Origin: Bauldia litoralis | Lineage (GTDB): Bacteria > Pseudomonadota > Alphaproteobacteria > Rhizobiales > Kaistiaceae | Direction of reading: 5' to 3' | Assembly: GCF_900104485.1 (NCBI RefSeq) | Contig: NZ_FMXQ01000002.1 | Location: 620,001 to 684,000, forward strand | Length of the DNA stretch: 64,000 bases | Part shown: positions 1 through 64,000 of the stretch, one piece after another | Numbering within the stretch: the stretch's first letter is position 1 | Layout: each line of letters starts with the position of its first letter | The notes under the pieces: generated by a model | Databases searched by the model: none | The model's input: only the letters and a program-made list of their open reading frames with translations | Told to the model about the DNA's origin: nothing | Made by a program: the position numbers and the translations under genes

Positions 1-178
1 CGACGATGAAGCCGACCGGGCGTGAGATCAGCCGGTTGTCGGATCGACGCAGGATGGCGAAGACGAGGCCGAGGATGGCGGCGACGATCGAGCCGAGGAT
101 CGTCGCCTCGATGGTGACGAGGAAGCCGCGGAAAAGATCCGGCAGGATTTCCTCGACGAATTGCCAGCTCCATTCCAT
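1..178 (-). CDS. ehuD: EhuD-type ABC permease, N-terminal part (cut by window edge)
   Basis: Inner-membrane permease of a polar-amino-acid-type (HisM family) ABC importer; only the first 59 residues are inside the window. The ATG at 178 opens a protein beginning MEWSWQFVEEILPDLFRGF, followed by one hydrophobic segment (about residues 19-43) and a cytoplasmic loop. The start lies three bases after the ehuC stop, so the two permeases are probably translated together and form the heterodimeric channel. The name rests on context: with EhuC, EhuB, EhuA and an EnuR-like regulator the set matches the ectoine/hydroxyectoine importer EhuABCD. From this fragment alone one could only say amino-acid ABC permease. 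Genes further left are not visible; in related clusters the ectoine hydrolase genes eutABCDE follow. Confidence 0.8.
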   Translation of the reverse strand, partial: MEWSWQFVEEILPDLFRGFLVTIEATILGSIVAAILGLVFAILRRSDNRLISRPVGFIV

Positions 179-181
179 GGC

Positions 182-853
182 CTATTTCCGCGTCCCTTCC
201 AGGCCCTCGGTCAGCCGGTTCTCAAGCCGGCGCACGACCCAGGCGATGGCGCTGGCCATCAGGAAATAGAGGATCAGGATGGTGATGAACGGCACGGCGG
301 TCGAACCGGTCTGGGCCCGCACCACCTGGGCCTGGAACGTCATGTCGGCCAGCGAGATCAGCGACACGACCGCCGTGCCTTTGAGCAACTCGATCGCGTT
401 GTTGCCAAAGGTCGGCAGCATGATGACGAAGGCCTGCGGCAGGATCACGTAGCGCATCGTCTGGAAGCGGCTGAGATTGCAGGCGATGCAGGCTTCGTAC
501 TGCTCCCGGCCGATCGATCGGACAGCGCCGCGAACCACCTCGGCGCCATAGGCGCCGACATTCAGGCCGAGCGCCAGGATCGCCGCCTGCAGCGGCGTGA
601 TCGGCAGGCCGAGCAGCGGCAGGACGAAATAGGCCCAGAACAGCTGGACGAAGATCGACGTGCCGCGAAAGAACTCGATGTAGGTCGTGGCGAGCCAGCG
701 CAGATACCAATGCTGCGACAAGCGCCCGAGACCGGCGACGAATGCCATCACCAGGGCCAGCGCGCAGCCCAGCAGGGTCAGCTCGATGGTGACCAGCGCG
801 CCCTGCAGGATGAGGTCGATATAGCCCGACCATCTGTCATAGAAATCGAACAT
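182..853 (-). CDS. ehuC: Ectoine/hydroxyectoine-type ABC transporter permease EhuC
   Basis: Integral-membrane subunit of a polar amino-acid ABC importer, 223 aa, the usual length for this family. It opens MFDFYDRWSGYIDLILQGA and has about five membrane segments. The family EAA-type loop that contacts the ATPase is visible around residues 119-140 (YEACIACNLSRFQTMRYVIL, then PQAF). Its start is 80 bases after the ehuB stop, and a strong hairpin occupies that gap. It is followed at once by ehuD. The likely role is to form the channel with EhuD, taking ligand from EhuB and energy from EhuA. The assignment to ectoine comes from the cluster context; the sequence itself shows only the HisQ/HisM permease family. 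Confidence 0.82.
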   Translation of the reverse strand: MFDFYDRWSGYIDLILQGALVTIELTLLGCALALVMAFVAGLGRLSQHWYLRWLATTYIEFFRGTSIFVQLFWAYFVLPLLGLPITPLQAAILALGLNVGAYGAEVVRGAVRSIGREQYEACIACNLSRFQTMRYVILPQAFVIMLPTFGNNAIELLKGTAVVSLISLADMTFQAQVVRAQTGSTAVPFITILILYFLMASAIAWVVRRLENRLTEGLEGTRK

Positions 854-888
854 CGCGCCCGCGCCGATCCGGTAGGAATGGGGATGTC

Positions 889-921
889 AGCCGGTCCGCC
901 GCGTCATGCGGCGGGCCGGCT
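889..921 (-). terminator. Hairpin between ehuB and ehuC
   Basis: Two 14-base arms (889-902 and 908-921) pair with one G-T wobble around a five-base loop, giving a GC-rich stem just past the ehuB stop and before ehuC. There is no long T run on either side. In binding-protein operons such hairpins commonly cut transcription or protect the upstream message, so binding protein is made in excess over permeases. That role is inferred. Confidence 0.6.
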
Positions 922-933
922 TTCGTCTCGGGG

Positions 934-1791
934 CTATTCAGCCTTGCGGTTGCACAATTCTTCGGTCGTCACCAGCATCGCCGGCTTCGCGTTGAAGCCG
1001 AACGGCTCGATGATCGCGGCGAAGGAACCGTCTTCTTTCATCGAGGCCAGCACCTTGTTGTATTCGTCGCGAAGCGCTTCCTGGCCTTTCGGGAAAGCCG
1101 TGCCGGCGCAGAAGATCGGCGTGCCCTCCACCGGGCCGACAATCTCGACGTCGCCACCGGCCTTGCCGATGGCGTCTGCCAGCGAAAGGTAAGGCAGCGC
1201 ATAGACGTCGATCCGGCCATCGGCCAGCATCTTGACGCCACTCTGGGTGTCGGGAACCACGACCACCCGATCGCGCGGGACGCCGGCTTCGAGCGCCAGC
1301 CGTTCCTCGGTGCCACCGCCCGGCGCACCCACCCTGATGGTGTCGCTGGCGGCGAGATCGGCGTAGGTCGCGACGCCGGTGGGGTTGCCCTTCTGGACGG
1401 CGAAGGCCTCGAAGTCGCAAAGGTCGGGCTCGGAGAAGATCACCGCCGCGCAACGCTCCGGCTTGATGAACAGGCCGGCGGAAACCATGTCGAAGCGGCC
1501 GGCCTGGAGGCCCGGAATCATCGCGCCATATTCGGAGATCGACGCGACAATCTCATCGACGCCGAGCTTCTGCATGACCGCGCGCGCGACTTCCGGTGCC
1601 GCGCCGGTCACCTTGCCGTCGGCCTTGACCTCGGTCCACGGCGGCTCGTTGGCGATGGCGATACGGGCAAAGCCCTGTTCCTTCAGTTCCTCGAGCGACG
1701 CCGAGACTGCGGGCCCGGCGAACCCGGTCGTGATGATCGCCGCAGCGGCGATACCGAAACATGCGCTTCGTGTGCTGTCAGTCCATGCCAT
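934..1791 (-). CDS. ehuB: Ectoine/hydroxyectoine-type substrate-binding protein EhuB
   Basis: Periplasmic ligand-binding subunit of the importer, 285 aa. A signal peptide covers about residues 1-31 (hydrophobic core GIAAAAIITTGFAG, cleavage near VSA). The mature part reads as an SBP_bac_3 protein: ARIAIANEPPWTEVK at the start of the first lobe, SISEYGAMIPGLQAGRFDM, GAPGGGTEERLALEAGVPRD, and a C-terminal Cys in ELCNRK. These segments match what I remember of characterised EhuB proteins more closely than general amino-acid binders. The ATG at 1791 is preceded by AAGGAAG. It lies between ehuA (57 bases upstream) and a hairpin before ehuC. Ligand specificity is inferred from resemblance plus context and has not been shown. 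Confidence 0.85.
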   Translation of the reverse strand: MAWTDSTRSACFGIAAAAIITTGFAGPAVSASLEELKEQGFARIAIANEPPWTEVKADGKVTGAAPEVARAVMQKLGVDEIVASISEYGAMIPGLQAGRFDMVSAGLFIKPERCAAVIFSEPDLCDFEAFAVQKGNPTGVATYADLAASDTIRVGAPGGGTEERLALEAGVPRDRVVVVPDTQSGVKMLADGRIDVYALPYLSLADAIGKAGGDVEIVGPVEGTPIFCAGTAFPKGQEALRDEYNKVLASMKEDGSFAAIIEPFGFNAKPAMLVTTEELCNRKAE

Positions 1792-1848
1792 GTCTGTCTT
1801 CCTTCCCGTTGACGTCCTGAGATGCCGGCCTTGCCGGCGGCTGGCGGC

Positions 1849-2634
1849 CTAGATTCGTTGTCCGGCCGCGATGACTTTCTTGAGAAATCCCTGCGTTCGC
1901 TCCTCGCGCGGATTGGTGAAAATCTGGTCGGGCGGCCCCTCTTCGACGATGCGTCCGCCGTCGAAGAACAGAACCCTGTCGGCAAAGTCGTGGGCGAAAC
2001 TCATCTCGTGGGTGACGAGGAGCATGGTCATGTCGGTCTCTTCCGCCAGCCGCCGCATGACGTTCAGCACCTCCTCGACAAGCTCCGGGTCGAGGGCGGA
2101 GGTAACTTCGTCGAACAGCATCACCTTCGGCTGGAGAGCCAGGGCGCGGGCGATGGCGACCCGCTGCTTCTGGCCGCCGGAAAGCTGCGCCGGCTTGGCC
2201 GTCGCCTTTTCCGCCATGCCGACCATGTCGAGGAGTTCCATGGCGCGCGCTTCCGCGTCCTCCTTGCGCACTCCCTGGGTGAGGATCGGCGGCAGCATCA
2301 CGTTGCGCAGCACCGTCATGTGCGGAAAGAGATTGAACAGCTGGAAGACCATGCCGATCTTGGCGCGCATCCGATGCAGATGGGCTTCGTTGGCCGGCGC
2401 GAGGCCGCCATTCGCCGGCATGTGCCAGAGCTGCTCGCCGTCGACCTTGATATGGCCGCCGTTGATCTGCTCCAGCGTCATCAGGATGCGCAGGATGGTC
2501 GTCTTGCCCGATCCCGAGGGGCCGATCAGCGCCAGCTTCTCACCCGGCGCGACGTTGAACGTCAGGTCCTTGAGGACCTCGAGTTGACCAAACCTCTTCG
2601 AGACCTTGTCGATCTCGATAATCGCGTCCGGCAT
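1849..2634 (-). CDS. ehuA: Ectoine/hydroxyectoine-type ABC transporter ATPase EhuA
   Basis: Cytoplasmic ATPase that powers the EhuBCD importer, 261 aa from the ATG at 2634. That start is preceded by AAGGGGA; an in-frame ATG at 2679 would add 15 unconserved residues without a good ribosome site. Walker A is GPSGSGKTT (residues 38-46), the signature LSGGQKQR lies near residue 150, and Walker B with the D-loop reads [13 protein letters not shown]. It is the first gene after the regulator and 99 bases separate it from the enuR stop. That gap carries the two copies of the putative operator. Family is certain; the ectoine label comes from the surrounding genes. Confidence 0.85.
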
Positions 2635-2693
2635 GGGCGGTCCCCTTCGCACCTGAGAGAGCCGGGAAACCGCGAGCATGATGCGGGAATCAA

Positions 2694-2726
2694 ATCATGT
2701 CAATCAATGCAATGTATCATGACAAT
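2694..2726 (-). promoter_or_regulatory. Tandem operator candidate upstream of ehuA
   Basis: Two direct copies of an 11-base word, ATCATGTCAAT (2694-2704) and ATCATGACAAT (2716-2726), start 22 bases apart, about two helical turns, in the AT-rich gap between enuR and ehuA. Read on the transcribed strand they are ATTGACATGAT and ATTGTCATGAT. The second contains TTGTCATGAT, which recurs exactly at the enuR start. This arrangement suits a dimeric MocR-type regulator such as EnuR. Binding is inferred; only the repeat is seen. Confidence 0.55.
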
Positions 2727-2733
2727 ATAGCAA

Positions 2734-4116
2734 TCAGAGCGTCAGTAGAACCGGCTCCGGATCGCTGGCAAGAATTCCGGCGAGAACCGTAAGGGCCGCG
2801 CGCAATTCCTTCTCACTCGGTTGTCCGAGGCAAACGCGAATGGCGGGCTTCGGGTCGCCTTCGATCCGGAACGATGCGCCGGGCGCGATCGCCACGTCAT
2901 GGAGTCGGGCGAGCGAAACCACCTCGTCCTCGCTGCGATGGGAGCCGAGCGGGATCCAGATGTGAAGCGCGTCGGGATGGCTGAGATAGTCGATGCCCGC
3001 CAGTGTCTCGGCAGCGATTTTCTGCCGCCTGCGCAGCGCCCGGCGCTGCCACAGGACCATCTCGAGGGCCGTTCCATCCTCGATCCAGCGGGTCGCCAGT
3101 TCCGCGATCAGCGGCGTCGCCATCCAGTTGGTGACCAGGTGCCGGTTGCCGGCGGCCGGAATCAATCGTTCCGGAACAACAAGATAGCCATAGCGCAGTC
3201 CCGGAACGACGTTCTTGCTGAAGCTGGTGATGTAGAGCGTGCGCTCCGGCGCCAGGGCGGCAAGCGGTGGCGGGCATTTCTCGATCAGCGGTCCCCAGGC
3301 ATCGTTCTCGATGATCGTCAGATCGTGCCGCCGCGCGACGTCGACGATCGCCTCCCGGCGCCCCGCGCTCATCATCGAAACCGTTGGATCGCAAGGGTTT
3401 GGCATGATGAACAGCGCGCCGATCTCCCCCTCCGCGGCGGCTTTGTCGAGCGCCTCGGGGATCATCCCCTCGATGTCGGTGGGGATACCGCGCAGCGATA
3501 GACCCAGGTTCCCGGCAAGCGCCGGCAGGGTGTGATGCCCGATCGCCTCGGTCGCCAGCGTCATGCCGGATCGGGTCGCCGTCATCAGCGCAACCACCAT
3601 CGCCGGCGTCGCGCCATTGGTCAGAATGACGTTGCGGGCGTTGGTTTCCAGCCCGCATCGCCGCAGCCAGTCGACCGCCACGCCCCGGTGCCTGGCAAAC
3701 ACCACATTGGGCCGGAAGGAGGTAGAAAGGTTGGCCGGAAACGACGTCGCCAGATCAGCCAGCGCCTTCGCCAGCCGATCAAGATGCATCTGCTCGACCA
3801 CCGGCTTCAGCATCGACAAGTCAACGATCGTGTTACCGCGTTCGTTGATGTAAGGCGGCGGCGGCTCATGCGTCCGAAGCGTGATGAACGTCCCCCGCCC
3901 GGTCTCCCCGGCGACCAGACCGCGGCGGGACAGTTCGTCATAGGCGCGGCTCACCGTCTGGACCGCGATGTTCAGTTCCTGTGCGAGCATCCTTTGCGGC
4001 GGCAGCCTGTCACCATCGCTAAGTTCACCCGCGTCGACCGCGCCGGAGATCTGTTCGACCAGCGAGAGGTAGACGGGCCGCTTGAGCGTGTCACGATCCG
4101 GGCGCCAACTTGTCAT
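2734..4116 (-). CDS. enuR: MocR/GabR-type ectoine utilisation regulator (EnuR-like)
   Basis: Transcription factor of 460 aa built from an N-terminal GntR winged helix (about residues 8-80; DRLPPQRMLAQELNIAVQTV is the recognition region) and a C-terminal fold-type I aminotransferase-like domain. The pyridoxal-phosphate lysine is K301 in YITSFSKNVVPGLRYGYL, essentially the position of the PLP lysine known in EnuR proteins. EnuR is a PLP-dependent repressor released by intermediates of ectoine breakdown. It sits between the ehu operon and the divergent asnC-ssd-atf genes, the usual arrangement. The sequence TTGTCATGAT overlaps its own start codon, so autoregulation is likely. Other MocR regulators (GabR, TauR) look similar; the neighbours favour EnuR. 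Confidence 0.82.
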   Translation of the reverse strand: MTSWRPDRDTLKRPVYLSLVEQISGAVDAGELSDGDRLPPQRMLAQELNIAVQTVSRAYDELSRRGLVAGETGRGTFITLRTHEPPPPYINERGNTIVDLSMLKPVVEQMHLDRLAKALADLATSFPANLSTSFRPNVVFARHRGVAVDWLRRCGLETNARNVILTNGATPAMVVALMTATRSGMTLATEAIGHHTLPALAGNLGLSLRGIPTDIEGMIPEALDKAAAEGEIGALFIMPNPCDPTVSMMSAGRREAIVDVARRHDLTIIENDAWGPLIEKCPPPLAALAPERTLYITSFSKNVVPGLRYGYLVVPERLIPAAGNRHLVTNWMATPLIAELATRWIEDGTALEMVLWQRRALRRRQKIAAETLAGIDYLSHPDALHIWIPLGSHRSEDEVVSLARLHDVAIAPGASFRIEGDPKPAIRVCLGQPSEKELRAALTVLAGILASDPEPVLLTL

Positions 4117-4119
4117 GAT
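4110..4119 (+). promoter_or_regulatory. Operator half-site overlapping the enuR start codon
   Basis: TTGTCATGAT here is identical to the word at 2716-2725 (opposite strand) before ehuA. It overlaps the enuR start codon, and a related TTGACA lies at 4145-4150 in the same divergent intergenic region. Likely the second site of the same regulator. Confidence 0.5.
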
Positions 4120-4144
4120 TCATTTCTGGCGAATATCAGTGCAA

Positions 4145-4173
4145 TTGACAACGGCAAATGCACGTCGCATAGG
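4145..4173 (+). promoter_or_regulatory. Candidate promoter of asnC
   Basis: A consensus -35 hexamer TTGACA (4145-4150) is followed after 17 bases by CATAGG (4168-4173). This places the transcript start around 4180, just before the ribosome site GGAG and the asnC ATG at 4195. The -10 is weak and the call rests on spacing. Confidence 0.45.
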
Positions 4174-4194
4174 CGATGACGACAAGGAGCGGCC

Positions 4195-4683
4195 ATGTCC
4201 CAGCCAAGGCTCGATGCGATCGACATCAGGATTCTCGCGGAGGTCCAGCGCGAGGGTCGGATCACGAAACTGGCCCTGGCGGACCGGGTCGGCCTGTCGC
4301 CGACGCCTTGCTGGAACCGGCTGAAACGCCTCGAGGAATCCGGCCTGATCGCCGGCTATCATGCCCATCTCGAGCCGAAGGCGTTCGGCGCCTTTACCCT
4401 CGTCTTCATGGAGGTGACGCTGGCCAACCATCGCCAGCATGACTTCGACCGCTTCGAGAAGGCAGTGCGGGCGCTTCCGGAAATCGTCGGCTGCTGGTCG
4501 CTGGGCGGGGGCATCGACTATCTGGTCAAGGTGATCGCCCGCGACATCGATACCTATCAGAGGATGGTCGACAGCCTGCTGGAACGGGAGATCGGCATCG
4601 ACCGGTATTTCACCTACATCGTCACAAGGTCGGTGAAGGATTGGTCCGCCCTGCCCCTCGATCGTCTCGTCGACCCGGCCTGA
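4195..4683 (+). CDS. asnC: Lrp/AsnC-family regulator of ectoine catabolism (AsnC/DoeX-like)
   Basis: 162-aa feast/famine-type DNA-binding protein. The N-terminal helix-turn-helix spans about residues 8-55 (ITKLALADRVGLSPTPCWNR is the HTH), followed by a linker and a C-terminal RAM domain ending near residue 150 (effector-binding part around CWSLGGGIDYLVKVIARD). GGAG precedes the ATG. AsnC-type genes commonly accompany ssd and atf in ectoine degradation clusters (DoeX in Halomonas), acting as an activator beside EnuR. It starts 78 bases from the divergent enuR. The effector is unknown from sequence alone; the cluster implies an ectoine metabolite. Confidence 0.8.
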   Translation: MSQPRLDAIDIRILAEVQREGRITKLALADRVGLSPTPCWNRLKRLEESGLIAGYHAHLEPKAFGAFTLVFMEVTLANHRQHDFDRFEKAVRALPEIVGCWSLGGGIDYLVKVIARDIDTYQRMVDSLLEREIGIDRYFTYIVTRSVKDWSALPLDRLVDPA

Positions 4684-4695
4684 ACCGGCTCGAAA

Positions 4696-4737
4696 GAGAG
4701 ACTCCATCCCCGACGGTGGGGAAAGAGAGAGTCTCTC
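4696..4737 (+). terminator. Compound hairpin after asnC
   Basis: Outer arms GAGAGACTC (4696-4704) and GAGTCTCTC (4729-4737) enclose an inner stem TCCCC/GGGGA (4707-4711, 4718-4722). It follows the asnC stop by 12 bases and precedes ssd by about 100. No T run follows, so it may attenuate read-through rather than terminate. Confidence 0.45.
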
Positions 4738-4838
4738 CCCGTTCCGACGCACATTCAGGCCAAAACGACGGCCGGCACTCCCTAGATAAATGGTCGTGAA
4801 CAGTTCCGCCTTCGCCTTGCGAACAAGGACCGCGACCG

Positions 4839-6332
4839 ATGAACATCCATGTTTTTGAGCCCCATCGCCCGGACACGCTCGCCCGTCTCACCGATCGGCG
4901 CCTGTTTCGGGAGCTTGCCTATGTCGACGGCAAGTGGACGTCCGGCCCGGATGGAGCCAGTTTCGCCGTGAGCGATCCGGCGACGGGCGATGTCGTCGCC
5001 AACGTCGCTGAACTCGGGGCCGTCGACGCCGAGTCCGCGATTGACGCCGCATGGCTCGCCTTTCCCGCCTGGCGCGACCGGACAGCCGGCGAGCGCTCGC
5101 AGGTGCTGCGCCGCTGGCACGATCTCATCGTCGCGGCCCGTTTCGATCTTGCCGTTCTGATGGTGCGCGAGCAGGGCAAGCCGCTGACCGAGGCGCTCGG
5201 CGAGATCGACTACGCCGCGTCCTTCGTCGAATGGTTCGGCGAGGAGGCCAAGCGTCTCAACGTCGAATCCGTCACCAGCCACCTGCCGGGAGCCGAGATG
5301 TCGGTCCGGCGCGAACCGCTCGGCGTCGTCGCGGTCGTCACGCCGTGGAATTTCCCCTCGGCGATGCTGACCCGCAAGGTGGCTGCGGCGCTTGCCGCCG
5401 GCTGTACCGTGGTCGCCCATCCGGCATCCGAGACGCCGCTTTCGGCGCTGGCGCTTGCCGAACTCGCTGACCGGGCCGGCCTTCCCGCCGGCGTTCTCAA
5501 CATCGTCACGGGCCCCGCCGCCGAGATCGTCGGCGCCTTTACCGCCGATGCGCGGGTCCGTGCCGTCTCCTTCACCGGTTCGACCGAAATCGGCCGCCTG
5601 ATCGCCGCGAATTCGGCGCCGACGATCAAGCGCCTCGTCCTTGAACTGGGGGGCCACGCGCCGTTCATCGTCTTTGACGACGCCGATCTCGACAAGGCGG
5701 TCGACCTCGCGGTCAAGGCCAAGTTCGCCACCTCCGGCCAGGATTGCCTGGCGGCCAATCGCATCTACGTCCAGCGTCCGCTTTACGAGCCCTTCGTCCA
5801 GGCCTTCGCCAATCGGGTTGCGGCGATGAAGGTGGGACCCGGCTTCGAAGACGGTGTCGAGATCGGCCCGTTGATGCATGCGCGCGCCATCGCCAAGGTC
5901 GAGGCGCACGTCGCCGATGCCGTTGAGGGCGGGGCGCGACTCCTTGCCGGCGGCACGTCCCATCCGGCGGGCGCCCTCTTCTACCGGCCGACCGTCCTTG
6001 CCGACGTGTCCGACGATGCGCTGATCATGAACGAGGAAACCTTCGGCCCGGTCGCCGCCGTTTCCGCCTTCGACACCGAAGAGGAAATCGTCACCAAGGC
6101 CAACGCCACCGAATACGGGCTTGTCGCCTATCTCGTCACCGACGACTACCGCCGGATCTCCCGGACGAGCCGGGCACTCGAATACGGGATGGTGGCCGTC
6201 AATCGGGTGAAGATCACCGGCCCGGCCATTCCCTTCGGCGGCGTCAAGCAGTCGGGGATCGGACGGGAGGGGTCACGCCATGGTATCGAGGCGTTCACCG
6301 ACCTCAAGTACATCTGCCTCGACGTCGCCTGA
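4839..6332 (+). CDS. ssd: NAD(P)-dependent semialdehyde dehydrogenase of ectoine catabolism (Ssd/DoeC-like)
   Basis: Soluble aldehyde dehydrogenase, 497 aa, normal for the family. Visible catalytic elements are VTPWNFP (168-174, oxyanion Asn), FTGSTEIG (245-252, cofactor loop), the general base E269 in LELGG, the nucleophile C303 in SGQDCLAANR, and EETFGPV near residue 400. It most resembles succinate-semialdehyde dehydrogenases. In ectoine degraders the homologue DoeC/Ssd oxidises aspartate-semialdehyde to aspartate, the last step from 2,4-diaminobutyrate. The atf gene follows 21 bases later, which supports pairing with the transaminase that makes the semialdehyde. A GABA-type substrate is the main alternative. 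Confidence 0.83.
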   Translation: MNIHVFEPHRPDTLARLTDRRLFRELAYVDGKWTSGPDGASFAVSDPATGDVVANVAELGAVDAESAIDAAWLAFPAWRDRTAGERSQVLRRWHDLIVAARFDLAVLMVREQGKPLTEALGEIDYAASFVEWFGEEAKRLNVESVTSHLPGAEMSVRREPLGVVAVVTPWNFPSAMLTRKVAAALAAGCTVVAHPASETPLSALALAELADRAGLPAGVLNIVTGPAAEIVGAFTADARVRAVSFTGSTEIGRLIAANSAPTIKRLVLELGGHAPFIVFDDADLDKAVDLAVKAKFATSGQDCLAANRIYVQRPLYEPFVQAFANRVAAMKVGPGFEDGVEIGPLMHARAIAKVEAHVADAVEGGARLLAGGTSHPAGALFYRPTVLADVSDDALIMNEETFGPVAAVSAFDTEEEIVTKANATEYGLVAYLVTDDYRRISRTSRALEYGMVAVNRVKITGPAIPFGGVKQSGIGREGSRHGIEAFTDLKYICLDVA

Positions 6333-6353
6333 GAGCACCACGGAGTCCATGAA

Positions 6354-7745
6354 ATGCTGAATCGTAACGACCAACTCGACGCCTGGGACCGCGAGAGTTT
6401 CTTCCACCCCTCGACCCATCTCGCCCAGCACGCCCGCGGCGAGACGCCGACCCGCATCGTCACCGGCGGCGAAGGCGTCTACATCGTCGATCGCGACGGC
6501 AAGAAGAGCCTCGACGCTTTCGGTGGGCTTTACTGCGTCAATGTCGGCTATGGTCGTCCCGAGATCGCCGAGGCGATTGCCGACCAGGCAAAGTCACTCG
6601 CCTATTACCACGCCTATGTCGGCCACGGCACGGAAGCGTCGATCACCCTCGCCCACATGATCGCCGAACGGGCGCCCGACCATCTCAACCATGTCTATTT
6701 CGGCCTCTCCGGATCCGATGCCAACGAGACCAATGTCAAGCTGGTCTGGTACTACAACAACGTTCTCGGCCGGCCGCAGAAGAAGAAGATCATTTCGCGC
6801 TGGCGGGGCTATCACGGCTCCAGCCTGATGACCGGCTCGCTGACCGGGCTCGACCTGTTCCACAAGGCGTTCGACCTGCCGCTGGCGCCGGTGCTTCACA
6901 CCGAAGCGCCCTATTTCTTCCGCCGTCCCGACCGGTCGATGGACGAGGAATCGTTCTCGCAATATTGCGCCGACCAGCTTGAGGCGATGATCGTCGCCGA
7001 AGGACCGGACACCGTCGCCGCCTTCATCGGCGAGCCGATGCTGGGCACCGGTGGCATCGTGCCGCCGCCCGCCGGCTATTGGGAGAAGATCCAGGCCGTC
7101 CTCGCCCGCCACGATGTGCTGCTGATCGCCGACGAGGTGGTGACCGCCTTCGGACGGCTGGGTTCGATGTTCGGCTCCGAGCACTACGGCATCAAGCCCG
7201 ACATCATCACCATCGCCAAGGGACTGACCTCCGCCTATGCGCCGCTGTCCGGCTCGATCGTTTCCGACAAGGTCTGGGCGGTGCTGGAACAGGGCACAGA
7301 CGCGATGGGCCCGATCGGCCACGGCTGGACCTACTCCGCCCACCCCGTCTGCGCCGCCGCCGGTGTCGCCAACCTGAAGCTGGTGGACAGCCTCGGCCTC
7401 GTCGACAACGTCCGCGATGTCGGCGGCTACTTCCGCGGCGCGCTCGCCGACGCGGTCGGCGGTCATCGCATCGTTGGCGACGTTCGCGGCGAAGGCCTGC
7501 TGGCGGCGGTCGAATTTGTCGCCGACAAGGACGATCGGACTTTCTTCGATCCCGCCCTGAAGGTCGGACCGCAGATCGCCGCAGCACTCCTGAAGCGCGG
7601 CGTCATTGCCCGCGCCATGCCGCAAGGCGATATCCTCGGCTTTGCCCCGCCGCTCTGCCTGTCCCGGGACGAGGCCGATGTCGTCGTCCAGGCGACGGCC
7701 GAGGCGATCGACGAAGTCGCAAAGTCGCTTCAGGGAACGTCCTGA
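6354..7745 (+). CDS. atf: Class III PLP aminotransferase of ectoine catabolism (Atf/DoeD-like)
   Basis: 463-aa class III (omega) aminotransferase. The PLP lysine is K289 in [17 protein letters not shown]; the preceding D260-E261 ([13 protein letters not shown]) grips the cofactor ring. SGSDANETN (120-128) and RGYHGSS (151-157) are the other family landmarks. The start follows ACGGAG; an ATG three bases upstream would hit a stop at once. In ectoine clusters this enzyme (DoeD/Atf) is assigned to removal of an amino group from 2,4-diaminobutyrate, feeding aspartate-semialdehyde to the dehydrogenase just upstream. By sequence alone it could also act on beta-alanine, GABA or pyruvate-linked amines. 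A terminator hairpin follows. Confidence 0.82.
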
Positions 7746-7766
7746 ACCGGTCGAAGCCGGGTCACT

Positions 7767-7789
7767 GAAGCCGCGCCCAGCGCGGCTTC
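7767..7789. terminator. Bidirectional terminator between atf and the deacetylase gene
   Basis: Perfect 10-base arms GAAGCCGCGC (7767-7776) and GCGCGGCTTC (7780-7789) with a three-base loop lie between two convergent genes. No T run is present on either side, so strength is uncertain. Confidence 0.6.
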
Positions 7790-7799
7790 GGTCGCCACC

Positions 7800-8687
7800 T
7801 CAGGTGAGGACCGGCCGATCGTAGAAGGGAATGCGCTCGACCCGCGGCGACCACGCCCCGCTCGCGACCAGGCCATCGACATGAGCCGCGATCTCCTCGA
7901 GGGTCGCGAACCAGACATTCCCCTTGCCGATCATGTGCTCGATCAGAGCGCGGATCGCCATCGCCGGGCCCGGTCGGCCGCTCACGGCCGGATGCCACAC
8001 AGGAACGAACAGGCCGCCCCATTCCCACAGGGCGTCGAACTCGGCCTTGTAGACCTCCAACGCCCGGTTCGGCGGCGAGATGGTCATCAGGTAATCGAAC
8101 GCCCGGCTCGATACATACTGGTTGTAGTCGTCGACCGAGGCTGGCGGCGGCAGTTCCACCAGCCGCCCGGAATCCGATTGGAGAAGGATCGGAACATCGT
8201 CGGCGAACAGCGAGGAATCGTAAAGGAACCCGGCTTCGATCAGCAGATCGAAGCTATTGCGTGACAGGCCGTAATACGGCGCGCGGTAGCCTCGCGGCGC
8301 CTTGCCGGTCAGGTCCTCGATCCGGGCAATTCCCGCTGCCAGGGCCTCTCGCTCGGCGTCGATCCCCTGCTGGCTCGGCCATTCGTGGAACATGCCGTGA
8401 TGGGCGATCTCGTTGCGGCCGGTCAGGATGTGTTCGACGGGCTTGCGGTACGTGTCGATCACCCAGCCCGGTACGAAGCAGGTTATCGGGACATCGTAGC
8501 CGGCAAACAGATCGACCAGCCTCGGCAATCCGACATGCGGGTCGTAGCGCATCTGCGCGACCGCATGGACCTCGTCGACGACCCCGCCGCGCTTGCCGGC
8601 GTGGACGACACTGTCGGCGTCGACATCGAAGCTGAAACCGACCGCGCAGCGCGCGCTGTTCGGCCAGGGAGGCGGGTTGCGGATCAT
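7800..8687 (-). CDS. NodB-fold polysaccharide deacetylase-like amidohydrolase (HpPgdA type)
   Basis: 295-aa carbohydrate esterase 4-like protein without a signal peptide, so probably cytoplasmic. The metal motifs are present: FSFDVDAD (D21, D23), EIAHHGMFHE (H95/H96, H100) and RGYRAPYYG near residue 135. The overall pattern resembles Helicobacter PgdA-type proteins, a branch that also contains small-molecule amidases rather than only peptidoglycan deacetylases. It is the last gene of a Liv-type importer operon, 30 bases after livF. This suggests that it hydrolyses an N-acyl or cyclic amide group on the imported compound. The substrate is unknown. PuuE-type allantoinases share the fold but are usually longer. 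Confidence 0.75.
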   Translation of the reverse strand: MIRNPPPWPNSARCAVGFSFDVDADSVVHAGKRGGVVDEVHAVAQMRYDPHVGLPRLVDLFAGYDVPITCFVPGWVIDTYRKPVEHILTGRNEIAHHGMFHEWPSQQGIDAEREALAAGIARIEDLTGKAPRGYRAPYYGLSRNSFDLLIEAGFLYDSSLFADDVPILLQSDSGRLVELPPPASVDDYNQYVSSRAFDYLMTISPPNRALEVYKAEFDALWEWGGLFVPVWHPAVSGRPGPAMAIRALIEHMIGKGNVWFATLEEIAAHVDGLVASGAWSPRVERIPFYDRPVLT

Positions 8688-8717
8688 CCGGCTCTCCTCA
8701 TCCGTTCCGGCTCCATC

Positions 8718-9458
8718 TCAGGATGTCCGCACGCCGCCGTCAATGAAAAGCCCGTGCAGGTCTTCGGTGGTGATGTCCGCCGGCTTGCAGTCGAGGGCAT
8801 CCTTGCCGCGCACCAGCACGCAGACCCGGTCGGCCAGCGCCAGGGCACGATTGACATTCTGCTCGACCAGCAGGATCGGGATCGACAACTCGCGATGGAT
8901 CCTGGCGATCGCCTCGAAAACGCTGTCGACCATCGTCGGCGCCAGATCGCTGCTCGGCTCATCAAGGAGCAGGACTTTCGGCTTGAGAAGGAGCGTCAGT
9001 CCGATGGACAGCATCCGCCGCTCGCCGCCGCTCAGCGTGCCGGCCAAGACGCGACGCTTCTCCTTGATCCGTGGAAACAGGGCGTAGACTTCCTCGACGT
9101 CTCGATCGAAGCTCTTCGGCCGCAGGAAGGCGCCCATCTTCAGATTGTCGGCGACGGTGAGGTCGAGGAACACGTTCTGGTTCTGCGGCACGTAGCCGAT
9201 CCCGCTGGCAGCGCGCCTGTGCGCCGCCCATCGGGTGATGTCCTCCCCGGCGAAGGTGATTGCGCCGCCAAGAATGCGGGTCAGTCCCGCCGTCGTCTTC
9301 AACACGGTCGACTTGCCGGATCCATTGGCGCCGAGGATCGTCAGGATCTCACCGGGATGAAGCTGGACTGCGACATCGTTCAACACGGTGATCAGGCCGT
9401 AGCCGGCCGTGACTGCGCGCAGTTCGAGGATCGGTGCCTTCGTCTCGGACTGTGTCAT
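8718..9458 (-). CDS. livF: Branched-chain-type ABC importer ATPase LivF (first system)
   Basis: Second ATPase of a HAAT-family importer, 246 aa. Walker A GANGSGKST spans residues 43-51, the signature reads LSGGERRM, and Walker B with D-loop VLLLDEPSSDLAP. The start overlaps the livG stop by four bases (ATGA), so translation is coupled. The enzyme forms a heterodimer with LivG on the cytoplasmic face of LivHM. The D-loop SSDLAP departs slightly from the usual LAP context but keeps all catalytic residues. Substrate specificity cannot be deduced from this subunit. Confidence 0.9.
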   Translation of the reverse strand: MTQSETKAPILELRAVTAGYGLITVLNDVAVQLHPGEILTILGANGSGKSTVLKTTAGLTRILGGAITFAGEDITRWAAHRRAASGIGYVPQNQNVFLDLTVADNLKMGAFLRPKSFDRDVEEVYALFPRIKEKRRVLAGTLSGGERRMLSIGLTLLLKPKVLLLDEPSSDLAPTMVDSVFEAIARIHRELSIPILLVEQNVNRALALADRVCVLVRGKDALDCKPADITTEDLHGLFIDGGVRTS

Positions 9459-10210
9459 GCCGGTTGTCCGAGATAGGACTGGATAACTTCGGCATTGTCG
9501 CGGATCTCCGCCGGCGTGCCTTCGGCGATCACGGCACCCGCATCGAGCACATAGACGACGTCGCAGACGTTGGAGATCATCTCCATGTTGTGCTCGATCA
9601 GGACGATGGCCCTGCCCTCGTCACGCAACGACCTGAGGAATTCCACCTGCTGCTCGATCAGCACCGGGTTGACGCCGGCAGCCGGTTCGTCGAGCAGCAG
9701 GACCTGCGGATCGGACATCAGCAGCACGCCCATGGTCAGGAGTTTCTGCTGTCCGCCGGAAAGGTTGCCGGCATAGTCATTGGCTTTCTCGACCAGGCCG
9801 AGCCGCTTGAGGATCGCCACGCTCCGGGCAAGGGCGTCCGCTTCCATCGCGGCAACCCTGCCTGGGCGGAGGAAGAGGTCGAACAGCCGCTCGCCGGGCT
9901 GATCGCGGGCGCCGACAAGCATGTTCTGGAGAACCGTCAGCCGCTGCGCGAGGCGCGGGACCTGGAAGGTCCGGCCGATACCCCGGGCCGCGACCGCCTC
10001 GATCCGGCCAAGCGGCAGCGGCTTGTCGTTCAGGCGAACCTTACCCGCGTCGGGCCGATAGATCCCGCTGACGATGTTGAGGAGCGTCGACTTGCCCGAA
10101 CCGTTCGGCCCGACCAGGCCGACAATCGATCCCGGCCGCGCCACCATGCTGACGCCGCGAAGCGCCTGAAAACCACCGAAGGCGATGCTGACGTCAGAGA
10201 CCGTCAACAT
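9455..10210 (-). CDS. livG: Branched-chain-type ABC importer ATPase LivG (first system)
   Basis: 251-aa ATPase from the ATG at 10210 (MLTVSDVSIAFGGFQALRGV); upstream in-frame codons merely read through livM on another frame. Walker A is GPNGSGKST, the signature LSGGQQKL, and Walker B VLLLDEPAAGVNP, which is typical for LivG. The C-terminal extension AEGTPAEIRDNAEVIQSYLG is the LivG tail. The gene overlaps livM by 17 bases and livF by four, consistent with one polycistronic unit livK-H-M-G-F-deacetylase. Confidence 0.9.
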   Translation of the reverse strand: MLTVSDVSIAFGGFQALRGVSMVARPGSIVGLVGPNGSGKSTLLNIVSGIYRPDAGKVRLNDKPLPLGRIEAVAARGIGRTFQVPRLAQRLTVLQNMLVGARDQPGERLFDLFLRPGRVAAMEADALARSVAILKRLGLVEKANDYAGNLSGGQQKLLTMGVLLMSDPQVLLLDEPAAGVNPVLIEQQVEFLRSLRDEGRAIVLIEHNMEMISNVCDVVYVLDAGAVIAEGTPAEIRDNAEVIQSYLGQPA

Positions 10211-11069
10211 TTTGCACCCTCTTGGTTTCCGGGAAGAGCCCCGCGGGCCTGAACAGGAACATGAGCACCAGGATGAGCCCGAAGACGGCGAGGCGCAGGT
10301 TGGCGACGAGATCCGACGGCAGTCCGGACCATTCCGCCAGGAAGCGCGTCGAGACACTCATCAGGATGAGAATCGCGGCACCGATGACAACGCCGATATT
10401 CCGGCCCGGCCCGCCGAGGATGACGGCGGTCCAGACAAGGAAGGTGTCGGTGACCAGGAAGGAAGTCGGTGCGACATAGCCGATGACATGGGCGTAGAGC
10501 ACCCCGGCAACGCCTGCCATCGCCCAGGACACGACCGTGACCCTCATGCGGAAGGACATCGGAGAGCGACCGAGCGTTGCCGCCAGCGTCTCGTCCTCGC
10601 GGATCACCCGCAGCATGCGCCCGAACGGTCCGTTGCCGATCTGCTGCGCAACCGCATAGGCGACGACGCAGAGCGCCACCGCCAGTCCGGCTGCGAGCGT
10701 CCGATCGGGCAGCCGCGAAACGGTGACACCGTCGGCGCCGCCGGCGATCGACGGCACGTTCAGCATCGTCAGCCGGAAGATTTCGCCCGCGCCCAGCGTG
10801 ATCAGCGCCCAGTAGTCCTGCGAGGAGCGCCCTGCCGGCAGGATGACGAGGATACCGGCGATCGGTGCGGCGACCAGACCGGCCACGGCGCCGACCCACC
10901 ACGGAAGGTCGTATTGGACACCGATAGCGGCCGCATAGGCCCCGATGGCGAATGGCAGGATCTGGCCGAAATTCACCAGGCCGGTCATCCCGAACTGGAT
11001 GTTCAGGCTGATCGCCATCACCGACCAGATGGCCACAAGCGTCAGCGCATAGATCGCGAAATCGATCAT
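10194..11069 (-). CDS. livM: Branched-chain-type ABC importer permease LivM (first system)
   Basis: 291-aa inner-membrane permease with roughly eight hydrophobic segments. The LivM coupling loop is visible (GRMLRVIREDETLAATLGRS, then PMSFRMR), and GLVNFGQILPFAIGAYAAA near the N terminus is the hallmark segment of this permease family. It begins two bases after the livH stop and overlaps livG. Together with LivH it forms the channel. Confidence 0.9.
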   Translation of the reverse strand: MIDFAIYALTLVAIWSVMAISLNIQFGMTGLVNFGQILPFAIGAYAAAIGVQYDLPWWVGAVAGLVAAPIAGILVILPAGRSSQDYWALITLGAGEIFRLTMLNVPSIAGGADGVTVSRLPDRTLAAGLAVALCVVAYAVAQQIGNGPFGRMLRVIREDETLAATLGRSPMSFRMRVTVVSWAMAGVAGVLYAHVIGYVAPTSFLVTDTFLVWTAVILGGPGRNIGVVIGAAILILMSVSTRFLAEWSGLPSDLVANLRLAVFGLILVLMFLFRPAGLFPETKRVQNVDGL

Positions 11070-11071
11070 GG

Positions 11072-11953
11072 CTAGTTCGCCCCCCGTTTGGTCATTGACG
11101 GACGGAGGAGGAGAACCAGGACCAGCGCCAGCACAGCGACGTAATCACGGAACTGGCTCGGCACGAACCACGATTGATCCGACACCAGCGAGCCGAAGTC
11201 GATCGAGATGATGAAGTTCTGCGCCAGCGACAGGAACAACGCGCCGAGCACGGCTCCGAAGACGTTGCTGAGCCCGCCGATGGTGACCGCGGCAAAGACC
11301 GGAAGCAGGATGATGAGGTCCATGTTGGGCTGCAGGCGGGTCTCCAGCGCGATCAGGGAGCCGCCGATCGCCGCATAGGCTCCGGATATGAACCACATCA
11401 GCCGGATCATCCGCTCGCCCGGGATGCCGCGGGTTACGGCCAGATCGTAGTTGCTGGCCAGCGCCCGCAGGCCCGATCCGGTGCGGGTCCGGTACAGAAA
11501 CGCGTGCAGGAGCACCATGAAGGCGACCGTCGCCGAGACGACGATCACGTCGAGTGAGGTGAAGATCGCGCCGGCGAAGCGGATCGGCGTCGTGTTGGTT
11601 TCGATGATGATCGACCCGCCGCCGAAGATCGACGCGACGATGGCGCGGATCAGGAGGGCGACGCCCCAGGAAACGATCATCTTGCCCTCGGGCGAGATGT
11701 GGCGGAGCCGGCTGAACACGAGAATATCGACGACGACCGCCAGTCCACCGACGAAAACGGCGCTGGCGGGAACCGCGAGAATCAACGGCAGGCCAAGTTC
11801 CGTCGCGACATAAGTGGCGTAGCCACCGACCACCGCGAACTGGATGTGCGCAAAATTGGCGAAACGGAGGATCGAATAAGCGAGCGAGATGCCAACGGCG
11901 ACGATGGCGATCTCGCTGGCATAGATGATCGAATTGACGAAGACCTGAATCAC
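11072..11953 (-). CDS. livH: Branched-chain-type ABC importer permease LivH (first system)
   Basis: 293-aa inner-membrane permease. SILRFANFAHIQFAVVGGYA (residues 27-46) is the LivH version of the family motif, and the cytoplasmic loop RTGSGLRALASNYDLAVTRG provides the ATPase contact. It lies 98 bases after livK, separated by a strong hairpin, and two bases before livM. The protein ends RPSMTKRG, close to the usual C terminus. Confidence 0.9.
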   Translation of the reverse strand: MIQVFVNSIIYASEIAIVAVGISLAYSILRFANFAHIQFAVVGGYATYVATELGLPLILAVPASAVFVGGLAVVVDILVFSRLRHISPEGKMIVSWGVALLIRAIVASIFGGGSIIIETNTTPIRFAGAIFTSLDVIVVSATVAFMVLLHAFLYRTRTGSGLRALASNYDLAVTRGIPGERMIRLMWFISGAYAAIGGSLIALETRLQPNMDLIILLPVFAAVTIGGLSNVFGAVLGALFLSLAQNFIISIDFGSLVSDQSWFVPSQFRDYVAVLALVLVLLLRPSMTKRGAN

Positions 11954-11988
11954 GTGACCTCGGGCCCGGTTGCCCGTTCATAAAACAT

Positions 11989-12015
11989 TTGGCCGGGCAG
12001 CGCGCCCGGCCAAAC
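11989..12015 (-). terminator. Hairpin between livK and livH
   Basis: Perfect 11-base arms TTTGGCCGGGC (11989-11999) and GCCCGGCCAAA (12005-12015) flank a five-base loop. On the minus strand it is followed by TGTTTTAT, a short T-rich stretch. It probably acts as a partial terminator that makes the binding protein more abundant than the membrane subunits. Confidence 0.7.
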
Positions 12016-12051
12016 AGCGTAGCCGAATGAAGTCGGGTGGCGGATCGGACC

Positions 12052-13173
12052 TTAATCGATCGTCCCGACGGTTTCGAACTTGCCGCCCTTGTACTCGATG
12101 ATGTCGAGCGGCGGATCGATGCGCTGGCCGCGATCGTCCCAGACGATCTTGCCGGTCGCCCCGACATACGACTCGACAACCGACGGCAGTGCCGCAGCGA
12201 TTTCCGCGGACTCGACACCCCCGGCTTCAATCGCCTTGGCAAGGACCATCATCGCGTCATAGCCGTAGTAGATATGCGCCAGCGGCTCGTCTTCGTCCGG
12301 CCATTTCGCCTTGTAGGCCGCAAGCACCGCCGCGCCACCGTCGTTGGCGTAACCACCGTTGTCGACGCCCGACAGCTTGCCGTTCATCCACTCCTCGTTC
12401 TCGACCGCAAAGATCGACGGATAAGCGGCGTACCAGGGTGCATCGAAACCCAGTTCCCGTGCGTTCTTGAAGACCGTCCGCGAATCGTCGCCGTAACCGA
12501 CGCCGACCAGAGCGTCCGGCTCGGCCGCGATGATGGCCTGCACGTCGGCACGGTAGTCCGGTTGTCCCTCGGTATACGCGACTTTTCGAACGATCTTGCC
12601 GCCGGCGGCCTCGAATGCCGCGCCCGCCGCATCGGCGATGCCGGTGCCGAACGTATTGTTGGGAACGATGGTCGCGATCGACCGGGCGCCCTTGTCATAG
12701 ACATACTGCCCGAGTTCCTTGCCGACGATGTTGTCTAGCGGCAGGATCGAGAACAGCGCACCCGGATAATCACCCAGCTTGGCGGAGCTCGATGACGTGT
12801 TGATCAGCACCTTGCCTTCCTGCTGTGCAAGCTCACCGACCGGAATCATCAGGCTTGAACCGCCAAACATGATCACTGCGGGAACCTGGTTGACCTGATA
12901 GAGCTTGGTGGCCGCCGTCAGGGCTTCCTGTGCCTTGTATTCGGAATCCTCGACGATCAGTTCGATCATCTTGCCGTCGATCCCGCCGGCTGCGTTGATC
13001 TCGTCGGCGGCCAGTTCGACGCCGCGCGCCATCTGGAGGCTGGTGTTGACGTCCTGTCCTGTGAGGTTGGCGATGACACCGACCGGAATGGTATCCGCAG
13101 CTAGGAGCGCCCCTGGCTGGGCGACAATGGCTGCTGCCGCAAAGACGGCCGCATTCAATAGATTACGCTTCAT
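12052..13173 (-). CDS. livK: Periplasmic substrate-binding protein of Liv-type importer
   Basis: 373-aa periplasmic binding protein of the peripla_BP_6 (Leu/Ile/Val/amide) family. The signal peptide is residues 1-25 (MKRNLLNAAVFAAAAIVAQPGALLA). The mature part carries GVIANLTGQDVNTS, ELAADEINAAGGIDG (the family helix) and a ligand-loop region MFGGSSLMIPVGELAQQEGK. It is the first gene of the importer operon, transcribed away from the nucleoside hydrolase gene. Family members bind branched amino acids, amides, urea or aromatic acids. The neighbouring hydrolases suggest a nitrogenous compound, but the ligand is not determinable here. Confidence 0.85.
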   Translation of the reverse strand: MKRNLLNAAVFAAAAIVAQPGALLAADTIPVGVIANLTGQDVNTSLQMARGVELAADEINAAGGIDGKMIELIVEDSEYKAQEALTAATKLYQVNQVPAVIMFGGSSLMIPVGELAQQEGKVLINTSSSSAKLGDYPGALFSILPLDNIVGKELGQYVYDKGARSIATIVPNNTFGTGIADAAGAAFEAAGGKIVRKVAYTEGQPDYRADVQAIIAAEPDALVGVGYGDDSRTVFKNARELGFDAPWYAAYPSIFAVENEEWMNGKLSGVDNGGYANDGGAAVLAAYKAKWPDEDEPLAHIYYGYDAMMVLAKAIEAGGVESAEIAAALPSVVESYVGATGKIVWDDRGQRIDPPLDIIEYKGGKFETVGTID

Positions 13174-13439
13174 GGTGTCCCCTTTTCACCGACGCTGTTT
13201 CCGCGTCGCGCTTGGTCGATAGTTAGACGGCGATAAGCCCGAGAAACAGGAAGCAAAGGTTAGACCAGAGATCGCTGTCAGGCGAGGGTTTTTGCTTTTC
13301 GGTCCAATGGAAAGGCGTCTTCCACTCCAGATGGTATCGAGGGTCTTTTCGCGCAGCGCCATTGCTGGACAACGCCGTGGAATCGCCTTCCCATGTCGCC
13401 GAACCGGAGGCCCAGCCCTCCCGGAAGAAGACGGACGAC

Positions 13440-14381
13440 ATGGCCAGCCGCAAGATCATCATCGATACCGACCCCGGACAGGATGATGCCTTTGCCATCC
13501 TGCTTGCGCTCGGGTCACCGGAACTTGAGGTCGTGGGCGTCACCGCCGTTGCCGGCAACGTGCCCGTGTCGAAGACCGAGTGGAATGCCCGACGCGTGCT
13601 TGAACTCGGCGGGCGGCAGGATATCCGCGTCGCCCCCGGCTGTTCGCGGCCGATGGTCAAGTCGCTGTTCACGGCCGAGTACGTGCATGGCGACAGTGGC
13701 CTGGAAGGGTGCGACCTGCCCGAACCGTCGATGCCCGCCCTGGACATCCACGCCATCGACTTCCTCATCGACCGCCTGATGGCCGAACCGGAAGGCGAGA
13801 TCACCCTCTGTCCGCTCGGCCCGCTCACCAACATCGCCATGGCGATGGTCAAGGAGCCGCGGATCCTTGGCCGGATCCGGGAGATCGTGCTGATGGGCGG
13901 CGGCTATTTCGAAGGCGGCAACACGACGCCGGCGGCCGAGTTCAACATCTTCGTCGACCCGCACGCCGCACACGTCGTCTTCACCTCGGGCGTTCCGCTG
14001 ACGATGGTTCCGATCGACTGCACCTACAAGGCGCTAATGACGCCAGCGTGGCTGGAGGAACTCCGGGCGCTCGGCACACGAACCGCCCGCGAGGCGGCCG
14101 GCATGGCCAGCTTCTATCAGGAGTACGGCAACCAGAAATTCGGCACCGACTCCTATCCGCTCCACGACCCCTGCGTGATCGGTTACCTGCTGCGGCCCGA
14201 CCTCTTTCAGGGACGGGCCTGCCACGTCGAGATCGAGACGACATCGCCAACGACCTTGGGAATGACGGTCGTCGACTGGTGGAACGTCACCAAGCGGCCG
14301 ACCAACTGCCACGTCCTGCGCGACCTCGATAATCCCGCCTTCTACGCGCTCATGCTGGAACGGATCGGGCGCCTGCCCTAG
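13440..14381 (+). CDS. Inosine/uridine-preferring nucleoside hydrolase family protein
   Basis: 313-aa protein with the nucleoside hydrolase calcium site DTDPGQDDA at residues 9-17 and the later conserved segments CPLGPLTNIA, VLMGGGYFEGGNTTPAAEFN and DPHAAHVVF. These enzymes cleave the N-glycosidic bond of ribonucleosides, releasing base and ribose. The ATG at 13440 is chosen because the calcium motif then sits at the usual distance from the N terminus; an upstream in-frame ATG at 13362 adds 26 unlike residues. GGAAGAAG lies upstream. It is divergent from livK, and its stop is 10 bases from the end of cofGH. It may process an imported nucleoside-like compound. Confidence 0.85.
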   Translation: MASRKIIIDTDPGQDDAFAILLALGSPELEVVGVTAVAGNVPVSKTEWNARRVLELGGRQDIRVAPGCSRPMVKSLFTAEYVHGDSGLEGCDLPEPSMPALDIHAIDFLIDRLMAEPEGEITLCPLGPLTNIAMAMVKEPRILGRIREIVLMGGGYFEGGNTTPAAEFNIFVDPHAAHVVFTSGVPLTMVPIDCTYKALMTPAWLEELRALGTRTAREAAGMASFYQEYGNQKFGTDSYPLHDPCVIGYLLRPDLFQGRACHVEIETTSPTTLGMTVVDWWNVTKRPTNCHVLRDLDNPAFYALMLERIGRLP

Positions 14382-14391
14382 CCGAGGGCCT

Positions 14392-16827
14392 TCATTTCCG
14401 CTGGGCGTAGCGGCCTTCGCCTGCCTCGCCTTTTCGGCGCAGCGGCGTGTTGGCCACATCGGACAGCGGTCCGGCACCGAATGCCGCCGCGCGACGCTCG
14501 GGCGAGACAGCCTCGTAGGTTGTCGTGCGCATCACCGGTTGGCGGCCGATCGAGCGGATGAGCGTTTCCATTCCCTCGGGCGACATTTCCTGGCCATGGG
14601 CGGCGCCGGCCGCGCGCGAGATCGTCTCGTTCATCAGCGTGCCGCCAAGGTCGTTGGCGCCCGCCCGCAGCACGGCCGCGGCACCTTCGGCCCCCATCTT
14701 CACCCACGACACCTGGATGTTCGGAACGTGCGGATGGAGAACGAGCCGGCCGACGGCGTGCATCAGCACTGCCTCGCGGAAGGTGGGGCCCCGCCGCGCC
14801 AGCCCCTTCAGGTACATCGGCGCTTCCATGTGAACGAAGGGCAGCGGCACGAACTCGGTGAAGCCGCCGGTCTCAACCTGGAGGTCGCGGATCGCCAGCA
14901 GGTGGCGCGCCCAGGAGAGCGGCGTCTCCATGTGGCCGAACATGATCGTCGAGGTCGTCCGGAAGCCGGCCTGGTGCGCCGCGCGCATGACCTGCAACCA
15001 TTCGCCGGTCCGGATCTTGTCGGGGCAGAGAATGGCGCGCACGTCGTCGTCGAGAATCTCCGCCGCGGTACCAGGCAGCGTGCCGAGGCCCGCTTCACGC
15101 AGCATCACAAAATAGTCGTCGAGATCGACGCCGAGCGTCGCCGCCCCCTGCCAGATCTCGAGCGGCGAGAAGGCATGGATATGCATCCCCGGTGCGGCCG
15201 CCTTCACCGAGCGACAGATGTCGAGATAGGTCGCCCCGGTGAAGTCGGGATGGATGCCGCCCTGCATGCACACCTCGGTCGCTCCGCGCTCCCATGCCTC
15301 GCGCGTCCGCCGCTCGATCTCGTCAAGTGTCAGGTCGTACGGCGTGCCGCGCAGGTTCTCGCTGAGCTTTCCCTTGGAGAAGGCGCAGAAGCGGCATTTG
15401 TAGGTGCAGACATTGGTGTAGTTGATGTTGCGCGTCACGACGTAGCTGACCGCGTCGCCATTGACCGCGCGACGGAGTTCATCGGCCGCAGCACAGAGCG
15501 CGGCAAGGTCGCCACCACGGGCAGCGAAGAGCGACGCGATCGCCGCCGGCTCAAGGCGTTCGCCCGCCACGGCCCGGTCGATCAGGCGGTTCACCGCCCT
15601 TCCCGTCGCCGGCGCGACATCCAGCGATGCGATGGCCTCGTGCGGTGGCTCGGCATCAATCCCCGGCGACCAGTCGCTGTCGCGGACGAGCCCGGCCGCG
15701 TCCACCCGATGCAGCGCGGCGACGCGCAATTCCGGCGCGAGCCAGCGGTCACCGTCCTGGAGATAGGCCGGGTATATCGGCAACCGCTGGGCGAGCGACT
15801 TGCCGGCCGCCTCGGTCGCCGCCTCGAGCACCTTCAGGTGTGGCCACGGCGCTTCCGGATTGACGTAGTCCGGCGTCACCGGCGACACCCCGCCCCAGTC
15901 GTTGATCCCGGCGGCTATCATTCGCCCGAGTTCGCCTGGAGCGGCCAGGTTCGGCGGCGCCTGAATGCTCATCGCCGGCCCGAAGATCAGCCGGGCAACC
16001 GCGATGGTCCACAGGTGATCCTCGGTCGAGGGCTCCGGAGCATCGGCCATCCGCGTCCCCGGCTTCGCCCGAAAGTTCTGGACGATGATCTCCTGGATGT
16101 GACCATGCCGCTCATGCGCGGCGCGAAGCGCCAGCATCGCCTCTATGCGCTCACGGCGGGTCTCGCCAATGCCGATCAGGAGACCGGAAGTGAAGGGAAC
16201 CGCTGCTTCGCCGGCGCGCTCGATCGTGGTCAGCCGCGCCGCAGGTTCCTTGTCCGGCGATCCGAAATGCGGCCCTCCCCGCTCCGACAGGCGCGCGGAG
16301 GCTGTCTCGAGCATGATGCCCATCGATGCCGACACCGGCCGAAGCGCGGCAAGGTCCGCCGCTTCCATCAGGCCCGGATTGAGATGCGGAAAGAGTCCCG
16401 TCCGGGCGAAGATCGCCGCAGCGACCTCGCGGAGATAGGAGAGCGTCGTTGCATGGCCGAGCGCCGCCAGTTCCTCCCGCGCCGTGCGATAGCGCAACTC
16501 CGGCTTGTCGCCGAGCGTGAGCAGCGCCTCGGTACAGCCGGCCGCCTGCCCCGCTTCGGCGACGGCGACCGCCTCGTCGATGGTGAGGTACGCCCGTTCG
16601 CCGCGTCGTGGCGGATGGGCGAAGGTGCAGTAATGGCAGACGTCGCGGCAAAGCTGGGTCAGCGGGATGAAGACTTTCCGCGAATAGGTCACAACCGAGC
16701 CATATCCGGCATTCCGGATATCGCAGGCGACCGCAAGGAGGCTCGGGAGATCGTCGATCTCGACGAGCCGCAGTGCCTCGTCATCCTCGATGCGCCCCGA
16801 TGCGGCGCGTTTCAGCAACGCATTCAC
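14392..16827 (-). CDS. cofGH: Bifunctional FO synthase (CofG-CofH fusion)
   Basis: 811-aa radical-SAM fusion enzyme that condenses tyrosine with 5-amino-6-ribitylaminouracil to make the deazaflavin FO, the chromophore of F420. The CofG half holds CRDVCHYC (C60, C64, C67) and the CofH half CTYKCRFC (C474, C478, C481), each a 4Fe-4S site. The domain order CofG then CofH matches actinobacterial FbiC. The start is a GTG at 16827 overlapping the cofC stop (GTGA). It is the last gene of the F420 operon and converges on the nucleoside hydrolase gene with only 10 bases between. A fusion in a proteobacterium points to shared ancestry with, or transfer from, Actinobacteria-type clusters. Confidence 0.95.
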   Translation of the reverse strand: MNALLKRAASGRIEDDEALRLVEIDDLPSLLAVACDIRNAGYGSVVTYSRKVFIPLTQLCRDVCHYCTFAHPPRRGERAYLTIDEAVAVAEAGQAAGCTEALLTLGDKPELRYRTAREELAALGHATTLSYLREVAAAIFARTGLFPHLNPGLMEAADLAALRPVSASMGIMLETASARLSERGGPHFGSPDKEPAARLTTIERAGEAAVPFTSGLLIGIGETRRERIEAMLALRAAHERHGHIQEIIVQNFRAKPGTRMADAPEPSTEDHLWTIAVARLIFGPAMSIQAPPNLAAPGELGRMIAAGINDWGGVSPVTPDYVNPEAPWPHLKVLEAATEAAGKSLAQRLPIYPAYLQDGDRWLAPELRVAALHRVDAAGLVRDSDWSPGIDAEPPHEAIASLDVAPATGRAVNRLIDRAVAGERLEPAAIASLFAARGGDLAALCAAADELRRAVNGDAVSYVVTRNINYTNVCTYKCRFCAFSKGKLSENLRGTPYDLTLDEIERRTREAWERGATEVCMQGGIHPDFTGATYLDICRSVKAAAPGMHIHAFSPLEIWQGAATLGVDLDDYFVMLREAGLGTLPGTAAEILDDDVRAILCPDKIRTGEWLQVMRAAHQAGFRTTSTIMFGHMETPLSWARHLLAIRDLQVETGGFTEFVPLPFVHMEAPMYLKGLARRGPTFREAVLMHAVGRLVLHPHVPNIQVSWVKMGAEGAAAVLRAGANDLGGTLMNETISRAAGAAHGQEMSPEGMETLIRSIGRQPVMRTTTYEAVSPERRAAAFGAGPLSDVANTPLRRKGEAGEGRYAQRK

Positions 16828-17510
16828 TGGACCGCCTCCGGGCCGTCAACCGTCGCGCGGAAGCGTGCGCCTATTCCGGAGCGCGCCAGGTAGTGCCCCG
16901 TTGCCCCGTCGTGGTCGAGGATCGCGGCAAGATCGTCCGGTCGGTCGATGTCATGGGCAAGTTCGGGGACGTCCAGACCGCGCCAGCCTATTCCCCGCGC
17001 CTCCGCCGCCCGCTGATGGAGATGATAGCTGCCGGCGCCGAAGCAGAACGGAACCAGGTCGACCGGCCGGGCCACCATCGCGTTCGTACCTTGCCGCCTC
17101 CTGTCCGGAACCAGAGTCAGCGGCGGTCCGTCGGCAGCGGTTGCCAAGAGACTTTCGATTGCAAGCGGGGTGGCGAGCGGAAGATCCGCGTGGAGAACCA
17201 GCATCGACGCGGCCCGCTCACCCAGGAGGGTCGCCGCCGCTCTCGCGACCGCGGCGGTGGTGCCATCGTCAGTCGGATCGGCAAGAACACGAAAGCCGTG
17301 ATCCTGCCCCAACGCGGCAAAGCCGTCATCGCCGGTCACCAGCATGACGCCGGACAGCCCGCGCACCGCCGACAGAGCGGTCAGAACGTCACGAACCATC
17401 GCTTCGGCAAGGTCGGCGCGCTCCATCGGCCCAAGCAGCGACGCAAGCCGCTGCTTGGCCGCCTCGCGACGCTTGATCGGGACGACGCACCAGGGCGCCA
17501 CGGGAGTCAT
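16824..17510 (-). CDS. cofC: 2-phospho-L-lactate (or 3-phosphoglycerate/PEP) guanylyltransferase CofC
   Basis: 228-aa nucleotidyltransferase of the CofC/FbiD family that activates a three-carbon phospho-acid with GTP for F420 side-chain assembly. Family segments visible are VVPIKRREAAKQRLASLLGP (residues 8-27), LVTGDDGFAALG, and LVLHADLPLATPLAIESLL with the metal-binding Asp. It overlaps cofD by four bases and cofGH by four. Whether it uses phospholactate, phosphoenolpyruvate or 3-phosphoglycerate cannot be read directly; the last gives the 3PG-F420 found in some proteobacteria. Confidence 0.92.
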   Translation of the reverse strand: MTPVAPWCVVPIKRREAAKQRLASLLGPMERADLAEAMVRDVLTALSAVRGLSGVMLVTGDDGFAALGQDHGFRVLADPTDDGTTAAVARAAATLLGERAASMLVLHADLPLATPLAIESLLATAADGPPLTLVPDRRRQGTNAMVARPVDLVPFCFGAGSYHLHQRAAEARGIGWRGLDVPELAHDIDRPDDLAAILDHDGATGHYLARSGIGARFRATVDGPEAVQ

Positions 17511-18469
17511 GTCCGAGGCTCCAGTCGACCGGCGAATGCCAGGACCGAACGGGCGAGCGCCTCACGATCCGCCATGCTTTGCATCAGCGTCGGCACGACA
17601 TCGACCGCCACCGGGAATGCCGCCCTGTCGGCTGCGTCTTTGTCGTCGAGCACGAAGCCATCGATCAGGCCCTCATAGTGGGAAGCCACCGCAAGGGCCG
17701 TTACCGGGATATCCAGTTCCGCCATGATCTTGGCGGTCGGTCCCTTGACCGCCTGTCCGCCGATGATCGGCGTCACCGCGACAACGGGAGCCGACGTCGA
17801 ACGGATCGCCGCGCGCATCCCCGGCACCGCGAGGATCGGATCGACACTGAGAAAGGGATTGGACGGGCAGATGACTACAGCGCGCACATCGGGATCGGCA
17901 AGCGCCGCCAGCACCCGCGGGCTCGGCCGGGCGGTTTCGGCACCGTCGAAACGGATCCGCTCGACCCGGGGCTCGCATCGGCGGCCGACGAAATAGCGCT
18001 GGAAGCCCAGCACGCCCTCATCGGTCTCGACGAAGGTCCGAACCGGGTCGTCGCTCATCGGCAGGATCTCGGCGGCAATGCCAAGTCGCCGCGCCAGGTC
18101 GGAGGTTATTGTCGTCAGCGTCTCGCCGGCCTTCAGGCGGAGCGTGCGCTGCACATGCATGGCGAGATCGGCGTCACCCAGGTTGAACCAGTCTTCGCCG
18201 CCAAGTGCCTTGAGCGCGGCCATGAAGGCCCAGGTCTCGTTCGCCCGGCCCCAGCCGCGCTCGCGGTCGGCGAGATCGGCGAGCGTGTAGACGACCGTGT
18301 CGATGTCCGGCGAGACATGCAGCCCGAGATGCTCGAAATCGTCGCCCGTGTTGACCACCACGGTAAGCTGCTCCGGCGTCAGGATCCGATAGAGCCCGAG
18401 GGCCAGCTTGGCGCCGCCGACGCCGCCGCAGATGGCGACGACCTTGCCTGGGATCTCGCTCTTGCTCAT
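17507..18469 (-). CDS. cofD: 2-phospho-L-lactate transferase CofD
   Basis: 320-aa enzyme that transfers the phospholactyl-type moiety onto FO to give F420-0. The glycine-rich N-terminal GGVGGAKLALGLY, the NTGDDFEHLGLHVSPDIDT segment and CPSNPFLSVDPIL near residue 200 are the CofD landmarks for binding FO and the guanylylated donor. It starts with ATG at 18469, overlapping cofE by four bases. Length and motifs are normal, so the enzyme should be functional. Confidence 0.95.
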   Translation of the reverse strand: MSKSEIPGKVVAICGGVGGAKLALGLYRILTPEQLTVVVNTGDDFEHLGLHVSPDIDTVVYTLADLADRERGWGRANETWAFMAALKALGGEDWFNLGDADLAMHVQRTLRLKAGETLTTITSDLARRLGIAAEILPMSDDPVRTFVETDEGVLGFQRYFVGRRCEPRVERIRFDGAETARPSPRVLAALADPDVRAVVICPSNPFLSVDPILAVPGMRAAIRSTSAPVVAVTPIIGGQAVKGPTAKIMAELDIPVTALAVASHYEGLIDGFVLDDKDAADRAAFPVAVDVVPTLMQSMADREALARSVLAFAGRLEPRT

Positions 18470-19236
18470 CGGAAGAGGTCCCGTTCCTTCGGCCGGATCA
18501 GCGCCGCGGCGGGCATGGCATCGCGATCCCAGGCGAGGCCGCGCACCAGAACGGCGGGCAGTCCTTCGTCCGCCTGGCCCATGACCAGCGATGCGGCGGC
18601 GGCGATCTCGTCGGCGAAGCCGATCTCGGTTCCGCGCAATTCACGGCCGAACAAGTCCGCCTCCCCGGTCCGCACGACCAGCGACGGAAGCCCCGCCGCG
18701 CCGATCGCCACTCCGGTCACCCCATGGCGCCACGCGCGGCCGAAACTGTCGGCGATGACGACCCCGATATCGACGCCGAACCGCTCGTCCAGCGCCTGCT
18801 TGAGCCGCAGCGCCGATCCATCGGGATCCTCCGGCAGGAGCAGCGCCAGCTCCCGGCCCTCCGGATGCCGGATATTCGACTGGTCGATCCCGGCATTGGC
18901 CATCACCAGCCCGAGCCGGTGAACCACGATCATGATGCCCGGGACATTGCGCAGGATCGTCCCGGATTCCGACAGGATGAGTTCGACCAGGCGCGGTTCC
19001 TTGCCGGAGACCGCCGCCAGTTCCCTGGCCCGGGCCGAAGGGACGACGGTGGCGAGATCGACCAGCCGGCCCTCTGCCTTGGAAACGATCTTCTGGGCGA
19101 TGACGAGCACATCCCGGTCGCGCGGACCGATGTCCGCCGCCAGGAGCGACCTCGCCAGCATCGCCGGCAGGTCATCGCCAGCTTCGACCGGTGGAAGGCC
19201 GGGCAACGCCGAAAGGGTAACGGTCGGGACAGTCAT
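18466..19236 (-). CDS. cofE: Coenzyme F420-0:L-glutamate ligase CofE
   Basis: 256-aa GTP-dependent ligase that adds gamma-linked glutamates to F420-0. Conserved segments are DVLVIAQKIVSKAEGRLVDL, LVMANAGIDQSNI and the metal/GTP site VVIADSFGRAWRHGVTGVA. It is the stand-alone form without the C-terminal nitroreductase-like domain of actinobacterial FbiB. It is therefore not clear from sequence whether the dehydro-F420 reduction step found in Actinobacteria is needed here or handled elsewhere. It lies four bases after npdG and overlaps cofD. Confidence 0.95.
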   Translation of the reverse strand: MTVPTVTLSALPGLPPVEAGDDLPAMLARSLLAADIGPRDRDVLVIAQKIVSKAEGRLVDLATVVPSARARELAAVSGKEPRLVELILSESGTILRNVPGIMIVVHRLGLVMANAGIDQSNIRHPEGRELALLLPEDPDGSALRLKQALDERFGVDIGVVIADSFGRAWRHGVTGVAIGAAGLPSLVVRTGEADLFGRELRGTEIGFADEIAAAASLVMGQADEGLPAVLVRGLAWDRDAMPAAALIRPKERDLFR

Positions 19237-19239
19237 TCG

Positions 19240-19911
19240 TCAGCTTGGCTTTGCGGTCCCGGTGATCCGGATGCCGGCTCCATCGATCTTGTAGCGACGA
19301 TTGATGCCGATAAGTACACTGGTCAGGGCCTCCGCGACCACCGAATTCGCCAGAGGACCTGCCTCGAGGCCGCGCAGCCCCATCGCGTCCACCAGCGTGA
19401 CGACGATGGCTCGCGCATCCTTGTCGTTGCCGCAGACCAGAACGTCGCAGTCGACGGCTTCGTCCTTTTGCAGCCTGTGCGCCGCAACGTTGTGGAGCGC
19501 CGACACCACCCGGACATCGGACCCAAGACGGTTCTGCGTCGCCACGGCAACCGATCCCTCCGGCGGCAGATGCACGGTGGAAACCTTGGGCGGCTGCAAG
19601 GGCACCGTCGTATCGACGACGATCTTGCCGGACACCACTGGCCCGATTTCGTCGAGGATCGCCGCGTGGCTGGCGAAGGGCACGGCAAGGAAGACGACCT
19701 CCGCCCGAGCGGCCGCCTCGCTGTTTGTGGCGCCGACGATTGCGCTGCCGCCAAGCGCGGCATTCATCTCCGCCGCCGCCGCAACGGCCCTGGCCGCGTC
19801 GCGCGAGCCGATCACCACCGGGTATCCGGCCAGCGCCAGCCGGCGTGCGATCCCCAGCCCGAGGGCGCCAGTGCCGCCGATGACCGCCACGACGGTCGAT
19901 TGATCACCCAT
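19240..19911 (-). CDS. npdG: F420:NADP oxidoreductase (NpdG/Fno type)
   Basis: 223-aa Rossmann-fold enzyme that moves hydride between NADPH and F420. The nucleotide-binding motif is IGGTGALGLGIARRLALAG, with SRD after the second strand (consistent with NADP). VFLAVPFASHAAILDEI, VDTTVPLQ and the C-terminal NSVVAEALTSVLIGINRRYK are family features. The start at 19911 follows AGGAGAGAG; longer in-frame readings run through the neighbouring gene. Since no F420-dependent glucose-6-phosphate dehydrogenase is in the window, this is the apparent source of F420H2 for the oxidoreductase at the head of the operon. Confidence 0.92.
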   Translation of the reverse strand: MGDQSTVVAVIGGTGALGLGIARRLALAGYPVVIGSRDAARAVAAAAEMNAALGGSAIVGATNSEAAARAEVVFLAVPFASHAAILDEIGPVVSGKIVVDTTVPLQPPKVSTVHLPPEGSVAVATQNRLGSDVRVVSALHNVAAHRLQKDEAVDCDVLVCGNDKDARAIVVTLVDAMGLRGLEAGPLANSVVAEALTSVLIGINRRYKIDGAGIRITGTAKPS

Positions 19912-19934
19912 GAACTCTCTCCTGCTGGCCCTGC

Positions 19935-21110
19935 TCAGGCCTTGATGACCAGATCGCGCGGAAACCGGGTCATCACCTCGGGGCTGCCGTTTTCGGTCAC
20001 GCGAAACGTCTCGCTCAATTCGAACCCCCGGTCGTCCTCCCACATACCGAGGATCATGTGAAAGCACATATCGGGCCGCAACACCGTGCGATCGCCCTCC
20101 CGCAGGCTTGCGGTCCTTTCGCCCCAGTCGGGCGGGTAGTTCAGCCCGATCGAGTAGCCGATGCGGGAGGCCTTCTCGTAGCCGGCGCGAGTAATTACAG
20201 CGCGCCATGCAGCTTCGACCTCCTCGCAGGTCACGCCGGCCCGGGCCGCTTCGAGCGCGGTTTCGAGACCTTCCTCGACAACCGCGGCAAGCTTCAGCAG
20301 ATGGTCCGGCGGGCGGCCCAGATAGACGGTCCGGGCGAGAGCGGCGTGGTACCGGTTATGGCAGCCGCCAAGTTCGAGATAGGCGACACTGTCCTGTTCG
20401 TAACGGTCGCCCGACCAGGTCAGGTGCGGCGCGGCGCTCTTGGCGCCGCTGGGAACAGAGGGCAATGCCGCGGGATAGTCGCCCCAGAAGCCGGCGGTGC
20501 CATGGACTTGCGCAGCCATGATCTCGGCCACGGCATCGCATTCGCGGACGCCCGGCGCCACCGCGTCGATGCCCACTTTCATCGCTTCCGAGACGATATC
20601 CGCCGCGCCACGCATCATGGCGATCTCGGCCGGCGACTTGACGATACGCGCCCATCCGACAAGACGGTGGGCATTGACGAAGCGCGCCGACGGCAAGCCG
20701 GCGACCAGTTCGGCATGGGCCTGTGCGGTATAGTACCAGGAGTCCATTTCGACGCCGATCCGCGCCGAACCGAGTTTCCGGCGGAGCAGTTCCCCGGCGA
20801 CTAAAGCCGCCGGATGCAGCGTCTCGGAGTCGACATGGCTCTCCGGATAGGCAACGAGGCTGTCTTCGTCGAGCCAACTCGTCAGCCGCGCCCCTGGCGC
20901 GTCCATTCCCCGACCGATCCATAGCGGCTGCTCGCGGTCGCCAATCACCACGACATACTGGTGCACATAGAATGACCAGCCGTCGTATCCGGTCAGGTAA
21001 TTGAGACTCGCGGGATCGGCGAGGACGAGCACATCGGCCCCGGCCTCGCCCATCGACGCCTTCACCCGCGCAAGCCGCGCGGCATACTCCGCTTTCGAAA
21101 ACGCGCTCAT
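19935..21110 (-). CDS. M24 pita-bread hydrolase resembling ectoine hydrolase (DoeA/EutD)
   Basis: 391-aa protein with a creatinase N-terminal domain (about 1-155) and a pita-bread catalytic domain (160-391). Several segments look like ectoine hydrolase DoeA/EutD as I remember it: TGYDGWSFYVHQ (40-51), SAAPHLTWSGDRYEQD (225-240) and GLNYPPDWGERTASLR (322-337). The metal ligands of true M24 aminopeptidases are missing: the first Asp region reads YLELGG (244-249), the second ALARTV (257-262), and the usual GHGxG is GYSIG (318-322). EutD is likewise metal independent. It is embedded in the F420 operon between the LLM oxidoreductase and npdG. It may open a cyclic amidine or hydrolyse an amide; ectoine itself is one candidate. 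Confidence 0.75.
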   Translation of the reverse strand: MSAFSKAEYAARLARVKASMGEAGADVLVLADPASLNYLTGYDGWSFYVHQYVVVIGDREQPLWIGRGMDAPGARLTSWLDEDSLVAYPESHVDSETLHPAALVAGELLRRKLGSARIGVEMDSWYYTAQAHAELVAGLPSARFVNAHRLVGWARIVKSPAEIAMMRGAADIVSEAMKVGIDAVAPGVRECDAVAEIMAAQVHGTAGFWGDYPAALPSVPSGAKSAAPHLTWSGDRYEQDSVAYLELGGCHNRYHAALARTVYLGRPPDHLLKLAAVVEEGLETALEAARAGVTCEEVEAAWRAVITRAGYEKASRIGYSIGLNYPPDWGERTASLREGDRTVLRPDMCFHMILGMWEDDRGFELSETFRVTENGSPEVMTRFPRDLVIKA

Positions 21111-21140
21111 CCTAAGTGGCCCACCGGGCCTGGGCGCGGC

Positions 21141-22058
21141 TCAGAACAATTCCGGGAAATTGGCGTGGAATGCCCGCACCGCGTCGATATGCGCCTGCGG
21201 GTTGGCCAATCCACCGATCGCCGCCTTGTTCCAGCGCTTCTCTTCCTCGACCCAGCGCTCCGGCATTGTGTTGATGGTGATGTGCGTCGCACCGATCCTG
21301 CGCCAATCGTCGATCTCGGTGCGGAGCTCTTCCGGCGTCCGATCGATGATCGTCATGGTCGCCTCGATGCCGATCGTGTCGGGATCGCGTCCATAGGAGA
21401 CTGCCATCTCTCTCATCGCATCGATGCTTCGCTTGCCGAGATCGTCGGCCTGGAAATTCGGCAGCCAGCCGTCACCGAGCTGCGCCGTCCGCCGGATCGC
21501 CGCCTTGGAGATGCCGCCGATCCAGATCGGGATCGGACGCTGGATCGGCAACGGGTTGATGCCGCCGTCCTCGATCCGGTGATACTCACCCTCGTAGGTG
21601 ATCAGATCGGAGGTCCACAGCTTGCGAAGAACGTCGATCTGCTCATCGACACGCTTGCCGCGATTGCCGAAATCCTCGCCGCAGGCTTCGAACTCCTCCG
21701 GCTTGACCCCGACGCCGATGCCGAGGCGCAAACGCCCGTTCGACAACACGTCCACTTCCGCTGCCTGCTTGGCGACAAGCGCCGTGCCACGCATCGGGAG
21801 CACCAGGATCCCGGTGACGAATTCGATCCGGGTGGTCACCGCGGCGAGATATCCGAAGAGGACAAAGATCTCGTGGAACATGTCCTCCGCGTCATGGACG
21901 TATTTCCAGTCCGGCCGGCTTTTCTTGTTGAGTCCGATGATCTGGTCGAAGCTGGTCAGATGCGTGTAGCCGAGGTCGTCTGCAGCTTGCGAGAAATCCC
22001 GGATGCTGACCGGATCGAGGCCGATCTCAAACTGCGGGAACAGTGCACCAATCTTCAT
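21141..22058 (-). CDS. LLM-class F420-dependent oxidoreductase
   Basis: 305-aa TIM-barrel protein of the luciferase-like superfamily. It opens MKIGALFPQFEIGLDPVSIR. Family segments include FVTGILVLPMRGTALVAKQA (strand and helix with the non-prolyl cis region), LSNGRLRLGIGVGVKPEEFE and PIPIWIGGISKAAIRR. It resembles the Rv2161c-type F420-dependent family. Being the first gene of the F420 operon argues for F420 rather than FMN. AGGAAGG precedes the ATG. The substrate is unknown; such enzymes reduce or oxidise a C-C, C-O or C-N bond. The M24 hydrolase gene follows 30 bases later, suggesting consecutive steps. Confidence 0.85.
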   Translation of the reverse strand: MKIGALFPQFEIGLDPVSIRDFSQAADDLGYTHLTSFDQIIGLNKKSRPDWKYVHDAEDMFHEIFVLFGYLAAVTTRIEFVTGILVLPMRGTALVAKQAAEVDVLSNGRLRLGIGVGVKPEEFEACGEDFGNRGKRVDEQIDVLRKLWTSDLITYEGEYHRIEDGGINPLPIQRPIPIWIGGISKAAIRRTAQLGDGWLPNFQADDLGKRSIDAMREMAVSYGRDPDTIGIEATMTIIDRTPEELRTEIDDWRRIGATHITINTMPERWVEEEKRWNKAAIGGLANPQAHIDAVRAFHANFPELF

Positions 22059-22279
22059 TTACACGCCTTCCTAGAAGCAGATTCAACGTCTTGCCGGTGT
22101 CGTATCACACCTCGGTTTGCGGCCGAAAGAACCATGCTTCCGTGGCCATCGCCTCCGGACGAGGGTCGTGGATGACAGATGACCTTTCTACGCCCATAAT
22201 TTCTACTCGGAATGGTCGGGTTCGATGATTACTCGTCCCCATGCCGAAGCATCCGACAAGCGAAGGAGCACATCGGGAC

Positions 22280-22732
22280 ATGAATCTCTGGCGTCGCCTT
22301 TCGAGACTTTGCCTTGCCGCCGCGGCCGGAGCGCTCTTGCCGCTTCAGCCGGCTCTTTCGCAGGATCAGGGCGCCGGCCAATATGCCGGCCAGTGGGGCT
22401 GCCGCTACAGCATGGAGCCGTTCAGCAAGAACCCGATCGATACCCACTACTGGGAATTCGGCATCATCCTGCAGCCGGACAGCACCTACGCCATGCAGGG
22501 CTTCTACTACAGCCCGTCACTGGGCGTTCAGATCCCCGTCCAGGGTCAGGGCCGCTGGGGCATGACCGCCAACGGTCCGCGCGGCACGGCGATATCGGTA
22601 TCAGGCCAGCTCCTGCGGCAGGACGCGGGCTGGCAGCCCTTCGAGTTCATGGTCACGCCGGCCGACAACCGTAATCTCTACCTGCAATTCCGGGGCAATA
22701 CCCACATGACCAACATCAGCTGCCAACGCTGA
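22280..22732 (+). CDS. Small secreted protein of unknown function
   Basis: 150-aa protein, not recognised. A clear signal peptide (MNLWRRLSRLCLAAAAGALL, cleavage near residue 28 after ALS) precedes a 120-residue mature part rich in Gln, Gly and aromatic residues, with two cysteines (WGCRY near residue 43 and the C-terminal ISCQR). These could form a disulfide closing a beta barrel or sandwich. An AGGAG at 22264-22268 supports the start at 22280 over an in-frame ATG 13 codons earlier. It is divergent from the F420 operon and convergent with the L,D-transpeptidase gene. Confidence 0.6.
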   Translation: MNLWRRLSRLCLAAAAGALLPLQPALSQDQGAGQYAGQWGCRYSMEPFSKNPIDTHYWEFGIILQPDSTYAMQGFYYSPSLGVQIPVQGQGRWGMTANGPRGTAISVSGQLLRQDAGWQPFEFMVTPADNRNLYLQFRGNTHMTNISCQR

Positions 22733-22765
22733 CAGGCAGCCACCGGGCCTGGCCGCCTTGCGCCC

Positions 22766-24430
22766 CTACCAGGCGATCGACTGGCCACCGAGCGCGGCGA
22801 TCAGCTTCTCGTCCTGCGAATAGACGTCTGCCCGAAAATTCGGGACACCCTGGTCCACCCAGGCAGTAAAGTAGGTGATGTGAACCGGGAGCGGCTTCTC
22901 CAGGCTGACCACCGTCCGCTGGCCGCTGCCGACGACCTGGTTCACCCGTCCAATATCCCACCCTGACAACCCACCGGCGGCGAGCACCGGCGGCGCCAAT
23001 TCGAGCGGCCGCGACAGGCGCACGCAGCCATGGCTGAAGGCGCGATCGGCACGGCTGAACAGGCTCTTTGACGGCGTATCGTGGAGATAGACGTTGAACT
23101 GGTTGGGGAACATGTACTTCACCTGCCCGAGCGCGTTGTTCGGGCCGGGCCGCTGCCGGAGCCGGAACGGGAAGTTGCCCGGTCCGTACTGGTTCCAGTT
23201 GATCGACGTCAGGGGATAGACCGTGTCGCCACGCACCGCCTCGAAGCCGGCCGCCGCGCGGGCACCGGGATTCTTGCGCAGCTTCGGCAACTCCTCCTTC
23301 AGGGCGATGCTCGACGGCACGTTCCAGTAGGGATTGAACTCGAGGTAGCGGATCTCGTCGCTGAAGACCGGCGTCCGGTGATAGGGCTTGCCGACCACCA
23401 CCGCCATCTTCTCCTCGACCTTGCCATCGCTGACGCGTGTCAGTTCGAAGCCGGCGATGTTGACCATCACGTATTTCTCGCCGAGCGACTCCGGCATCCA
23501 GCGCCAGCGTTCCATTGCGACGATGATTTCCTGGATGCGATCCTCGACAGGCACATTGAGCGCGACGATGGTGCCCCGCCCGACGAGGCCATCGATCTCG
23601 AGCCCGTGCCGCGCCTGGAAGCTTCTGACGATCGCAACGAGTTCGTCGTCATAGAGGTCTTCCGCGCCAACCGGTGCCTCGGGCGAAGCGCCGTCGGTCA
23701 CCGCGAGACGGGCGCGCAGCATCGGCACACGCGGATCGGTCATGCCGGGCTTCAGCGTTTCGCCCATCGGGACCTGCGGCCACCCGCCAGCCTGGCCAAG
23801 GGCGCGATAGTCCCCGAGCGCGACGCGCAACTCTTCATATTCCGGGGCGCTCGGCTGCCAGCCGATGAAGAACTGGTCGAGGTTGCGTGCCGACGCCAGT
23901 TCCTCAAGCGCCGCCAGTTGATCGATCTCGCGCTTCTGGAGAAAGAAGTTGGGATCGACCTTGCGCGGCAGAAAACGCCCGACCCGGAGATCGGAGGCAT
24001 ATTCGAGGAAGGCCGCGGAAAAATGCAGTTCGATGATCGCACGACCGCGATCGTCGGTGACCGGAATGGCATCGCTGAGGTTGACGAGCTGCTCGGTCGG
24101 GTATGCGGCGGGGTCGAGGCCGTCATCGGCGGCCGACCGCATCCATTCAATGAAGGCCGGCGCCCGCTCATGCCCGAGCCACAGCAGTTCGCCGCCCTGG
24201 CCGGCATAATAGGCGGCTAGCGCTTCCTGGCGCTGGCGCACCGGCAGCGGCAGGTTCGGCTCGCTGGCCAGCAGGTCGACGATATTGACCCGAACCGTCG
24301 CCAGATCCTGGTCGGTCAAGCCGTCGAGGGCAGCGGCCGGCGAAACGCAACACGCAACGGCCAGCGCGAAGAAGACCGCGCGCAAACCACCGAACACCTG
24401 GGATGACCTGTTCAAATCGGACTCCGTCAT
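22766..24430 (-). CDS. Periplasmic L,D-transpeptidase (YcbB/LdtD-like)
   Basis: 554-aa cell-wall enzyme. A signal peptide (about 1-34, ALAVACCVSPAAALD) is followed by a scaffold domain, a peptidoglycan-binding-like region (RSFQARHGLEIDGLVGRGTI, about residues 270-290) and a YkuD catalytic domain with SHGCVRL at 466-472, nucleophile C469. Such enzymes make 3-3 cross-links between meso-diaminopimelate residues or attach proteins to peptidoglycan. The domain order is that of the YcbB branch found widely in Alphaproteobacteria. It lies 13 bases downstream of the adjacent binding-protein gene's stop strand, without evident functional link. Confidence 0.88.
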   Translation of the reverse strand: MTESDLNRSSQVFGGLRAVFFALAVACCVSPAAALDGLTDQDLATVRVNIVDLLASEPNLPLPVRQRQEALAAYYAGQGGELLWLGHERAPAFIEWMRSAADDGLDPAAYPTEQLVNLSDAIPVTDDRGRAIIELHFSAAFLEYASDLRVGRFLPRKVDPNFFLQKREIDQLAALEELASARNLDQFFIGWQPSAPEYEELRVALGDYRALGQAGGWPQVPMGETLKPGMTDPRVPMLRARLAVTDGASPEAPVGAEDLYDDELVAIVRSFQARHGLEIDGLVGRGTIVALNVPVEDRIQEIIVAMERWRWMPESLGEKYVMVNIAGFELTRVSDGKVEEKMAVVVGKPYHRTPVFSDEIRYLEFNPYWNVPSSIALKEELPKLRKNPGARAAAGFEAVRGDTVYPLTSINWNQYGPGNFPFRLRQRPGPNNALGQVKYMFPNQFNVYLHDTPSKSLFSRADRAFSHGCVRLSRPLELAPPVLAAGGLSGWDIGRVNQVVGSGQRTVVSLEKPLPVHITYFTAWVDQGVPNFRADVYSQDEKLIAALGGQSIAW

Positions 24431-24442
24431 TGTCTTGTCGCC

Positions 24443-25489
24443 CTAGTGCATCGGCGGCGCGTAGAGGATGCCGCCCTGGGTCCAGAGCGCATTCACGCCA
24501 CGGCGAATGGCGAGCGGCGTCCCCTCACCCAGGTTTCGTTCGAAGATTTCCCCGTAATTGCCGACGGAGGCGAGAACCACCGCGAGCCAGTCGTCCGCGA
24601 TTCCGAACTCGGTCGCGGCCGCCTTGCCGAGCGCAACGGCACTGTCCCGATTGGCTGAGTCGCCGACGGCCGCCGCGGTCAACCCATCCTCCTCGGCGTT
24701 GATCAGCCCGTAGAGCGTCCACCGCACGAGTTCGTTCCACCCGGCGTCCCCCTCGCGGGTCACCGGACCGAGCGGCTCCTTGGAGATCACCTCCCGCAGG
24801 ATCACGTGATCGTCGGGCACTTCCAGCAGCGACCGTTCGGCTGCCAGCGCGGAACTGTCGGCCGTGTAGACGTCGCACTCACCGGCGGCATAGGCACGGC
24901 GCGCTTCGGTCCGGTCGGTGAACCGTTCGAAGGTCACGTCCATGCCGTTCCTGGCGAAATACGCCGCCGCGTTGTCTTCGGTCGTCGTTCCGCTGACGAC
25001 GCAGATCCGGGCGCCAAGCAGTTCCAGCGCGCTGGACATTCCATCGAGAGCGTGCGCCAGGAACCCCTGGCCGTCGTAATAGGCGATCCCGGCGAAATCG
25101 ATGCCGAGGTCGAGGTCGCGCGACATGGTCCATGTGCTGTTGCGCGACAGGAGGTCGATCTTGCTGTCGGTCAGGGCCTTGAACCGGTCCGTGGCGGAAA
25201 GCTGGACATAGTCAACCTTGTCGGGGTCGCCGAGCACTGCCGCCGCCACCGCCCGACAGAAGTCGACGTCGAAGCCGTACCAGGCGCCTGCAGCGTCGCG
25301 GTCCGAGAAGCCGGGCAGGCCCTCGCTGATGCCGCAGACCAGGGTGCCGCGACTGCGGACATCGTCAAGGGTCGACGCCGATGCCGAGCCAAGAATCCCA
25401 AGGCCAAGAAAGGCGGCGAGCGTCGCTCGCAGCAGGCGCATGGGCGCCGGTATCTGGATCACAGGATCTCTCCAACTCTGCTCGTTCAT
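24443..25489 (-). CDS. Orphan AapJ-like amino-acid ABC substrate-binding protein
   Basis: 348-aa periplasmic binding protein of the general L-amino-acid (AapJ/YhdW) type. After a signal peptide ending near SASA it reads VRSRGTLVCGISEGLPGFSD, YGFDVDFCRAVAAAVLGD and SRNSTWTMSRDLDLGIDFAG, hallmark segments of that group. The start at 25489 is preceded by GGAG; an internal Met at 25441 would give a neater signal peptide, and 25537 is also open. No permease or ATPase gene is nearby, so it either feeds a transporter encoded elsewhere or has taken another role. Confidence 0.8.
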   Translation of the reverse strand: MNEQSWRDPVIQIPAPMRLLRATLAAFLGLGILGSASASTLDDVRSRGTLVCGISEGLPGFSDRDAAGAWYGFDVDFCRAVAAAVLGDPDKVDYVQLSATDRFKALTDSKIDLLSRNSTWTMSRDLDLGIDFAGIAYYDGQGFLAHALDGMSSALELLGARICVVSGTTTEDNAAAYFARNGMDVTFERFTDRTEARRAYAAGECDVYTADSSALAAERSLLEVPDDHVILREVISKEPLGPVTREGDAGWNELVRWTLYGLINAEEDGLTAAAVGDSANRDSAVALGKAAATEFGIADDWLAVVLASVGNYGEIFERNLGEGTPLAIRRGVNALWTQGGILYAPPMH

Positions 25490-25559
25490 CAACGAATCTG
25501 CTCCAGGGAGCCTAGGTCGACACCGCAGCCGAGCCAAGCCCGCCCGGCAACCGCAAGCC

Positions 25560-28268
25560 TCACGCCAGACGGCGCATGAACCACCGTCGCAGCAGCTTCT
25601 CGATCTCCAGAAGCACCAGCAGAAGGATCCCGATGCCGATGACGATCAGTCCGTCGACCATGGCGATCGATCGAGTCCCGAATATGGCCTGCATGAACGG
25701 GGCATAGGTGAAGAGGAACTGCCCGACGACGACCCCCGCGACACCAATCAGGACGGCCGGCGTGCCGACGATGCCGCGCAGGGTGATCGAGGTCATGTTC
25801 AGGTAGCGGACGCTGAACAGATAGAAGATTTCCATCACCACCAGCGTATTGACCACCAGCGTCCGGGCAGTGGTGAGGTCAAGCCCCCGATCAAGCGCCC
25901 AGAAGAACATGCCAAAGGCGCCACCGACGAAAAGCAGCGACACGAGTACCACCCGCCACACGAGGAACGGCGACAGCAGCGCCGCCGACGGCGATCGTGG
26001 CGGACGCGTCATCGTTCCCGGTTCCGTCGGCTCGAACGCCAGCGTCAGGCCGAGGGCGACGGCGGTAATCATGTTGATCCACAGGATCTGGACCGGCGTC
26101 ACCGGCAGCGCCAAGCCCGCGAGGATAGCGGCGATGATGACCAGGGCCTCGCCGATACTGGTCGGCAGGGTCCAGCCGATCACCTTCCTGATATTGTCGT
26201 AAACGGTCCGCCCCTCGCGCACCGCGGCGACGATGGACGCGAAGTTGTCGTCGAGCAGCACCATCTCGGCCGCTTCCTTGGCGGCTTCGGTGCCCTGCCT
26301 GCCCATCGCCACGCCGACGTCGGCGCGCTTCAGCGCCGGCGCGTCGTTGACGCCGTCTCCGGTCATCGCGACGACCGCGTCGCCGGCCTGGAGCGCCTCG
26401 ACGATCCTGAGCTTGTGTTCCGGGCTGGTGCGGGCGAACACCGCCGAGTGTTCGGCCAGATCCCGCAGCGCCGCCGGCTCCAGGTCTTCAAGCTGTGCCC
26501 CGGTGACGACCCGGTCGTGGTCGAGAAGCCCCAGTTGCCGCCCGATCGCCGAGGCGGTCGCGGCATGGTCGCCGGTGATCATCTTCACCTTGATCCCGGC
26601 GGCAAGACACTCCCGCACGGCGTCCTGCGCATCGGCACGCGGCGGGTCGATCATCCCGACGATGCCGAGAAAGACGACGTCGCTCTCAAGGTGATCGGCG
26701 GCAAGGTCCTTTGCTGCCGCAGGGGCGGGCTTCATGCCGAAGCCGAGGACCCGTTGGCCTTCCGAAGCCAGCCGATGGATTTCCTCGTGCCAGCGCTGCC
26801 GATCGATCGGCTCCGACCCGCCGCGACCGCGTTGCCGCGTGCACATGGCGAGAAGACGCTCTGGCGCGCCCTTGATATGGACGACGGCCGCCCCGGCCTG
26901 ATCGGTGTGCAGCGTCGCCATGTAGCGGTGCCGGGAATCGAAGGGGATCTCGTCGACACGGTGGAAGCGCTCACGGTCTTCGCCGCGCCCGGCTTTCATT
27001 GCCAGCGAAATAAGGGCGCCCTCCATCGGGTCGCCCTCGACGAGCCATCCGGCGTCCGTCGACCGCAGCCTCGCATCGTTGCAGAGGATGGCGGCCAGGG
27101 CGATGTCGCCGAGAACAGTGCCCTCCGCGATCTCGATCCTTGCGCCGGCGACTTCGAAGTCGCCGGCGGGCTCGTAGCCGACTCCGGTCACCTCCGCCCT
27201 GTCGTCCGCGGTCACCACCGAGCGCACGGTCATCTCGTTGCGGGTCAGCGTCCCGGTCTTGTCCGAACAGATCACCGAGACCGCGCCCAGCGTTTCGACC
27301 GCCGGCAGCCGTCGGACGATCGCGTTGCGTCGCGCCATGCGCTGGACGCCGATCGCCAGGGTGATCGTCATCACGGCCGGCAGCCCCTCGGGGATCGCGG
27401 CGACGACCAGCCCGACCATCGCCATCAGCGCATCGGCGACCGAATAGCCGCGGGCCAGCACGGCAAAGGCGAAACCAATCACCGCAACGCCAAGAATGGC
27501 GGCGGTGAGTTGCTTGGCAAACCGGTCCATGAGACGGACAAGCGGGGTGGTCAACGTCTCGACGGTGCCAAGCAGCGTGCTGATCGCCCCGAGTTCGGTC
27601 TCGACACCGGTGGCGACGACGACGCCTGCACCCTGCCCGGCGACGACTAGCGTGCCGGAATAGGCCATCGAGCGCCGGTCGCCGAGGACGGCCGATGCGT
27701 CGACAGCCTCGACGCCCTTGTCGACAGGGACCGATTCCCCGGTCAGCACTGCCTCCTCGATCCGCAGGTTGCGGGCCTTGACTAGCCGCAGGTCGGCCGG
27801 AGTCCGATCGCCGGCTTCCAGCAATACGATGTCGCCAGGCACGACGGTGTCGGCGTCCACCGTTACCCGGTGCCCGTCCCGCATCACGGTCGCCCCCGGC
27901 ATGATCATCGCCCGGATGGCATCGAGCGCCCGTTCCGCCCTGCCCTCCTGGATGAAGCCGATGACGGCGTTGGCGATGACCACGGCGAGGATGACGGCCG
28001 CGTCGACCAGCTCGCCCAGGAAGGCTGCGACGATCGCGGATGCGAGAAGGACGTAGATCAGCACGTTTGCGAACTGGCTGAAGAACCGGACGAGCGCGCT
28101 GCGTCCGCGCGTTTCCGGCAGCCGATTGGGCCCGTAGACCTCAAGGCGCTCGGCAGCTTCGGCGGTAGTCAGGCCGAGATGCCGCGATGCCAGTTCCGCG
28201 GAGACATCGTCGGCCGACATCGCATGCCAGTCACGCCGCGGCGGCGTTGGACCTTTGCCATTCACCAT
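25560..28268 (-). CDS. P-type cation-transporting ATPase (P2 type)
   Basis: 902-aa inner-membrane pump with the full P-type plan: N-terminal cation-ATPase domain, two membrane helices, actuator TGES (176-179), M4 PEGLPA (293-298), phosphorylation site DKTGT with D336, KGAPE in the nucleotide domain, and TGDGVNDAPALK before M5. M4 resembles calcium pumps, but M6 reads NMITAVALGLTLAFEP and lacks the Asp used for calcium in SERCA-type enzymes. The ion is therefore uncertain (calcium, sodium or magnesium-like are possible). It heads the minus-strand pair with the orphan binding protein 70 bases downstream. Confidence 0.88.
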   Translation of the reverse strand: MVNGKGPTPPRRDWHAMSADDVSAELASRHLGLTTAEAAERLEVYGPNRLPETRGRSALVRFFSQFANVLIYVLLASAIVAAFLGELVDAAVILAVVIANAVIGFIQEGRAERALDAIRAMIMPGATVMRDGHRVTVDADTVVPGDIVLLEAGDRTPADLRLVKARNLRIEEAVLTGESVPVDKGVEAVDASAVLGDRRSMAYSGTLVVAGQGAGVVVATGVETELGAISTLLGTVETLTTPLVRLMDRFAKQLTAAILGVAVIGFAFAVLARGYSVADALMAMVGLVVAAIPEGLPAVMTITLAIGVQRMARRNAIVRRLPAVETLGAVSVICSDKTGTLTRNEMTVRSVVTADDRAEVTGVGYEPAGDFEVAGARIEIAEGTVLGDIALAAILCNDARLRSTDAGWLVEGDPMEGALISLAMKAGRGEDRERFHRVDEIPFDSRHRYMATLHTDQAGAAVVHIKGAPERLLAMCTRQRGRGGSEPIDRQRWHEEIHRLASEGQRVLGFGMKPAPAAAKDLAADHLESDVVFLGIVGMIDPPRADAQDAVRECLAAGIKVKMITGDHAATASAIGRQLGLLDHDRVVTGAQLEDLEPAALRDLAEHSAVFARTSPEHKLRIVEALQAGDAVVAMTGDGVNDAPALKRADVGVAMGRQGTEAAKEAAEMVLLDDNFASIVAAVREGRTVYDNIRKVIGWTLPTSIGEALVIIAAILAGLALPVTPVQILWINMITAVALGLTLAFEPTEPGTMTRPPRSPSAALLSPFLVWRVVLVSLLFVGGAFGMFFWALDRGLDLTTARTLVVNTLVVMEIFYLFSVRYLNMTSITLRGIVGTPAVLIGVAGVVVGQFLFTYAPFMQAIFGTRSIAMVDGLIVIGIGILLLVLLEIEKLLRRWFMRRLA

Positions 28269-28431
28269 GGCGCGCCTATCTAGGTGCGAGGGCCTCGTCT
28301 GATGAGAATCGGGAATTGCGATCTCTCCTCGTCAGGTTGCACTACCAGTCGGGTCTGCCACTCACCATGCCCGCGCCAGTTTCGCGATCCGGGCTACCAC
28401 GCGTCTCACCGAAAGAATTAGACCGAAGTCA

Positions 28432-28956
28432 ATGAACCGGATCGGGCCTTTGCATGAAATCGAACCGCCGCATTTCCGCAAGGTCATGGGGCGTTTCGCC
28501 ACCGGGGTCACGGTAATCACCGCGACGACGGGCGGCGAATCCCACGGCATGACGGCCAACGCCTTCATGTCGGGGTCGCTCGACCCGCCCCTTTGCGTCG
28601 TCTCGGTGGCCAGGCGCGCCCATATGCACGCCTATCTCCTCGAAGCGAAGCGGTTCGCGGTCAACATCCTGGCCGAGGGACAGGCCGATCATGCCACCCA
28701 TTTCGCCGGCAAGCTGGTCCCCGGTCTCGAACCCCGTTTCGTCGACATCGACGGCATCCCGACACTTGGCGACGCATCGGCGCGGATCACCGCCGAACTG
28801 GCGGCCAGCCACGACTGCGGCGACCATACGCTGTTCATCGGCCACATCACGTCCATGGACGCCGACGAGCGGCGACCATTGCTGTATTTCGACGGTCATT
28901 ATAGAGCCATGCAGGAGACCTGCGGGGCAGAAACCCCGCTTCCCGAATTCTGGTGA
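28432..28956 (+). CDS. Flavin reductase family protein
   Basis: 174-aa FMN-binding split-barrel protein. GRFATGVTVITATTGGESHG (19-40 region), MTANAFMSGSLDPPL and FAVNILAEGQ are the flavin reductase (HpaC/DIM6) landmarks. Such enzymes use NAD(P)H to supply FADH2 or FMNH2 to a two-component monooxygenase. It begins a three-gene unit with an SDR and maleylacetate reductase, a combination seen in resorcinol and chlorophenol pathways. The partner monooxygenase gene is absent here. The divergent promoter region with the P-type ATPase gene is about 160 bases long. Confidence 0.85.
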   Translation: MNRIGPLHEIEPPHFRKVMGRFATGVTVITATTGGESHGMTANAFMSGSLDPPLCVVSVARRAHMHAYLLEAKRFAVNILAEGQADHATHFAGKLVPGLEPRFVDIDGIPTLGDASARITAELAASHDCGDHTLFIGHITSMDADERRPLLYFDGHYRAMQETCGAETPLPEFW

Positions 28957-28961
28957 GTGGC

Positions 28962-29747
28962 ATGGCTGAACGCTTCAACGTCTTCGATCTCTTCCGCCTC
29001 GATGGCGACGCCGCCATGGTCACCGGCGCCGGCTCCGGCATCGGTCGGATCGCCGCGACCACGCTCGCCAGCGCCGGAGCAAAGGTCGCGGTTACCGACA
29101 TCGACGGCGAAGCCGCCGAGGTCGTCGCCGAGGAGATCCGGCAAGCCGGCGGAGAAGCGACTGCCTTCACCCTCGACGTCGCCGACGAGACGGCGATCGT
29201 CGCGGTGGTCGACAAGGCCCATGCCGCCTTCGGCCGCATCGACATCCTCGTCAACAATGCCGGCATGACCCGCCGCATCCCGACCGAGGACTTTCCCTCC
29301 GAAACCTGGCACGAAATCCTCGCGGTCAACCTCACCTCAGCCTTCGTCGCCTCGCGCGAGGTCGGGCGCCACATGCTGGCGGCGGGCGAAGGCCGCATCG
29401 TCAACGTCTCCTCGATCATGGGCATGTCGGGCGGCGGCCTGTTTCCCAGTATCGGTTACTATTCGACCAAGGGCGCCCTGGTGAATTTCACCCGCGGCCT
29501 TGCCGGCGAATGGGGCGCGCGCGGCGTCCGCGTCAACGCCATCGCCCCGACCTTCGTTCGCACAAAGCTGACGGAAAACCTCCGCGGAAACCGTGAGATG
29601 GTTGAAAAGATCGAGAACCGGACCCCGATGGGCCGCTTCGCCGAACCGGAGGAGATCGCCGGCGGCATTCTCTACCTGTGCAGCCGCGCCTCGAGCATGG
29701 TCACCGGCCACGTCCTCGCCATCGATGGCGGCTGGCTGGCCGTCTGA
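28962..29747 (+). CDS. Short-chain dehydrogenase/reductase (SDR)
   Basis: 261-aa classical SDR. The cofactor loop is TGAGSGIG (21-28), NNAG (98-101), the catalytic serine is about S150 in NVSSIMG, and YYSTK gives Y166 and K170. D46/D48 after the second strand (VTDIDGE) favours NAD. I chose the ATG at 28962; a GTG at 28953 overlapping the upstream stop is also possible. A C-terminal ITDG-type end (AIDGGWLAV) is typical. Its place between a flavin reductase and maleylacetate reductase suggests a step in the same catabolic route, but the substrate is not evident. Confidence 0.85.
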   Translation: MAERFNVFDLFRLDGDAAMVTGAGSGIGRIAATTLASAGAKVAVTDIDGEAAEVVAEEIRQAGGEATAFTLDVADETAIVAVVDKAHAAFGRIDILVNNAGMTRRIPTEDFPSETWHEILAVNLTSAFVASREVGRHMLAAGEGRIVNVSSIMGMSGGGLFPSIGYYSTKGALVNFTRGLAGEWGARGVRVNAIAPTFVRTKLTENLRGNREMVEKIENRTPMGRFAEPEEIAGGILYLCSRASSMVTGHVLAIDGGWLAV

Positions 29748-29765
29748 GTTCAGGGCGAGACGCCG

Positions 29766-30830
29766 ATGCCCCTCGAATTCGCGTATCAGCCGTCGCCCCA
29801 GCGGATCGTCTTTGGCTCCGGCAAGCTGGACCAGGTCGCGGCCGAAGCCGAGCGGCTGGGGATCACGCGGGCGATGGTCCTCTCGACACCGGGGAAAACC
29901 AGCCTCGCCGAAGATGTCGCCGGCCACCTTGGCGACCGGTGCGCCGCGATCCTCCCCACCGCGCGCATGCATACGCCGGTCGAGGTCACGGACGAGGCGA
30001 TGACCACCGTCGAGGCCGAGCGGATCGACGGTCTCGTAGCGATCGGCGGCGGGTCGACCACCGGGCTCGGCAAGGCAATTGCCTACCGCACCGACCTGCC
30101 TCAACTCGTCCTGCCGACGACCTATTCCGGCTCCGAACTGACCGATATTCTCGGCCAGACCGAGGACGGCGAAAAGACGACCATTCGCGATGCCCGGGTC
30201 CTGCCTGAAACCGTCATCTACGACGTGGGGCTGACGCTCTCCCTGCCGGTCGCGGTCTCCGTCACCTCCGCGATGAACGCCATGGCCCATGCGGTGGAGG
30301 GGCTCTACGCGCCGAACAGCAATCCGATCCTCGCCCTGATGGCCGAGGAAGGGATCCGCGCTCTGGGCGTCGCCATTCCCGGCATCGTCAGGGCCGGCGC
30401 CGACGAAGCCGCGCGCGGTCAGGCGCTGTATGGCGCCTGGCTTTGCGGGACCGTGCTCGGCGGTACGTCGATGGCGTTGCACCACAAGCTCTGCCACGTC
30501 CTTGGCGGCAGCTTCGGCCTCCCCCATGCCGAGACCCACACCGTCATCCTGCCACACGCCGCCGCCTACAATGCCGCGACGGCGCCGGATGCCATGGCCG
30601 CCGTTGCCCGGGCGCTTGGTGCCGACGATGCCCCGACCGCCCTGTTCGACCTGGCGAAGAATGCCGGTGCACCGATGGCGCTTCGCGACATCGGCATGCC
30701 GGAAGACGGCCTCGACCGCGCCGCCGAGATCGCGACTGCCAATCCCTATCCGAATCCGCGTCCGCTCGCGCGCGACGCGATCCGCAAGCTCCTCGACGAC
30801 GCCTGGCACGGAAGACTGCCCGCCGCTTGA
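29766..30830 (+). CDS. Maleylacetate reductase
   Basis: 354-aa iron-dependent alcohol dehydrogenase fold enzyme that reduces maleylacetate to 3-oxoadipate with NAD(P)H, the last special step of hydroxyquinol, resorcinol and chloroaromatic breakdown. IGGGSTTGLGKAIA binds the nucleotide, LPTTYSGSELTDILG is characteristic of maleylacetate reductases, and the metal site includes MAHAVEGLYAP and LHHKLCHVLGGSFGLPHAET. It follows the SDR by 18 bases. The ring-cleaving dioxygenase and hydroxylase that would supply maleylacetate are not in the window. Confidence 0.9.
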   Translation: MPLEFAYQPSPQRIVFGSGKLDQVAAEAERLGITRAMVLSTPGKTSLAEDVAGHLGDRCAAILPTARMHTPVEVTDEAMTTVEAERIDGLVAIGGGSTTGLGKAIAYRTDLPQLVLPTTYSGSELTDILGQTEDGEKTTIRDARVLPETVIYDVGLTLSLPVAVSVTSAMNAMAHAVEGLYAPNSNPILALMAEEGIRALGVAIPGIVRAGADEAARGQALYGAWLCGTVLGGTSMALHHKLCHVLGGSFGLPHAETHTVILPHAAAYNAATAPDAMAAVARALGADDAPTALFDLAKNAGAPMALRDIGMPEDGLDRAAEIATANPYPNPRPLARDAIRKLLDDAWHGRLPAA

Positions 30831-30837
30831 GGCGTGG

Positions 30838-32187
30838 TCAGCGCCCCGCCACTTCCCCCTCGCCGCCGAAATACCCGCTCCATGCAAACCAGTAGGCGAT
30901 GTGGCCGGGAAGACGCGCGAGCGATCGTCCATCCGGCCCGACCAGCGCGTCTTCCGTGACCTTCCATCGCGAACCGTCCTGCATCACGACCGCGGGATCG
31001 CCCCCCTTCTCGAAGGTCATTCCGTCCGACCGATAGGCGCGCACCGTGCGGCTCGCCGCGTCGCCGATCAGTACGAGGTCAACCACGCCTGCGCTGTCGT
31101 TGATCACGGCGCCGCCGGCGAAGAGGTCGAGCGGCCAGGCTTTCTCGACCGGCGCGGCGCGCAGCGCGAAGACATAGTCCTTCTGCTTCAGCTCGGACTG
31201 GTCGACCCGCGTCGGAAACATCAGGTCCGGGCTGGCGAAGTAGCTGGTGTAGGCGGCCCCCGGCGCATAATCGCGCGCAAAACCGGTGTCGATGTCGATC
31301 ACCCGGGTTTCCGGGTTGTCGCGCCGCCAGTCCGCCCAGCGCGCAATGACCACCGGCCGGGTCTTCAATTCGATGCCGGAGCCGGTCAGCGGCCCAACCA
31401 CCGGGCGACCGGTGAACTGGTTCCACAGCGAATGGGTTTCGGTGTCGTACATCAGCTTGTTGGACCGGTAGAGAAAGCCGGACGACCCGAAAACGAGTTC
31501 GCGCTCGAAGCGATCGAGCTTCGTCTCGAACAGGATGCCCGAGCCGCAAAGCGTGCAATAGGCGAGCGCGACGGGGACGCCACCGACCGTGTCGTTGAAC
31601 ATCTCGTGCCAGTCGAGAATGCGCAGCGGATAGGCCCGGGCATCGCCGTTGATCGACACGCCGAAGACCAGGTCCTCGTCGTTGAGCCAGCCCGCCGCGT
31701 CAGACGCGATCAGCCTCGGATGGTTCAGCGCCGGGATCCCGTCCTTGATGACCCCGCCCCAGACGATTTCCTCGATGCGGATCTCGTGCTTCTTGTCGGC
31801 CCCGAGAAACAGCTGGAAGTTCGCGTCGATCTGGCTATGCGCCCAGGCATGCAGCAGGTCGAAGCCCTCGAACGGTTCGATCTCGGGATGCGCCTCCTGC
31901 CACAACATCCAGTCGGACCAGGATTGCGGCGCTGTCTCAGCGGTGATGTCCCGCAATACGTCCGGGAAACGATCGTCCCGGACAAACCGCATGGAGAGGA
32001 TCAGCGCGGCGGCCGACGATGGTCCCAGATCACCGAAATAGGCGAGCGCCGCGTCCCGCGCGTCTTCGTCGCCGGTGAAAAGGGCGACCCCCTGGCGGAC
32101 CTCCTCGCGCTGCTCCTCGGCCACTGCCGAGAGTGGCGCGAGCGCAGATGTCAGGAGGAGAACAAGGAATAGGACGACCGCGCGCAT
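30838..32187 (-). CDS. DUF3179 domain-containing secreted protein
   Basis: 449-aa exported protein of unknown function. The signal peptide is residues 1-24 (MRAVVLFLVLLLTSALAPLS). The DUF3179 core occupies most of the mature chain: ALAYCTLCGSGILFE with a Cys-x2-Cys pair, VFGSSGFLYRSNKLMYD, SLWNQFTGRPVVGPLTG and an N-terminal helical region (residues 40-150). The start at 32187 follows GGAGAG. The conserved Cys pair could bind metal or form a disulfide. Its end is eight bases from the convergent maleylacetate reductase gene. Confidence 0.8.
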   Translation of the reverse strand: MRAVVLFLVLLLTSALAPLSAVAEEQREEVRQGVALFTGDEDARDAALAYFGDLGPSSAAALILSMRFVRDDRFPDVLRDITAETAPQSWSDWMLWQEAHPEIEPFEGFDLLHAWAHSQIDANFQLFLGADKKHEIRIEEIVWGGVIKDGIPALNHPRLIASDAAGWLNDEDLVFGVSINGDARAYPLRILDWHEMFNDTVGGVPVALAYCTLCGSGILFETKLDRFERELVFGSSGFLYRSNKLMYDTETHSLWNQFTGRPVVGPLTGSGIELKTRPVVIARWADWRRDNPETRVIDIDTGFARDYAPGAAYTSYFASPDLMFPTRVDQSELKQKDYVFALRAAPVEKAWPLDLFAGGAVINDSAGVVDLVLIGDAASRTVRAYRSDGMTFEKGGDPAVVMQDGSRWKVTEDALVGPDGRSLARLPGHIAYWFAWSGYFGGEGEVAGR

Positions 32188-32439
32188 GTCACTCTCCGTT
32201 GCCGGGATACCGAGAGAAACTGCGCGTCCTGCGCGATCACGGTCCACAAAAGTCTGCGTGAGCCGGAGCCGGAATCCCTAGCCGAATTCATTTCACCTTT
32301 AAGCGAATGCCGGGCGGCCGGTTCATCGTTGGTTTGCCGCGTGCCGAAGACGCCCGCAACTTCCGCGGCGTCTGCCGGCTTGGTTCTCCACAACGGCCGC
32401 GTCACCCGGCGGCGGCCAGAAGCACAAGAGGAGACCATC

Positions 32440-33135
32440 ATGAAGAGGCATCATTTTCTCACAGCCACCGCATCGATCGCCCTGCTGCTGTCGGCGTCCG
32501 CTCTTCCCGTTAGCGCTGACGGCATCAACGCCAACGCCAACATCGGCGGCGTCAAGGCCAACGTTTCCGTCGGCGGCAGCGGCGGTGGCGCCAAGGCCAG
32601 CGTCAGCGGGGGTGGCGGCGGTGGCAACAACGGTGGTGGCGGCGGCGGCAACAGCAGCGGCGGCGGCGGTGGTGGCGTCAATGCGAACGCCTCCATCGGC
32701 GGCGGCAGCGGCGTCAATGCCAATGTCGGCATTGGTGGCGGCAGCGGCGCCAATGCAGACGTCGGCATCGGCGGTGGCAATGGCGCCAATGCCAGCCTCG
32801 GCATAGGCGGTGGCAACGGCGCAAATGCCGATGTCGGTATCGGCGGCGGCGATGGCGTCGATGCCGAGGTCGGCATAGGCGGTGGCGACGGTGGCTCCGG
32901 CAACGGGTCCGGCGGTGGCACCACCATCTTTGGCAACAGCAAGGCTGGTGGCGGTGTCAGCGGAAACGGCGGCGGCAGCACCATCATCGCGCCGACTGCC
33001 GTTCAGGCCGCGATCGCCGACATGTCGTCGGGTGAGCGGGCCGCGATGAAACGCAAGTGCGCCAGCATCCTCGGCAGCCCGAATGCCTATGAGGACAGCA
33101 TCGTCATCCTCTGCCAGGTGCTGCGCAAGCTCTAG
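32440..33135 (+). CDS. Secreted glycine-repeat protein
   Basis: 231-aa protein with a signal peptide (1-26, TASIALLLSASALPVSA), degenerate leading repeats (INANANIGG, VKANVSVGG), a poly-Gly/Asn/Ser linker (residues 57-79), then six 12-residue repeats with the pattern [VA]-[ND]-A-x-x-[GS]-I-G-G-G-x-G at 80-151. After a second Gly-rich spacer comes a folded C-terminal domain (about 183-231) with two cysteines (KRKCASILG and ILCQVLRKL). The periodicity suggests a stacked beta structure. GAGGAGA precedes the ATG. Similar repeat proteins are known to me in rhizobia, without function. Surface or matrix location is inferred. Confidence 0.7.
   Translation: MKRHHFLTATASIALLLSASALPVSADGINANANIGGVKANVSVGGSGGGAKASVSGGGGGGNNGGGGGGNSSGGGGGGVNANASIGGGSGVNANVGIGGGSGANADVGIGGGNGANASLGIGGGNGANADVGIGGGDGVDAEVGIGGGDGGSGNGSGGGTTIFGNSKAGGGVSGNGGGSTIIAPTAVQAAIADMSSGERAAMKRKCASILGSPNAYEDSIVILCQVLRKL
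32677..32892 (+). repeat. Six in-frame 36-base tandem repeats
   Basis: Six consecutive 36-base units encode VNANASIGGGSG, VNANVGIGGGSG, ANADVGIGGGNG, ANASLGIGGGNG, ANADVGIGGGDG and VDAEVGIGGGDG. Units 3-5 are closest to each other, which suggests recent slippage or recombination, while the edge units have drifted. Confidence 0.9.
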
Positions 33136-33161
33136 CCGCTGCGACCATCTGGAAATGCGAG

Positions 33162-33186
33162 CGCCGCCGTCCCTCCCACGGCGGCG
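33162..33186. terminator. Terminator between the glycine-repeat gene and folD
   Basis: Arms CGCCGCCGT (33162-33170) and ACGGCGGCG (33178-33186) pair perfectly over a seven-base loop and are followed on the plus strand by TTTC. It lies between convergent genes and may serve both. Confidence 0.65.
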
Positions 33187-33201
33187 TTTCGCCGTCCGGC
33201 G

Positions 33202-34134
33202 TCAGCCCAGCTTTGGCGAAGGGCGCCCCAGCGACAGGCACGCCGCCTTCAGGGTATTTGCCATCAGCAGGGCGATGGTCATCGGCCCGACACCGCCTGG
33301 AACCGGGGTAATGGCCGACGCCACCGCCGCGGCTTCGGCAAAGGCGACATCGCCGACCAGCCGGGTCTTGCCCTCCCCTTTTTCCGGCGCGGGAATGCGG
33401 TTGACCCCGACATCGATGACCGTGGCGCCGGGCTTGATCCAGTCTCCGCGCACCATCTCCTGCCGTCCGACCGCCGCGACAACAATATCGGCGCGCCGCA
33501 CCACAGCAGGAAGATCGCGGGTCCGCGAATGGGCGATGGTCACCGTGCAATTCTCGTTGAGCAGCAACTGGGCGACCGGCTTGCCGACCAGATTGGACCG
33601 ACCGACCACCACGGCCTCGAGCCCGCCGAGATCGTCGCCAAGCGTATCGCGGAGGAGGATCATGCAGCCTGCCGGCGTACAGGGAACCATTGCCTCGCCG
33701 GCGCCGCTGGCCAGCCGCCCTACATTGATCGGGTGAAATCCGTCGACGTCTTTCTCCGGGCGGATCGCCTCGATGACCCGGTTCTTGTCGATCTGCGCCG
33801 GCAGCGGCAGCTGGACGAGAATTCCATGGATCGCCGGGTCGTCGTTGAGCTCGCCGACCAGCCGCAGCATCGCCTCTTCGCTCGTATCGGCCGGCAGGGT
33901 GTGCTGGACGGAAACGAAGCCGAGCTCGTCCGCCTTGCGACCCTTGGCGCCAACATAGACCTGGCTCGCCGGATCGTCGCCGACCAGCACCACCGCCAGA
34001 CCGGGCACGACGCCCGTCTCATCCGTCAACCGGCGCGTCTCGAAAGCGATGCGCTCGATGACCCTGGCCGATACGGCCCGCCCGTCGATGGTCGCGGCAA
34101 TGCCGCTAGCGGAAGACGACGGTGCGTTCGCCAT
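33202..34134 (-). CDS. folD: Methylenetetrahydrofolate dehydrogenase/cyclohydrolase FolD
   Basis: 310-aa bifunctional cytoplasmic enzyme interconverting 5,10-methylene-, methenyl- and 10-formyl-tetrahydrofolate. [11 protein letters not shown] contains the catalytic Lys of the cyclohydrolase site, [10 protein letters not shown] and [14 protein letters not shown] are signature segments, and [17 protein letters not shown] is the Rossmann loop. FDPVGGVGPMT-like [14 protein letters not shown] closes the family pattern. It overlaps purU by 29 bases, so the pair is translated together and both act on the one-carbon folate pool. Confidence 0.95.
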
Positions 34135-34966
34135 TGATCAGGACCCTGTGTTCAAGATGGAATTTGATCGCCCGCGCCAGCACGGCCGCCTCGATGTCGC
34201 CGCCGATCGCCAGGAACTCTTCGGGCGACATCGAATGATCGACCCGCCCGACATCCTGCTCGATGATCGGGCCGGCATCGAGCACTGGCGTCACGTAATG
34301 CGCGGTCGCGCCGATAAGCTTGACGCCCCGGGCATGCGCCTGGTGATAGGGCTTTGCTCCGACGAAGCTCGGCAGGAACGAGTGATGGATGTTGATGGCG
34401 CGCCCGGCCAGTTCGCTGGCGAATCCCTCGGAGAGGATCTGCATGTAGCGGGCCAGCACCACCAGGTCGATGCGCTCGGCCGCGATCAGCGCGGACAGCC
34501 GGGCTTCCTGCTCGGCCTTGGTATCGCGTGTCACCGGCAGGTGCAGGTAGTCGACGCCTTCGGCCTCGACACGCCGCCGCATCGTCTCATGGTTCGAGGC
34601 CACGGCGACGAGTTCCATCGGCAGGTGACCGATCGAATTGCGGTAAAGCAGGTCGTTGAGGCAGTGACCGAACTTCGACACCAGGATCAGCACGCGCGGC
34701 TTCACCGCCAGGTCATGGACCTGCCAATCGAAACCGTAACCGGTGGCGACCGGCTCGAAGCCGCTCGAAAAGGCCTCGGCGGTGAAATGCTCCGGGGCCG
34801 AGAACGACACGCGCATGAAGAAGCGCTCGGTCTCCGGATCGCCGTATTGGGCGCTTTCGACGATATTGCAGCCCTGCGACGCGATGCTGTTGGCGACCGC
34901 GGCGACGATGCCGCGCCGGTCGTGGCAGGAAAGCGTCAGGACAAACCGCGCGGCTTTTGCGGGCAT
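34106..34966 (-). CDS. purU: Formyltetrahydrofolate deformylase PurU
   Basis: 286-aa enzyme releasing formate from 10-formyl-THF. An N-terminal ACT domain ([20 protein letters not shown], 10-29) is followed by a formyl-transferase fold with [20 protein letters not shown] and [20 protein letters not shown], carrying the catalytic His and Asp. The ACT domain binds glycine/methionine effectors in the E. coli enzyme. It is first in the purU-folD pair. In Alphaproteobacteria this pair often goes with glycine-betaine or methyl-group breakdown, but no such genes are adjacent here. Confidence 0.93.
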
Positions 34967-35180
34967 GGTTCGATTGCTCGGTCGGAGAGACGGTCAGGGC
35001 GAAAACCACTACCGCCGTCGCGGGCTACGGGCAACCGATTGGATTGGCGCCGCGCCGATTTGCCCCGAACCGGCCTGAGAAGCGCAATATGCCAAGGCCG
35101 CGCGGTCAGGCTCAAAATTCCTGCGAAACAGGCTGAAATGCTATAGCCCCGTATCAAACGAATCTTCGAGAACCCGACCC

Positions 35181-35948
35181 ATGGCAGATATCGACCAGAC
35201 CAACGCCAAGAAGCTCGCCTTGCTTATCGACGCGGATAACGTGCGCGCCACCTTCCTGCCGATCATCATTCGCGAGGCTTCGGCCATCGGCACCATCGTC
35301 GTCCGGCGGGTCTACGGCCATTTCGCCAGCGCCTCGATGGCGTCGTGGCAAAAGCTCCTGCACGAATACGCCCTCACCCCGGTCCACGTGCCGCCGGCGT
35401 CGCGCGGCAAGAACGCCTCCGACATGCGTCTCGCCATCGAGGCGATGGACCTGCTTCACCAGAAGCACCTGCAGGGCATCTGCATCGCCTCCAGCGACAG
35501 CGATTTCACGTCGCTTGCCAGCCGCATCCGTGAGGACGGGCTGGAGGTCATCGGCTTCGGTGAGAAGAAGACGACCGCCCCTTACGTCGCCGCCTGCGAC
35601 CGCTTCTTCTATTGCGACCTCCTGCTGGACCAGGAGAAGGAAGAGAAGACGCCCAAACCGGAACGGACCCGCAAGGCGGCCAAGCCGGCAAGGCCGACAC
35701 TGCCGACCGACGAGATCTTCGACGCCCTCGAGGATGCTTCCGGCGATGACGGATGGGCGCGGTTGGGCACGGTCGGCCAGGTGCTGATCAAGCGCATGCC
35801 CGATTTCGACCCGCGCAACTACGGCTACAAGAAGCTGAGCGATCTCTTCGCCGACCTGAAGAGCGTCGAATCCCGGCGACTCGAATCCACCAACGGCTCC
35901 GCCCTCATGGTCCGGCGCAAGCCGACCGCGAAACCCCGGTCTGCCTGA
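35181..35948 (+). CDS. NYN (LabA-like) nuclease-type protein with C-terminal LOTUS domain
   Basis: 255-aa protein with an N-terminal PIN-like NYN domain (1-145): LLIDADNV (D17, D19), D81, and SSDSDFTSL (D106, D108) supply the acidic metal site of RNases in this family. A charged linker rich in Lys, Pro and Arg (155-178) leads to an OST-HTH/LOTUS domain (about 180-248, [13 protein letters not shown]). LOTUS domains bind RNA, including G-rich or structured RNA. The combination suggests an RNA-binding ribonuclease. It is a single gene 90 bases before the NAD kinase gene. Targets are unknown. Confidence 0.8.
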
Positions 35949-36037
35949 CGCGGGATCGACCGCGTCAGGGACGGCGACGACGCGTTGGAAATCCGGCGGC
36001 GCCGTGCTACCCCGACGCCGCGACCGCGGGAGGGATC

Positions 36038-36826
36038 ATGGCAGCCAGGCCGAAGGCACGGAAACGGAAGGCGATCGCCTTCATCGCCGCCGACACCAGC
36101 GAGGCGAAGGCGGCGCGCGACCGGCTGATCGCTCGCTATGGCGGCGTGACGCCAGGCAAGGCGGATATTGTCGTGGCGCTCGGCGGCGACGGCTTCATGC
36201 TGCAGACCCTCCATCGGTTCATGAATACCGGCACGCCGATCTACGGAATGAACTGCGGCTCGGTCGGCTTCCTGATGAACGAGTTCCGGGCGACCGGTCT
36301 GCGCGGCCGCCTCGACACCGCGCTCAGCAGCGTCGTTCGCCCGCTGGCCATGGTCGCGACCGACCGCAACGGCAAGGAACACACCGCCTTCGCGATCAAC
36401 GAGGTATCGCTGCTCCGCCAGTCCTACCAGGCCGCGAAGTTGCGCATCGCCATCGACGGCAAGGTGCGGATGGAGGAACTCATCTGCGACGGCATCCTCG
36501 TCGCCACGCCCGCCGGCAGCACCGCCTATAACCTCTCGGCCCATGGCCCGATCCTGCCGATCTATGCGCCGTTGCTGGCGATCACGCCGATCAGCGCGTT
36601 CCGCCCGCGAACCTGGCGTGGCGCCCTCGTGCCGGACCGGGTCGAGATCAGGATCGAGATGCTCGAAGCGAAGAAGCGCCCGGTCAACGTCGTCGCCGAC
36701 AATGTCGAGTTCAAGTCGGTCGTCGACGTCACCATCAAGCAGGAGCTCAAGGCGCAGAGTGTCATCATGTTCGACCCGGACCATTCCTGGGACGAACGAA
36801 TTCTCTCCGAGCAGTTTCGCTACTAG
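36038..36826 (+). CDS. nadK: NAD kinase
   Basis: 262-aa ATP- or polyphosphate-dependent NAD kinase producing NADP. GGDG lies at residues 49-52 with catalytic D51, [10 protein letters not shown] carries the NE motif, and TPAGSTAYN binds the dinucleotide. The N terminus is short, as in rhizobial NadK. The ATG at 36038 follows GGGAGGG; upstream in-frame codons are not conserved. It converges with the DUF2336 gene over a gap of 12 bases. Confidence 0.93.
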
Positions 36827-36838
36827 GGCAGGCTCGCG

Positions 36839-37978
36839 TCAGGCCGCGCTGGCGATCCGACCGTAATCGCGCGCGGCGACACGCGCCTGATCGGCGGCGA
36901 ACCGTCTCAGCATCGCCGTCAGCTCGTTGACCTCGCCGTCGGTGATATCCCGGTAGCGCGACAACACCGTCTCGACCATGTGCAGCGTGAAGCGATAGCG
37001 ATCGCGCGGACCGCCCCGTTCGGCGATTTCGCGGCAGGTCTCGATCGCCGTGGCGAAGGCCTCGAACGCCATCGGCGGCAATCCCGCCTTGTCATAGAGC
37101 GCGCGAAAGCCCTGGTTCCGTCCGGCGCGGATGAGACTTGCCACCCGCGCCTCGGGAACATGGGAGAGGACCGACAACGCCGTCTCGAACACGGCGACAT
37201 TTCCGGCGCAGACTGCGCGTAACAGCAGCGCCGTCGTCAATTGGCCGGTCACCCGCAGATGCTCGACCAGCGGCACCAGTTCGTCGGTTTCCGTCTCGGC
37301 GGCGAGCGCCACGGTTGCCCGGTCGCAGGCCTCGCGCGTCAGCGTGCGCGCCCGATCCTCGCTCACCCAGGCCTTGCCGACGACCATCTCGCCGAGCGCG
37401 CAGCTCAGCCGCTGGATCAGGAGTTGCCGGACATCGGGCGGCAGGCCCGGTCGTTGAAGCAGCGCTTCCCGGATCTCCGCATCGTCACCGAAGCGTTCCG
37501 CCATCCGCCGCAGGCTGATCCGCGCGATCATGGCGCCGTCGTTATGAACGAGCGTCAGGCATGTATCCCGCTCCCCGACCTCAGCGATGGCCGCCGACAC
37601 GGCGCTGGACAGCCGCGGTCGGCTGGCGACGGCGGTCTGGAGTGCCGGTTCGGCGCCGGCCGCGATATCGACAAGTTCGGCATCGACGAAGACCGGTGAC
37701 CGCGACAGCACCAGCGCGCCGATCTCGGTCGCGTCGGTTGCCAGCGCCAGCATGATATGGCGCGGCGCCTCAAGCCCGGCGGCAAGCGACCTGGCGAGCG
37801 CAAGACGGACCTCGGCCGATGGGTCGTCGAGGACGATCGTCATCGCCGCTTCCATCTCGCTCAGCGTCTCATCGTCGATATCGGAAAAGAGATAGGCACG
37901 GCCCAGCGACGCCACGGCTTCGGCTCGCCGGGGTGTCGGCGCCGTTTCCATCCAATGGAGAAATTGCTGAACGATCAT
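36839..37978 (-). CDS. DUF2336 domain-containing protein
   Basis: 379-aa, all-helical cytoplasmic protein of the alphaproteobacterial DUF2336 family. HEAT-like helical pairs are visible (SAEVRLALARSLAAGLEAPR, followed by HIMLALATDATEIGALVLSR). No catalytic residues stand out. Some DUF2336 members have been linked to motility and cell-cycle control, but nothing nearby tests that here. The start has 164 bases of intergenic DNA upstream, containing a TTAACGATCGGTTCACC stretch that may be part of its promoter. Confidence 0.8.
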   Translation of the reverse strand: MIVQQFLHWMETAPTPRRAEAVASLGRAYLFSDIDDETLSEMEAAMTIVLDDPSAEVRLALARSLAAGLEAPRHIMLALATDATEIGALVLSRSPVFVDAELVDIAAGAEPALQTAVASRPRLSSAVSAAIAEVGERDTCLTLVHNDGAMIARISLRRMAERFGDDAEIREALLQRPGLPPDVRQLLIQRLSCALGEMVVGKAWVSEDRARTLTREACDRATVALAAETETDELVPLVEHLRVTGQLTTALLLRAVCAGNVAVFETALSVLSHVPEARVASLIRAGRNQGFRALYDKAGLPPMAFEAFATAIETCREIAERGGPRDRYRFTLHMVETVLSRYRDITDGEVNELTAMLRRFAADQARVAARDYGRIASAA

Positions 37979-38142
37979 TTGCGTCTCTCAGACTGCAGCC
38001 CACATGCTGCGCCAAACAGATTAACGATCGGTTCACCATAGGATTGGCAGGATTCCGGCCCTCACGGGTCCGCGCGCAGGCGCAAGAAGACGCCAGCCGG
38101 GCGCTGGTCACGTCGAATCGAAACCGCTTCGGGAGAGCAGGC

Positions 38143-38724
38143 CTAGCCGGCGCCAGGCGTCGGTTGCCAGTAATCGACGATGTCGGCGAGATCTGGCCGC
38201 GGCCGGTCGGCGGGCGGCACTGTCGGCGTGCCGACATGGACGAAGCCGACGAACTTCTCGCCCTCGCGCAGACCGAGAATCCGCCCGGCCTCCGCGTCAT
38301 AGGAGATCCATTCGGTCACCCAGTGCGCGGCGAAGCCGAGGGCATGGGCGGCCATCACGGCCAGCATCGCCGCATTGCCGGCCGACAGGAGTTGCTCGAA
38401 TTCCGGAATCTTTGGATGCGGCGCGGCGCGACTGACAACGCCGATCACCAGCGGCGCCCGCGCCAGGCGGCCCCGCTCCTCCTCGATGCGCTTGGCATCG
38501 GCCTCGGGATTCCGACGCTGGTAGAGCACCGCCAGTGCCTCGCCGGCCGCAAGCCGCGCCTCGCCCTGAAACACGATGAAGCGCCACGGCGCGAGCTTGC
38601 CGTGGTCCGGCACGCGCGAGGCAATGGTCAGGATGTCGTCGAGTTGCACCTGATCCGGCCCGGGCGCCCCGAGGAACGGCGCGGTGATCGACCGGCGGGT
38701 TTTCAGAAGTTCGAGTGCGTCCAT
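38143..38724 (-). CDS. Nitroreductase family protein
   Basis: 193-aa FMN-dependent nitroreductase-fold protein (YdjA-like size). RRSITAPFLGAPGPD (8-22) is the N-terminal FMN-binding arm, RVPDHGKLAPWRFIVF follows, and GFAAHWVTEWISYD is the conserved second half. It would use NAD(P)H to reduce nitro or quinone compounds. The ATG at 38724 aligns with the family N terminus; a longer reading through 38838 crosses the metY terminator and is unlikely. It is downstream of metY on the same strand. Confidence 0.85.
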   Translation of the reverse strand: MDALELLKTRRSITAPFLGAPGPDQVQLDDILTIASRVPDHGKLAPWRFIVFQGEARLAAGEALAVLYQRRNPEADAKRIEEERGRLARAPLVIGVVSRAAPHPKIPEFEQLLSAGNAAMLAVMAAHALGFAAHWVTEWISYDAEAGRILGLREGEKFVGFVHVGTPTVPPADRPRPDLADIVDYWQPTPGAG

Positions 38725-38751
38725 GGATCCAGTTCGCCGGAGGGTGTGGTC

Positions 38752-38778
38752 GCCCGGCCGGCACAGCACCGGCCGGGC
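38752..38778 (-). terminator. Terminator after metY
   Basis: Arms GCCCGGCCGG (38752-38761) and CCGGCCGGGC (38769-38778) form a perfect 10-base stem with a seven-base loop, 11 bases past the metY stop. No T run, so strength is uncertain. Confidence 0.6.
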
Positions 38779-38788
38779 ATTGGTGAGG

Positions 38789-40075
38789 TCAGGTCTTGGC
38801 CAGGGCCTGGTCGAGGTCGGCGATGATGTCGGCGACATCCTCGATACCCACCGACAGGCGGATCATCTCCGGTCCGGCGCCGGCGGCCTTGCGCTGCTCT
38901 TCGGTGAGCTGGCTGTGGGTCGTCGACCATGGATGGATGATCAGGCTCCGCGTGTCGCCGAGGTTGGCCAGATGCGAGAACAATTCGACCTCGGCGACAA
39001 CCTTGACGCCCGCCTCCGCACCGCCCTCGACACCGAAGGTCAGCACCGCGCCGGCACCCTTCGGGCAGTACTTCTGGGCAAGCTTGTTGTAGCGATCGCC
39101 CGCCAGTCCGGCATAGCTCACCCAGGTCACCTTGGGATGAGCGGCGAGGTATTCGGCCACCGCCTTGGCGTTGTCCGAATGCCTCTGCATGCGCAGCGGC
39201 AGCGTCTCGGAACCGGTCAGGATGAGGAACGAGTTGAACGGCGAGATCGCCGGGCCAAGGTCGCGAAGGCCGAGCACGCGACAGGCGATGGCGAAGGCGA
39301 AGTTGCCGAAGGTCTCGCCGAGCACCATGCCGTTATATTCCGGCCGCGGTTGCGACAGCATCGGATAGCGGTCGGACGCCATCCAGTTGAACTTGCCGCC
39401 ATCGACGATCATGCCGCCGATCGAATTGCCGTGGCCGCCGATGAACTTCGTCATCGAATGCAGAACGATGTCTGCCCCGTGGTCCAGCGGCTTGCAGAGG
39501 TATGGCGTCGCCAGGGTGTTATCGACGATCAGCGGCACGCCGGCCCGCTTGGCGACGGCGGCAATCGCCTCGATGTCGGTAACGACACCGCCGGGATTGG
39601 CGATCGACTCGATGAAGATCGCCTTGGTCTTCGGCGACACGGCGCGCTCGAAGCTTTCGACATCGTCGATGTCGGCCCATTTGACGTTCCAGCCGAAGCT
39701 CTTGAACGAATGGTTGAACTGGTTGATCGACCCGCCATAGAGCTGGCGAGCGGCGATGAATTCGTCGCCCGGCGACATCATCGCATGCAGCGTGACAAGC
39801 TGGGCGGCATGGCCCGAAGCCACGGCGAGACCGGCCGTGCCGCCTTCAAGGGCGGCCATGCGCTCCTCGATCACGCCGCTGGTCGGGCTCATGATCCGCG
39901 TATAGATGTTGCCGAAAGCCTGCAGGCCAAACAGCGACGCGGCGTGTTCCGCGTCATTAAAGACATAGCCGGTCGTCTGATAGATCGGGGTGATCCGGGC
40001 GCCGGTGGTCGGGTCAGGCTGGGCGCCTGCGTGAACCGCCAGAGTGGCAAATCCAGGAACGCGGTCTTCACTCAT
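38789..40075 (-). CDS. metY: O-acetylhomoserine sulfhydrylase/aminocarboxypropyltransferase MetY
   Basis: 428-aa PLP enzyme of the Cys/Met metabolism family. The PLP lysine is K210 in LHSMTKFIGGHGNS. ALEGGTAGLAVASGHAAQL and IYTRIMSPTSGVIEERM are MetY-type segments, and the length suits MetY rather than the shorter MetB/MetC. It makes homocysteine directly from O-acetylhomoserine and sulfide. The 145-base leader to the CoA-binding gene carries no SAM-riboswitch signature that I can recognise. Confidence 0.92.
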   Translation of the reverse strand: MSEDRVPGFATLAVHAGAQPDPTTGARITPIYQTTGYVFNDAEHAASLFGLQAFGNIYTRIMSPTSGVIEERMAALEGGTAGLAVASGHAAQLVTLHAMMSPGDEFIAARQLYGGSINQFNHSFKSFGWNVKWADIDDVESFERAVSPKTKAIFIESIANPGGVVTDIEAIAAVAKRAGVPLIVDNTLATPYLCKPLDHGADIVLHSMTKFIGGHGNSIGGMIVDGGKFNWMASDRYPMLSQPRPEYNGMVLGETFGNFAFAIACRVLGLRDLGPAISPFNSFLILTGSETLPLRMQRHSDNAKAVAEYLAAHPKVTWVSYAGLAGDRYNKLAQKYCPKGAGAVLTFGVEGGAEAGVKVVAEVELFSHLANLGDTRSLIIHPWSTTHSQLTEEQRKAAGAGPEMIRLSVGIEDVADIIADLDQALAKT

Positions 40076-40220
40076 TGTCGTTTCCCTCCGTCAACGGGCA
40101 CTCATGGCCCTTGCAATGGCGGCATATCCGTACCGGGGAACCGGAAGAAAACCAAACCCTCAAAGGTCGTCGGATCGACGCAACGGGAAATTTCCTTCTC
40201 ATCGCGTCGGATGACCGAAG

Positions 40221-40757
40221 CTATTCCTTCCCCGGGATCCGCATCCGCTGAAAGGTCGAGGGGGCTTGTCGTGCCCGCGAGCTGAGCCGGCGGGAGTTCA
40301 CCCCGAACCACCCGATCTCCCCGCAAAGCCGGCCGAACTCGATTTTCGGACAGCGGTTCATGATCACCGTCAGGCCGGCCGCTTCCGCCTTGGCCGCCGC
40401 GACGTCGTTGCGGACGCCGAGTTGCATCCAGATCACCCTCGGTCGGGGATCGAGCGCGAGCGCCTCGTCAACAATGCCGTCGGCCGCATCGGACCGCCGG
40501 AAGATGTCGATCATGTCAATCGGCTCCGGAATGTCGGCGAGGCTGGCATAGACCTTCTGGCCAAGCAGATCCTTGCCGGCCTGGCCGGGATTGACCGGAA
40601 TGACCCGAAACCCCTGACCCAGCAGGTATTTCATCACCAGATGGGCCGGCCGCGCCGTGTTCGGCGTCGCCCCCACCATGGCGATCGTCTTGACGGATCG
40701 CAGGATCGAGGAAATCAGGTCGTCGGGATAGTCGAGGTCGCGGGGTTGAGCGGTCAT
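40221..40757 (-). CDS. CoA-binding domain protein (YccU-like)
   Basis: 178-aa single-domain protein with a succinyl-CoA-synthetase-type Rossmann fold. VKTIAMVGATPNTARPAHLV is the nucleotide/CoA loop, GFRVIPVNPGQAGKDLLGQK and VIWMQLGVRND follow, and NRCPKIEFGRL near the C terminus is the YccU-family signature. No catalytic partner domain is present. Function is unknown, though the fold suggests CoA or NAD sensing. It is upstream of metY on the same strand and divergent from rplM. Confidence 0.85.
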   Translation of the reverse strand: MTAQPRDLDYPDDLISSILRSVKTIAMVGATPNTARPAHLVMKYLLGQGFRVIPVNPGQAGKDLLGQKVYASLADIPEPIDMIDIFRRSDAADGIVDEALALDPRPRVIWMQLGVRNDVAAAKAEAAGLTVIMNRCPKIEFGRLCGEIGWFGVNSRRLSSRARQAPSTFQRMRIPGKE

Positions 40758-40840
40758 TGAAACTAACTGGGCGGGCAACCCCGCGTCCGCAAGAGCGCAA
40801 TCAAATGTCTGGCCGCCGGGTATAGTCGATTGAGGATCGC

Positions 40841-40866
40841 TTATGCGGTATCTTTTTACCGCATAA
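40841..40866. promoter_or_regulatory. Perfect palindrome upstream of rplM
   Basis: TTATGCGGTA (40841-40850) and TACCGCATAA (40857-40866) are perfect inverted repeats around TCTTTT. They lie in the gap between two divergent genes, 43 bases before the rplM -35. That position suggests an operator rather than a terminator. Confidence 0.55.
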
Positions 40867-40908
40867 ACATCAAACTGAAATGATTGCGCTTTTCGCCGAT
40901 GAAACTCC

Positions 40909-40937
40909 TTGACGTGCTGCCCTGCGGCGACTAGAAG
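40909..40937 (+). promoter_or_regulatory. Housekeeping promoter of rplM-rpsI
   Basis: TTGACG (40909-40914), a 17-base spacer and TAGAAG (40932-40937) match a sigma-70 promoter and lie about 55 bases before the rplM ATG. Confidence 0.6.
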
Positions 40938-40991
40938 CTGCCCCGGACACGCGCCGCCGGCGCGACATTTCTCTTTGCACGGATACGATCC

Positions 40992-41456
40992 ATGAAGACC
41001 TTTTCCGCCAAGCCCGCGGAAGTCGAGAAGAAATGGGTGATTATCGACGCCGAGAACGCCGTTGTCGGCCGCCTCGCCGCGATTGTCGCCCGCAGGCTTC
41101 GGGGCAAGCACCTGCCGATCTTCACGCCTCACGTCGATTGCGGCGATAACGTCATCATCATCAATGCTGACCGCATCGTCCTGACCGGGCGCAAGCGCCA
41201 GGACAAGACCTACTACTGGCACACCGGCCACATCGGCGGCATCAAGCAGCGCACGGCCCGGCAGATCCTCGAGGGCAAGTTCCCCGAGCGCGTCGTCGAG
41301 AAGGCTGTCCAGCGGATGATGCCGGAAGGCCCCCTCGCCCGCCGTCAACTGAAGAATCTCCGCGTTTATGCGGGCTCCGAACATCCGCATGAAGCCCAGC
41401 AGCCGGAGAAGATCGACATCAGCGCGATGAGCGCCAAGAACGTAAGGACAGCCTGA
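40992..41456 (+). CDS. rplM: Ribosomal protein L13
   Basis: 154-aa protein of the large ribosomal subunit. It begins [20 protein letters not shown] and contains the L13 signature around [20 protein letters not shown] near residues 117-136. L13 is an early-assembly protein that contacts 23S rRNA. It precedes rpsI by two bases, the conserved bacterial rplM-rpsI operon. As a vertically inherited gene it is a good marker for placing the organism. Confidence 0.98.
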
Positions 41457-41458
41457 TC

Positions 41459-41929
41459 ATGGCAGCCGACCTCCAGTCCCTCCAGGACCTCGCGCCCCAG
41501 GAAGAGCCGGCAGCCCCGGTTCATGTCCAGAAGCTCGACGGCCTCGGCCGCGCCTACGCCACCGGCAAGCGCAAGGACGCGGTCGCCCGCGTCTGGCTGA
41601 CGCCCGGCGCCGGCCGCATCATCGTCAACAACAAGGACTTCACCGAATTCTTTGCCCGGCCGGTCCTCCAGATGATCGTCCAGCAGCCGATCGTGCATGC
41701 TGAGCGCAGCGGCCAGTTCGACGTCAAGGCGACCGTTTCCGGCGGCGGCCTGTCCGGCCAGGCCGGCGCGCTCCGCCACGGCATCTCCAAGGCGCTCACC
41801 TACTACGAGCCGGAGCTGCGCGGAGTCCTCAAGAAGGGCGGCTTCCTGACCCGCGACTCGCGTACCGTCGAGCGAAAGAAGTACGGCAAGGCCAAGGCCC
41901 GCCGGTCGTTCCAGTTCTCCAAGCGCTGA
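41459..41929 (+). CDS. rpsI: Ribosomal protein S9
   Basis: 156-aa small-subunit protein. The first 30 residues are an acidic extension of the kind found in alphaproteobacterial S9 ([20 protein letters not shown]), followed by the core [18 protein letters not shown] and the signature [19 protein letters not shown]. The basic C-terminal tail [17 protein letters not shown] reaches the decoding centre. A strong terminator follows. Confidence 0.98.
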
Positions 41930-41952
41930 TATTCCCGCGCAGGATCGGAACC

Positions 41953-41984
41953 AGGGGGCGGGCCAGCCGGCGCGCCCCCTTTTT
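41953..41984 (+). terminator. Rho-independent terminator after rpsI
   Basis: Arms AGGGGGCG (41953-41960) and CGCCCCCT (41973-41980) flank a 12-base loop, with a run of five T at 41980-41984. It ends the rplM-rpsI transcript. Confidence 0.85.
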
Positions 41985-42025
41985 CTATTGTCGCTTCGCT
42001 ATTCGGCAGCGGATTCCCCGCCACC

Positions 42026-42904
42026 ATGACCACAACGCCAAGGATCAGGGAATTGCTTGGGCTGCGCGCCATCGGCGCGCGGCAGCGGCGCGCCGAGCGC
42101 AAGCTCGACTTCATTGGCATCGGCGCCCAGAAGACCGGCACCACGACGCTCCACCAGTTGCTCGACCTGCATCCGCAGATCGAGATGTATCGGCGCAAGG
42201 AGCTTCACTGGTTCGAGAAGGATCGCCAATTCGGCGACGACCACAGGCCGAAGGCCGGCACCTATGACGACCTGCACCGTCACTTCTATTTCGACCGCCA
42301 GATCACCGGCGAGATCACGCCGGTCTATATCTACTGGCGTCACGCGGTCGAAAGGATCCACGCCTATAATCCGGATATCCGGATCTTCGTCCTGCTGCGG
42401 AGCCCGGTGAAACGGGCCTATTCGCAATGGGGACACTACGTTCGCAAGAGCCGGCGGCCGAAGTTCCGCAACCTCAACATCGGCCCGTTCCAGAAGCGCG
42501 TCCGGCGTGAGATCGAAGCGATGCAGCGCAATCCGGATTACCAGAATGTGCGCCGCTCGCAGATTGGAAGGAGCCTCTACGCCAACCAGATTCGGCGGGT
42601 GAAGGCGTTGTTTCCGCCGGAGCATCTCCTGTTCGTCAAGTCGGAGGATTTCTTCGCCGACCAGCTCGGCGTCACCGACGACGTCTGCCGCTTCCTCGGC
42701 GTCGCGCCATTGTCGGATTTCGGCCACCCGGCGCCGGTTCACGACAATGTCGGGGTGGTGCCGCCGATCGGCATCGACGACTGGAACGCGGCTTATGAGT
42801 ATCTTGCCGCGGATATCGACGCGGTCGAGCAGGAACTCGGCTGGGACTGCTCCGACTGGCGGCGGCCGCCTGCGCCGAAGAGCGACGACAAGCAGAATGC
42901 GTGA
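42026..42904 (+). CDS. Sulfotransferase family protein
   Basis: 292-aa PAPS-dependent sulfotransferase fold. GAQKTGTTTL (33-42) binds the 5'-phosphosulfate and FVLLRSPVKRAYSQWGHYV holds R125 and S133 that bind the 3'-phosphate. GEITPVYIYW is the third conserved region. The group is related to heparan-sulfate-type sulfotransferases, so the acceptor may be a glycan, but nothing here identifies it. It has no signal peptide. It sits between rpsI and the agmatinase gene, where its stop is 11 bases before the agmatinase start, and it lies about 4.3 kb from the nearest exopolysaccharide gene. Confidence 0.85.
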   Translation: MTTTPRIRELLGLRAIGARQRRAERKLDFIGIGAQKTGTTTLHQLLDLHPQIEMYRRKELHWFEKDRQFGDDHRPKAGTYDDLHRHFYFDRQITGEITPVYIYWRHAVERIHAYNPDIRIFVLLRSPVKRAYSQWGHYVRKSRRPKFRNLNIGPFQKRVRREIEAMQRNPDYQNVRRSQIGRSLYANQIRRVKALFPPEHLLFVKSEDFFADQLGVTDDVCRFLGVAPLSDFGHPAPVHDNVGVVPPIGIDDWNAAYEYLAADIDAVEQELGWDCSDWRRPPAPKSDDKQNA

Positions 42905-42915
42905 ATGAGGAAGCC

Positions 42916-43878
42916 ATGAGCGACCCCACGACTCCACGGCCGACCGACAACGCCTTTCTCGGCGAGATCCTGGGCGGCAGCCACGAACCGACCTATGGCG
43001 GCGCGCTGTCCTTCATGCGGCGGCGCTATTCGCGCGCCCTCGACGGCATTGATGCGGTTGTCTGGGGTATCCCCTTCGACACGGCGACGTCCAACCGCCC
43101 CGGCTGCCGGTTCGGCCCGCAGGCGATCCGGCGCGCCTCGGCGATCTTCGACGGCGATCCGCAACATCCCTTCGGCTTCGATCCGTTCGAGACTCTGAGC
43201 ACCGTCGACTACGGCGATTGCAGCTTCGATTACGGCCGCCCGGCCGAAATCCCCGCGGCGATCGAAGCGCAGGCCAGGGCGATCCTCGACAGCGGCGCCC
43301 AGTTGATCACGCTCGGCGGCGATCATTTCGTCACCTACCCAATGCTTAAGGCCCACGCCGCCCGGCACGGCCGGCTGGCGCTCATCCAGTTCGACGCCCA
43401 CCAGGACACCTGGCCGGATGACGGCGGCCGCGTCGACCACGGCACCTTCGTCGGCCGCGCCGTCCGCGAGGGTCTGATCGACCCGTCGCGCTCGATCCAG
43501 ATCGGCATCCGCACCGTCGCGCCGGAGGATTGCGGCATCGAGATCGTCACCCCGGAGACACTCGACCGGGTCGGTGTCGCGGGCGTCCTCGACATGATCC
43601 GCGAGCGGGTCGGTGAATGCCCCTCCTATTGCACCTTCGATATCGATTGCCTCGACCCGGCCTTCGCGCCAGGCACCGGAACCCCGGTCGCCGGCGGGTT
43701 GTCGAGCCGCGAGGCGCTGGCGCTCCTGCGCGGTCTCGGGCCGGCGAGCATCGACATTGTCGGCGCCGACGTCGTCGAGGTTGCACCGCCTTACGACCAC
43801 GCCGATATCACGGCGATTGCCGGCGCGACGGTCGCCATGATCTACCTCGGCCTGCTGGCGGAACGGCGACGAAGCTGA
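42916..43878 (+). CDS. speB: Agmatinase / ureohydrolase
   Basis: 320-aa Mn-dependent ureohydrolase that would split agmatine into putrescine and urea. Metal-binding motifs are GGDHFVTYP, FDAHQDTW (the DAHxD site) and FDIDCLDPAFAPGTGTP. GAGG precedes the ATG at 42916. Arginase, guanidinobutyrase and related enzymes share the fold; rhizobial context (before argC) is the reason for the agmatinase call. Confidence 0.85.
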   Translation: MSDPTTPRPTDNAFLGEILGGSHEPTYGGALSFMRRRYSRALDGIDAVVWGIPFDTATSNRPGCRFGPQAIRRASAIFDGDPQHPFGFDPFETLSTVDYGDCSFDYGRPAEIPAAIEAQARAILDSGAQLITLGGDHFVTYPMLKAHAARHGRLALIQFDAHQDTWPDDGGRVDHGTFVGRAVREGLIDPSRSIQIGIRTVAPEDCGIEIVTPETLDRVGVAGVLDMIRERVGECPSYCTFDIDCLDPAFAPGTGTPVAGGLSSREALALLRGLGPASIDIVGADVVEVAPPYDHADITAIAGATVAMIYLGLLAERRRS

Positions 43879-43924
43879 GCGACAGGACAACACCGCTCAA
43901 GCTTCCGATCCAAGGAGAATAGTC

Positions 43925-44974
43925 ATGTCAAAGGATATCAGAATCGGCGTGCTCGGCGCCTCGGGCTACACCGGCGCCGACCTCGTCAGGCTCGCCCTCG
44001 CCCATCCGTCGATGCAGATCGCCACGCTGACCGCCAACAGCCAGGCCGGAAAGCGCATGGCCGAGGTTTTTCCGCAATTCGGCTTCGTCGACCTGCCGGA
44101 CCTGATAACGACCGAGGAGGCCGACTGGTCGCTGGTCGACGCGGTCTTCTGCGGACTGCCCCACGGCACGACCCAGGAAATCGCCAGGACCGTCCTCGCC
44201 GATCATCCCGGCATCAAGTTCATCGACATGTCGGCGGACTTCCGGCTGCGCGATCCGGAGGTCTACAAGACCTGGTACGGCCATGACCATCTGGCGATGG
44301 ACCTGCAGGCCGAGGCGGTCTACGGGCTCACCGAGCATTACCGGACCGCCATCCGCGATGCGCGGCTCGTCGCTTGCCCCGGCTGCTATCCGACCGCGAC
44401 GCTCCTGTCGCTCCTGCCGCTCGTCGCCGCCGGCCTGATCGATCCGTCGGAAATCGTCGTCGACGCCAAGTCCGGTGTCACGGGTGCGGGCCGCAGCCTC
44501 AAGCAGAACATCCTGTTCAGCGAGGCCGGCGAAGGCCTGTCGCCCTACGCGGTCGGCAAGCATCGGCACGCACCGGAGATCGAGCAGGAAATCTCCAAGG
44601 TCGCCGGCACCGACGTCATCGTTTCCTTCACGCCGCACCTCATCCCGATGAGCCGGGGCGAGCTCTGCACGTCCTACCTGAGGATGACCGGCGCGACGGT
44701 CGATGACCTGCGCGCCGCCTTTGTCGACGCCTATCGCGACGAACCCTTCGTCCATGTCGCGCCGGAGGGCGTCCTGCCGCAGACCCAGAACGTCCGCGGG
44801 TCGAACTATTGCCAGATCGGCGTCGTCGCCGACCGGGTGCCCGGCCGCGCCATCGTCATCTCGGTGATTGACAACCTGGTGAAGGGGTCCGCCGGCCAGG
44901 CCGTACAGAATTTCAACCTGATGTACGATCTCGACGAGACCACCGGCCTGACCCAGCAGGCGCTCTTCCCCTGA
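43925..44974 (+). CDS. argC: N-acetyl-gamma-glutamyl-phosphate reductase ArgC
   Basis: 349-aa NADPH-dependent enzyme of arginine synthesis (third step). GASGYTGADLVRLA (11-24) is the Rossmann loop, C154 in CPGCYPTATLLSL is the catalytic cysteine, and KSGVTGAGRS follows. The long form (about 350 aa) is of the PGC-type class. GGAGAA precedes the ATG. It is the last gene of the rplM-to-argC stretch and ends before a hairpin. Confidence 0.95.
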   Translation: MSKDIRIGVLGASGYTGADLVRLALAHPSMQIATLTANSQAGKRMAEVFPQFGFVDLPDLITTEEADWSLVDAVFCGLPHGTTQEIARTVLADHPGIKFIDMSADFRLRDPEVYKTWYGHDHLAMDLQAEAVYGLTEHYRTAIRDARLVACPGCYPTATLLSLLPLVAAGLIDPSEIVVDAKSGVTGAGRSLKQNILFSEAGEGLSPYAVGKHRHAPEIEQEISKVAGTDVIVSFTPHLIPMSRGELCTSYLRMTGATVDDLRAAFVDAYRDEPFVHVAPEGVLPQTQNVRGSNYCQIGVVADRVPGRAIVISVIDNLVKGSAGQAVQNFNLMYDLDETTGLTQQALFP

Positions 44975-44992
44975 CGACCAGGAACTGATTGG

Positions 44993-45022
44993 CTTTCTGC
45001 TTCAATATGTTGAAGCAGAAAG
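44993..45022. terminator. Bidirectional terminator between argC and the hydratase gene
   Basis: Perfect 13-base arms CTTTCTGCTTCAA (44993-45005) and TTGAAGCAGAAAG (45010-45022) around a TATG loop. It lies 18 bases past the argC stop and 20 before the stop of the convergent gene, so it can serve both transcripts. T richness is within the arms, not after them. Confidence 0.75.
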
Positions 45023-45042
45023 TGGAATCGATCTCGCAGCCG

Positions 45043-45825
45043 TCAGGTCACCGACAGCTCGACCGTTCCGAGACCGGAAATCGACACCGTCACCCGGTCT
45101 CCACGGTCGAGCCATTTGGTCTCGACGAGGCTCCCTGTCAGCACGATCTCGTCCTTGCGCAGGCTCTGCCCGCGTGCCGCGAGGCTGTTGGCAAGCCAGG
45201 CAAGCGCATTGAGCGGATCGCCCATCACGTCGCTGCCCAGGCCCCTGCCTGCTTCCTCGCCGTTGATCGTCGTCACGCCGACGGTCTCGGCCGGCGCACC
45301 CACACCGCGAACCGGATTCCCCAGCACACAGCCCGCGGCAAAGAAGTCGTCGGCGATCAGCGTCGGCGTGTCCGTCGTCCGCCAGTCCGCATAACGATCG
45401 TCGACGATCTCGATCGCCGGCATGTAGGCGGCAACGGCGTCGGCCAAACTCTCCGCGCTGAAGGCACCGCCGCCGGGATTAAGGTCGCGGCCGAGGCGGA
45501 CGGCGATCTCGCACTCGATTCCGACCCGCAGGTAGTCGCTCGAGCGAAGCGCCACGCCACTTTGATGCGTGCCGCCTTCGAAGACGCCGCCCGCGCACGG
45601 ATTGGGAATGCCGAGATAGGTCTGCATCACCGCCGTGGTGCAGCCGATCTTGCGGCCGATCCGCGCCCCGAAGGGCGTATCGAGAAGACGCGCATGGACG
45701 GCGTCCTGCACCCGATACGCTTCCACTTCGTCGCCGGGCCTGATCGATATGTCGAGGACACTCAACGCTTCGCGTCTCAGCCGCGCGGCGGCAATGGTCT
45801 CGGCGGCAGCGGCGGTCCTGTCCAT
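45043..45825 (-). CDS. 2-keto-4-pentenoate hydratase family protein
   Basis: 260-aa fumarylacetoacetase-superfamily enzyme (MhpD-like). GIECEIAVRLGRDLNPGGGA contains the E-x-E metal ligands, MPAIEIVDDRY supplies another, and FFAAGCVLGNPV and LTGSLVETKW are hydratase-type segments. It would add water to 2-hydroxypenta-2,4-dienoate or act as a decarboxylase. No meta-cleavage genes accompany it. Its start is three bases after the ctaA stop, so the two are probably co-transcribed, an unexplained pairing. Confidence 0.85.
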   Translation of the reverse strand: MDRTAAAAETIAAARLRREALSVLDISIRPGDEVEAYRVQDAVHARLLDTPFGARIGRKIGCTTAVMQTYLGIPNPCAGGVFEGGTHQSGVALRSSDYLRVGIECEIAVRLGRDLNPGGGAFSAESLADAVAAYMPAIEIVDDRYADWRTTDTPTLIADDFFAAGCVLGNPVRGVGAPAETVGVTTINGEEAGRGLGSDVMGDPLNALAWLANSLAARGQSLRKDEIVLTGSLVETKWLDRGDRVTVSISGLGTVELSVT

Positions 45826-45828
45826 GAA

Positions 45829-46908
45829 TCACTCGGTCTTCAATTGTGCAGTGGCTGCCCCACCCTCGCCCGCCGGCAGCATCGCCCGCAGGTTGGCGAC
45901 GGAATGGCCGAGGACGAGGATCGCGCCGAACTGGTGAACCAGCGCCAACCAGATCGGGACAGCCGCAAGAACATTGGCGACCCCGATCACGGCCTGCACG
46001 GTAACCAGAAGCGCCAGGGACAGCGCGCCCCGGAAATAAGCCGTACCACGCGTCTGCCAGGCATGCGCCAGCGCCGCGACGAACAGGAGATAGCCGACAA
46101 CCCGGTGATCGAACTGCACCGTCAACGCGTTCTCGAAAAAGTTCAGCCACACCGGTTGCTGGAACAGCAGCCCATCGGGGACCAGCGCCCCGCGCATCAG
46201 CGGCCAGGTGTCGGAGGCGAGGCCGGCATCGAGACCGGCCACGAGTCCGCCGAGGAAAATCTGAAAGAAGATGAGGCCGAGCACGATCGCCCCGGTGACG
46301 CGGAACCGCATCGGCGCGACCGTCGACCGCTCCCGCAGTCCCGCCGCGACCCACAGAATATAGGCCAGGATCACGCAGGCCAGCGTCAGGTGAGCCGCCA
46401 GACGATACTGGCTGACGTCGGTCCGCGCGGTAAGCCCGCTCGCCACCATCCACCAGCCGACGGCTCCCTGCAGCCCGCCAAGCACGAAGATGCCGGCAAG
46501 CCGCGGCGCCAACCGGCGCCCGATCCGCCCGGTCGCCCAGAACCAGATCAGCGGCAGCAGGAAGGCGACGCCGATGAAACGCCCGAGAAACCGGTGCGCC
46601 CATTCCCACCAGAAGATCCCCTTGAACGCGGCGAGCGTCATGCCCTTGTTGATCAACTGGTATTCGGGGATCTGCTGATACTTGGCGAACTCCTCCTGCC
46701 ACTCGGCCGCGTTGAGCGGCGGGATCACGCCATGGATCGGCTTCCACTCGGTGATCGAAAGGCCGGAATCGGTCAGCCGGGTCGCACCGCCGACCAGCAC
46801 CATGATGACGAGGAGGAGCGCGATGCCGTACAGCCACCACCGCACCGGTGCCATGCCCCGCGCGGGTCTGGGGGCGTCGATATGCGCCGCGCTCGATACA
46901 CTTGCCAT
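45829..46908 (-). CDS. ctaA: Heme A synthase (CtaA/COX15)
   Basis: 359-aa membrane protein with eight hydrophobic helices that oxidises heme O to heme A for cytochrome aa3 oxidase. GGATRLTDSGLSITEWKPI (after the first helix) and FWWEWAHRFLGRFIG (heme-binding His) are the COX15 signatures, repeated in the second half by VQFDHRVVGYLLF. It is the long alphaproteobacterial/mitochondrial form. The ATG at 46908 follows GGGAG and matches the usual N terminus. The DUF2842 gene is divergent, 87 bases away. Confidence 0.93.
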   Translation of the reverse strand: MASVSSAAHIDAPRPARGMAPVRWWLYGIALLLVIMVLVGGATRLTDSGLSITEWKPIHGVIPPLNAAEWQEEFAKYQQIPEYQLINKGMTLAAFKGIFWWEWAHRFLGRFIGVAFLLPLIWFWATGRIGRRLAPRLAGIFVLGGLQGAVGWWMVASGLTARTDVSQYRLAAHLTLACVILAYILWVAAGLRERSTVAPMRFRVTGAIVLGLIFFQIFLGGLVAGLDAGLASDTWPLMRGALVPDGLLFQQPVWLNFFENALTVQFDHRVVGYLLFVAALAHAWQTRGTAYFRGALSLALLVTVQAVIGVANVLAAVPIWLALVHQFGAILVLGHSVANLRAMLPAGEGGAATAQLKTE

Positions 46909-46995
46909 GCTTGTGCTCCCGAAGCCTTCGATATAGGCCTCTCCGACACGCGGCAACCGGTGACACGGGGTCGCGGCAATCTCTCAGGGAAGCGA

Positions 46996-47220
46996 ATGCG
47001 ACAGCGTACGAGAAAATTGATCGGCACCGTGACGCTCATGGTCTTCGTGCCGTTCTACGCTCTGGTCGCCATGTCGGTCGCGACCGCTCGTCTCGGCGGG
47101 ACGTCGCTCCTGACGCAGACCGTTTTCTTTGCCATTGCCGGCCTGATCTGGCTGATACCGGCGGGCGCCATCATCAAGTGGATGCAACGCCCCGAGACCG
47201 ACCCGGACGTCCGGCGCTAA
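46996..47220 (+). CDS. DUF2842 small membrane protein
   Basis: 74-aa protein with two membrane segments (about 8-30 and 39-60) and a charged tail, RPETDPDVRR. This is the DUF2842 family, found beside ctaA in many Alphaproteobacteria. AGGGAAG precedes the ATG. Its role is unknown; a link to cytochrome oxidase assembly is only suggested by position. The stop overlaps the end of the convergent exopolysaccharide gene by four bases. Confidence 0.85.
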   Translation: MRQRTRKLIGTVTLMVFVPFYALVAMSVATARLGGTSLLTQTVFFAIAGLIWLIPAGAIIKWMQRPETDPDVRR

Positions 47221-49373
47221 GCGGCTGCTCCGGTGACCGCATCTTCCCGCACGTCGGCGACGGCCAGTGCTTTCCCCGTCGTCGCGGGATCGACGATCAG
47301 CAGCATGATATCAGCAGAACTCACCGCGGTGATGCGGTCGAAGGCTCGCGCTGTGCGCGGGTCGGCGGCCCCGAACTCGCTGACCACCATGGCGATATCC
47401 GCGCTCGGCCCGAGGACTTCGATCATGTCGTCGCCCGCGTCCAGGACGACGTGGTCATAGGTCTCGTCCAGCGAATCGAGCACGGTCGCCATGCGATCGC
47501 CGGTGAGGATCTTCGGCAGGAGCGGCAGCCGCCCGGACGGAATGAAATGCGCCCTTGAGCGGCGGTCGCGCAGGACGACCTGCGCAAAGGACGCCGCGCC
47601 TGCATAAAGGTCGGTGAAACCGGGGGGATTGCCGCCCTCGCACATCGCATCACTGTTCGCGCCGTCGCGACGGAAGTCGATCAGCACCGCCCGCCGGTCC
47701 ACTCGCGCCAGGGCTCGGGTCAGCGCCGCGGCGGCCAGCGGTCGGCGGCTCTCGTCGCCACCGTCCGCCTCGGTCACCAGAATGCGATGCCGGCCGCCGG
47801 CGACGATGTCGCCGGAGATCCGCGCCAGCGACTGCTCGGCTTCATTCGCCATCAGCGGCGCCAGCGTCGGCTCGCTCGTCATCATCCGGCGCTGGCCGTC
47901 GGCCCACCGAACGTGTCCTCCGACCGGCATGGACCCCGGAACCAGCGGCACCGGTGCGCCAAAGGCAACCCGGCGCATCGGCCGGCCGCTTGAGAGCTCG
48001 CGAACCAGGAAGATCGCGATCGCCAGGAGGAATGCCGCGGCGACGGCCGCTGCCGTCATCGGGATGACCTTCGGGAAGGACGGCTCGATCGGCACAAGGG
48101 CGCTGGAAATCACCCGCGCATTGGCCGGCAGGTAATCGCCGTTCTGGCGACCCAGCGCTTCGCGATAGCGCAGAAGATACGTGTCGAGCAATTCCCGCTG
48201 CGCGGTCGCCTCACGCTCCAGCGCCCGCAGTTGTACTTCGGCGTCGCCGGCGGTGGCGACCGTCGCCTTGAGCCCCGTCAGTCGACGCTCGATCTCGGCC
48301 TCGCGCGCCGCCGACAGGTCCACCTCGGCCTCGAGCGCGGCGACGATCTTCTGCGCCTCCGCCGTGACCTGGGCATTCAGATCGGCGAGTTGGGCGTTCA
48401 GTTCGCGCATCCGCGGATGGCCGGAAAGCAGCGTCGCCGAAAGCTCCGCGACCTGCGCCCGCAACGCCACCTGCTGCTCGATCAGCCGCTGGATGAGCTG
48501 CGAGTTCAGGACCTCGGTTATATTCGGCACCGCGCCGCTCTTGAGGCTTGCCCTGATCTGGGCCGCCTTCGTCTCGGCATCGGTCCGCGTCGCGCGCACC
48601 CGGGCGCGTTCGGCGTTGAGGTCGGCGAGCGCCTGCTGGTTTAAGGTCGTCGGCGTCTGCCCGCCGCTGGTGAAGAGATCGTTCGAAACGCGGTATGCCG
48701 CGACGCTCGCTTCCGCCGCCGCGACTTTCTCACGCAAATCGGCGATTTCGGATTCCAGCCACTGGGTGGCGTCCTCGTTGGTGTTCCGCATCGCCGAGCG
48801 CTGCATCGCGATGTACTCGGCGGCGATGGCGTTGGCGCCGCGCGCAGCGAGCTGCGGATCGGTCGAGGAGAAGCTGATGGTGATGACCCGGGAGTCGGCA
48901 ATCGCGAGCACCTGCAGGTTCCGGTAATATTCGGCCAGCACCCGCTCCTCGATCGAGGCGTCCGACGGGCTCCTCGCCAGCCCGAGGTCGACCAGCAGGT
49001 CCTTGACGAACGAACTGTCCTTGATCGCCTTCTGGTATTCAGGCTGAGCTTCGAGGTCGAGCTTGGAGGCAACCACCTTGGCCAGGTCGCCCGACCGGAT
49101 CAGCTGGACCTGGCTGGTGACCGCCTCGCGGTCCAGCACGGCCGCTGTCTCCGTCGACGAGGTCGAGCGCGTCAGGTCCGACTCCCCTGTCTCGATCAGG
49201 ACCGTCGTCTCGCTCGTATAGACCGGCGTCATGTTCGACAGCAGGTAGAACGTCCCTGCCCCGACCAGCGCCGTGAAGATCACGATGAATGGCAGCGCCT
49301 TGAGCAGCGAAATGAACAGCGCTCGGACGTCGATTTCGACGTCGGTAGCCATGGGCGCCTGTGTTTCGTTCAT
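47217..49373 (-). CDS. Exopolysaccharide chain-length protein (Wzc/ExoP type) with degenerate kinase domain
   Basis: 718-aa inner-membrane polysaccharide co-polymerase. A Wzz domain with a membrane helix (about 24-46), a long periplasmic coiled coil (residues 190-390), the GNVR-type region and a second helix (about 443-462) are followed by a cytoplasmic Rossmann domain. In that domain the Walker A is gone: ILVTEADGGDESRRPLAAAA replaces GxxGxGKS, and the Tyr-rich tail is absent, while HVVLDAGDD keeps a Walker-B-like strand. It should therefore set chain length without autophosphorylation. It is divergent from the glycosyltransferase gene across a 395-base AT-rich region. Confidence 0.85.
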   Translation of the reverse strand: MNETQAPMATDVEIDVRALFISLLKALPFIVIFTALVGAGTFYLLSNMTPVYTSETTVLIETGESDLTRSTSSTETAAVLDREAVTSQVQLIRSGDLAKVVASKLDLEAQPEYQKAIKDSSFVKDLLVDLGLARSPSDASIEERVLAEYYRNLQVLAIADSRVITISFSSTDPQLAARGANAIAAEYIAMQRSAMRNTNEDATQWLESEIADLREKVAAAEASVAAYRVSNDLFTSGGQTPTTLNQQALADLNAERARVRATRTDAETKAAQIRASLKSGAVPNITEVLNSQLIQRLIEQQVALRAQVAELSATLLSGHPRMRELNAQLADLNAQVTAEAQKIVAALEAEVDLSAAREAEIERRLTGLKATVATAGDAEVQLRALEREATAQRELLDTYLLRYREALGRQNGDYLPANARVISSALVPIEPSFPKVIPMTAAAVAAAFLLAIAIFLVRELSSGRPMRRVAFGAPVPLVPGSMPVGGHVRWADGQRRMMTSEPTLAPLMANEAEQSLARISGDIVAGGRHRILVTEADGGDESRRPLAAAALTRALARVDRRAVLIDFRRDGANSDAMCEGGNPPGFTDLYAGAASFAQVVLRDRRSRAHFIPSGRLPLLPKILTGDRMATVLDSLDETYDHVVLDAGDDMIEVLGPSADIAMVVSEFGAADPRTARAFDRITAVSSADIMLLIVDPATTGKALAVADVREDAVTGAAA

Positions 49374-49768
49374 ACGCTACAACTCACGGATTCATCAGCA
49401 GCCGATAATCCGCGATTGTCGTAATCACATCGTTAACGTAAAGCAGAAGTTGCAACGTCAAATATTAACGCGAGTTAATATTCACGAGCAGCCGTGGAAT
49501 ACTTCAAACCAGCACTGACTATGTTTACGTGACATTAACCATGGGAGCCTGATGATCCGGGGCATCAACTGCACAGAGAACCAGTCGGTCCATGCATCTC
49601 GTCCACGATATCGATGACGTCGGAGGCTCCCCCCTCCCCCACGGTTCGGACGAAATCGCGGCCAGCGACTGCGATCGGCACGCCCCGTCGACCCACGCCT
49701 CCTTCAAGCGCGAGCGTCGATCTTGAGCGGCAGCAGGCGGCATCGCCGTGTCACCCGGGATAAAGGCC
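49374..49768. other. Divergent intergenic control region of the exopolysaccharide locus
   Basis: 395 bases without a convincing gene. The first 170 are unusually AT-rich for this window, including GTTAAC at 49432-49437 and the palindrome at 49461-49482. The rest (49550-49768) is GC-rich and carries only short, unconserved open frames. It likely holds promoters for both directions. Confidence 0.6.
49461..49482. promoter_or_regulatory. AT-rich palindrome before the exopolysaccharide genes
   Basis: AATATTAAC (49461-49469) and GTTAATATT (49474-49482) are perfect inverted repeats around GCGA. The site lies 88 bases before the co-polymerase start and about 290 before the glycosyltransferase, a plausible operator. 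Confidence 0.55.
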
Positions 49769-50923
49769 ATGGCGGCGTCGGCGAGCGACACCCAGCGCAT
49801 CGTCCACTGCTTTCGCGCGCCGGTCGGCGGTCTGTTCCGGCACGTCCGGGACCTGGCCCAGGCGCAGCACGATGCGGGCAACGCCGTCGGGATCATCTGC
49901 GACGCGACGATTGGCAGCGCCATGGAGGAAAAGGCGCTCGCCGCGACGGAGCCCTATCTGTCGCTCGGCCTGAAGCGATTTCCCATGCGGCGTCAGATCA
50001 CGCCATCCGACATCTCCGCGACCTACCGCGCGCTGCGCGAGGTCCGGAAACTGAATCCCGATATCCTGCATGCTCACGGCGCCAAGGGCGGCGTCTATGC
50101 GCGGGTCATCGGTACACTGTTGCGGGCATCTGGTATTCGCGTAGCCCGCATTTACTCCCCGCACGGCGGAAGCCTGCACTATGATCGTGGCTCTTGGGGC
50201 GGCCGTGCCTACCTGACAGCGGAACGCGTCCTCCAGCGGATGACCGACGCGTTCATCTTCGTCAGCCAGTTCGAGGCGGATGCCTATGCGGCGAAGGTCG
50301 GCGCGCCTGACCGGCCTGCCGCTGTAGTCCGGAACGGCTTGCGCCCGGAGGAATTCATCCCCGTGCCGCCCGCGCCGGATGCGGTCGATTTCCTGTTCAT
50401 CGGCGCTCTCCGCGACCTCAAGGGACCCGACCTTTTCATCGAGGCGCTCGCCGCTTTCGACGGTGCCGGCGGGCGGCTGCCACGGGCCCTGATCGTCGGC
50501 GATGGCGAGGACGAACCGCGCTATCGGCAGATGGTCGCTGATCTCGGCCTGTCGGATCGCGTCGCGTTTCACGAGCCCATGCCGGCCCGCGAAGCCTTCG
50601 CCCGGGCCCGGATCGTCGTCGTCCCGTCGCGGGCGGAGTCGATGCCCTACATCATTCTCGAGACGATCGCCGCCGGTGTGCCCCTTGTCGCCACGCGGGT
50701 CGGCGGCATTCCGGAGATCTTCGGCCGCGAAACGGACAGGCTGGTCCCGGCCGGCGATGCAACGGCGCTGTTCGAGGCCATGGCCCGGCTGGACCAGAGC
50801 CCGGATGAGGCGCGCCGGGATGCCGAAGCGCTGCGTGAAACGGTCCAAGCCGACTTCTCGGCCGAAGCCATGGCGCGGGCCGTTTCGGCTGTCTATCGAT
50901 CGGTAACCATACCAAACAAATAA
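49769..50923 (+). CDS. Glycosyltransferase family 4
   Basis: 384-aa GT-B glycosyltransferase. The N-terminal acceptor domain contains APVGGLFRHVRDLAQAQHDA with the GG-H motif of GT4 enzymes; the C-terminal donor domain has FIGALRDLKGPDLFIEAL and the E-x7-E site in SRAESMPYIILETIAAGVPL. It transfers a sugar from a nucleotide donor during assembly of the lipid-linked repeat unit. The ATG at 49769 is preferred; a GTG at 49748 is in frame. It is followed by the initiating phosphotransferase gene after about 70 bases. Confidence 0.87.
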   Translation: MAASASDTQRIVHCFRAPVGGLFRHVRDLAQAQHDAGNAVGIICDATIGSAMEEKALAATEPYLSLGLKRFPMRRQITPSDISATYRALREVRKLNPDILHAHGAKGGVYARVIGTLLRASGIRVARIYSPHGGSLHYDRGSWGGRAYLTAERVLQRMTDAFIFVSQFEADAYAAKVGAPDRPAAVVRNGLRPEEFIPVPPAPDAVDFLFIGALRDLKGPDLFIEALAAFDGAGGRLPRALIVGDGEDEPRYRQMVADLGLSDRVAFHEPMPAREAFARARIVVVPSRAESMPYIILETIAAGVPLVATRVGGIPEIFGRETDRLVPAGDATALFEAMARLDQSPDEARRDAEALRETVQADFSAEAMARAVSAVYRSVTIPNK

Positions 50924-50992
50924 ACTGGTTACCGCCGGCCGCTTCACCCGAATTTCGCGAATTTCGCCTCAGACTTCCGCGATGCAGACCCC

Positions 50993-52579
50993 ATGTCTTC
51001 GCGGTCGACAATGAAGCGTCGGAATACAACGACAATGAACGAGCAGACGACCGAGGCGATCGTCGCGCAGGACGCGACGGTGGTTTCTCCCCCGCCAGCC
51101 CTCAAGGACAAGCTGGCTCAACCGCCCCTGAACATTGAAGCCGAACTCGCAGCGGCCGCGCTTCCCGGCCGCTCCGTCTCGCGTGTCGTCGTGGCCGGCA
51201 CGGTGCGCCTCGCCGACTTCGCGATCGTCGTCACCACCGGCTTCGCCATCCATCTCCTTTACGTCGAGCAGGCATCCGCCCTCGCCTGGTGGTACCTGAC
51301 CGCCATCATCGGCGCCGCCATCGTCTTTGTCTCGGCCATGCAGGTCGCCGGCGGCTACACGATCCCGGCGATGCGACGGGTCGGCTTCCAGACCGGCCGG
51401 CTTCTGGCGACCTGGATGCTGGTCTTCGGCGTGATGACGGCGGTGGTGTTCCTCGCCAAGCTCGGCGAGGAATTCTCGCGCGTCTGGTTCACGGCCTGGT
51501 TCGTCATCGGCCTTTGCGCGCTCATTGCCTTCCGGGTGGCGCTGGCGTCATTCGTCAATCGCTGGGCCAGCGAAGGCCTGCTGGAACGGCGTGCGGTCAT
51601 CGTCGGTGGCGGCGAGCGCGCGGAAGCCCTGATCAACGCGATGGAGGCCCAGGGCGAAGGCGACATCCGGATCTGCGGAATCTTCGACGATCGCAGCGAC
51701 GACCGGTCGCCGCAGTCCGTCGCCGGCTACCGCAAGCTCGGCACGATCAGCGAACTGGTCGAGTTCGGACGCAAGGCGCAAATCGACCTGCTGATCGTGT
51801 CCCTGCCGATCACGGCCGAGGGCCGCGTGCTGCAACTCCTGAAGCAGTTGTGGGTGCTGCCGGTCGACATTCGCCTCTCGGCCCATACCAACAAGCTGCG
51901 CTTCCGCCCGAGGACCTATTCCTTCGTCGGAAAGGTCCCCTTTCTCGATGTCGTCGACAAGCCGATCGCCGACTGGGACGTGGTGGCCAAGTGGCTCTTC
52001 GACCATGTCGTCGGCGCCATGATCCTCCTGCTGGCGGCGCCGGTGATGCTGCTTGTCGCGCTCGCCATCCGCCTCGACAGCCGAGGCCCGGTGCTCTTCA
52101 AGCAGAAGCGCTACGGCTTCAACAACGACCTGATCGAGGTCTACAAGTTCCGCTCGATGTATGTCGACAAGACCGATGCCACCGCCAACAAGCTGGTCAC
52201 CCGCAACGATCCGCGCGTCACCCGCGTCGGCCGCTTCATCCGCCGCACCAGCCTCGACGAGCTCCCGCAGCTCTTCAACGTCGTCTTCAAGGGCAACCTC
52301 TCGCTCGTCGGTCCCCGCCCCCATGCCGTCCAGGCCAAGGCGTCCGACCGGCTTTATGGCGATGTCGTCGACGGCTATTTCGCGCGCCACCGGGTCAAAC
52401 CCGGCATCACCGGCTGGGCGCAGATCAACGGCTGGCGCGGCGAGACCGACACGGAGGAGAAGCTCCACCACCGCGTCGAGCACGACCTCTTCTACATCGA
52501 GAACTGGTCGGTGCTTTTTGACCTCTACATCGTCCTGATGACACCGTTCCGCCTGCTCAACTCGGAGAATGCGTATTGA
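50993..52579 (+). CDS. Undecaprenyl-phosphate glucose phosphotransferase (WcaJ/PssY type)
   Basis: 528-aa polyprenyl glycosylphosphotransferase that starts exopolysaccharide assembly by moving sugar-1-phosphate onto undecaprenyl phosphate. Four N-terminal membrane segments (about 55-190) and a Rossmann-like CoA-binding region ([13 protein letters not shown]) precede the catalytic domain with [40 protein letters not shown] and SLVGPRPHA. No start has a convincing ribosome site; 51011 and 51035 are in-frame alternatives to 50993. It overlaps the polymerase gene by four bases. Confidence 0.9.
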
Positions 52580-53874
52580 GCATCGGCGCAGCGAATGACG
52601 GGCTCGCATCCGGCGAGTTGGACTGGGCCTTCGGCCGCCGGATCGCCGACTGGACCATCGCGGTCGTCGTCTTCCTCGGCGCCTTCGTCATCGCCGAGCC
52701 AGCGCCCTATGAACTCCTGCTGGCGCCGGTCATCGTCGTCTGGGCGCTCTTCGGCCTCAAGCTCAACCGCCACATCCTGCCGCTGATCGTCCTGCTCGGC
52801 ATCTATTCGGCCGGCGGCTTCCTGGCGCTGACCCAGTTGCCGGACCCGGCCTCACAGCTCATCTACGTCGTCGTCACTTTCTTTCTGGCGCTGTCCGCCA
52901 TCTTCTTTGCCGCCGTCGTTTCGGAGGCGCCGGAAAGGCGATGCCGGATCATCGCCAACGCCTACATCGCCGCAGCAACCGTCACCGCCCTGCTCGGCAT
53001 CGTCGGCTACTTTCACCTCGTTCCCGGCAGCGATCTATTCCTGCTCTACGATCGGGCCAAGGGAACCTTCCAGGATCCCAACGTCTTCGCGCCCTTCCTG
53101 GTGCTGCCGATCATCCTGCTCTATCGCGATATCCTGACGACACCGCTCCACCGCTCCTTCTGGAAGGCGGCCATCCTGCTGGTGCTCCTCTTCGCGATCT
53201 TCCTCGCCTTCTCCCGCGCGGCATGGGGAATGACCGTCTTCGCCGGGCTGGCGATCACCGCGATCGGCTACATCACCAGCCCGCGCGGATTGCCCCGCCT
53301 TCGCATCGTCTCGCTGTTCGGCATCGGCATTCTCATCGTCGCGCTGATGGTCGCGGTGGCGCTGACCATCCCGCAGGTCAACGACCTCTTCGCCGACCGC
53401 GGCACGTCGCTGCTCGAGGACTACGACGCCGGACCGGACGGTCGTTTCGGACGCCACCTCCAGGGCTTCTACCTCGTGCTCGAACGTCCGCTGGGACTGG
53501 GACCCTTCGTCTTCGCCGACCTGCTCGGCGGCGACGAGCACAACATGTGGCTGAAGGGCTTCACCACCTACGGCTGGATCGGCGGCTTCGCCTATATCGC
53601 GCTGGCGATCTGGACGCTGGTTGCCGCGACGCCGCTATTGTTCAAGCCGCGCCCCTGGCAGTCCTTCGTCCAGTGCGTCTATGTCGTTTTCGTCGGCCAC
53701 CTGCTGATCCACAACGTGATCGACAATGACCACTGGCGGCACGTCTTCCTGCTCTATGGATTGCTGTGGGGCGCGATCGCCGCCGAAAAACTCCACCGCC
53801 GTGCCGACCGCCAGCGGATGGCGACAGCGGTTCAGCCGCCCCTCATCGAATACGCGGCGCCACGACCCGGCTAG
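52576..53874 (+). CDS. O-antigen ligase/polymerase-like membrane protein (Wzy type)
   Basis: 432-aa protein with about eleven hydrophobic helices and a larger periplasmic loop near residues 270-320 that contains the Wzy_C-type region (DAGPDGRFGRHLQGFYLVLE, then RPLGLGPF). It likely polymerises exopolysaccharide repeats or ligates them. The start is a TTG overlapping the upstream stop (TTGA), so it depends on translational coupling. It ends four bases into the convergent regulator gene. No Wzx flippase or export lipoprotein is in the window. Confidence 0.8.
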   Translation: MSIGAANDGLASGELDWAFGRRIADWTIAVVVFLGAFVIAEPAPYELLLAPVIVVWALFGLKLNRHILPLIVLLGIYSAGGFLALTQLPDPASQLIYVVVTFFLALSAIFFAAVVSEAPERRCRIIANAYIAAATVTALLGIVGYFHLVPGSDLFLLYDRAKGTFQDPNVFAPFLVLPIILLYRDILTTPLHRSFWKAAILLVLLFAIFLAFSRAAWGMTVFAGLAITAIGYITSPRGLPRLRIVSLFGIGILIVALMVAVALTIPQVNDLFADRGTSLLEDYDAGPDGRFGRHLQGFYLVLERPLGLGPFVFADLLGGDEHNMWLKGFTTYGWIGGFAYIALAIWTLVAATPLLFKPRPWQSFVQCVYVVFVGHLLIHNVIDNDHWRHVFLLYGLLWGAIAAEKLHRRADRQRMATAVQPPLIEYAAPRPG

Positions 53875-54209
53875 CCGCCCGATCCCCGACCCACCTTCTT
53901 GGCTTCGCCGACCGGCTGGCAATAGGCCGCCTGCAGCGCCTCGATGACATGCAGAACCTCCGGTCGGGCAATCCGGTAATAGACGCTCGTCCCCTCCCGG
54001 CGCGATTCGACCAGTCCGTCGGCACGCAGCCGCATCAACTGCTGCGACATCGGCACCTGGTCGATCCCCCCCAGTTCGCAGCGTAGATCGGCAACCGTCT
54101 TTTCCTCCGTGCCCAAGGCGCAAAGCGCCAGCAAACGCTGGGGATGCGACAGGCTGCGCATCAGGTCTGCGGCATTCTCCGCCGCCGGGATCATGTCTTT
54201 TACATTCAT
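53871..54209 (-). CDS. bigR: ArsR-family persulfide-sensing regulator (BigR/SqrR type)
   Basis: 112-aa winged-helix repressor. The recognition region is VPMSQQLMRLRADGLVESRR. C30 (LLALCALG) and C97 (AAYCQPV) are 67 residues apart, the same pattern as the redox pair that forms a tetrasulfide in SqrR/BigR; C44 is extra. The ATG at 54209 places these correctly. Divergent from the sulfide:quinone oxidoreductase operon, it should repress that operon until persulfides accumulate. Metal-sensing ArsR proteins lack this Cys spacing. Confidence 0.85.
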   Translation of the reverse strand: MNVKDMIPAAENAADLMRSLSHPQRLLALCALGTEEKTVADLRCELGGIDQVPMSQQLMRLRADGLVESRREGTSVYYRIARPEVLHVIEALQAAYCQPVGEAKKVGRGSGG

Positions 54210-54219
54210 GTTCTTGAAA
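54204..54219. promoter_or_regulatory. Possible BigR/SqrR operator
   Basis: ATTC (54204-54207), eight bases, GAAA (54216-54219) is one base from the ATTC-N8-GAAT pattern I recall for SqrR. It overlaps the regulator's own start codon, and another GAAT is at 54231-54234. Autoregulation and control of the divergent operon are plausible. Confidence 0.4.
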
Positions 54220-54316
54220 TTAGTATCTTTGAATGTTACCTGCAAGTCACCGGACGATACGACGCCGATTTGACGGTGCGCAATGCATCCCGGCACGGAT
54301 CGCGCGAATGAGGGAA

Positions 54317-54337
54317 AGAAGGAGCATCGCTCCTTCT
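54317..54337 (+). promoter_or_regulatory. Leader hairpin of the sulfide:quinone oxidoreductase mRNA
   Basis: AGAAGGAGC (54317-54325) pairs perfectly with GCTCCTTCT (54329-54337) over a three-base loop. The stem hides an AAGGAG that could otherwise look like a ribosome site; the real GGGAGG lies just downstream before the ATG at 54359. Confidence 0.5.
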
Positions 54338-54358
54338 GCAGCGGAAAGGGAGGATGTC

Positions 54359-55651
54359 ATGTCACGCATCGTGGTTCTCGGCGCCGGCTTGGGCGGTGTC
54401 ATCATGGCCTACGAGATGAAGGAAAAGCTGGGCGCCGGCGACGAACTCACCGTCGTCAATCTCGGCAGCACCTACTCCTTCGTCCCCTCGAACCCGTGGG
54501 TCGCCGTCGGCTGGCGCGACCGCAAGGACATCTCCGTCGACCTGACCTCCGTCTTCGACAAGCGCGGCATCAAGCTGCGCCCCGAGGGCGCGAAGCGGGT
54601 CCACCCGGGCGAAAACCGGATCGAACTCAACGACGGCTCGTCGCTCGACTACGATTACCTGATCATCGCCACCGGCCCTGACCTGGCCTTCGACGAGATC
54701 GAGGGCCTCGGACCGGACGCCAACACCCAGTCGGTCTGCCAGATCGACCATGCCGAAAGGGCCAAGACCGCCTTCGACGCGCTGGTCAGGAAGCCGGGCC
54801 CCGTCGTCATCGGCGCGGTTCAGGGCGCCTCGTGCTTCGGCCCGGCTTACGAATTCGCCTTCATCCTCGAGACCGCCCTGCGCCGCGCCAAGATCCGCGA
54901 CCAGGTGCCGATGACCTTCGTCACCCCGGAGCCCTATGTCGGCCACCTCGGCCTCGACGGCGTCGGCGACACCAAGGGCCTGCTCGAAAGCGCCATGCGC
55001 GAGCGCCACATCAAGTGGATCACCAACGCCAGGGTCGACAAGGTCGAGGCCGGTACGATGTTCGTCGAGGAAGTCGACGAGAGCGGCGCCACCAAGACCC
55101 GGCACGAGCTGCCCTTCGCCTATTCGATGATGCTGCCGGCTTTCCGCGGCGTCGCTGCCGTTGCCGGCATCGAGGGCCTGACCAACCCGCGCGGCTTCAT
55201 CACCATCGACAAGTATCAGCGCAACGCCGCCTTCCCGAATGTCTTCGGCATCGGCGTCGGTGTCGCCATACCCCCGGTCGGCAAGACGCCGCTGCCGGTC
55301 GGCGTACCGAAGACCGGTTTCATGATCGAGTCGATGGTCACCGCCACCGCGCTCAATATCGCCGCCCTCATGCACGGCGAGGAACCGAGCGCCGTCGCGA
55401 CATGGAACGCCGTCTGCCTCGCCGATTTCGGCGACGAGGGCATTGCCTTCGTCGCCCAGCCCCAGATTCCGCCGCGCAACGTCAACTGGTCGTCGTCGGG
55501 CAAGTGGGTCCACACCGCCAAGATCGGCTTCGAAAAGTACTTCCTGCGCAAGGTCCGCCAGGGCAAGGCCGACACCTTCTACGAAAACCTCGTTCTCGAC
55601 GTCCTCGGCATCAAGAAGCTGAAGGAGCTTCGCACCGAGCCGGCCGAATAA
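54359..55651 (+). CDS. sqr: Sulfide:quinone oxidoreductase
   Basis: 430-aa FAD enzyme at the membrane surface that oxidises sulfide to polysulfide and passes electrons to quinone. The FAD loop is VVLGAGLGGVIMAYEM (5-20). Cysteines C127, C159 (VQGASCFGPAYEF) and C353 (NAVCLADFGDEG) match the three-cysteine spacing of the Acidithiobacillus enzyme (128, 160, 356). The ATG at 54359 follows GGGAGG; upstream open codons belong to the leader. It is the first gene of the regulated operon with DUF2892, a membrane-fusion protein and an RND pump. Confidence 0.9.
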   Translation: MSRIVVLGAGLGGVIMAYEMKEKLGAGDELTVVNLGSTYSFVPSNPWVAVGWRDRKDISVDLTSVFDKRGIKLRPEGAKRVHPGENRIELNDGSSLDYDYLIIATGPDLAFDEIEGLGPDANTQSVCQIDHAERAKTAFDALVRKPGPVVIGAVQGASCFGPAYEFAFILETALRRAKIRDQVPMTFVTPEPYVGHLGLDGVGDTKGLLESAMRERHIKWITNARVDKVEAGTMFVEEVDESGATKTRHELPFAYSMMLPAFRGVAAVAGIEGLTNPRGFITIDKYQRNAAFPNVFGIGVGVAIPPVGKTPLPVGVPKTGFMIESMVTATALNIAALMHGEEPSAVATWNAVCLADFGDEGIAFVAQPQIPPRNVNWSSSGKWVHTAKIGFEKYFLRKVRQGKADTFYENLVLDVLGIKKLKELRTEPAE

Positions 55652-55676
55652 CCCGAACCCCAAAGGAAACGGAACA

Positions 55677-55880
55677 ATGAGCATCGAACGCGCTGTCATG
55701 GCTTTTGCCGGAGTGATGATCCTGGTGTCGCTGGCTCTCGGCTACACCGTGTCGCCCTACTGGTACCTCCTCACCGCCTTCGTCGGACTGAACCTCCTCC
55801 AGGCCTCCTTCACCCACTTCTGTCCGGCGGCGATGATCTTCCGCAAGCTCGGCCTGAAGCCCGGCTCGGCCTTCGGCTGA
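55677..55880 (+). CDS. DUF2892 (YgaP-like) membrane protein
   Basis: 67-aa protein with two membrane helices and the DUF2892 signature NLLQASFTHFCPAAMIFRKL. DUF2892 proteins accompany sulfide and persulfide genes, often fused to rhodanese. The single Cys in FCP is conserved and could carry a persulfide. It lies 25 bases after sqr and 32 before the membrane-fusion gene, so it is in the same transcript. Confidence 0.88.
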   Translation: MSIERAVMAFAGVMILVSLALGYTVSPYWYLLTAFVGLNLLQASFTHFCPAAMIFRKLGLKPGSAFG

Positions 55881-55912
55881 CCCTGGCCATCCCGCCAACA
55901 GGAGCGCGTTTC

Positions 55913-56917
55913 ATGCACCGGACGAGATCGGCACTGATCGCCGCCGCCATCGCCCTGACGCCGGCCTCCGCCCTTGCGGCGGAGTTCGTCGTCGAGCCCG
56001 TCGTGGTCAACGAGACCAAGGCCGTCTTCGGCAAGGTCGAGAGCCGCGACGCGGTGCCCGCCCGCGCCCGGATTGGCGGCACGATCCGCGAGATCCGGGT
56101 CGACGAAGGCAGCGAGGTCGCGAAAGGCGACGAGATCGCCGTGATCGTCGACGACAAGATCGCCCTGCAACAGCAGGCGGCGGACGCCAAGATCCAGGCG
56201 CTGGTCTCGCAACTGAAGAACGCCGAGACCGATCTCGATCGCGCCGAGCAACTCCTGAAGAGCGGTTCGACCACCCAGAGCCGGGTCGACCAGGCGCGCA
56301 CCCAGGTCGACGTCCTCAACAACCAGCTGGCGGCCGCCGAGGCCGATCGGGCCGTCATCGCCGTGCAGGCGACCGAAGGCAGCGTCGCGGCGCCGGCGTC
56401 GGGCCGTGTCCTGCGGGTGCCGGTCACCCAGGGCTCCGTCGTCCTCCCCGGCGAGGAGATCGCCCTCGTCGCCGGCGGCGGCTATTTCCTCCGCCTCGCC
56501 CTCCCCGAGCGTCACGCCTCGGAGATCGAGGTTGGCGCTCCGGTCCTGGTCGGAAGCCGGCCGGCCGCATTGGACGCGCCGGCGACCGTCGAGACCGCCG
56601 CGACGGGCACGCTGGTCAAGGTCTATCCGCAGATCGAGGATGGCCGCGTGCTCGCGGATGTCGAGATCGAAGGCCTCGGCGACTTCTTCGTCGGCGAACG
56701 GACGCTGGTGTGGATCCCCGTCGGCAAGCGGTCGGTGCTGTCGGTCCCGACCGACGCGGTCACCACCCGCCACGGCGTCGACTATGTTCGGATCGCCACC
56801 GAGGCGGGCGAAATGGAAGTCGCCGTCATTCTCGGTTCGCCCTTCGAAGACGAGGGCGCCCCCCGCCTCGAAGTGCTGAGCGGACTGGAATCCGGTGACC
56901 GGGTCGTCCTGCCATGA
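55913..56917 (+). CDS. RND efflux periplasmic adaptor subunit
   Basis: 334-aa membrane-fusion protein. Signal peptide 1-23 (IAAAIALTPASALAAEF), a lipoyl half-motif, an alpha-helical hairpin (about 85-150, QQQAADAKIQALVSQLKNAE) and a beta-barrel region follow. It links the inner-membrane pump to an outer-membrane channel; no channel gene is here. The stop overlaps the pump gene by four bases (ATGA). Confidence 0.88.
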   Translation: MHRTRSALIAAAIALTPASALAAEFVVEPVVVNETKAVFGKVESRDAVPARARIGGTIREIRVDEGSEVAKGDEIAVIVDDKIALQQQAADAKIQALVSQLKNAETDLDRAEQLLKSGSTTQSRVDQARTQVDVLNNQLAAAEADRAVIAVQATEGSVAAPASGRVLRVPVTQGSVVLPGEEIALVAGGGYFLRLALPERHASEIEVGAPVLVGSRPAALDAPATVETAATGTLVKVYPQIEDGRVLADVEIEGLGDFFVGERTLVWIPVGKRSVLSVPTDAVTTRHGVDYVRIATEAGEMEVAVILGSPFEDEGAPRLEVLSGLESGDRVVLP

Positions 56918-59900
56918 ACCTCGGCATAGCCGGCCGGCTCACCGCGTCCTTCATCAGTTCCCCGCTGACGCCGCTCCTCCTGCTGGCGTCGCTGGCGCTC
57001 GGCATCATCGCCCTCGTTACGCTGCCGCGTGAGGAGGAGCCGCAGATATCGGTGCCGATGGTCGACATCCATGTCCGGGCCGACGGCCTGCGGGCCGAGG
57101 ATGCCGCCAAGCTGGTCACCGAACCGCTGGAGACCATCGTCAAGAGCATCGACGGCGTCGAGCATGTCTATTCCCAGACCACCGACGACCGCACGGTGGT
57201 CACCGCCCGCTTCCTGGTCGGCACCAGTTCCGATGCCGCCATTTTGCGCGTCCACGACAAGGTCCGCGCCAATATCGACCGCATCCCGGTCGGCATTCCC
57301 GAGCCGCTGATCGTCGGCCGCGGCATAGACGACGTGGCGATCGTCGTCGTCACCCTGACGCCGACGCTCGAAGCCGCCGGCCGCTGGGACGCCAACGGCC
57401 TGACCCGCCTGGCGCGCGAGCTGCAGATCGAGGTCTCGAAGCTCCCCGACATCGGCCTGACCTATATCGTCGGCGCGCAGCCGGAACAGATCCGCGTCGA
57501 GCCCGATCCCGAGCGCCTCTCCCTCTACGGGATCACCCTGCAGCAACTGACCGCCAAGGTGCAGGGCGCTAATCGCTCCTTCCTCGCCGCCGATGTCCGA
57601 GACGGCGGCCAGCAACTCGACCTCGTCGCCGGTGAAACGCTGCAGTCGATGCCTGAGATCGGCAACCTGCTCCTGACCGCCCGCGACGGCCGGCCGGTCT
57701 ATGTCCGCGATGTCGCCGATATCAGCCTCGTCACCGACGCAGCCGAGATGCGCGTCGCCGAGGTGCGCAAGGGTGACGCCGGGCTCGAGCGCATTCCCGC
57801 GGTTTCGCTCGCCATCGCCAAGCGCCCCGGCACCAACGCCGTCGTCATCGCCGAGGAGGTCGTCCATCGGCTGGAAGCCGTGAGTGGCCAGATCTTCCCC
57901 GAAGACATCGAGATGACGGTCACCCGGAACTACGGCGAGACCGCCGACGAGAAGGCCAACGAGCTTCTCTTCCACCTCGCCCTGGCCACCGTCTCGATCA
58001 TCATTTTGGTCGCGATCGCCATCGGCTGGCGCGAGGCGATCGTGGTTGCCGTGGTCATCCCGACCACGATCCTGCTGACCCTCTTCGCCGCCCGCATCAT
58101 GGGCTACACGCTGAACCGGGTCAGCCTCTTCGCCCTGATCTTCTCGATCGGCATCCTCGTCGACGACGCCATCGTCGTCATCGAGAATATCGCACGCCAC
58201 TGGGCGATGAACGACGACCGGTCACGGACCCGCGCCGCCATCGAGGCGGTGGCCGAGGTCGGCAACCCGACCATCGTCGCCACCCTCACGGTCGTCGTTG
58301 CCCTCCTGCCGATGCTCTTCGTCTCCGGCCTGATGGGCCCTTACATGAGCCCGATCCCGGCGATCGCCTCGGCGGCGATGCTGTTCTCGTTCTTCGTCGC
58401 GGTGATGCTCACGCCCTGGCTGATGGTGCGCTTCGGTCACGGCGGCGGCGAGGCCCACGGCCACGATCAGATCGGCCCCCTCGGCCGCGCCTATGTCGCC
58501 GTCGCCAGGCCGATCCTCAAGTCGCGGCTTCGCTCATGGGTCTTCCTCGCCATCGTCGGCGTGATGACCGTTGGCTCGCTTGCGCTGTTCTATACCCAGG
58601 ACGTCACGGTGAAGCTCCTCCCCTTCGACAACAAGACCGACCTGCAAGTCGTCGTCGATCTGCCGGAAGGCTCGTCCGTCGAGGATACCGACCGCGTCAT
58701 CCAGGACGCCGTCGCCCGGCTTGCCGACGTGCCCGAGGTCGTCTCCTTCCAGACCTATGCCGGCACCGCCGCGCCGTTCAACTTCAATGGTCTCGTTCGC
58801 CACTACTACCTGCGCGCCATGCCGTGGCAGGGCGACGCCCAGGTCAATCTCCTGCCCAAGGGCGAGCGCGACCGCAGCAGTCACGACGTTGCGCTCGACA
58901 TGCGCGAGCGCCTTGCCGGCCTCGACATGCCGGAGGGAACCTCGATCAAGGTTGTCGAGCCGCCGCCGGGGCCGCCCGTCCTGTCGACGCTGCTTGCCGA
59001 GATCTACGGACCGGACGCCGAGACCCGGCGCGCCGTCGCCGCCAAGGTCCGCGAGGCCTTCGAGAGCGTCCCCTTCATCGTTGACGTCGACGACTCCTAC
59101 GGCCGGCCGCCCGAACGACTGAAGATCGTCATCGACCAGGACAACCTCGAATATTACCGGGTCGAACAGGGCGACGTGTACCAGACCATCCAGTCCTTCT
59201 ATGGCGACGCCACAGTCGGCTATTCCCATCGCGGCGGCGAGCGCCAGCCGATCCCGATCACCATCGGACTGTCGAAGCAGAACCGCGTGCTCGACGAGAA
59301 GGCGCTGGCGACCCCGGTCCCGGCGAACGCCCTGCCCGGCGATCGCGGCATCGTCGAACTCGGCGATGTCGTCCATGTCGTCCGCACCGAAGCGTCCTAC
59401 CCGATCTTCCGCCACAACGGCCGCACCGCCGAAATGGTCACCGGCGAACTGGCCGGTGCCTTCGAGGCGCCGGTCTATGGCATGGTCGCGGTCGGTCGCG
59501 CCATCGACGAGGCCGACTGGGGCGACCTGCCCAAGCCGGTGATCTCGCTCCACGGCCAGCCCGACGACGAAGCCACGCCGACGCTACTTTGGGACGGTGA
59601 GTGGGAGGTCACCTGGGTCACCTTCCGCGACATGGGCGCCGCCTTCATGGTCGCGATCCTCGGCATCTACATCCTGGTGGTCGCCCAGTTCGGCTCGTTC
59701 AAGCTGCCGCTGGTGATCCTGACGCCGATCCCCCTCACCTTCATCGGCATCCTGATCGGCCACTGGCTGTTCGCCGCGCCATTCACCGCAACGTCGATGA
59801 TTGGCTTCATCGCCCTGGCCGGCATCATCGTCCGCAACTCGATCCTGCTGGTCGATTTCATCCGCCAGGCGCGGACGCCTGATCGCGATCTCCGCGGCGT

Positions 59901-60138
59901 GTTGCTCGAAGCGGGCGCCATCCGCTTCAAGCCGATCCTGCTCACCGCGCTGGCGGCGATGATTGGCGCCGCGGTCATCCTCGCCGACCCGATCTTCCAG
60001 GGCCTGGCGATCTCGCTGCTCTTCGGCCTCGCCTCCTCGACGGCGCTGACCATCCTGGTCATCCCGGCGATCTACTTCGCCCTGCGCGGCGGACCGAAGC
60101 ACGAGACAGCCAAGCCGGTCGAACCGACGGTCGCCTGA
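56914..60138 (+). CDS. RND efflux pump (HAE family)
   Basis: 1074-aa inner-membrane transporter, with twelve helices and two large periplasmic domains. The helix 4 proton relay reads SIGILVDDAIVVIENIARHW with adjacent Asp residues, typical of HAE-type drug or small-molecule pumps rather than heavy-metal exporters. PEEEPQISVPMV-like text (EEEPQISVPMVDI) is at the end of helix 1. Being in the persulfide-regulated operon, it may export a sulfur compound, but this is inference; sequence alone cannot give the substrate. Confidence 0.9.
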   Translation: MNLGIAGRLTASFISSPLTPLLLLASLALGIIALVTLPREEEPQISVPMVDIHVRADGLRAEDAAKLVTEPLETIVKSIDGVEHVYSQTTDDRTVVTARFLVGTSSDAAILRVHDKVRANIDRIPVGIPEPLIVGRGIDDVAIVVVTLTPTLEAAGRWDANGLTRLARELQIEVSKLPDIGLTYIVGAQPEQIRVEPDPERLSLYGITLQQLTAKVQGANRSFLAADVRDGGQQLDLVAGETLQSMPEIGNLLLTARDGRPVYVRDVADISLVTDAAEMRVAEVRKGDAGLERIPAVSLAIAKRPGTNAVVIAEEVVHRLEAVSGQIFPEDIEMTVTRNYGETADEKANELLFHLALATVSIIILVAIAIGWREAIVVAVVIPTTILLTLFAARIMGYTLNRVSLFALIFSIGILVDDAIVVIENIARHWAMNDDRSRTRAAIEAVAEVGNPTIVATLTVVVALLPMLFVSGLMGPYMSPIPAIASAAMLFSFFVAVMLTPWLMVRFGHGGGEAHGHDQIGPLGRAYVAVARPILKSRLRSWVFLAIVGVMTVGSLALFYTQDVTVKLLPFDNKTDLQVVVDLPEGSSVEDTDRVIQDAVARLADVPEVVSFQTYAGTAAPFNFNGLVRHYYLRAMPWQGDAQVNLLPKGERDRSSHDVALDMRERLAGLDMPEGTSIKVVEPPPGPPVLSTLLAEIYGPDAETRRAVAAKVREAFESVPFIVDVDDSYGRPPERLKIVIDQDNLEYYRVEQGDVYQTIQSFYGDATVGYSHRGGERQPIPITIGLSKQNRVLDEKALATPVPANALPGDRGIVELGDVVHVVRTEASYPIFRHNGRTAEMVTGELAGAFEAPVYGMVAVGRAIDEADWGDLPKPVISLHGQPDDEATPTLLWDGEWEVTWVTFRDMGAAFMVAILGIYILVVAQFGSFKLPLVILTPIPLTFIGILIGHWLFAAPFTATSMIGFIALAGIIVRNSILLVDFIRQARTPDRDLRGVLLEAGAIRFKPILLTALAAMIGAAVILADPIFQGLAISLLFGLASSTALTILVIPAIYFALRGGPKHETAKPVEPTVA

Positions 60139-60177
60139 CGTCCGGGCATCGGCGCCGGAATCGTCTATACTCGCTTG

Positions 60178-60831
60178 ATGACGATCCGCGCCTATGTCTT
60201 CGACGCCTATGGCACGCTCTTCGACGTCCACGCCGCCGTGCGCCGCCACGCCGGGGCGATCGGACCGCAGAGCCAGCGCCTGTCGGATATCTGGCGGACC
60301 AAGCAGCTCGAATACACCTGGGTCCGTTCGCTGATGGGCCGGTACCGGGACTTCTGGTCGCTGACCGAGGAGGCGCTGGATTTTGCCATCGCCGCCGCCG
60401 CGCCGGACGCCGCCAGCCTCAAGCCGGACCTGCTCGACGCCTATCGCGAACTCGAAGCCTACCCGGAGGTCCGCGGGGTCCTCACCCGGCTCAAGGCGTC
60501 CGCGAAGCTCGCCATCCTCTCGAACGGCTCGCCCGAGATGCTCGATACGGCGGTGGCGTCTGCCGGGATCGGCGATCTGCTCGACGAAATCATTTCGGTC
60601 GACGCGCTTCAGATCTACAAGACCGCGCCCAGTGTCTACGACCTCGTCGGCGAGCGGATGGGCGTGCCCCCGGAAGCCGTCTCGTTCCAGTCATCCAACC
60701 GCTGGGACATCGCCGGCGCCACTGCCTACGGCTTCCGGACGGTCTGGATCAACCGCACCGGCCAGCCGGATGAGTATCCCGACCTGCCGCCCGTCGCGGT
60801 GATGTCGTCCCTGGAGGGGCTGGGCGAGTAG
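60178..60831 (+). CDS. (S)-2-haloacid dehalogenase (type II HAD)
   Basis: 217-aa HAD-family hydrolase with the type II dehalogenase pattern: nucleophile D9 in FDAYGTLFD, R40-type arginine, SNGSPEML (catalytic Ser/Asn), K in QIYKTAPSVYDL, and SSNRWDIAGATAYGF with the SSN and Asp. It would replace the halogen of 2-haloalkanoates by hydroxyl with inversion. A TTG three bases earlier is also open. It follows the RND gene by 39 bases and is not clearly co-regulated. Confidence 0.88.
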   Translation: MTIRAYVFDAYGTLFDVHAAVRRHAGAIGPQSQRLSDIWRTKQLEYTWVRSLMGRYRDFWSLTEEALDFAIAAAAPDAASLKPDLLDAYRELEAYPEVRGVLTRLKASAKLAILSNGSPEMLDTAVASAGIGDLLDEIISVDALQIYKTAPSVYDLVGERMGVPPEAVSFQSSNRWDIAGATAYGFRTVWINRTGQPDEYPDLPPVAVMSSLEGLGE

Positions 60832-60850
60832 GCAAAGCGATCACGGTGGG

Positions 60851-60901
60851 CTGTGCGTCCTTCGAGGCTCGGTCGCCACTGCTCCCTCGCACCTCAGGAT
60901 G
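60851..60901 (-). repeat. Intergenic repeat, copy A (inverted)
   Basis: On the minus strand it starts CATCCTGAGGTGCGAG and ends CTCGAAGGACGCACAG, the same termini as copy B, with a longer, altered middle. Confidence 0.75.
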
Positions 60902-60994
60902 ACAAAGAAGCGGGGAGAAATTAGCAGGAACCAGGAAGAGCCCATCCCGAACGGCATTCGCCCCCCAGATCGATCGGGCCACCACCAACGTAGC

Positions 60995-61037
60995 CATCCT
61001 GAGGTGCGAGCAAAGCGAGCGTCGAAGGACGCACCGC
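60995..61037 (+). repeat. Intergenic repeat, copy B
   Basis: CATCCTGAGGTGCGAG, a short middle, then GTCGAAGGACGCACC. The GCGAG...CGAGC inner part can fold. The form resembles a repeat widespread in Hyphomicrobiales intergenic DNA. Confidence 0.75.
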
Positions 61038-61078
61038 CCACGACAACCACCGAGTGTTTAGAGAGCACCCAACCCCGC

Positions 61079-61124
61079 CATGCTGAGGTGCCCGGCAAAG
61101 CCGGGCCTCGAAGCACGCGCGGCC
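61079..61124 (+). repeat. Intergenic repeat, copy C
   Basis: CATGCTGAGGTGCCCGGC, AAA, GCCGGGCCTCGAAGCACG. The middle is a compensated hairpin (CCCGGC/GCCGGG), so sequence differs from copy B while the fold is kept. Confidence 0.75.
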
Positions 61125-61137
61125 GGTCGATCCGCCG

Positions 61138-61941
61138 TCACACCGCCAGGTAATTGGCCCGAAGTTCGGCGTTGTCGAGAACGTGGTCGGCGCCGCCGGA
61201 AAACACCACTTCGCCCATGTCGAGGATCACCGCGCGATCGGCGAGCTGCAGCGCCGCGATGGCGTTCTGCTCGACAATGATCGTGGTGATGCCCTCTTTC
61301 TTGATGCCGGCGACGATCCGCTCGATCTCCTGAACGATGACCGGCGCCAGCCCCTCATAGGGCTCGTCGAGCAGCAGGAGCTTGATCTCGCGGGCCAGCG
61401 CCCGCGCCACCGCCAGCATCTGCTGCTCGCCGCCGGAAAGCGTCGTCGCGTCCTGCTTGCGGCGTTCGGCCAGGCGCGGGAAATGCTCGTAGATACGTTC
61501 GATCGACCAGCCGATCGGCGGCGCGACCTGCGACAGGACGAGGTTCTCCTCGACCGTCAGTCCTCCGATGATCCGCCGATCCTCGGGCACCAGCTGGATG
61601 CCCGCCTGTGCCGCCTCGTAGGACTTGAGCGGATGCATCGCCTTGCCGCCAAGGTAAATCTCACCGCTCTTCAGCGTCGGGTTGTCCATCCGCGCGATGG
61701 TGCGGAGTGTCGAGGTCTTGCCGGCGCCGTTGCGACCGAGCAGCGCCAGGATCTCGCCCTCCTTGATATCGAAGGAGACGCCCTGAACGATGTAGCTCTC
61801 GCCGTAATAGGATTCGATGTTCTTGCAGGAGAAGAAGGCATCGGTCGTTTCGGTGGCGGCGGCCACGGGCGCGGCCGCCGTTTCCGACCCGGTCGGCTCG
61901 GTCATGCCGAGCGGCGCAGCGATATCGGCCGTGACACTCAC
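61138..61941 (-). CDS. livF: Branched-chain-type ABC importer ATPase LivF (second system)
   Basis: 267-aa ATPase starting with GTG at 61941, which overlaps the livG stop (GTGA) and follows GGAGGAG at a proper distance; an internal ATG at 61905 is an alternative. An N-terminal Ala/Thr-rich extension of about 35 residues precedes the domain and is unusual for LivF. Walker A is GRNGAGKTS, signature LSGGEQQM and Walker B LLLLDEPYEGLAP. It is distinct from the first LivF, so the window carries two different importers. Confidence 0.9.
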   Translation of the reverse strand: MSVTADIAAPLGMTEPTGSETAAAPVAAATETTDAFFSCKNIESYYGESYIVQGVSFDIKEGEILALLGRNGAGKTSTLRTIARMDNPTLKSGEIYLGGKAMHPLKSYEAAQAGIQLVPEDRRIIGGLTVEENLVLSQVAPPIGWSIERIYEHFPRLAERRKQDATTLSGGEQQMLAVARALAREIKLLLLDEPYEGLAPVIVQEIERIVAGIKKEGITTIIVEQNAIAALQLADRAVILDMGEVVFSGGADHVLDNAELRANYLAV

Positions 61942-62699
61942 TCGTGAACTCCTCCAAGATAGGCTTCCTGGACCGCCGGGTTGCCGCGAACCTCGTCCGG
62001 CGTCCCTTCGGCAATGATACGCCCCTGCGCCAGCACCGTCACCTTGTCGGCGAGGCTGAACACGACATGCATGTCGTGCTCGATGATCACCTTGGTCATG
62101 CCGCGGGCCTTGAACTTCTGCAGAAGCTCGATCGTCCGGTTGGTATCGAGCCGCGACATGCCGGCGGTCGGCTCGTCGAGCAACAGCAGCAGCGGGTCCT
62201 GAACGAGGCCCATGGCGAGCTCCAGCCGCCGCTTGTCGCCGCGCGACAGGCTCCCCCCCTCCTGGCCCATATGCTCCTGAAGCCCGACATCCTCGAGCGC
62301 GGTCGCCGCCTTGTCCTTGAGTTCGCCTTCCGAATACATCGCCTTCCAGGCATCGATGGCGAAAGCGCCGTCGCGCTTGGCCAGGGCCGGGATGACGACA
62401 TTGTCGAGCACGCTGAGGTCCGGGAAGATCTCCGGCGTCTGGAACACCCGCGCCACCCCGAGCTGGTTGATCTCGTGCGGCGGACGCCCGCTGAGGATCG
62501 AGCCATTGAACACCACCGCCCCGGAATCCGGCTTCAGCCGGCCGACGCACACATTGAGCAGCGTCGACTTGCCGGCGCCATTCGGCCCGATGATCGCGTG
62601 GGTCTTGCCTTCCGCCACCTGCAGGTCGATGTCGCTCAGCGCGTGCAGGCCACCGAAGCTCTTGAAGACGTCGTCGACGTGAAGAACGATGTTGTCCAT
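61938..62699 (-). CDS. livG: Branched-chain-type ABC importer ATPase LivG (second system)
   Basis: 253-aa ATPase beginning MDNIVLHVDDVFKSFGGLHA at 62699. Walker A GPNGAGKST, signature region LSRGDKRRLELAMGL (LSRGD instead of LSGGQ) and Walker B LLLLDEPTAGMSRLD are present. The altered signature is known in a subset of LivG proteins. It follows livM by five bases and overlaps livF. Confidence 0.9.
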   Translation of the reverse strand: MDNIVLHVDDVFKSFGGLHALSDIDLQVAEGKTHAIIGPNGAGKSTLLNVCVGRLKPDSGAVVFNGSILSGRPPHEINQLGVARVFQTPEIFPDLSVLDNVVIPALAKRDGAFAIDAWKAMYSEGELKDKAATALEDVGLQEHMGQEGGSLSRGDKRRLELAMGLVQDPLLLLLDEPTAGMSRLDTNRTIELLQKFKARGMTKVIIEHDMHVVFSLADKVTVLAQGRIIAEGTPDEVRGNPAVQEAYLGGVHE

Positions 62700-62704
62700 G
62701 CGCC

Positions 62705-63844
62705 CTATCCCGCCGTCTGTATTTTTTGCGCCCTGCGCGGCGCGGGAGGTTTTCGCGCCCATCGCGTGATCCGGCGGAAGCCTTCCATGACGCCGCCCGG
62801 CAGGAAGATCACGATCAGCATGAAGATGATGCCGAGGGTCAGGTGCCACCCCTCTCCGACGAACATCGTCGAGATCGAGACGGCCGCATTCTGCAGCGGT
62901 TCCGGCAGGAAGCTGAACGTGTGATGCAGGCTCTGTTCGTTGAAGGCCGAGAAGATGTTCTCCGCATATTTGATGATTCCTGCGCCAAGAATGGGACCGA
63001 TCAGGGTCCCGGCGCCGCCGAGGATCGTCATCAGCACGACCTCGCCGGACGCCGTCCATTGCATCCGCTCCGCGCCGGCCAGCGGATCGGTGACCGCCAT
63101 CAGCGCCCCGGCCAGTCCCGCATACATGCCGGAGATGACGAAGGCCGCCAGTGTGTAGGGCCGCGTGTTGAAGCCGGTATAGTTCATCCGGATCTGGTTC
63201 GACTTGATCGCCCTCAGCGCCAGGCCGAACGGCGAGCGGGTGATCTTCATCGCGACGAAGAAGGCGATGATCAGGAACACCGCGCAGATGTAGAAGCCCT
63301 CGTAGCCGATCGTTCTCAACCCGAAGAGTTCGGGCGTCGGCAGGCTCTCGCCGACCTCGATGCCGAACATGTGGTCGAGGACGCGCGGATCGTCCCGCAG
63401 CACCCGCAGACCGGTCTCGCCATTGGTGATCGGAGTCAGGACCGAATAGGCGAGGTTGTAGGCCATCTGGGCGAAGGCCAGCGTCAGGATCGAAAAGTAG
63501 ATGCCTGTCCGCCGCAGGCTGACATAGCCGATCGCCAGGGCGAAGACGCCGGCGAGCAGCATAGAGAGGACGACCGCCGGCAGGATGTTCATCGACAGCA
63601 GCTTGAACGCCCAGACCGTCGTGTAGGAGCCGACGCCGAGAAAGACCGCGTGGCCGAAGGACAGGTAGCCGGTGAGGCCGAAGAGGATGTTGAAGCCGAT
63701 GGCGAAGATGCCGAAGATCGCGAACTTCTGGAGGAGATCAGGATAGCCGGCGCCGATCGGCGTCAGCCAGATCGGCATCGTCAGGACGGCGGCGGTGAAC
63801 ACCACCATCAGGAGCAGGTCATTGCGGGCCGACGATCGATCCAT
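62705..63844 (-). CDS. livM: Branched-chain-type ABC importer permease LivM (second system)
   Basis: 379-aa inner-membrane permease, longer than the first system's LivM by about 90 residues because of an enlarged periplasmic segment (residues 135-185). [20 protein letters not shown] is the family motif, and [20 protein letters not shown] is the ATPase-coupling loop. The start is two bases after the livH stop. Confidence 0.9.
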
Positions 63845-63846
63845 GC

Positions 63847-64000
63847 TCAGGACTCCATCACACCGGCCCGGCCGAGCAGGCCGCGCGGACGCACGAGCAG
63901 GACGACGACGGCGACAAGGTAGATGATGATCTGGTCGATGCCGGGAAAGATCGACTTGATCTCGTTCATCGAGGCGAAGGACTGGAGGATGCCGAGCAGG
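63847..64000 (-). CDS. livH: Branched-chain-type ABC importer permease LivH, C-terminal part (cut by window edge)
   Basis: Only the last 50 codons are present. They encode a final membrane helix ([20 protein letters not shown]) and the tail GRAGVMES, typical of LivH. The rest, and probably the binding-protein gene, lie beyond base 64000. Confidence 0.85.

Follow-up and report, generated by a model that had tools for sequence, protein, structure and literature searches.

A recurring F420-linked gene block in Alphaproteobacteria with a possible role in nitrogen heterocycle catabolism

We analysed a 64,000-nucleotide stretch of the Bauldia litoralis genome (contig NZ_FMXQ01000002.1, positions 620,001 to 684,000), hereafter the window, to which all coordinates refer. 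Between 14392 and 22058, seven minus-strand genes form an operon with the composition that had been predicted from the sequence, listed here from its first gene onwards:

21141-22058, minus strand: LLM-class, probably F420H2-dependent oxidoreductase, gene 1 of the operon (TIGR03619, 261.2 bits, cut-off 166.9)
19935-21110, minus strand: M24-fold C-N hydrolase, kin of ectoine hydrolase and creatinase (TIGR02993, 434.5 bits, cut-off 613)
19240-19908, minus strand: NpdG, NADPH:F420 oxidoreductase (TIGR01915, 191 bits, cut-off 150)
18466-19236, minus strand: CofE, F420-0:L-glutamate ligase without the C-terminal reductase domain (TIGR01916, 268 bits, cut-off 181)
17507-18469, minus strand: CofD (TIGR01819, 312 bits, cut-off 257; the sole match genome-wide)
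16824-17510, minus strand: CofC guanylyltransferase (TIGR03552, 144 bits, cut-off 105)
14392-16827, minus strand: CofGH (FbiC), FO synthase (NF006687, 1143 bits, cut-off 1018)

The genes are as tightly packed as originally described, the first three junctions being gaps of 30, 26 and 3 bases and the last three 4-base overlaps. CofG/CofH, CofC, CofD, CofE and NpdG all exceed their curated NCBIfam cut-offs, which bears out the claim that the steps of F420 synthesis are present together with an NADPH-dependent reducing enzyme. The NpdG gene occupies 19240-19908, the start of the listed open reading frame (19240-20208) having been set too early. Scanning the window for promoters and terminators gave signals near the chance level, and a search for plasmid homologues found cof genes to be common and no plasmid carrying most of the operon.

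Next to the operon lie a nucleoside hydrolase gene and a second minus-strand unit made of the Liv genes and a CE4 gene:

13437-14381, plus strand: nucleoside hydrolase, pyrimidine-type (best solved relatives: the cytidine/uridine-specific hydrolase 6BA0, and RihA)
12052-13173, minus strand: Liv-type periplasmic binding protein (Peripla_BP_6), kept in the block
11072-11953, minus strand: LivH-type permease, kept in the block
10194-11069, minus strand: LivM-type permease, kept in the block
9455-10210, minus strand: LivG-type ATPase, kept in the block
8718-9458, minus strand: LivF-type ATPase, kept in the block
7800-8687, minus strand: CE4-fold protein of the PuuE/HpPgdA/cyclic-imidase branch (Pfam PF01522; TIGR03212 PuuE, 73 bits, cut-off 424.6)

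The second unit begins 263 bases beyond the nucleoside hydrolase gene, which is divergent from the Liv block and convergent with cofGH. The distance of 10 bases between this gene and the end of cofGH had been correctly reported in the original prediction; since the nucleoside hydrolase is on the plus strand and convergent with cofGH, this spacing does not mean co-transcription, and the gene is not part of the cofGH transcription unit. In the alignment, the protein has the DTDPGQDD and HDPC motifs (catalytic Ca-binding and HDPC), and it scores 324 and 314 bits with the UriH and RihA models, below their cut-offs (450 or 433), these being still its best-scoring families.

The CE4 protein had been called a NodB-type deacetylase, a name that we abandon as the NodB model TIGR04243 gives only 19 bits against a cut-off of 240. 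Nor is a role as polysaccharide deacetylase supported, the nearest structures being 3RXZ, HpPgdA and PuuE, which are also its best matches across sequence and fold searches (fold matches 3RXZ, 3QBU and 3CL6). The protein has no obvious signal peptide and keeps the HHGxxHE motif. It resembles PuuE allantoinase, HpPgdA and the cyclic imidases (HxnM, P. putida imidase) in its CE4 fold, its similar length and its apparently cytoplasmic location, whereas it differs from PuuE allantoinase in falling below the cut-off of the PuuE model. The fungal cyclic imidase HxnM and the P. putida imidase, both kin of the PuuE/HpPgdA branch, open cyclic imides (PMC9304392; PMC3084791). We read the CE4 protein as probably hydrolysing a cyclic imide or ureide.

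The M24 protein had been described as a DoeA-like hydrolase. It aligns over its full length with the solved DoeA, and given its score below the TIGR02993 cut-off it is a relative of DoeA and not the ectoine hydrolase itself. The true DoeA/EutD of this genome (764 bits) is encoded ~3.3 kb outside the window, and in the tree it stands apart from the M24 proteins of the block and its relatives, all 11 of which form one clade (support 100/96). Creatinase and DoeA are M24-fold enzymes without the usual metal ligands, and these ligands appear to be lost here too, judging from the prolidase alignment and from knowledge of the family.

The nearby ectoine genes belong to a separate system. Positions 1-7745 of the window hold a cluster for the uptake and degradation of ectoine (EhuC, EhuB, EhuA, EhuR, AsnC, Ssd and Atf), which extends past the left edge of the window with EutC and EutD. 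The aminotransferase and aldehyde dehydrogenase of this cluster were considered as members of the F420-linked pathway and rejected for this genome, because the AsnC-Ssd-Atf genes beside EhuR/EhuA-C match the Shinella ectoine cluster and the aminotransferase groups with ectoine enzymes, the aminotransferases associated with the F420-linked block elsewhere being their sister group with modest support (84/83). Both enzymes could serve the two pathways. Like ectoine catabolism (DoeA/EutD, DoeB, DoeD/Atf, DoeC/Ssd, AsnC, EnuR), the block has an M24 hydrolase of the same superfamily, and several F420 clusters have related aminotransferase, aldehyde dehydrogenase and Lrp/AsnC genes; unlike it, the block has an M24 protein that fails the DoeA model and lies in its own clade, it includes a Liv importer, a nucleoside hydrolase, an LLM protein and cof genes that are absent from the ectoine system, and in this genome it coexists with a true ectoine cluster beside it.

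We then compared the block with other genomes by scanning the M24 protein against ~85,000 species genomes by short exact peptide patterns, a procedure that leaves room for more cluster members than the eight alphaproteobacterial loci (66-77% identity) and the one gammaproteobacterial MAG (60%) that it found. The eight loci come from one Hyphomicrobiales MAG, four Ancylobacter, two Martelella and one Rhizobiaceae MAG; a separate search added G414, which belongs to the same family as the genome of the window. With the window, this makes ten alphaproteobacterial cases, and 11 cluster genomes when the gammaproteobacterial MAG is included. All ten alphaproteobacterial loci show a near-colinear order of LLM, M24, (cof genes), nucleoside hydrolase on the opposite strand, LivJHMGF and CE4 protein, with the nucleoside hydrolase at the same site each time and a cof gene within the block in nine; the suggested co-occurrence of the Liv importer and the "NodB" protein with the LLM-M24 pair is therefore seen in 10/10. 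The gammaproteobacterial MAG has the trio of LLM, CE4 and M24 only, without the nucleoside hydrolase. In eight relatives (four Ancylobacter, two Martelella, G414 and the Rhizobiaceae MAG), the CE4 gene is followed by an S58 (DmpA/BapA-type) peptidase and an Lrp/AsnC regulator, and an aminotransferase gene lies near the block in the four Ancylobacter, G414, the MAG G401 and the Rhizobiaceae MAG.

The linkage is thus conserved outside this genome and is more than chance, given that ten alphaproteobacterial genomes from several families share the block. That the genes amount to no more than a commonplace F420 biosynthesis operon of Alphaproteobacteria flanked by unrelated genes is hardly credible and already contradicted by this conserved linkage. 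The gene order LLM-NpdG-CofE-CofD-CofC-CofGH is indeed common in Alphaproteobacteria, so that an LLM gene beside cof genes, taken at first as unusual in itself, is an ordinary arrangement; unlike it, an M24 gene inside such a cof operon is uncommon, and the M24, nucleoside hydrolase, Liv and CE4 genes recur in several families while the surrounding cof content changes. We consider it very probable that the block is a recurring F420-linked catabolic system.

The tie to F420 is carried by both the genomes and the LLM protein. A strong LLM homologue is accompanied by CofD in 35 of 36 alphaproteobacterial genomes, compared with 59 of 385 overall (Fisher p ~1e-32, only a guide because the sampled genomes are related), the sole case without CofD being a 63%-complete genome whose congeners have it. 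Among the cluster genomes, ten of the 11 have exactly one CofD, inside the operon and downstream of M24 in nine of those ten, and CofH was found in nine of the ten tested (G414 left out) and is missing in the MAG G401/G385. A reducer of F420, the TIGR03554-type glucose-6-phosphate dehydrogenase, is encoded beside the cluster in Martelella, G414 and the Rhizobiaceae MAG, and elsewhere in the genome in Ancylobacter (in the one checked, 419 bits for a trimmed protein, cut-off 420). Every alphaproteobacterial cluster genome examined for them has NpdG or FGD, which argues that F420 is kept reduced.

The LLM protein itself groups with F420-linked proteins, the outcome on which its assignment had been made to depend. 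The 11 system LLMs form one clade (support 100/98). The LLM of the window resembles the F420-dependent LLMs of TIGR03619 in that it passes the subfamily cut-off and its family tracks F420 synthesis; the system LLMs differ from them as a distinct clade in which position 39 is Gln in 11/11 proteins (His in 19/19 other alphaproteobacterial homologues), Tyr55 is replaced by His (H55), positions 119 and 121 have become Lys and Glu (K119, E121), and 15 residues are inserted at 266-280. On these sequence grounds, the protein is probably an F420H2-dependent oxidoreductase. It is highly unlikely to be an FMN-dependent, RutA-like monooxygenase with the cof genes as accidental neighbours: the RutA model gives 61 against a cut-off of 498, whereas the TIGR03619 cut-off is passed, the family tracks CofD, and the genes identified in the window operon include no flavin reductase. 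In favour of such a monooxygenase, the low-confidence structure model (mean pLDDT 63), which does not discriminate between cofactors, fits FMN enzymes as well as Mer. In addition, the MAG G401 (behind L031), with a completeness score of 100%, retains the entire block and an LLM 84% identical but gives no CofD or CofH match, which makes it an exception to the LLM-CofD tie. Either its cof contig was left unbinned or it salvages F420; judged on this case alone, the LLM may have a function independent of F420. An F420-dependent LLM working in the oxidising direction, taking hydride off a ring or an alcohol so that NpdG then makes NADPH, is unlikely as well. In its favour, Fgd-type LLM enzymes oxidise their substrate with F420 and NpdG is reversible; against it, position 39 aligns with the catalytic His of Fgd, which acts as the base of the Fgd reaction, and this residue is Gln in every system LLM.

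The gene identities, the conserved linkage, the clade membership and the tie of the LLM family to F420 genomes are directly supported, and with this linkage and the LLM-CofD tie, the original proposal that a nitrogenous compound is taken up, hydrolysed and reduced with F420H2 holds as a hypothesis. In its fuller form, for which we infer the redox direction, the order of the hydrolyses and the substrate, the compound would be imported by the Liv-type ABC importer and its base released by the nucleoside hydrolase; the LLM would saturate a ring double bond with F420H2, the PuuE/imidase-like CE4 protein would open the ring of the cyclic imide or ureide so formed, and the M24 hydrolase, acting without metal, would break the remaining amidine or ureido C-N bond, leaving a beta-alanine-like amino acid for an aminotransferase and an aldehyde dehydrogenase. 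That the block encodes such a self-sufficient F420H2-dependent pathway for an N-heterocycle, most likely the base of a pyrimidine nucleoside, is a proposition for which the balance falls just short of even.

The reductive pyrimidine pathway combines a reductase, a cyclic amidohydrolase and a ureido hydrolase, and the pyrimidine reading arises because the trio of reductase, cyclic imide hydrolase and C-N hydrolase candidates matches these three reaction types. Together with the pyrimidine-type nucleosidase and the importer, the trio makes pyrimidine nucleoside uptake the simplest reading, and a pyrimidine nucleoside is our best single guess at the substrate, if one somewhat likelier to be wrong than right. 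RutA was found in none of the 11 cluster genomes and PreA was not found in seven. Genuine PreA is present in this genome (698 bits on its model, on another contig), in G414 and in both Martelella, and hydantoinase-family proteins occur in nearly all cluster genomes, so that uracil is not an exclusive substrate; the ordinary dihydropyrimidine dehydrogenase in these four genomes weakens the inference of a pyrimidine. Cytosine, thymine or a modified base would fit the coexistence with PreA better than uracil. The idea that the F420 enzyme has cleanly displaced the Pyd reductase was considered and rejected, PreA being present in 4/11 cluster genomes and in 16/21 relatives without the cluster (Fisher p ~0.05, confounded by taxonomy). 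Other points count against the F420-linked pyrimidine pathway as a whole: uracil alone does not explain the S58 peptidase of the relatives, the nucleoside hydrolase is encoded on the opposite strand and does not occur with the gammaproteobacterial trio, both the aminotransferase and the aldehyde dehydrogenase of the window belong to the ectoine cluster, and G401 is without CofD/CofH. As a speculation, with cytosine, thymine or a modified base as substrate, the S58 beta-aminopeptidase-like protein could cleave a beta-alanine-type amide.

These points bear on a serious competitor, which we nevertheless regard as rather doubtful, namely that the same F420H2 logic acts on a different N-heterocycle, which could be a tetrahydropyrimidine resembling ectoine, a pyridine, a hydantoin or a modified pyrimidine; the nucleoside hydrolase would then cleave an unusual N-glycoside. 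Such a substrate would suit an M24 protein closest to ectoine hydrolase, the opener of a tetrahydropyrimidine ring, as well as aminotransferase, aldehyde dehydrogenase and Lrp/AsnC relatives that are sisters of ectoine-pathway proteins, the normal Pyd reductase in 4/11 genomes and the S58 protein conserved in relatives; it sits less well with a nucleoside hydrolase that resembles pyrimidine-specific enzymes, and the ectoine system of this genome already looks complete, true DoeA included.

For the pyrimidine nucleoside reading, the comparison is with the Pyd/PYD enzymes, dihydropyrimidine dehydrogenase, dihydropyrimidinase and beta-ureidopropionase. The proposed ring reduction, opening of a cyclic amide, hydrolysis of a ureido or amidine bond and passage of an amino acid to a transaminase are alike; unlike that pathway, in which all enzymes are non-homologous to those of the block, F420H2 would replace NAD(P)H, and the reactions of the block are predicted from its genes. 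No Pyd homologue (PydA/PreA, hydantoinase, beta-ureidopropionase) is among the identified cluster genes. The three classical enzymes would be replaced by an LLM reductase dependent on F420H2, a cyclic imidase of the CE4 fold and an M24 hydrolase that needs no metal, and the block might be a third bacterial route for the pyrimidine ring beside Pyd and Rut, with F420 made in these Alphaproteobacteria chiefly for that route, an idea we put forward as possible and more probably mistaken. Picrate and dinitrophenol are degraded by means of actinobacterial F420H2-dependent LLM reductases. As there, and as proposed for the block, an F420H2-dependent LLM reductase starts the catabolism of an aromatic ring; the ring type, the partner hydrolases and the phylum differ.

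A literature search on F420 with pyrimidines, nucleosides or Ancylobacter returned, within the collection covered, no description of such a pathway or gene set. A 2021 review of F420 notes that, among bacteria, experimental studies of F420H2-dependent reductases or F420-reducing dehydrogenases had been confined to Actinobacteria, and that experiments are needed to find out what F420 does in the others (PMC8498797). The block suggests a first concrete job for F420 in Alphaproteobacteria and a new catabolic route for N-containing rings such as pyrimidines; if the substrate is a pyrimidine, a textbook pathway would gain a non-homologous counterpart. What F420 does can now be tested directly in cultured Ancylobacter and Martelella strains, because the operon's own client enzyme adjoins the cofactor genes and the other two LLMs of this genome above the Pfam cut-off look FMN-type, being nearest to FMN-type families.

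Directly adjoining the F420-linked block is an ectoine/hydroxyectoine uptake and degradation cluster, shared between the window and L065, the DNA to its left in the same genome, and its gene set looks complete:

window 182-7745 and L065 (G000:C16:606001-621000), EhuA, B and C, EhuR, AsnC, Ssd, Atf, EutC and true EutD

Within the operon, CofC (window 16824-17510) carries, with the motif read by eye, a Gly at the FGxxS-motif position that Ser occupies in 3PG-specific CofC, and this replacement suggests that the product would be ordinary F420. CofE (window 18466-19236) has no C-terminal reductase domain, which bears on the way in which dehydro-F420 would be reduced. Ancylobacter has its F420 genes split over the genome, with FO synthase encoded a long way from the catabolic operon carrying cofD (L122, G386:C30).

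In the clusters of Ancylobacter, Martelella, the family relative G414 and one Rhizobiaceae MAG, the CE4 gene is followed by an S58/P1 (DmpA/BapA-type) peptidase, none of which was found within the window:

L032:18934-20049, S58/P1 peptidase after the CE4 gene
L035:18948-20069, the same
L120:4044-5153, the same
L125:6189-7292, the same

CE4 homologues also occur on plasmids (loci L171 and L172), adjoining a two-component flavin monooxygenase and an ArgE/DapE deacylase in Aminobacter, and an agmatinase-like protein and a cytosine permease in Gemmobacter; these neighbours hint at a broader part for CE4 homologues in N-heterocycle breakdown.

Follow-up and report, generated by a model that had tools for sequence, protein, structure and literature searches.

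Among M24-fold hydrolases without a metal site, the closest described relatives of the protein considered here are ectoine hydrolase (EutD/DoeA, TIGR02993; PDB 6twj, 6twk and 6yo9) and, at distant similarity (E 5e-11), creatinase (PDB 1chm). Both enzymes act on a carbon between two nitrogens, and the creatinase fold also cleaves linear substrates. The classical reductive catabolism of pyrimidines, involving PreTA/PydA, dihydropyrimidinase and beta-ureidopropionase, proceeds through reduction of the base, ring opening, cleavage of the ureide and transamination, while in the Rut pathway uracil is attacked by RutA, an FMN monooxygenase of the luciferase-like (LLM) fold. A precedent for reduction of the uracil C5-C6 bond by a putative F420/FMN enzyme is SSGG-03002/NpsU of uridyl-peptide antibiotic biosynthesis, for which there is genetic support in Streptomyces and for which no in vitro activity was obtained (PMC10714638). 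An F420-type LLM has also been proposed for reductive urate breakdown encoded by Chloroflexota gene clusters (PMC12507026). Opening of a ring after its reduction is known from nicotinate catabolism, where it is catalyzed by the cyclic imidase HxnM (PMC9304392), a relative of the allantoinase PuuE within the same group of polysaccharide deacetylase-fold enzymes (PMC3084791). Why Proteobacteria make F420 was listed as an unanswered question in a 2021 review (PMC8498797).

The window, a stretch of 64,000 nucleotides from the alphaproteobacterium Bauldia litoralis, carries a gene cluster for which the same succession of reduction, ring opening, ureide cleavage and transamination is proposed, with an F420-type LLM, a PuuE-like hydrolase and an M24 hydrolase in place of the classical pyrimidine enzymes. 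Homologues of PydA/PreA, dihydropyrimidinase and ureidopropionase are absent from the cluster, PreA and dihydropyrimidinase being encoded elsewhere in the genome. The LLM would, like RutA, act on a nucleobase, but with F420 instead of as an FMN monooxygenase, and RutA scores above its cut-off in none of the 11 genomes with the cluster. With a probability that we put at about 0.6, the M24 protein hydrolyses a C-N bond without metal as part of a reductive, F420H2-dependent breakdown of an N-heterocycle derived from a nucleoside, the heterocycle being most likely a pyrimidine.

The M24 protein and its relation to ectoine hydrolase

The M24 gene is an exact and complete open reading frame at 19935-21110 on the reverse strand, with an ATG start, encoding 391 amino acids with Creatinase_N and Peptidase_M24 domains; its annotation as a metal-free, EutD-like C-N hydrolase draws on profile and structure matches, alignment and tree placement. 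As the sequence-only reading had noted, the protein resembles DoeA/EutD: its top matches are the NCBIfam EutD model (TIGR02993, 434.5 bits, below the equivalog cut-off of 613) and the EutD crystal structures 6twj/6twk (E 1e-104), the two families agree in fold and length, and TGYDGWSFYVHQ and GLNYPPDWGERT align column for column with EutD, the TGYDGWSFYVHQ and YPPDWGERT signature motifs being common to both. The same reading had described the metal sites and a histidine as replaced, and alignment with the prolidase-like 7n02 confirms this for five of five metal ligands (Asp to Glu246, Asp to Ala257, His to Tyr319, Glu to Ile353 and Glu to Ser366), the D, D, H, E, E set of M24 metallopeptidases (Xaa-Pro peptidases) being absent. 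EutD likewise has non-ligands at these five positions (E255, P266, Y329, M363 and T376), so the loss is not odd by itself; it is, judging from the alignment, a property of the whole EutD-like group. Residues Y48, H229, E246 (E255 in EutD), H255, R260, W329, E331, R337 and H351 form a core that is kept in nearly all rows of every EutD-like group. Fixed differences between the clade of the window protein and EutD include Y38/W42, D94/Q97, E190/K194, A257/P266 and N324/S334 (clade/EutD). D94, E190, K224 and A257 are all fixed in the clade and different in EutD, and A257 is found outside the clade only in Chloroflexota/Thermomicrobiota sisters and in one other row. A shared core combined with clade-specific residues is consistent with unchanged catalysis but another ligand.

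The window protein groups with its orthologues in two trees, in a monophyletic clade of 11 (support 100/96) whose nearest outside neighbours are proteins of Chloroflexota and Thermomicrobiota. This clade is separate from the EutD clade of 24 rows (100/100), which holds 6twk, R. pomeroyi EutD and the true EutD of this same genome. The latter, to which the window protein is 49% identical, answers the check for a second eutD that the sequence-only reading had proposed: the genome encodes six M24 proteins, one of them from an orthodox eutD 3.3 kb to the left of window base 1 (contig C16, 615561-616742; locus L007), between doeB and eutC-eutB-eutA. The sequence-only reading had placed the M24 gene 12 kb from the ectoine genes, which is correct for a doeC/doeD-like pair (4839-7745); the undoubted ectoine genes (doeB, eutD, eutC, eutB and eutA) all lie left of base 1, with eutD about 23 kb from the M24 gene.

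The partners of ectoine hydrolase are also missing around the orthologues. EutE/DoeB is absent from the M24 operon of the window and from every orthologous locus, scores above its cut-off in none of the other ten orthologue-bearing genomes, and gives no match of any strength in three Ancylobacter genomes; eutABC and doeB are not found near the orthologues, except for EutA-like and weak EutB-like matches in one locus (L049). The idea that the window gene is this organism's ectoine hydrolase in an odd place, one of two alternatives raised by the sequence-only reading, is therefore rejected, on account of the second, true eutD in a complete operon, the separate tree placement and the lack of EutE above cut-off in ten genomes; the window protein is, on sequence evidence, a paralogue of EutD/DoeA in a different operon. 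A relocated ectoine or hydroxyectoine hydrolase, or a duplicate that retains this activity, could draw on the identity to the true EutD, on the strong match to the EutD model and on the presence of a 53%-identical relative in an ectoine operon, and against the findings above it is most improbable. That the protein does not act on ectoine and is part of the catabolic pathway of its cluster is very probable. Proteins named ectoine hydrolase by similarity thus include a separate lineage, probably with another job, so that similarity to EutD is by itself an unsafe indicator that ectoine is used.

The 53% relative was the only further sequence returned by a class-wide search for orthologues. It is an EutD-like protein outside the main EutD clade (L080:9116-10285, genome G123) and is encoded in a full ectoine operon with doeB, enuR, eutB and eutC; therefore, more than one lineage of the EutD-like family serves ectoine.

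The F420 operon

The sequence-only reading had located the M24 gene inside an F420 operon, and this stands. It is the second gene of a leftward seven-gene operon, between the LLM gene (21141-22058) and npdG for NADPH-dependent F420 reductase (19240-19911), followed by cofE (18466-19236), cofD (17507-18469), cofC (16824-17510) and cofGH for FO synthase of the FbiC type (14392-16827), all on the reverse strand. The gaps are 30 bp between LLM and M24 and 23 bp between M24 and npdG, with 4-bp overlaps among the last genes. Apart from M24, the operon genes exceed curated model cut-offs (e.g. 191 bits against 150 for npdG, with profile matches for the cof genes), the LLM only at subfamily level (TIGR03619 F420 family, 261.2 bits against 166.9). 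At E 1e-12 no other LLM is found in this genome, and a fold search relates the protein to both FMN monooxygenases and F420 enzymes; a function as F420H2-dependent reductase is proposed from the TIGR03619 assignment and from synteny.

Ten F420-making relatives have a similar cof operon without the LLM-M24 pair. The pair thus looks like an addition to the cof operon, and the link between M24 and F420 is one-way, since these relatives make F420 without an M24 protein of the window type. A role in F420 maturation was judged unlikely on the same grounds. Service to F420 metabolism itself, for example trimming of the glutamate tail of F420, would suit a peptidase fold encoded within a cof operon; the operons of the ten relatives, the loss of the peptidase metal ligands and a locus (L040) in which the M24 gene adjoins LLM and PuuE-like partners instead of cof genes make it exceedingly unlikely. 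Among 101 relatives, cofD is present in two of three carriers of the M24 clade (chance 0.037), an association that is weak alone.

CofH is present in 9 of the 11 genomes with the cluster, and cof genes lie within the cluster in most. The clusters contain F420-reducing enzymes of two unrelated kinds, NpdG in the window and FGD (TIGR03554, above cut-off) in loci L041 and L046, FGD being a glucose-6-phosphate dehydrogenase that reduces F420. Because F420H2 would come from these enzymes, its consumption is the most plausible role for the LLM. We infer both the F420 cofactor of the LLM and the direction of its redox reaction, and use of F420H2 by this predicted reductase is probable. A search for F420H2_quin_red (PF04075) gave no match, and none in control genomes either.

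Two genomes depart from this pattern. The near-complete metagenome-assembled genome G008 (locus L040) has the cluster of LLM, M24 and nucleoside hydrolase with neither CofH nor CofD, and with no second EutD-like protein, which could point to a gap in the assembly, to salvage, or to an LLM that works without F420 and might use FMN. Genome G021 (locus L041) has cofC, cofD, cofE and FGD in its cluster and no match to CofH in the genome; it may represent a gap or salvage, perhaps with dependence on imported FO, or its LLM might use FMN.

The conserved gene cluster

The ten orthologues of the M24 protein (60-77% identity) are found in Ancylobacter, Martelella, a Rhizobiaceae metagenome-assembled genome, two genomes of the same family as B. 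litoralis and one gammaproteobacterium. In all Hyphomicrobiales loci LLM and M24 are adjacent, with a nucleoside hydrolase gene close by on the opposite strand, which diverges from the five genes of a branched-chain-type ABC importer; the PuuE-like gene comes next wherever the stretch covered is long enough. A class III aminotransferase gene adjoins the LLM or the importer in most of these loci. The window carries all conserved parts of the cluster between 6354 and 22058, and the conserved gene order joins the LLM-M24 pair into one unit with the nucleoside hydrolase, the ABC importer and the PuuE-like hydrolase, a connection that the sequence-only reading had missed.

The nucleoside hydrolase gene of the window (13362-14381, forward strand) encodes a protein closest to the pyrimidine/uridine type, its nearest structures being the cytidine/uridine-specific 6ba0 and the RihA enzyme 4wr2; its matches to models including UriH and RihA stay under all equivalog cut-offs. 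The importer genes, all on the reverse strand and assigned from profiles or from conservation across loci, encode a branched-chain-type (HAAT) substrate-binding protein (12052-13173), two permeases (11072-11953 and 10194-11069) and two ATPases (9455-10357 and 8718-9458), the first ATPase gene being given as its longest open reading frame, with a true start probably nearer 10216. Between the binding-protein and nucleoside hydrolase genes, positions 13174-13361 form a divergent promoter region; the arrangement is kept in other loci, and a regulator was not found. The PuuE-like protein (7800-8687, reverse strand; PuuE allantoinase/cyclic-imidase-like, polysaccharide deacetylase fold) matches PuuE along its entire length and has D21, H97 and H101 conserved; its match to HP0310 covers half at the sequence level and is complete at the fold level. 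Its kinship with PuuE, HxnM and imidases concerns this partner gene and not the M24 protein itself.

The remaining genes of the proposed route are the doeC/doeD-like pair, on the forward strand beside ectoine regulator genes. The class III aminotransferase (6354-7745) groups with the cluster aminotransferases encoded beside LLM-M24 elsewhere (100/100), and not with the two DoeD proteins tested, and the aldehyde dehydrogenase (4839-6332) is of the succinate-semialdehyde type by profile, with a counterpart in L041 that also lies beside the aminotransferase and the LLM. From tree and synteny, the pair may serve the F420-linked pathway, or both this and ectoine degradation.

In the gammaproteobacterium, only LLM, PuuE-like and M24 genes are kept together, without a nucleoside hydrolase gene nearby. 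This trio (L084, genome G106) is accompanied by genes for an EutA-like racemase, an acyl-CoA ligase and a 3-hydroxyproline-dehydratase-like protein, and the genome gives 23 LLM matches. Within the stretches covered, the cluster is absent around the Chloroflexota and Thermomicrobiales sisters of the M24 clade (L061 and L065).

A proposed F420H2-dependent route and its substrate

The simplest scheme, in which we infer both the substrate and which hydrolase acts first, runs as follows. A nucleoside or base would be brought in by the ABC importer (8718-13173), and the nucleoside hydrolase would free the base. The LLM would then reduce the aromatic ring with F420H2, which NpdG would regenerate from NADPH, and the PuuE/imidase-like enzyme would open the dihydro ring. 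The M24 protein would attack the carbon between two nitrogens of the resulting ureide or amidine, in the manner of EutD with ectoine or creatinase with creatine; the products would be carbamate and an amino acid, which would be beta-alanine in the case of uracil. The aminotransferase and the aldehyde dehydrogenase would complete the route via a semialdehyde. The second alternative of the sequence-only reading, in which a paralogue acts on another substrate and its pathway draws on F420H2, finds support in its outline from the conserved synteny with an F420-type LLM and F420-reducing enzymes. Two specifics of that reading are not supported: a cyclic amidine as substrate, and the use of F420H2 in the following step, reduction more likely preceding hydrolysis.

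The same cluster and pathway would also accommodate a reversed division of labour, in which the M24 protein opens a reduced amidine-type ring, such as that of dihydrocytosine or dihydrouracil, leaving cleavage of the linear product to the PuuE-like enzyme. EutD, with the same catalytic core, opens a six-membered 1,3-diazine ring, and the M24 gene lies directly beside the LLM gene in every Hyphomicrobiales locus. The known members of the group of the PuuE-like partner, however, open cyclic ureides or imides, and creatinase, of the same fold as the M24 protein, cleaves linear substrates, so that this order of events appears rather unlikely.

For the base, we regard a pyrimidine as an even chance. 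The cluster could instead degrade another nucleoside-derived or an unrelated heterocycle (a purine, a modified base or a nicotinate-type ring), a minority possibility of some weight. The sub-threshold scores of the nucleoside hydrolase, the suspected part of an F420-type LLM in Chloroflexota urate degradation, the CoA-ligase and hydratase genes next to the gammaproteobacterial trio and the presence of a classical PreTA in this genome all speak for it; the kinship of the nucleoside hydrolase with cytidine/uridine-specific and RihA enzymes speaks against it, as does the conserved cluster core, in which no xanthine dehydrogenase or pyridine hydroxylase was seen. Uracil as the base is not proven, given the classical system: B. 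litoralis encodes PreT/PreA, and a dihydropyrimidinase-type enzyme is present in 11 of 11 genomes with the cluster, so that a second route for uracil would be redundant. PreA is lacking in 7 of these 11 genomes, against 58 of 101 relatives (43 of 101 have it), and its absence was rejected as support for a uracil role because the background rate is similar. With classical PreTA present and PreA absence at background rate, the plain uracil reading is weakened and another base is quite possible; uracil or thymine as the base, with M24 as the ureide-cleaving enzyme, is a doubtful specification of the pyrimidine route.

Taken as a whole, the pyrimidine version would mean that Hyphomicrobiales possess a hitherto undescribed reductive pathway for pyrimidine nucleosides that depends on F420H2, every Pyd step being carried out by an unrelated protein (an F420 LLM as uracil/cytosine reductase, a PuuE-type ring opener and a metal-free EutD paralogue as ureide hydrolase), a possibility that we put forward tentatively. 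If it is true, the pathway would be the only LLM-type use of F420 in this genome. The import of a nucleoside and the F420-linked breakdown of its ring, as the cluster seems to encode them, would give Proteobacteria a concrete reason to make this rare cofactor. The cluster offers a concrete and easily tested client pathway for F420 in culturable genera (Ancylobacter and Martelella).

Two minor observations concern F420 genes in these genera. In both Martelella loci, a cystathionine-gamma-synthase-family gene (L046:672-1850) immediately precedes FGD and the cof genes. In an Ancylobacter genome (G101, locus L085), the neighbours of the FO synthase gene are a further LLM, CoA-transferase-like genes and a branched-chain-type ABC importer different from that of the cluster, an arrangement that perhaps represents a second F420 client pathway.
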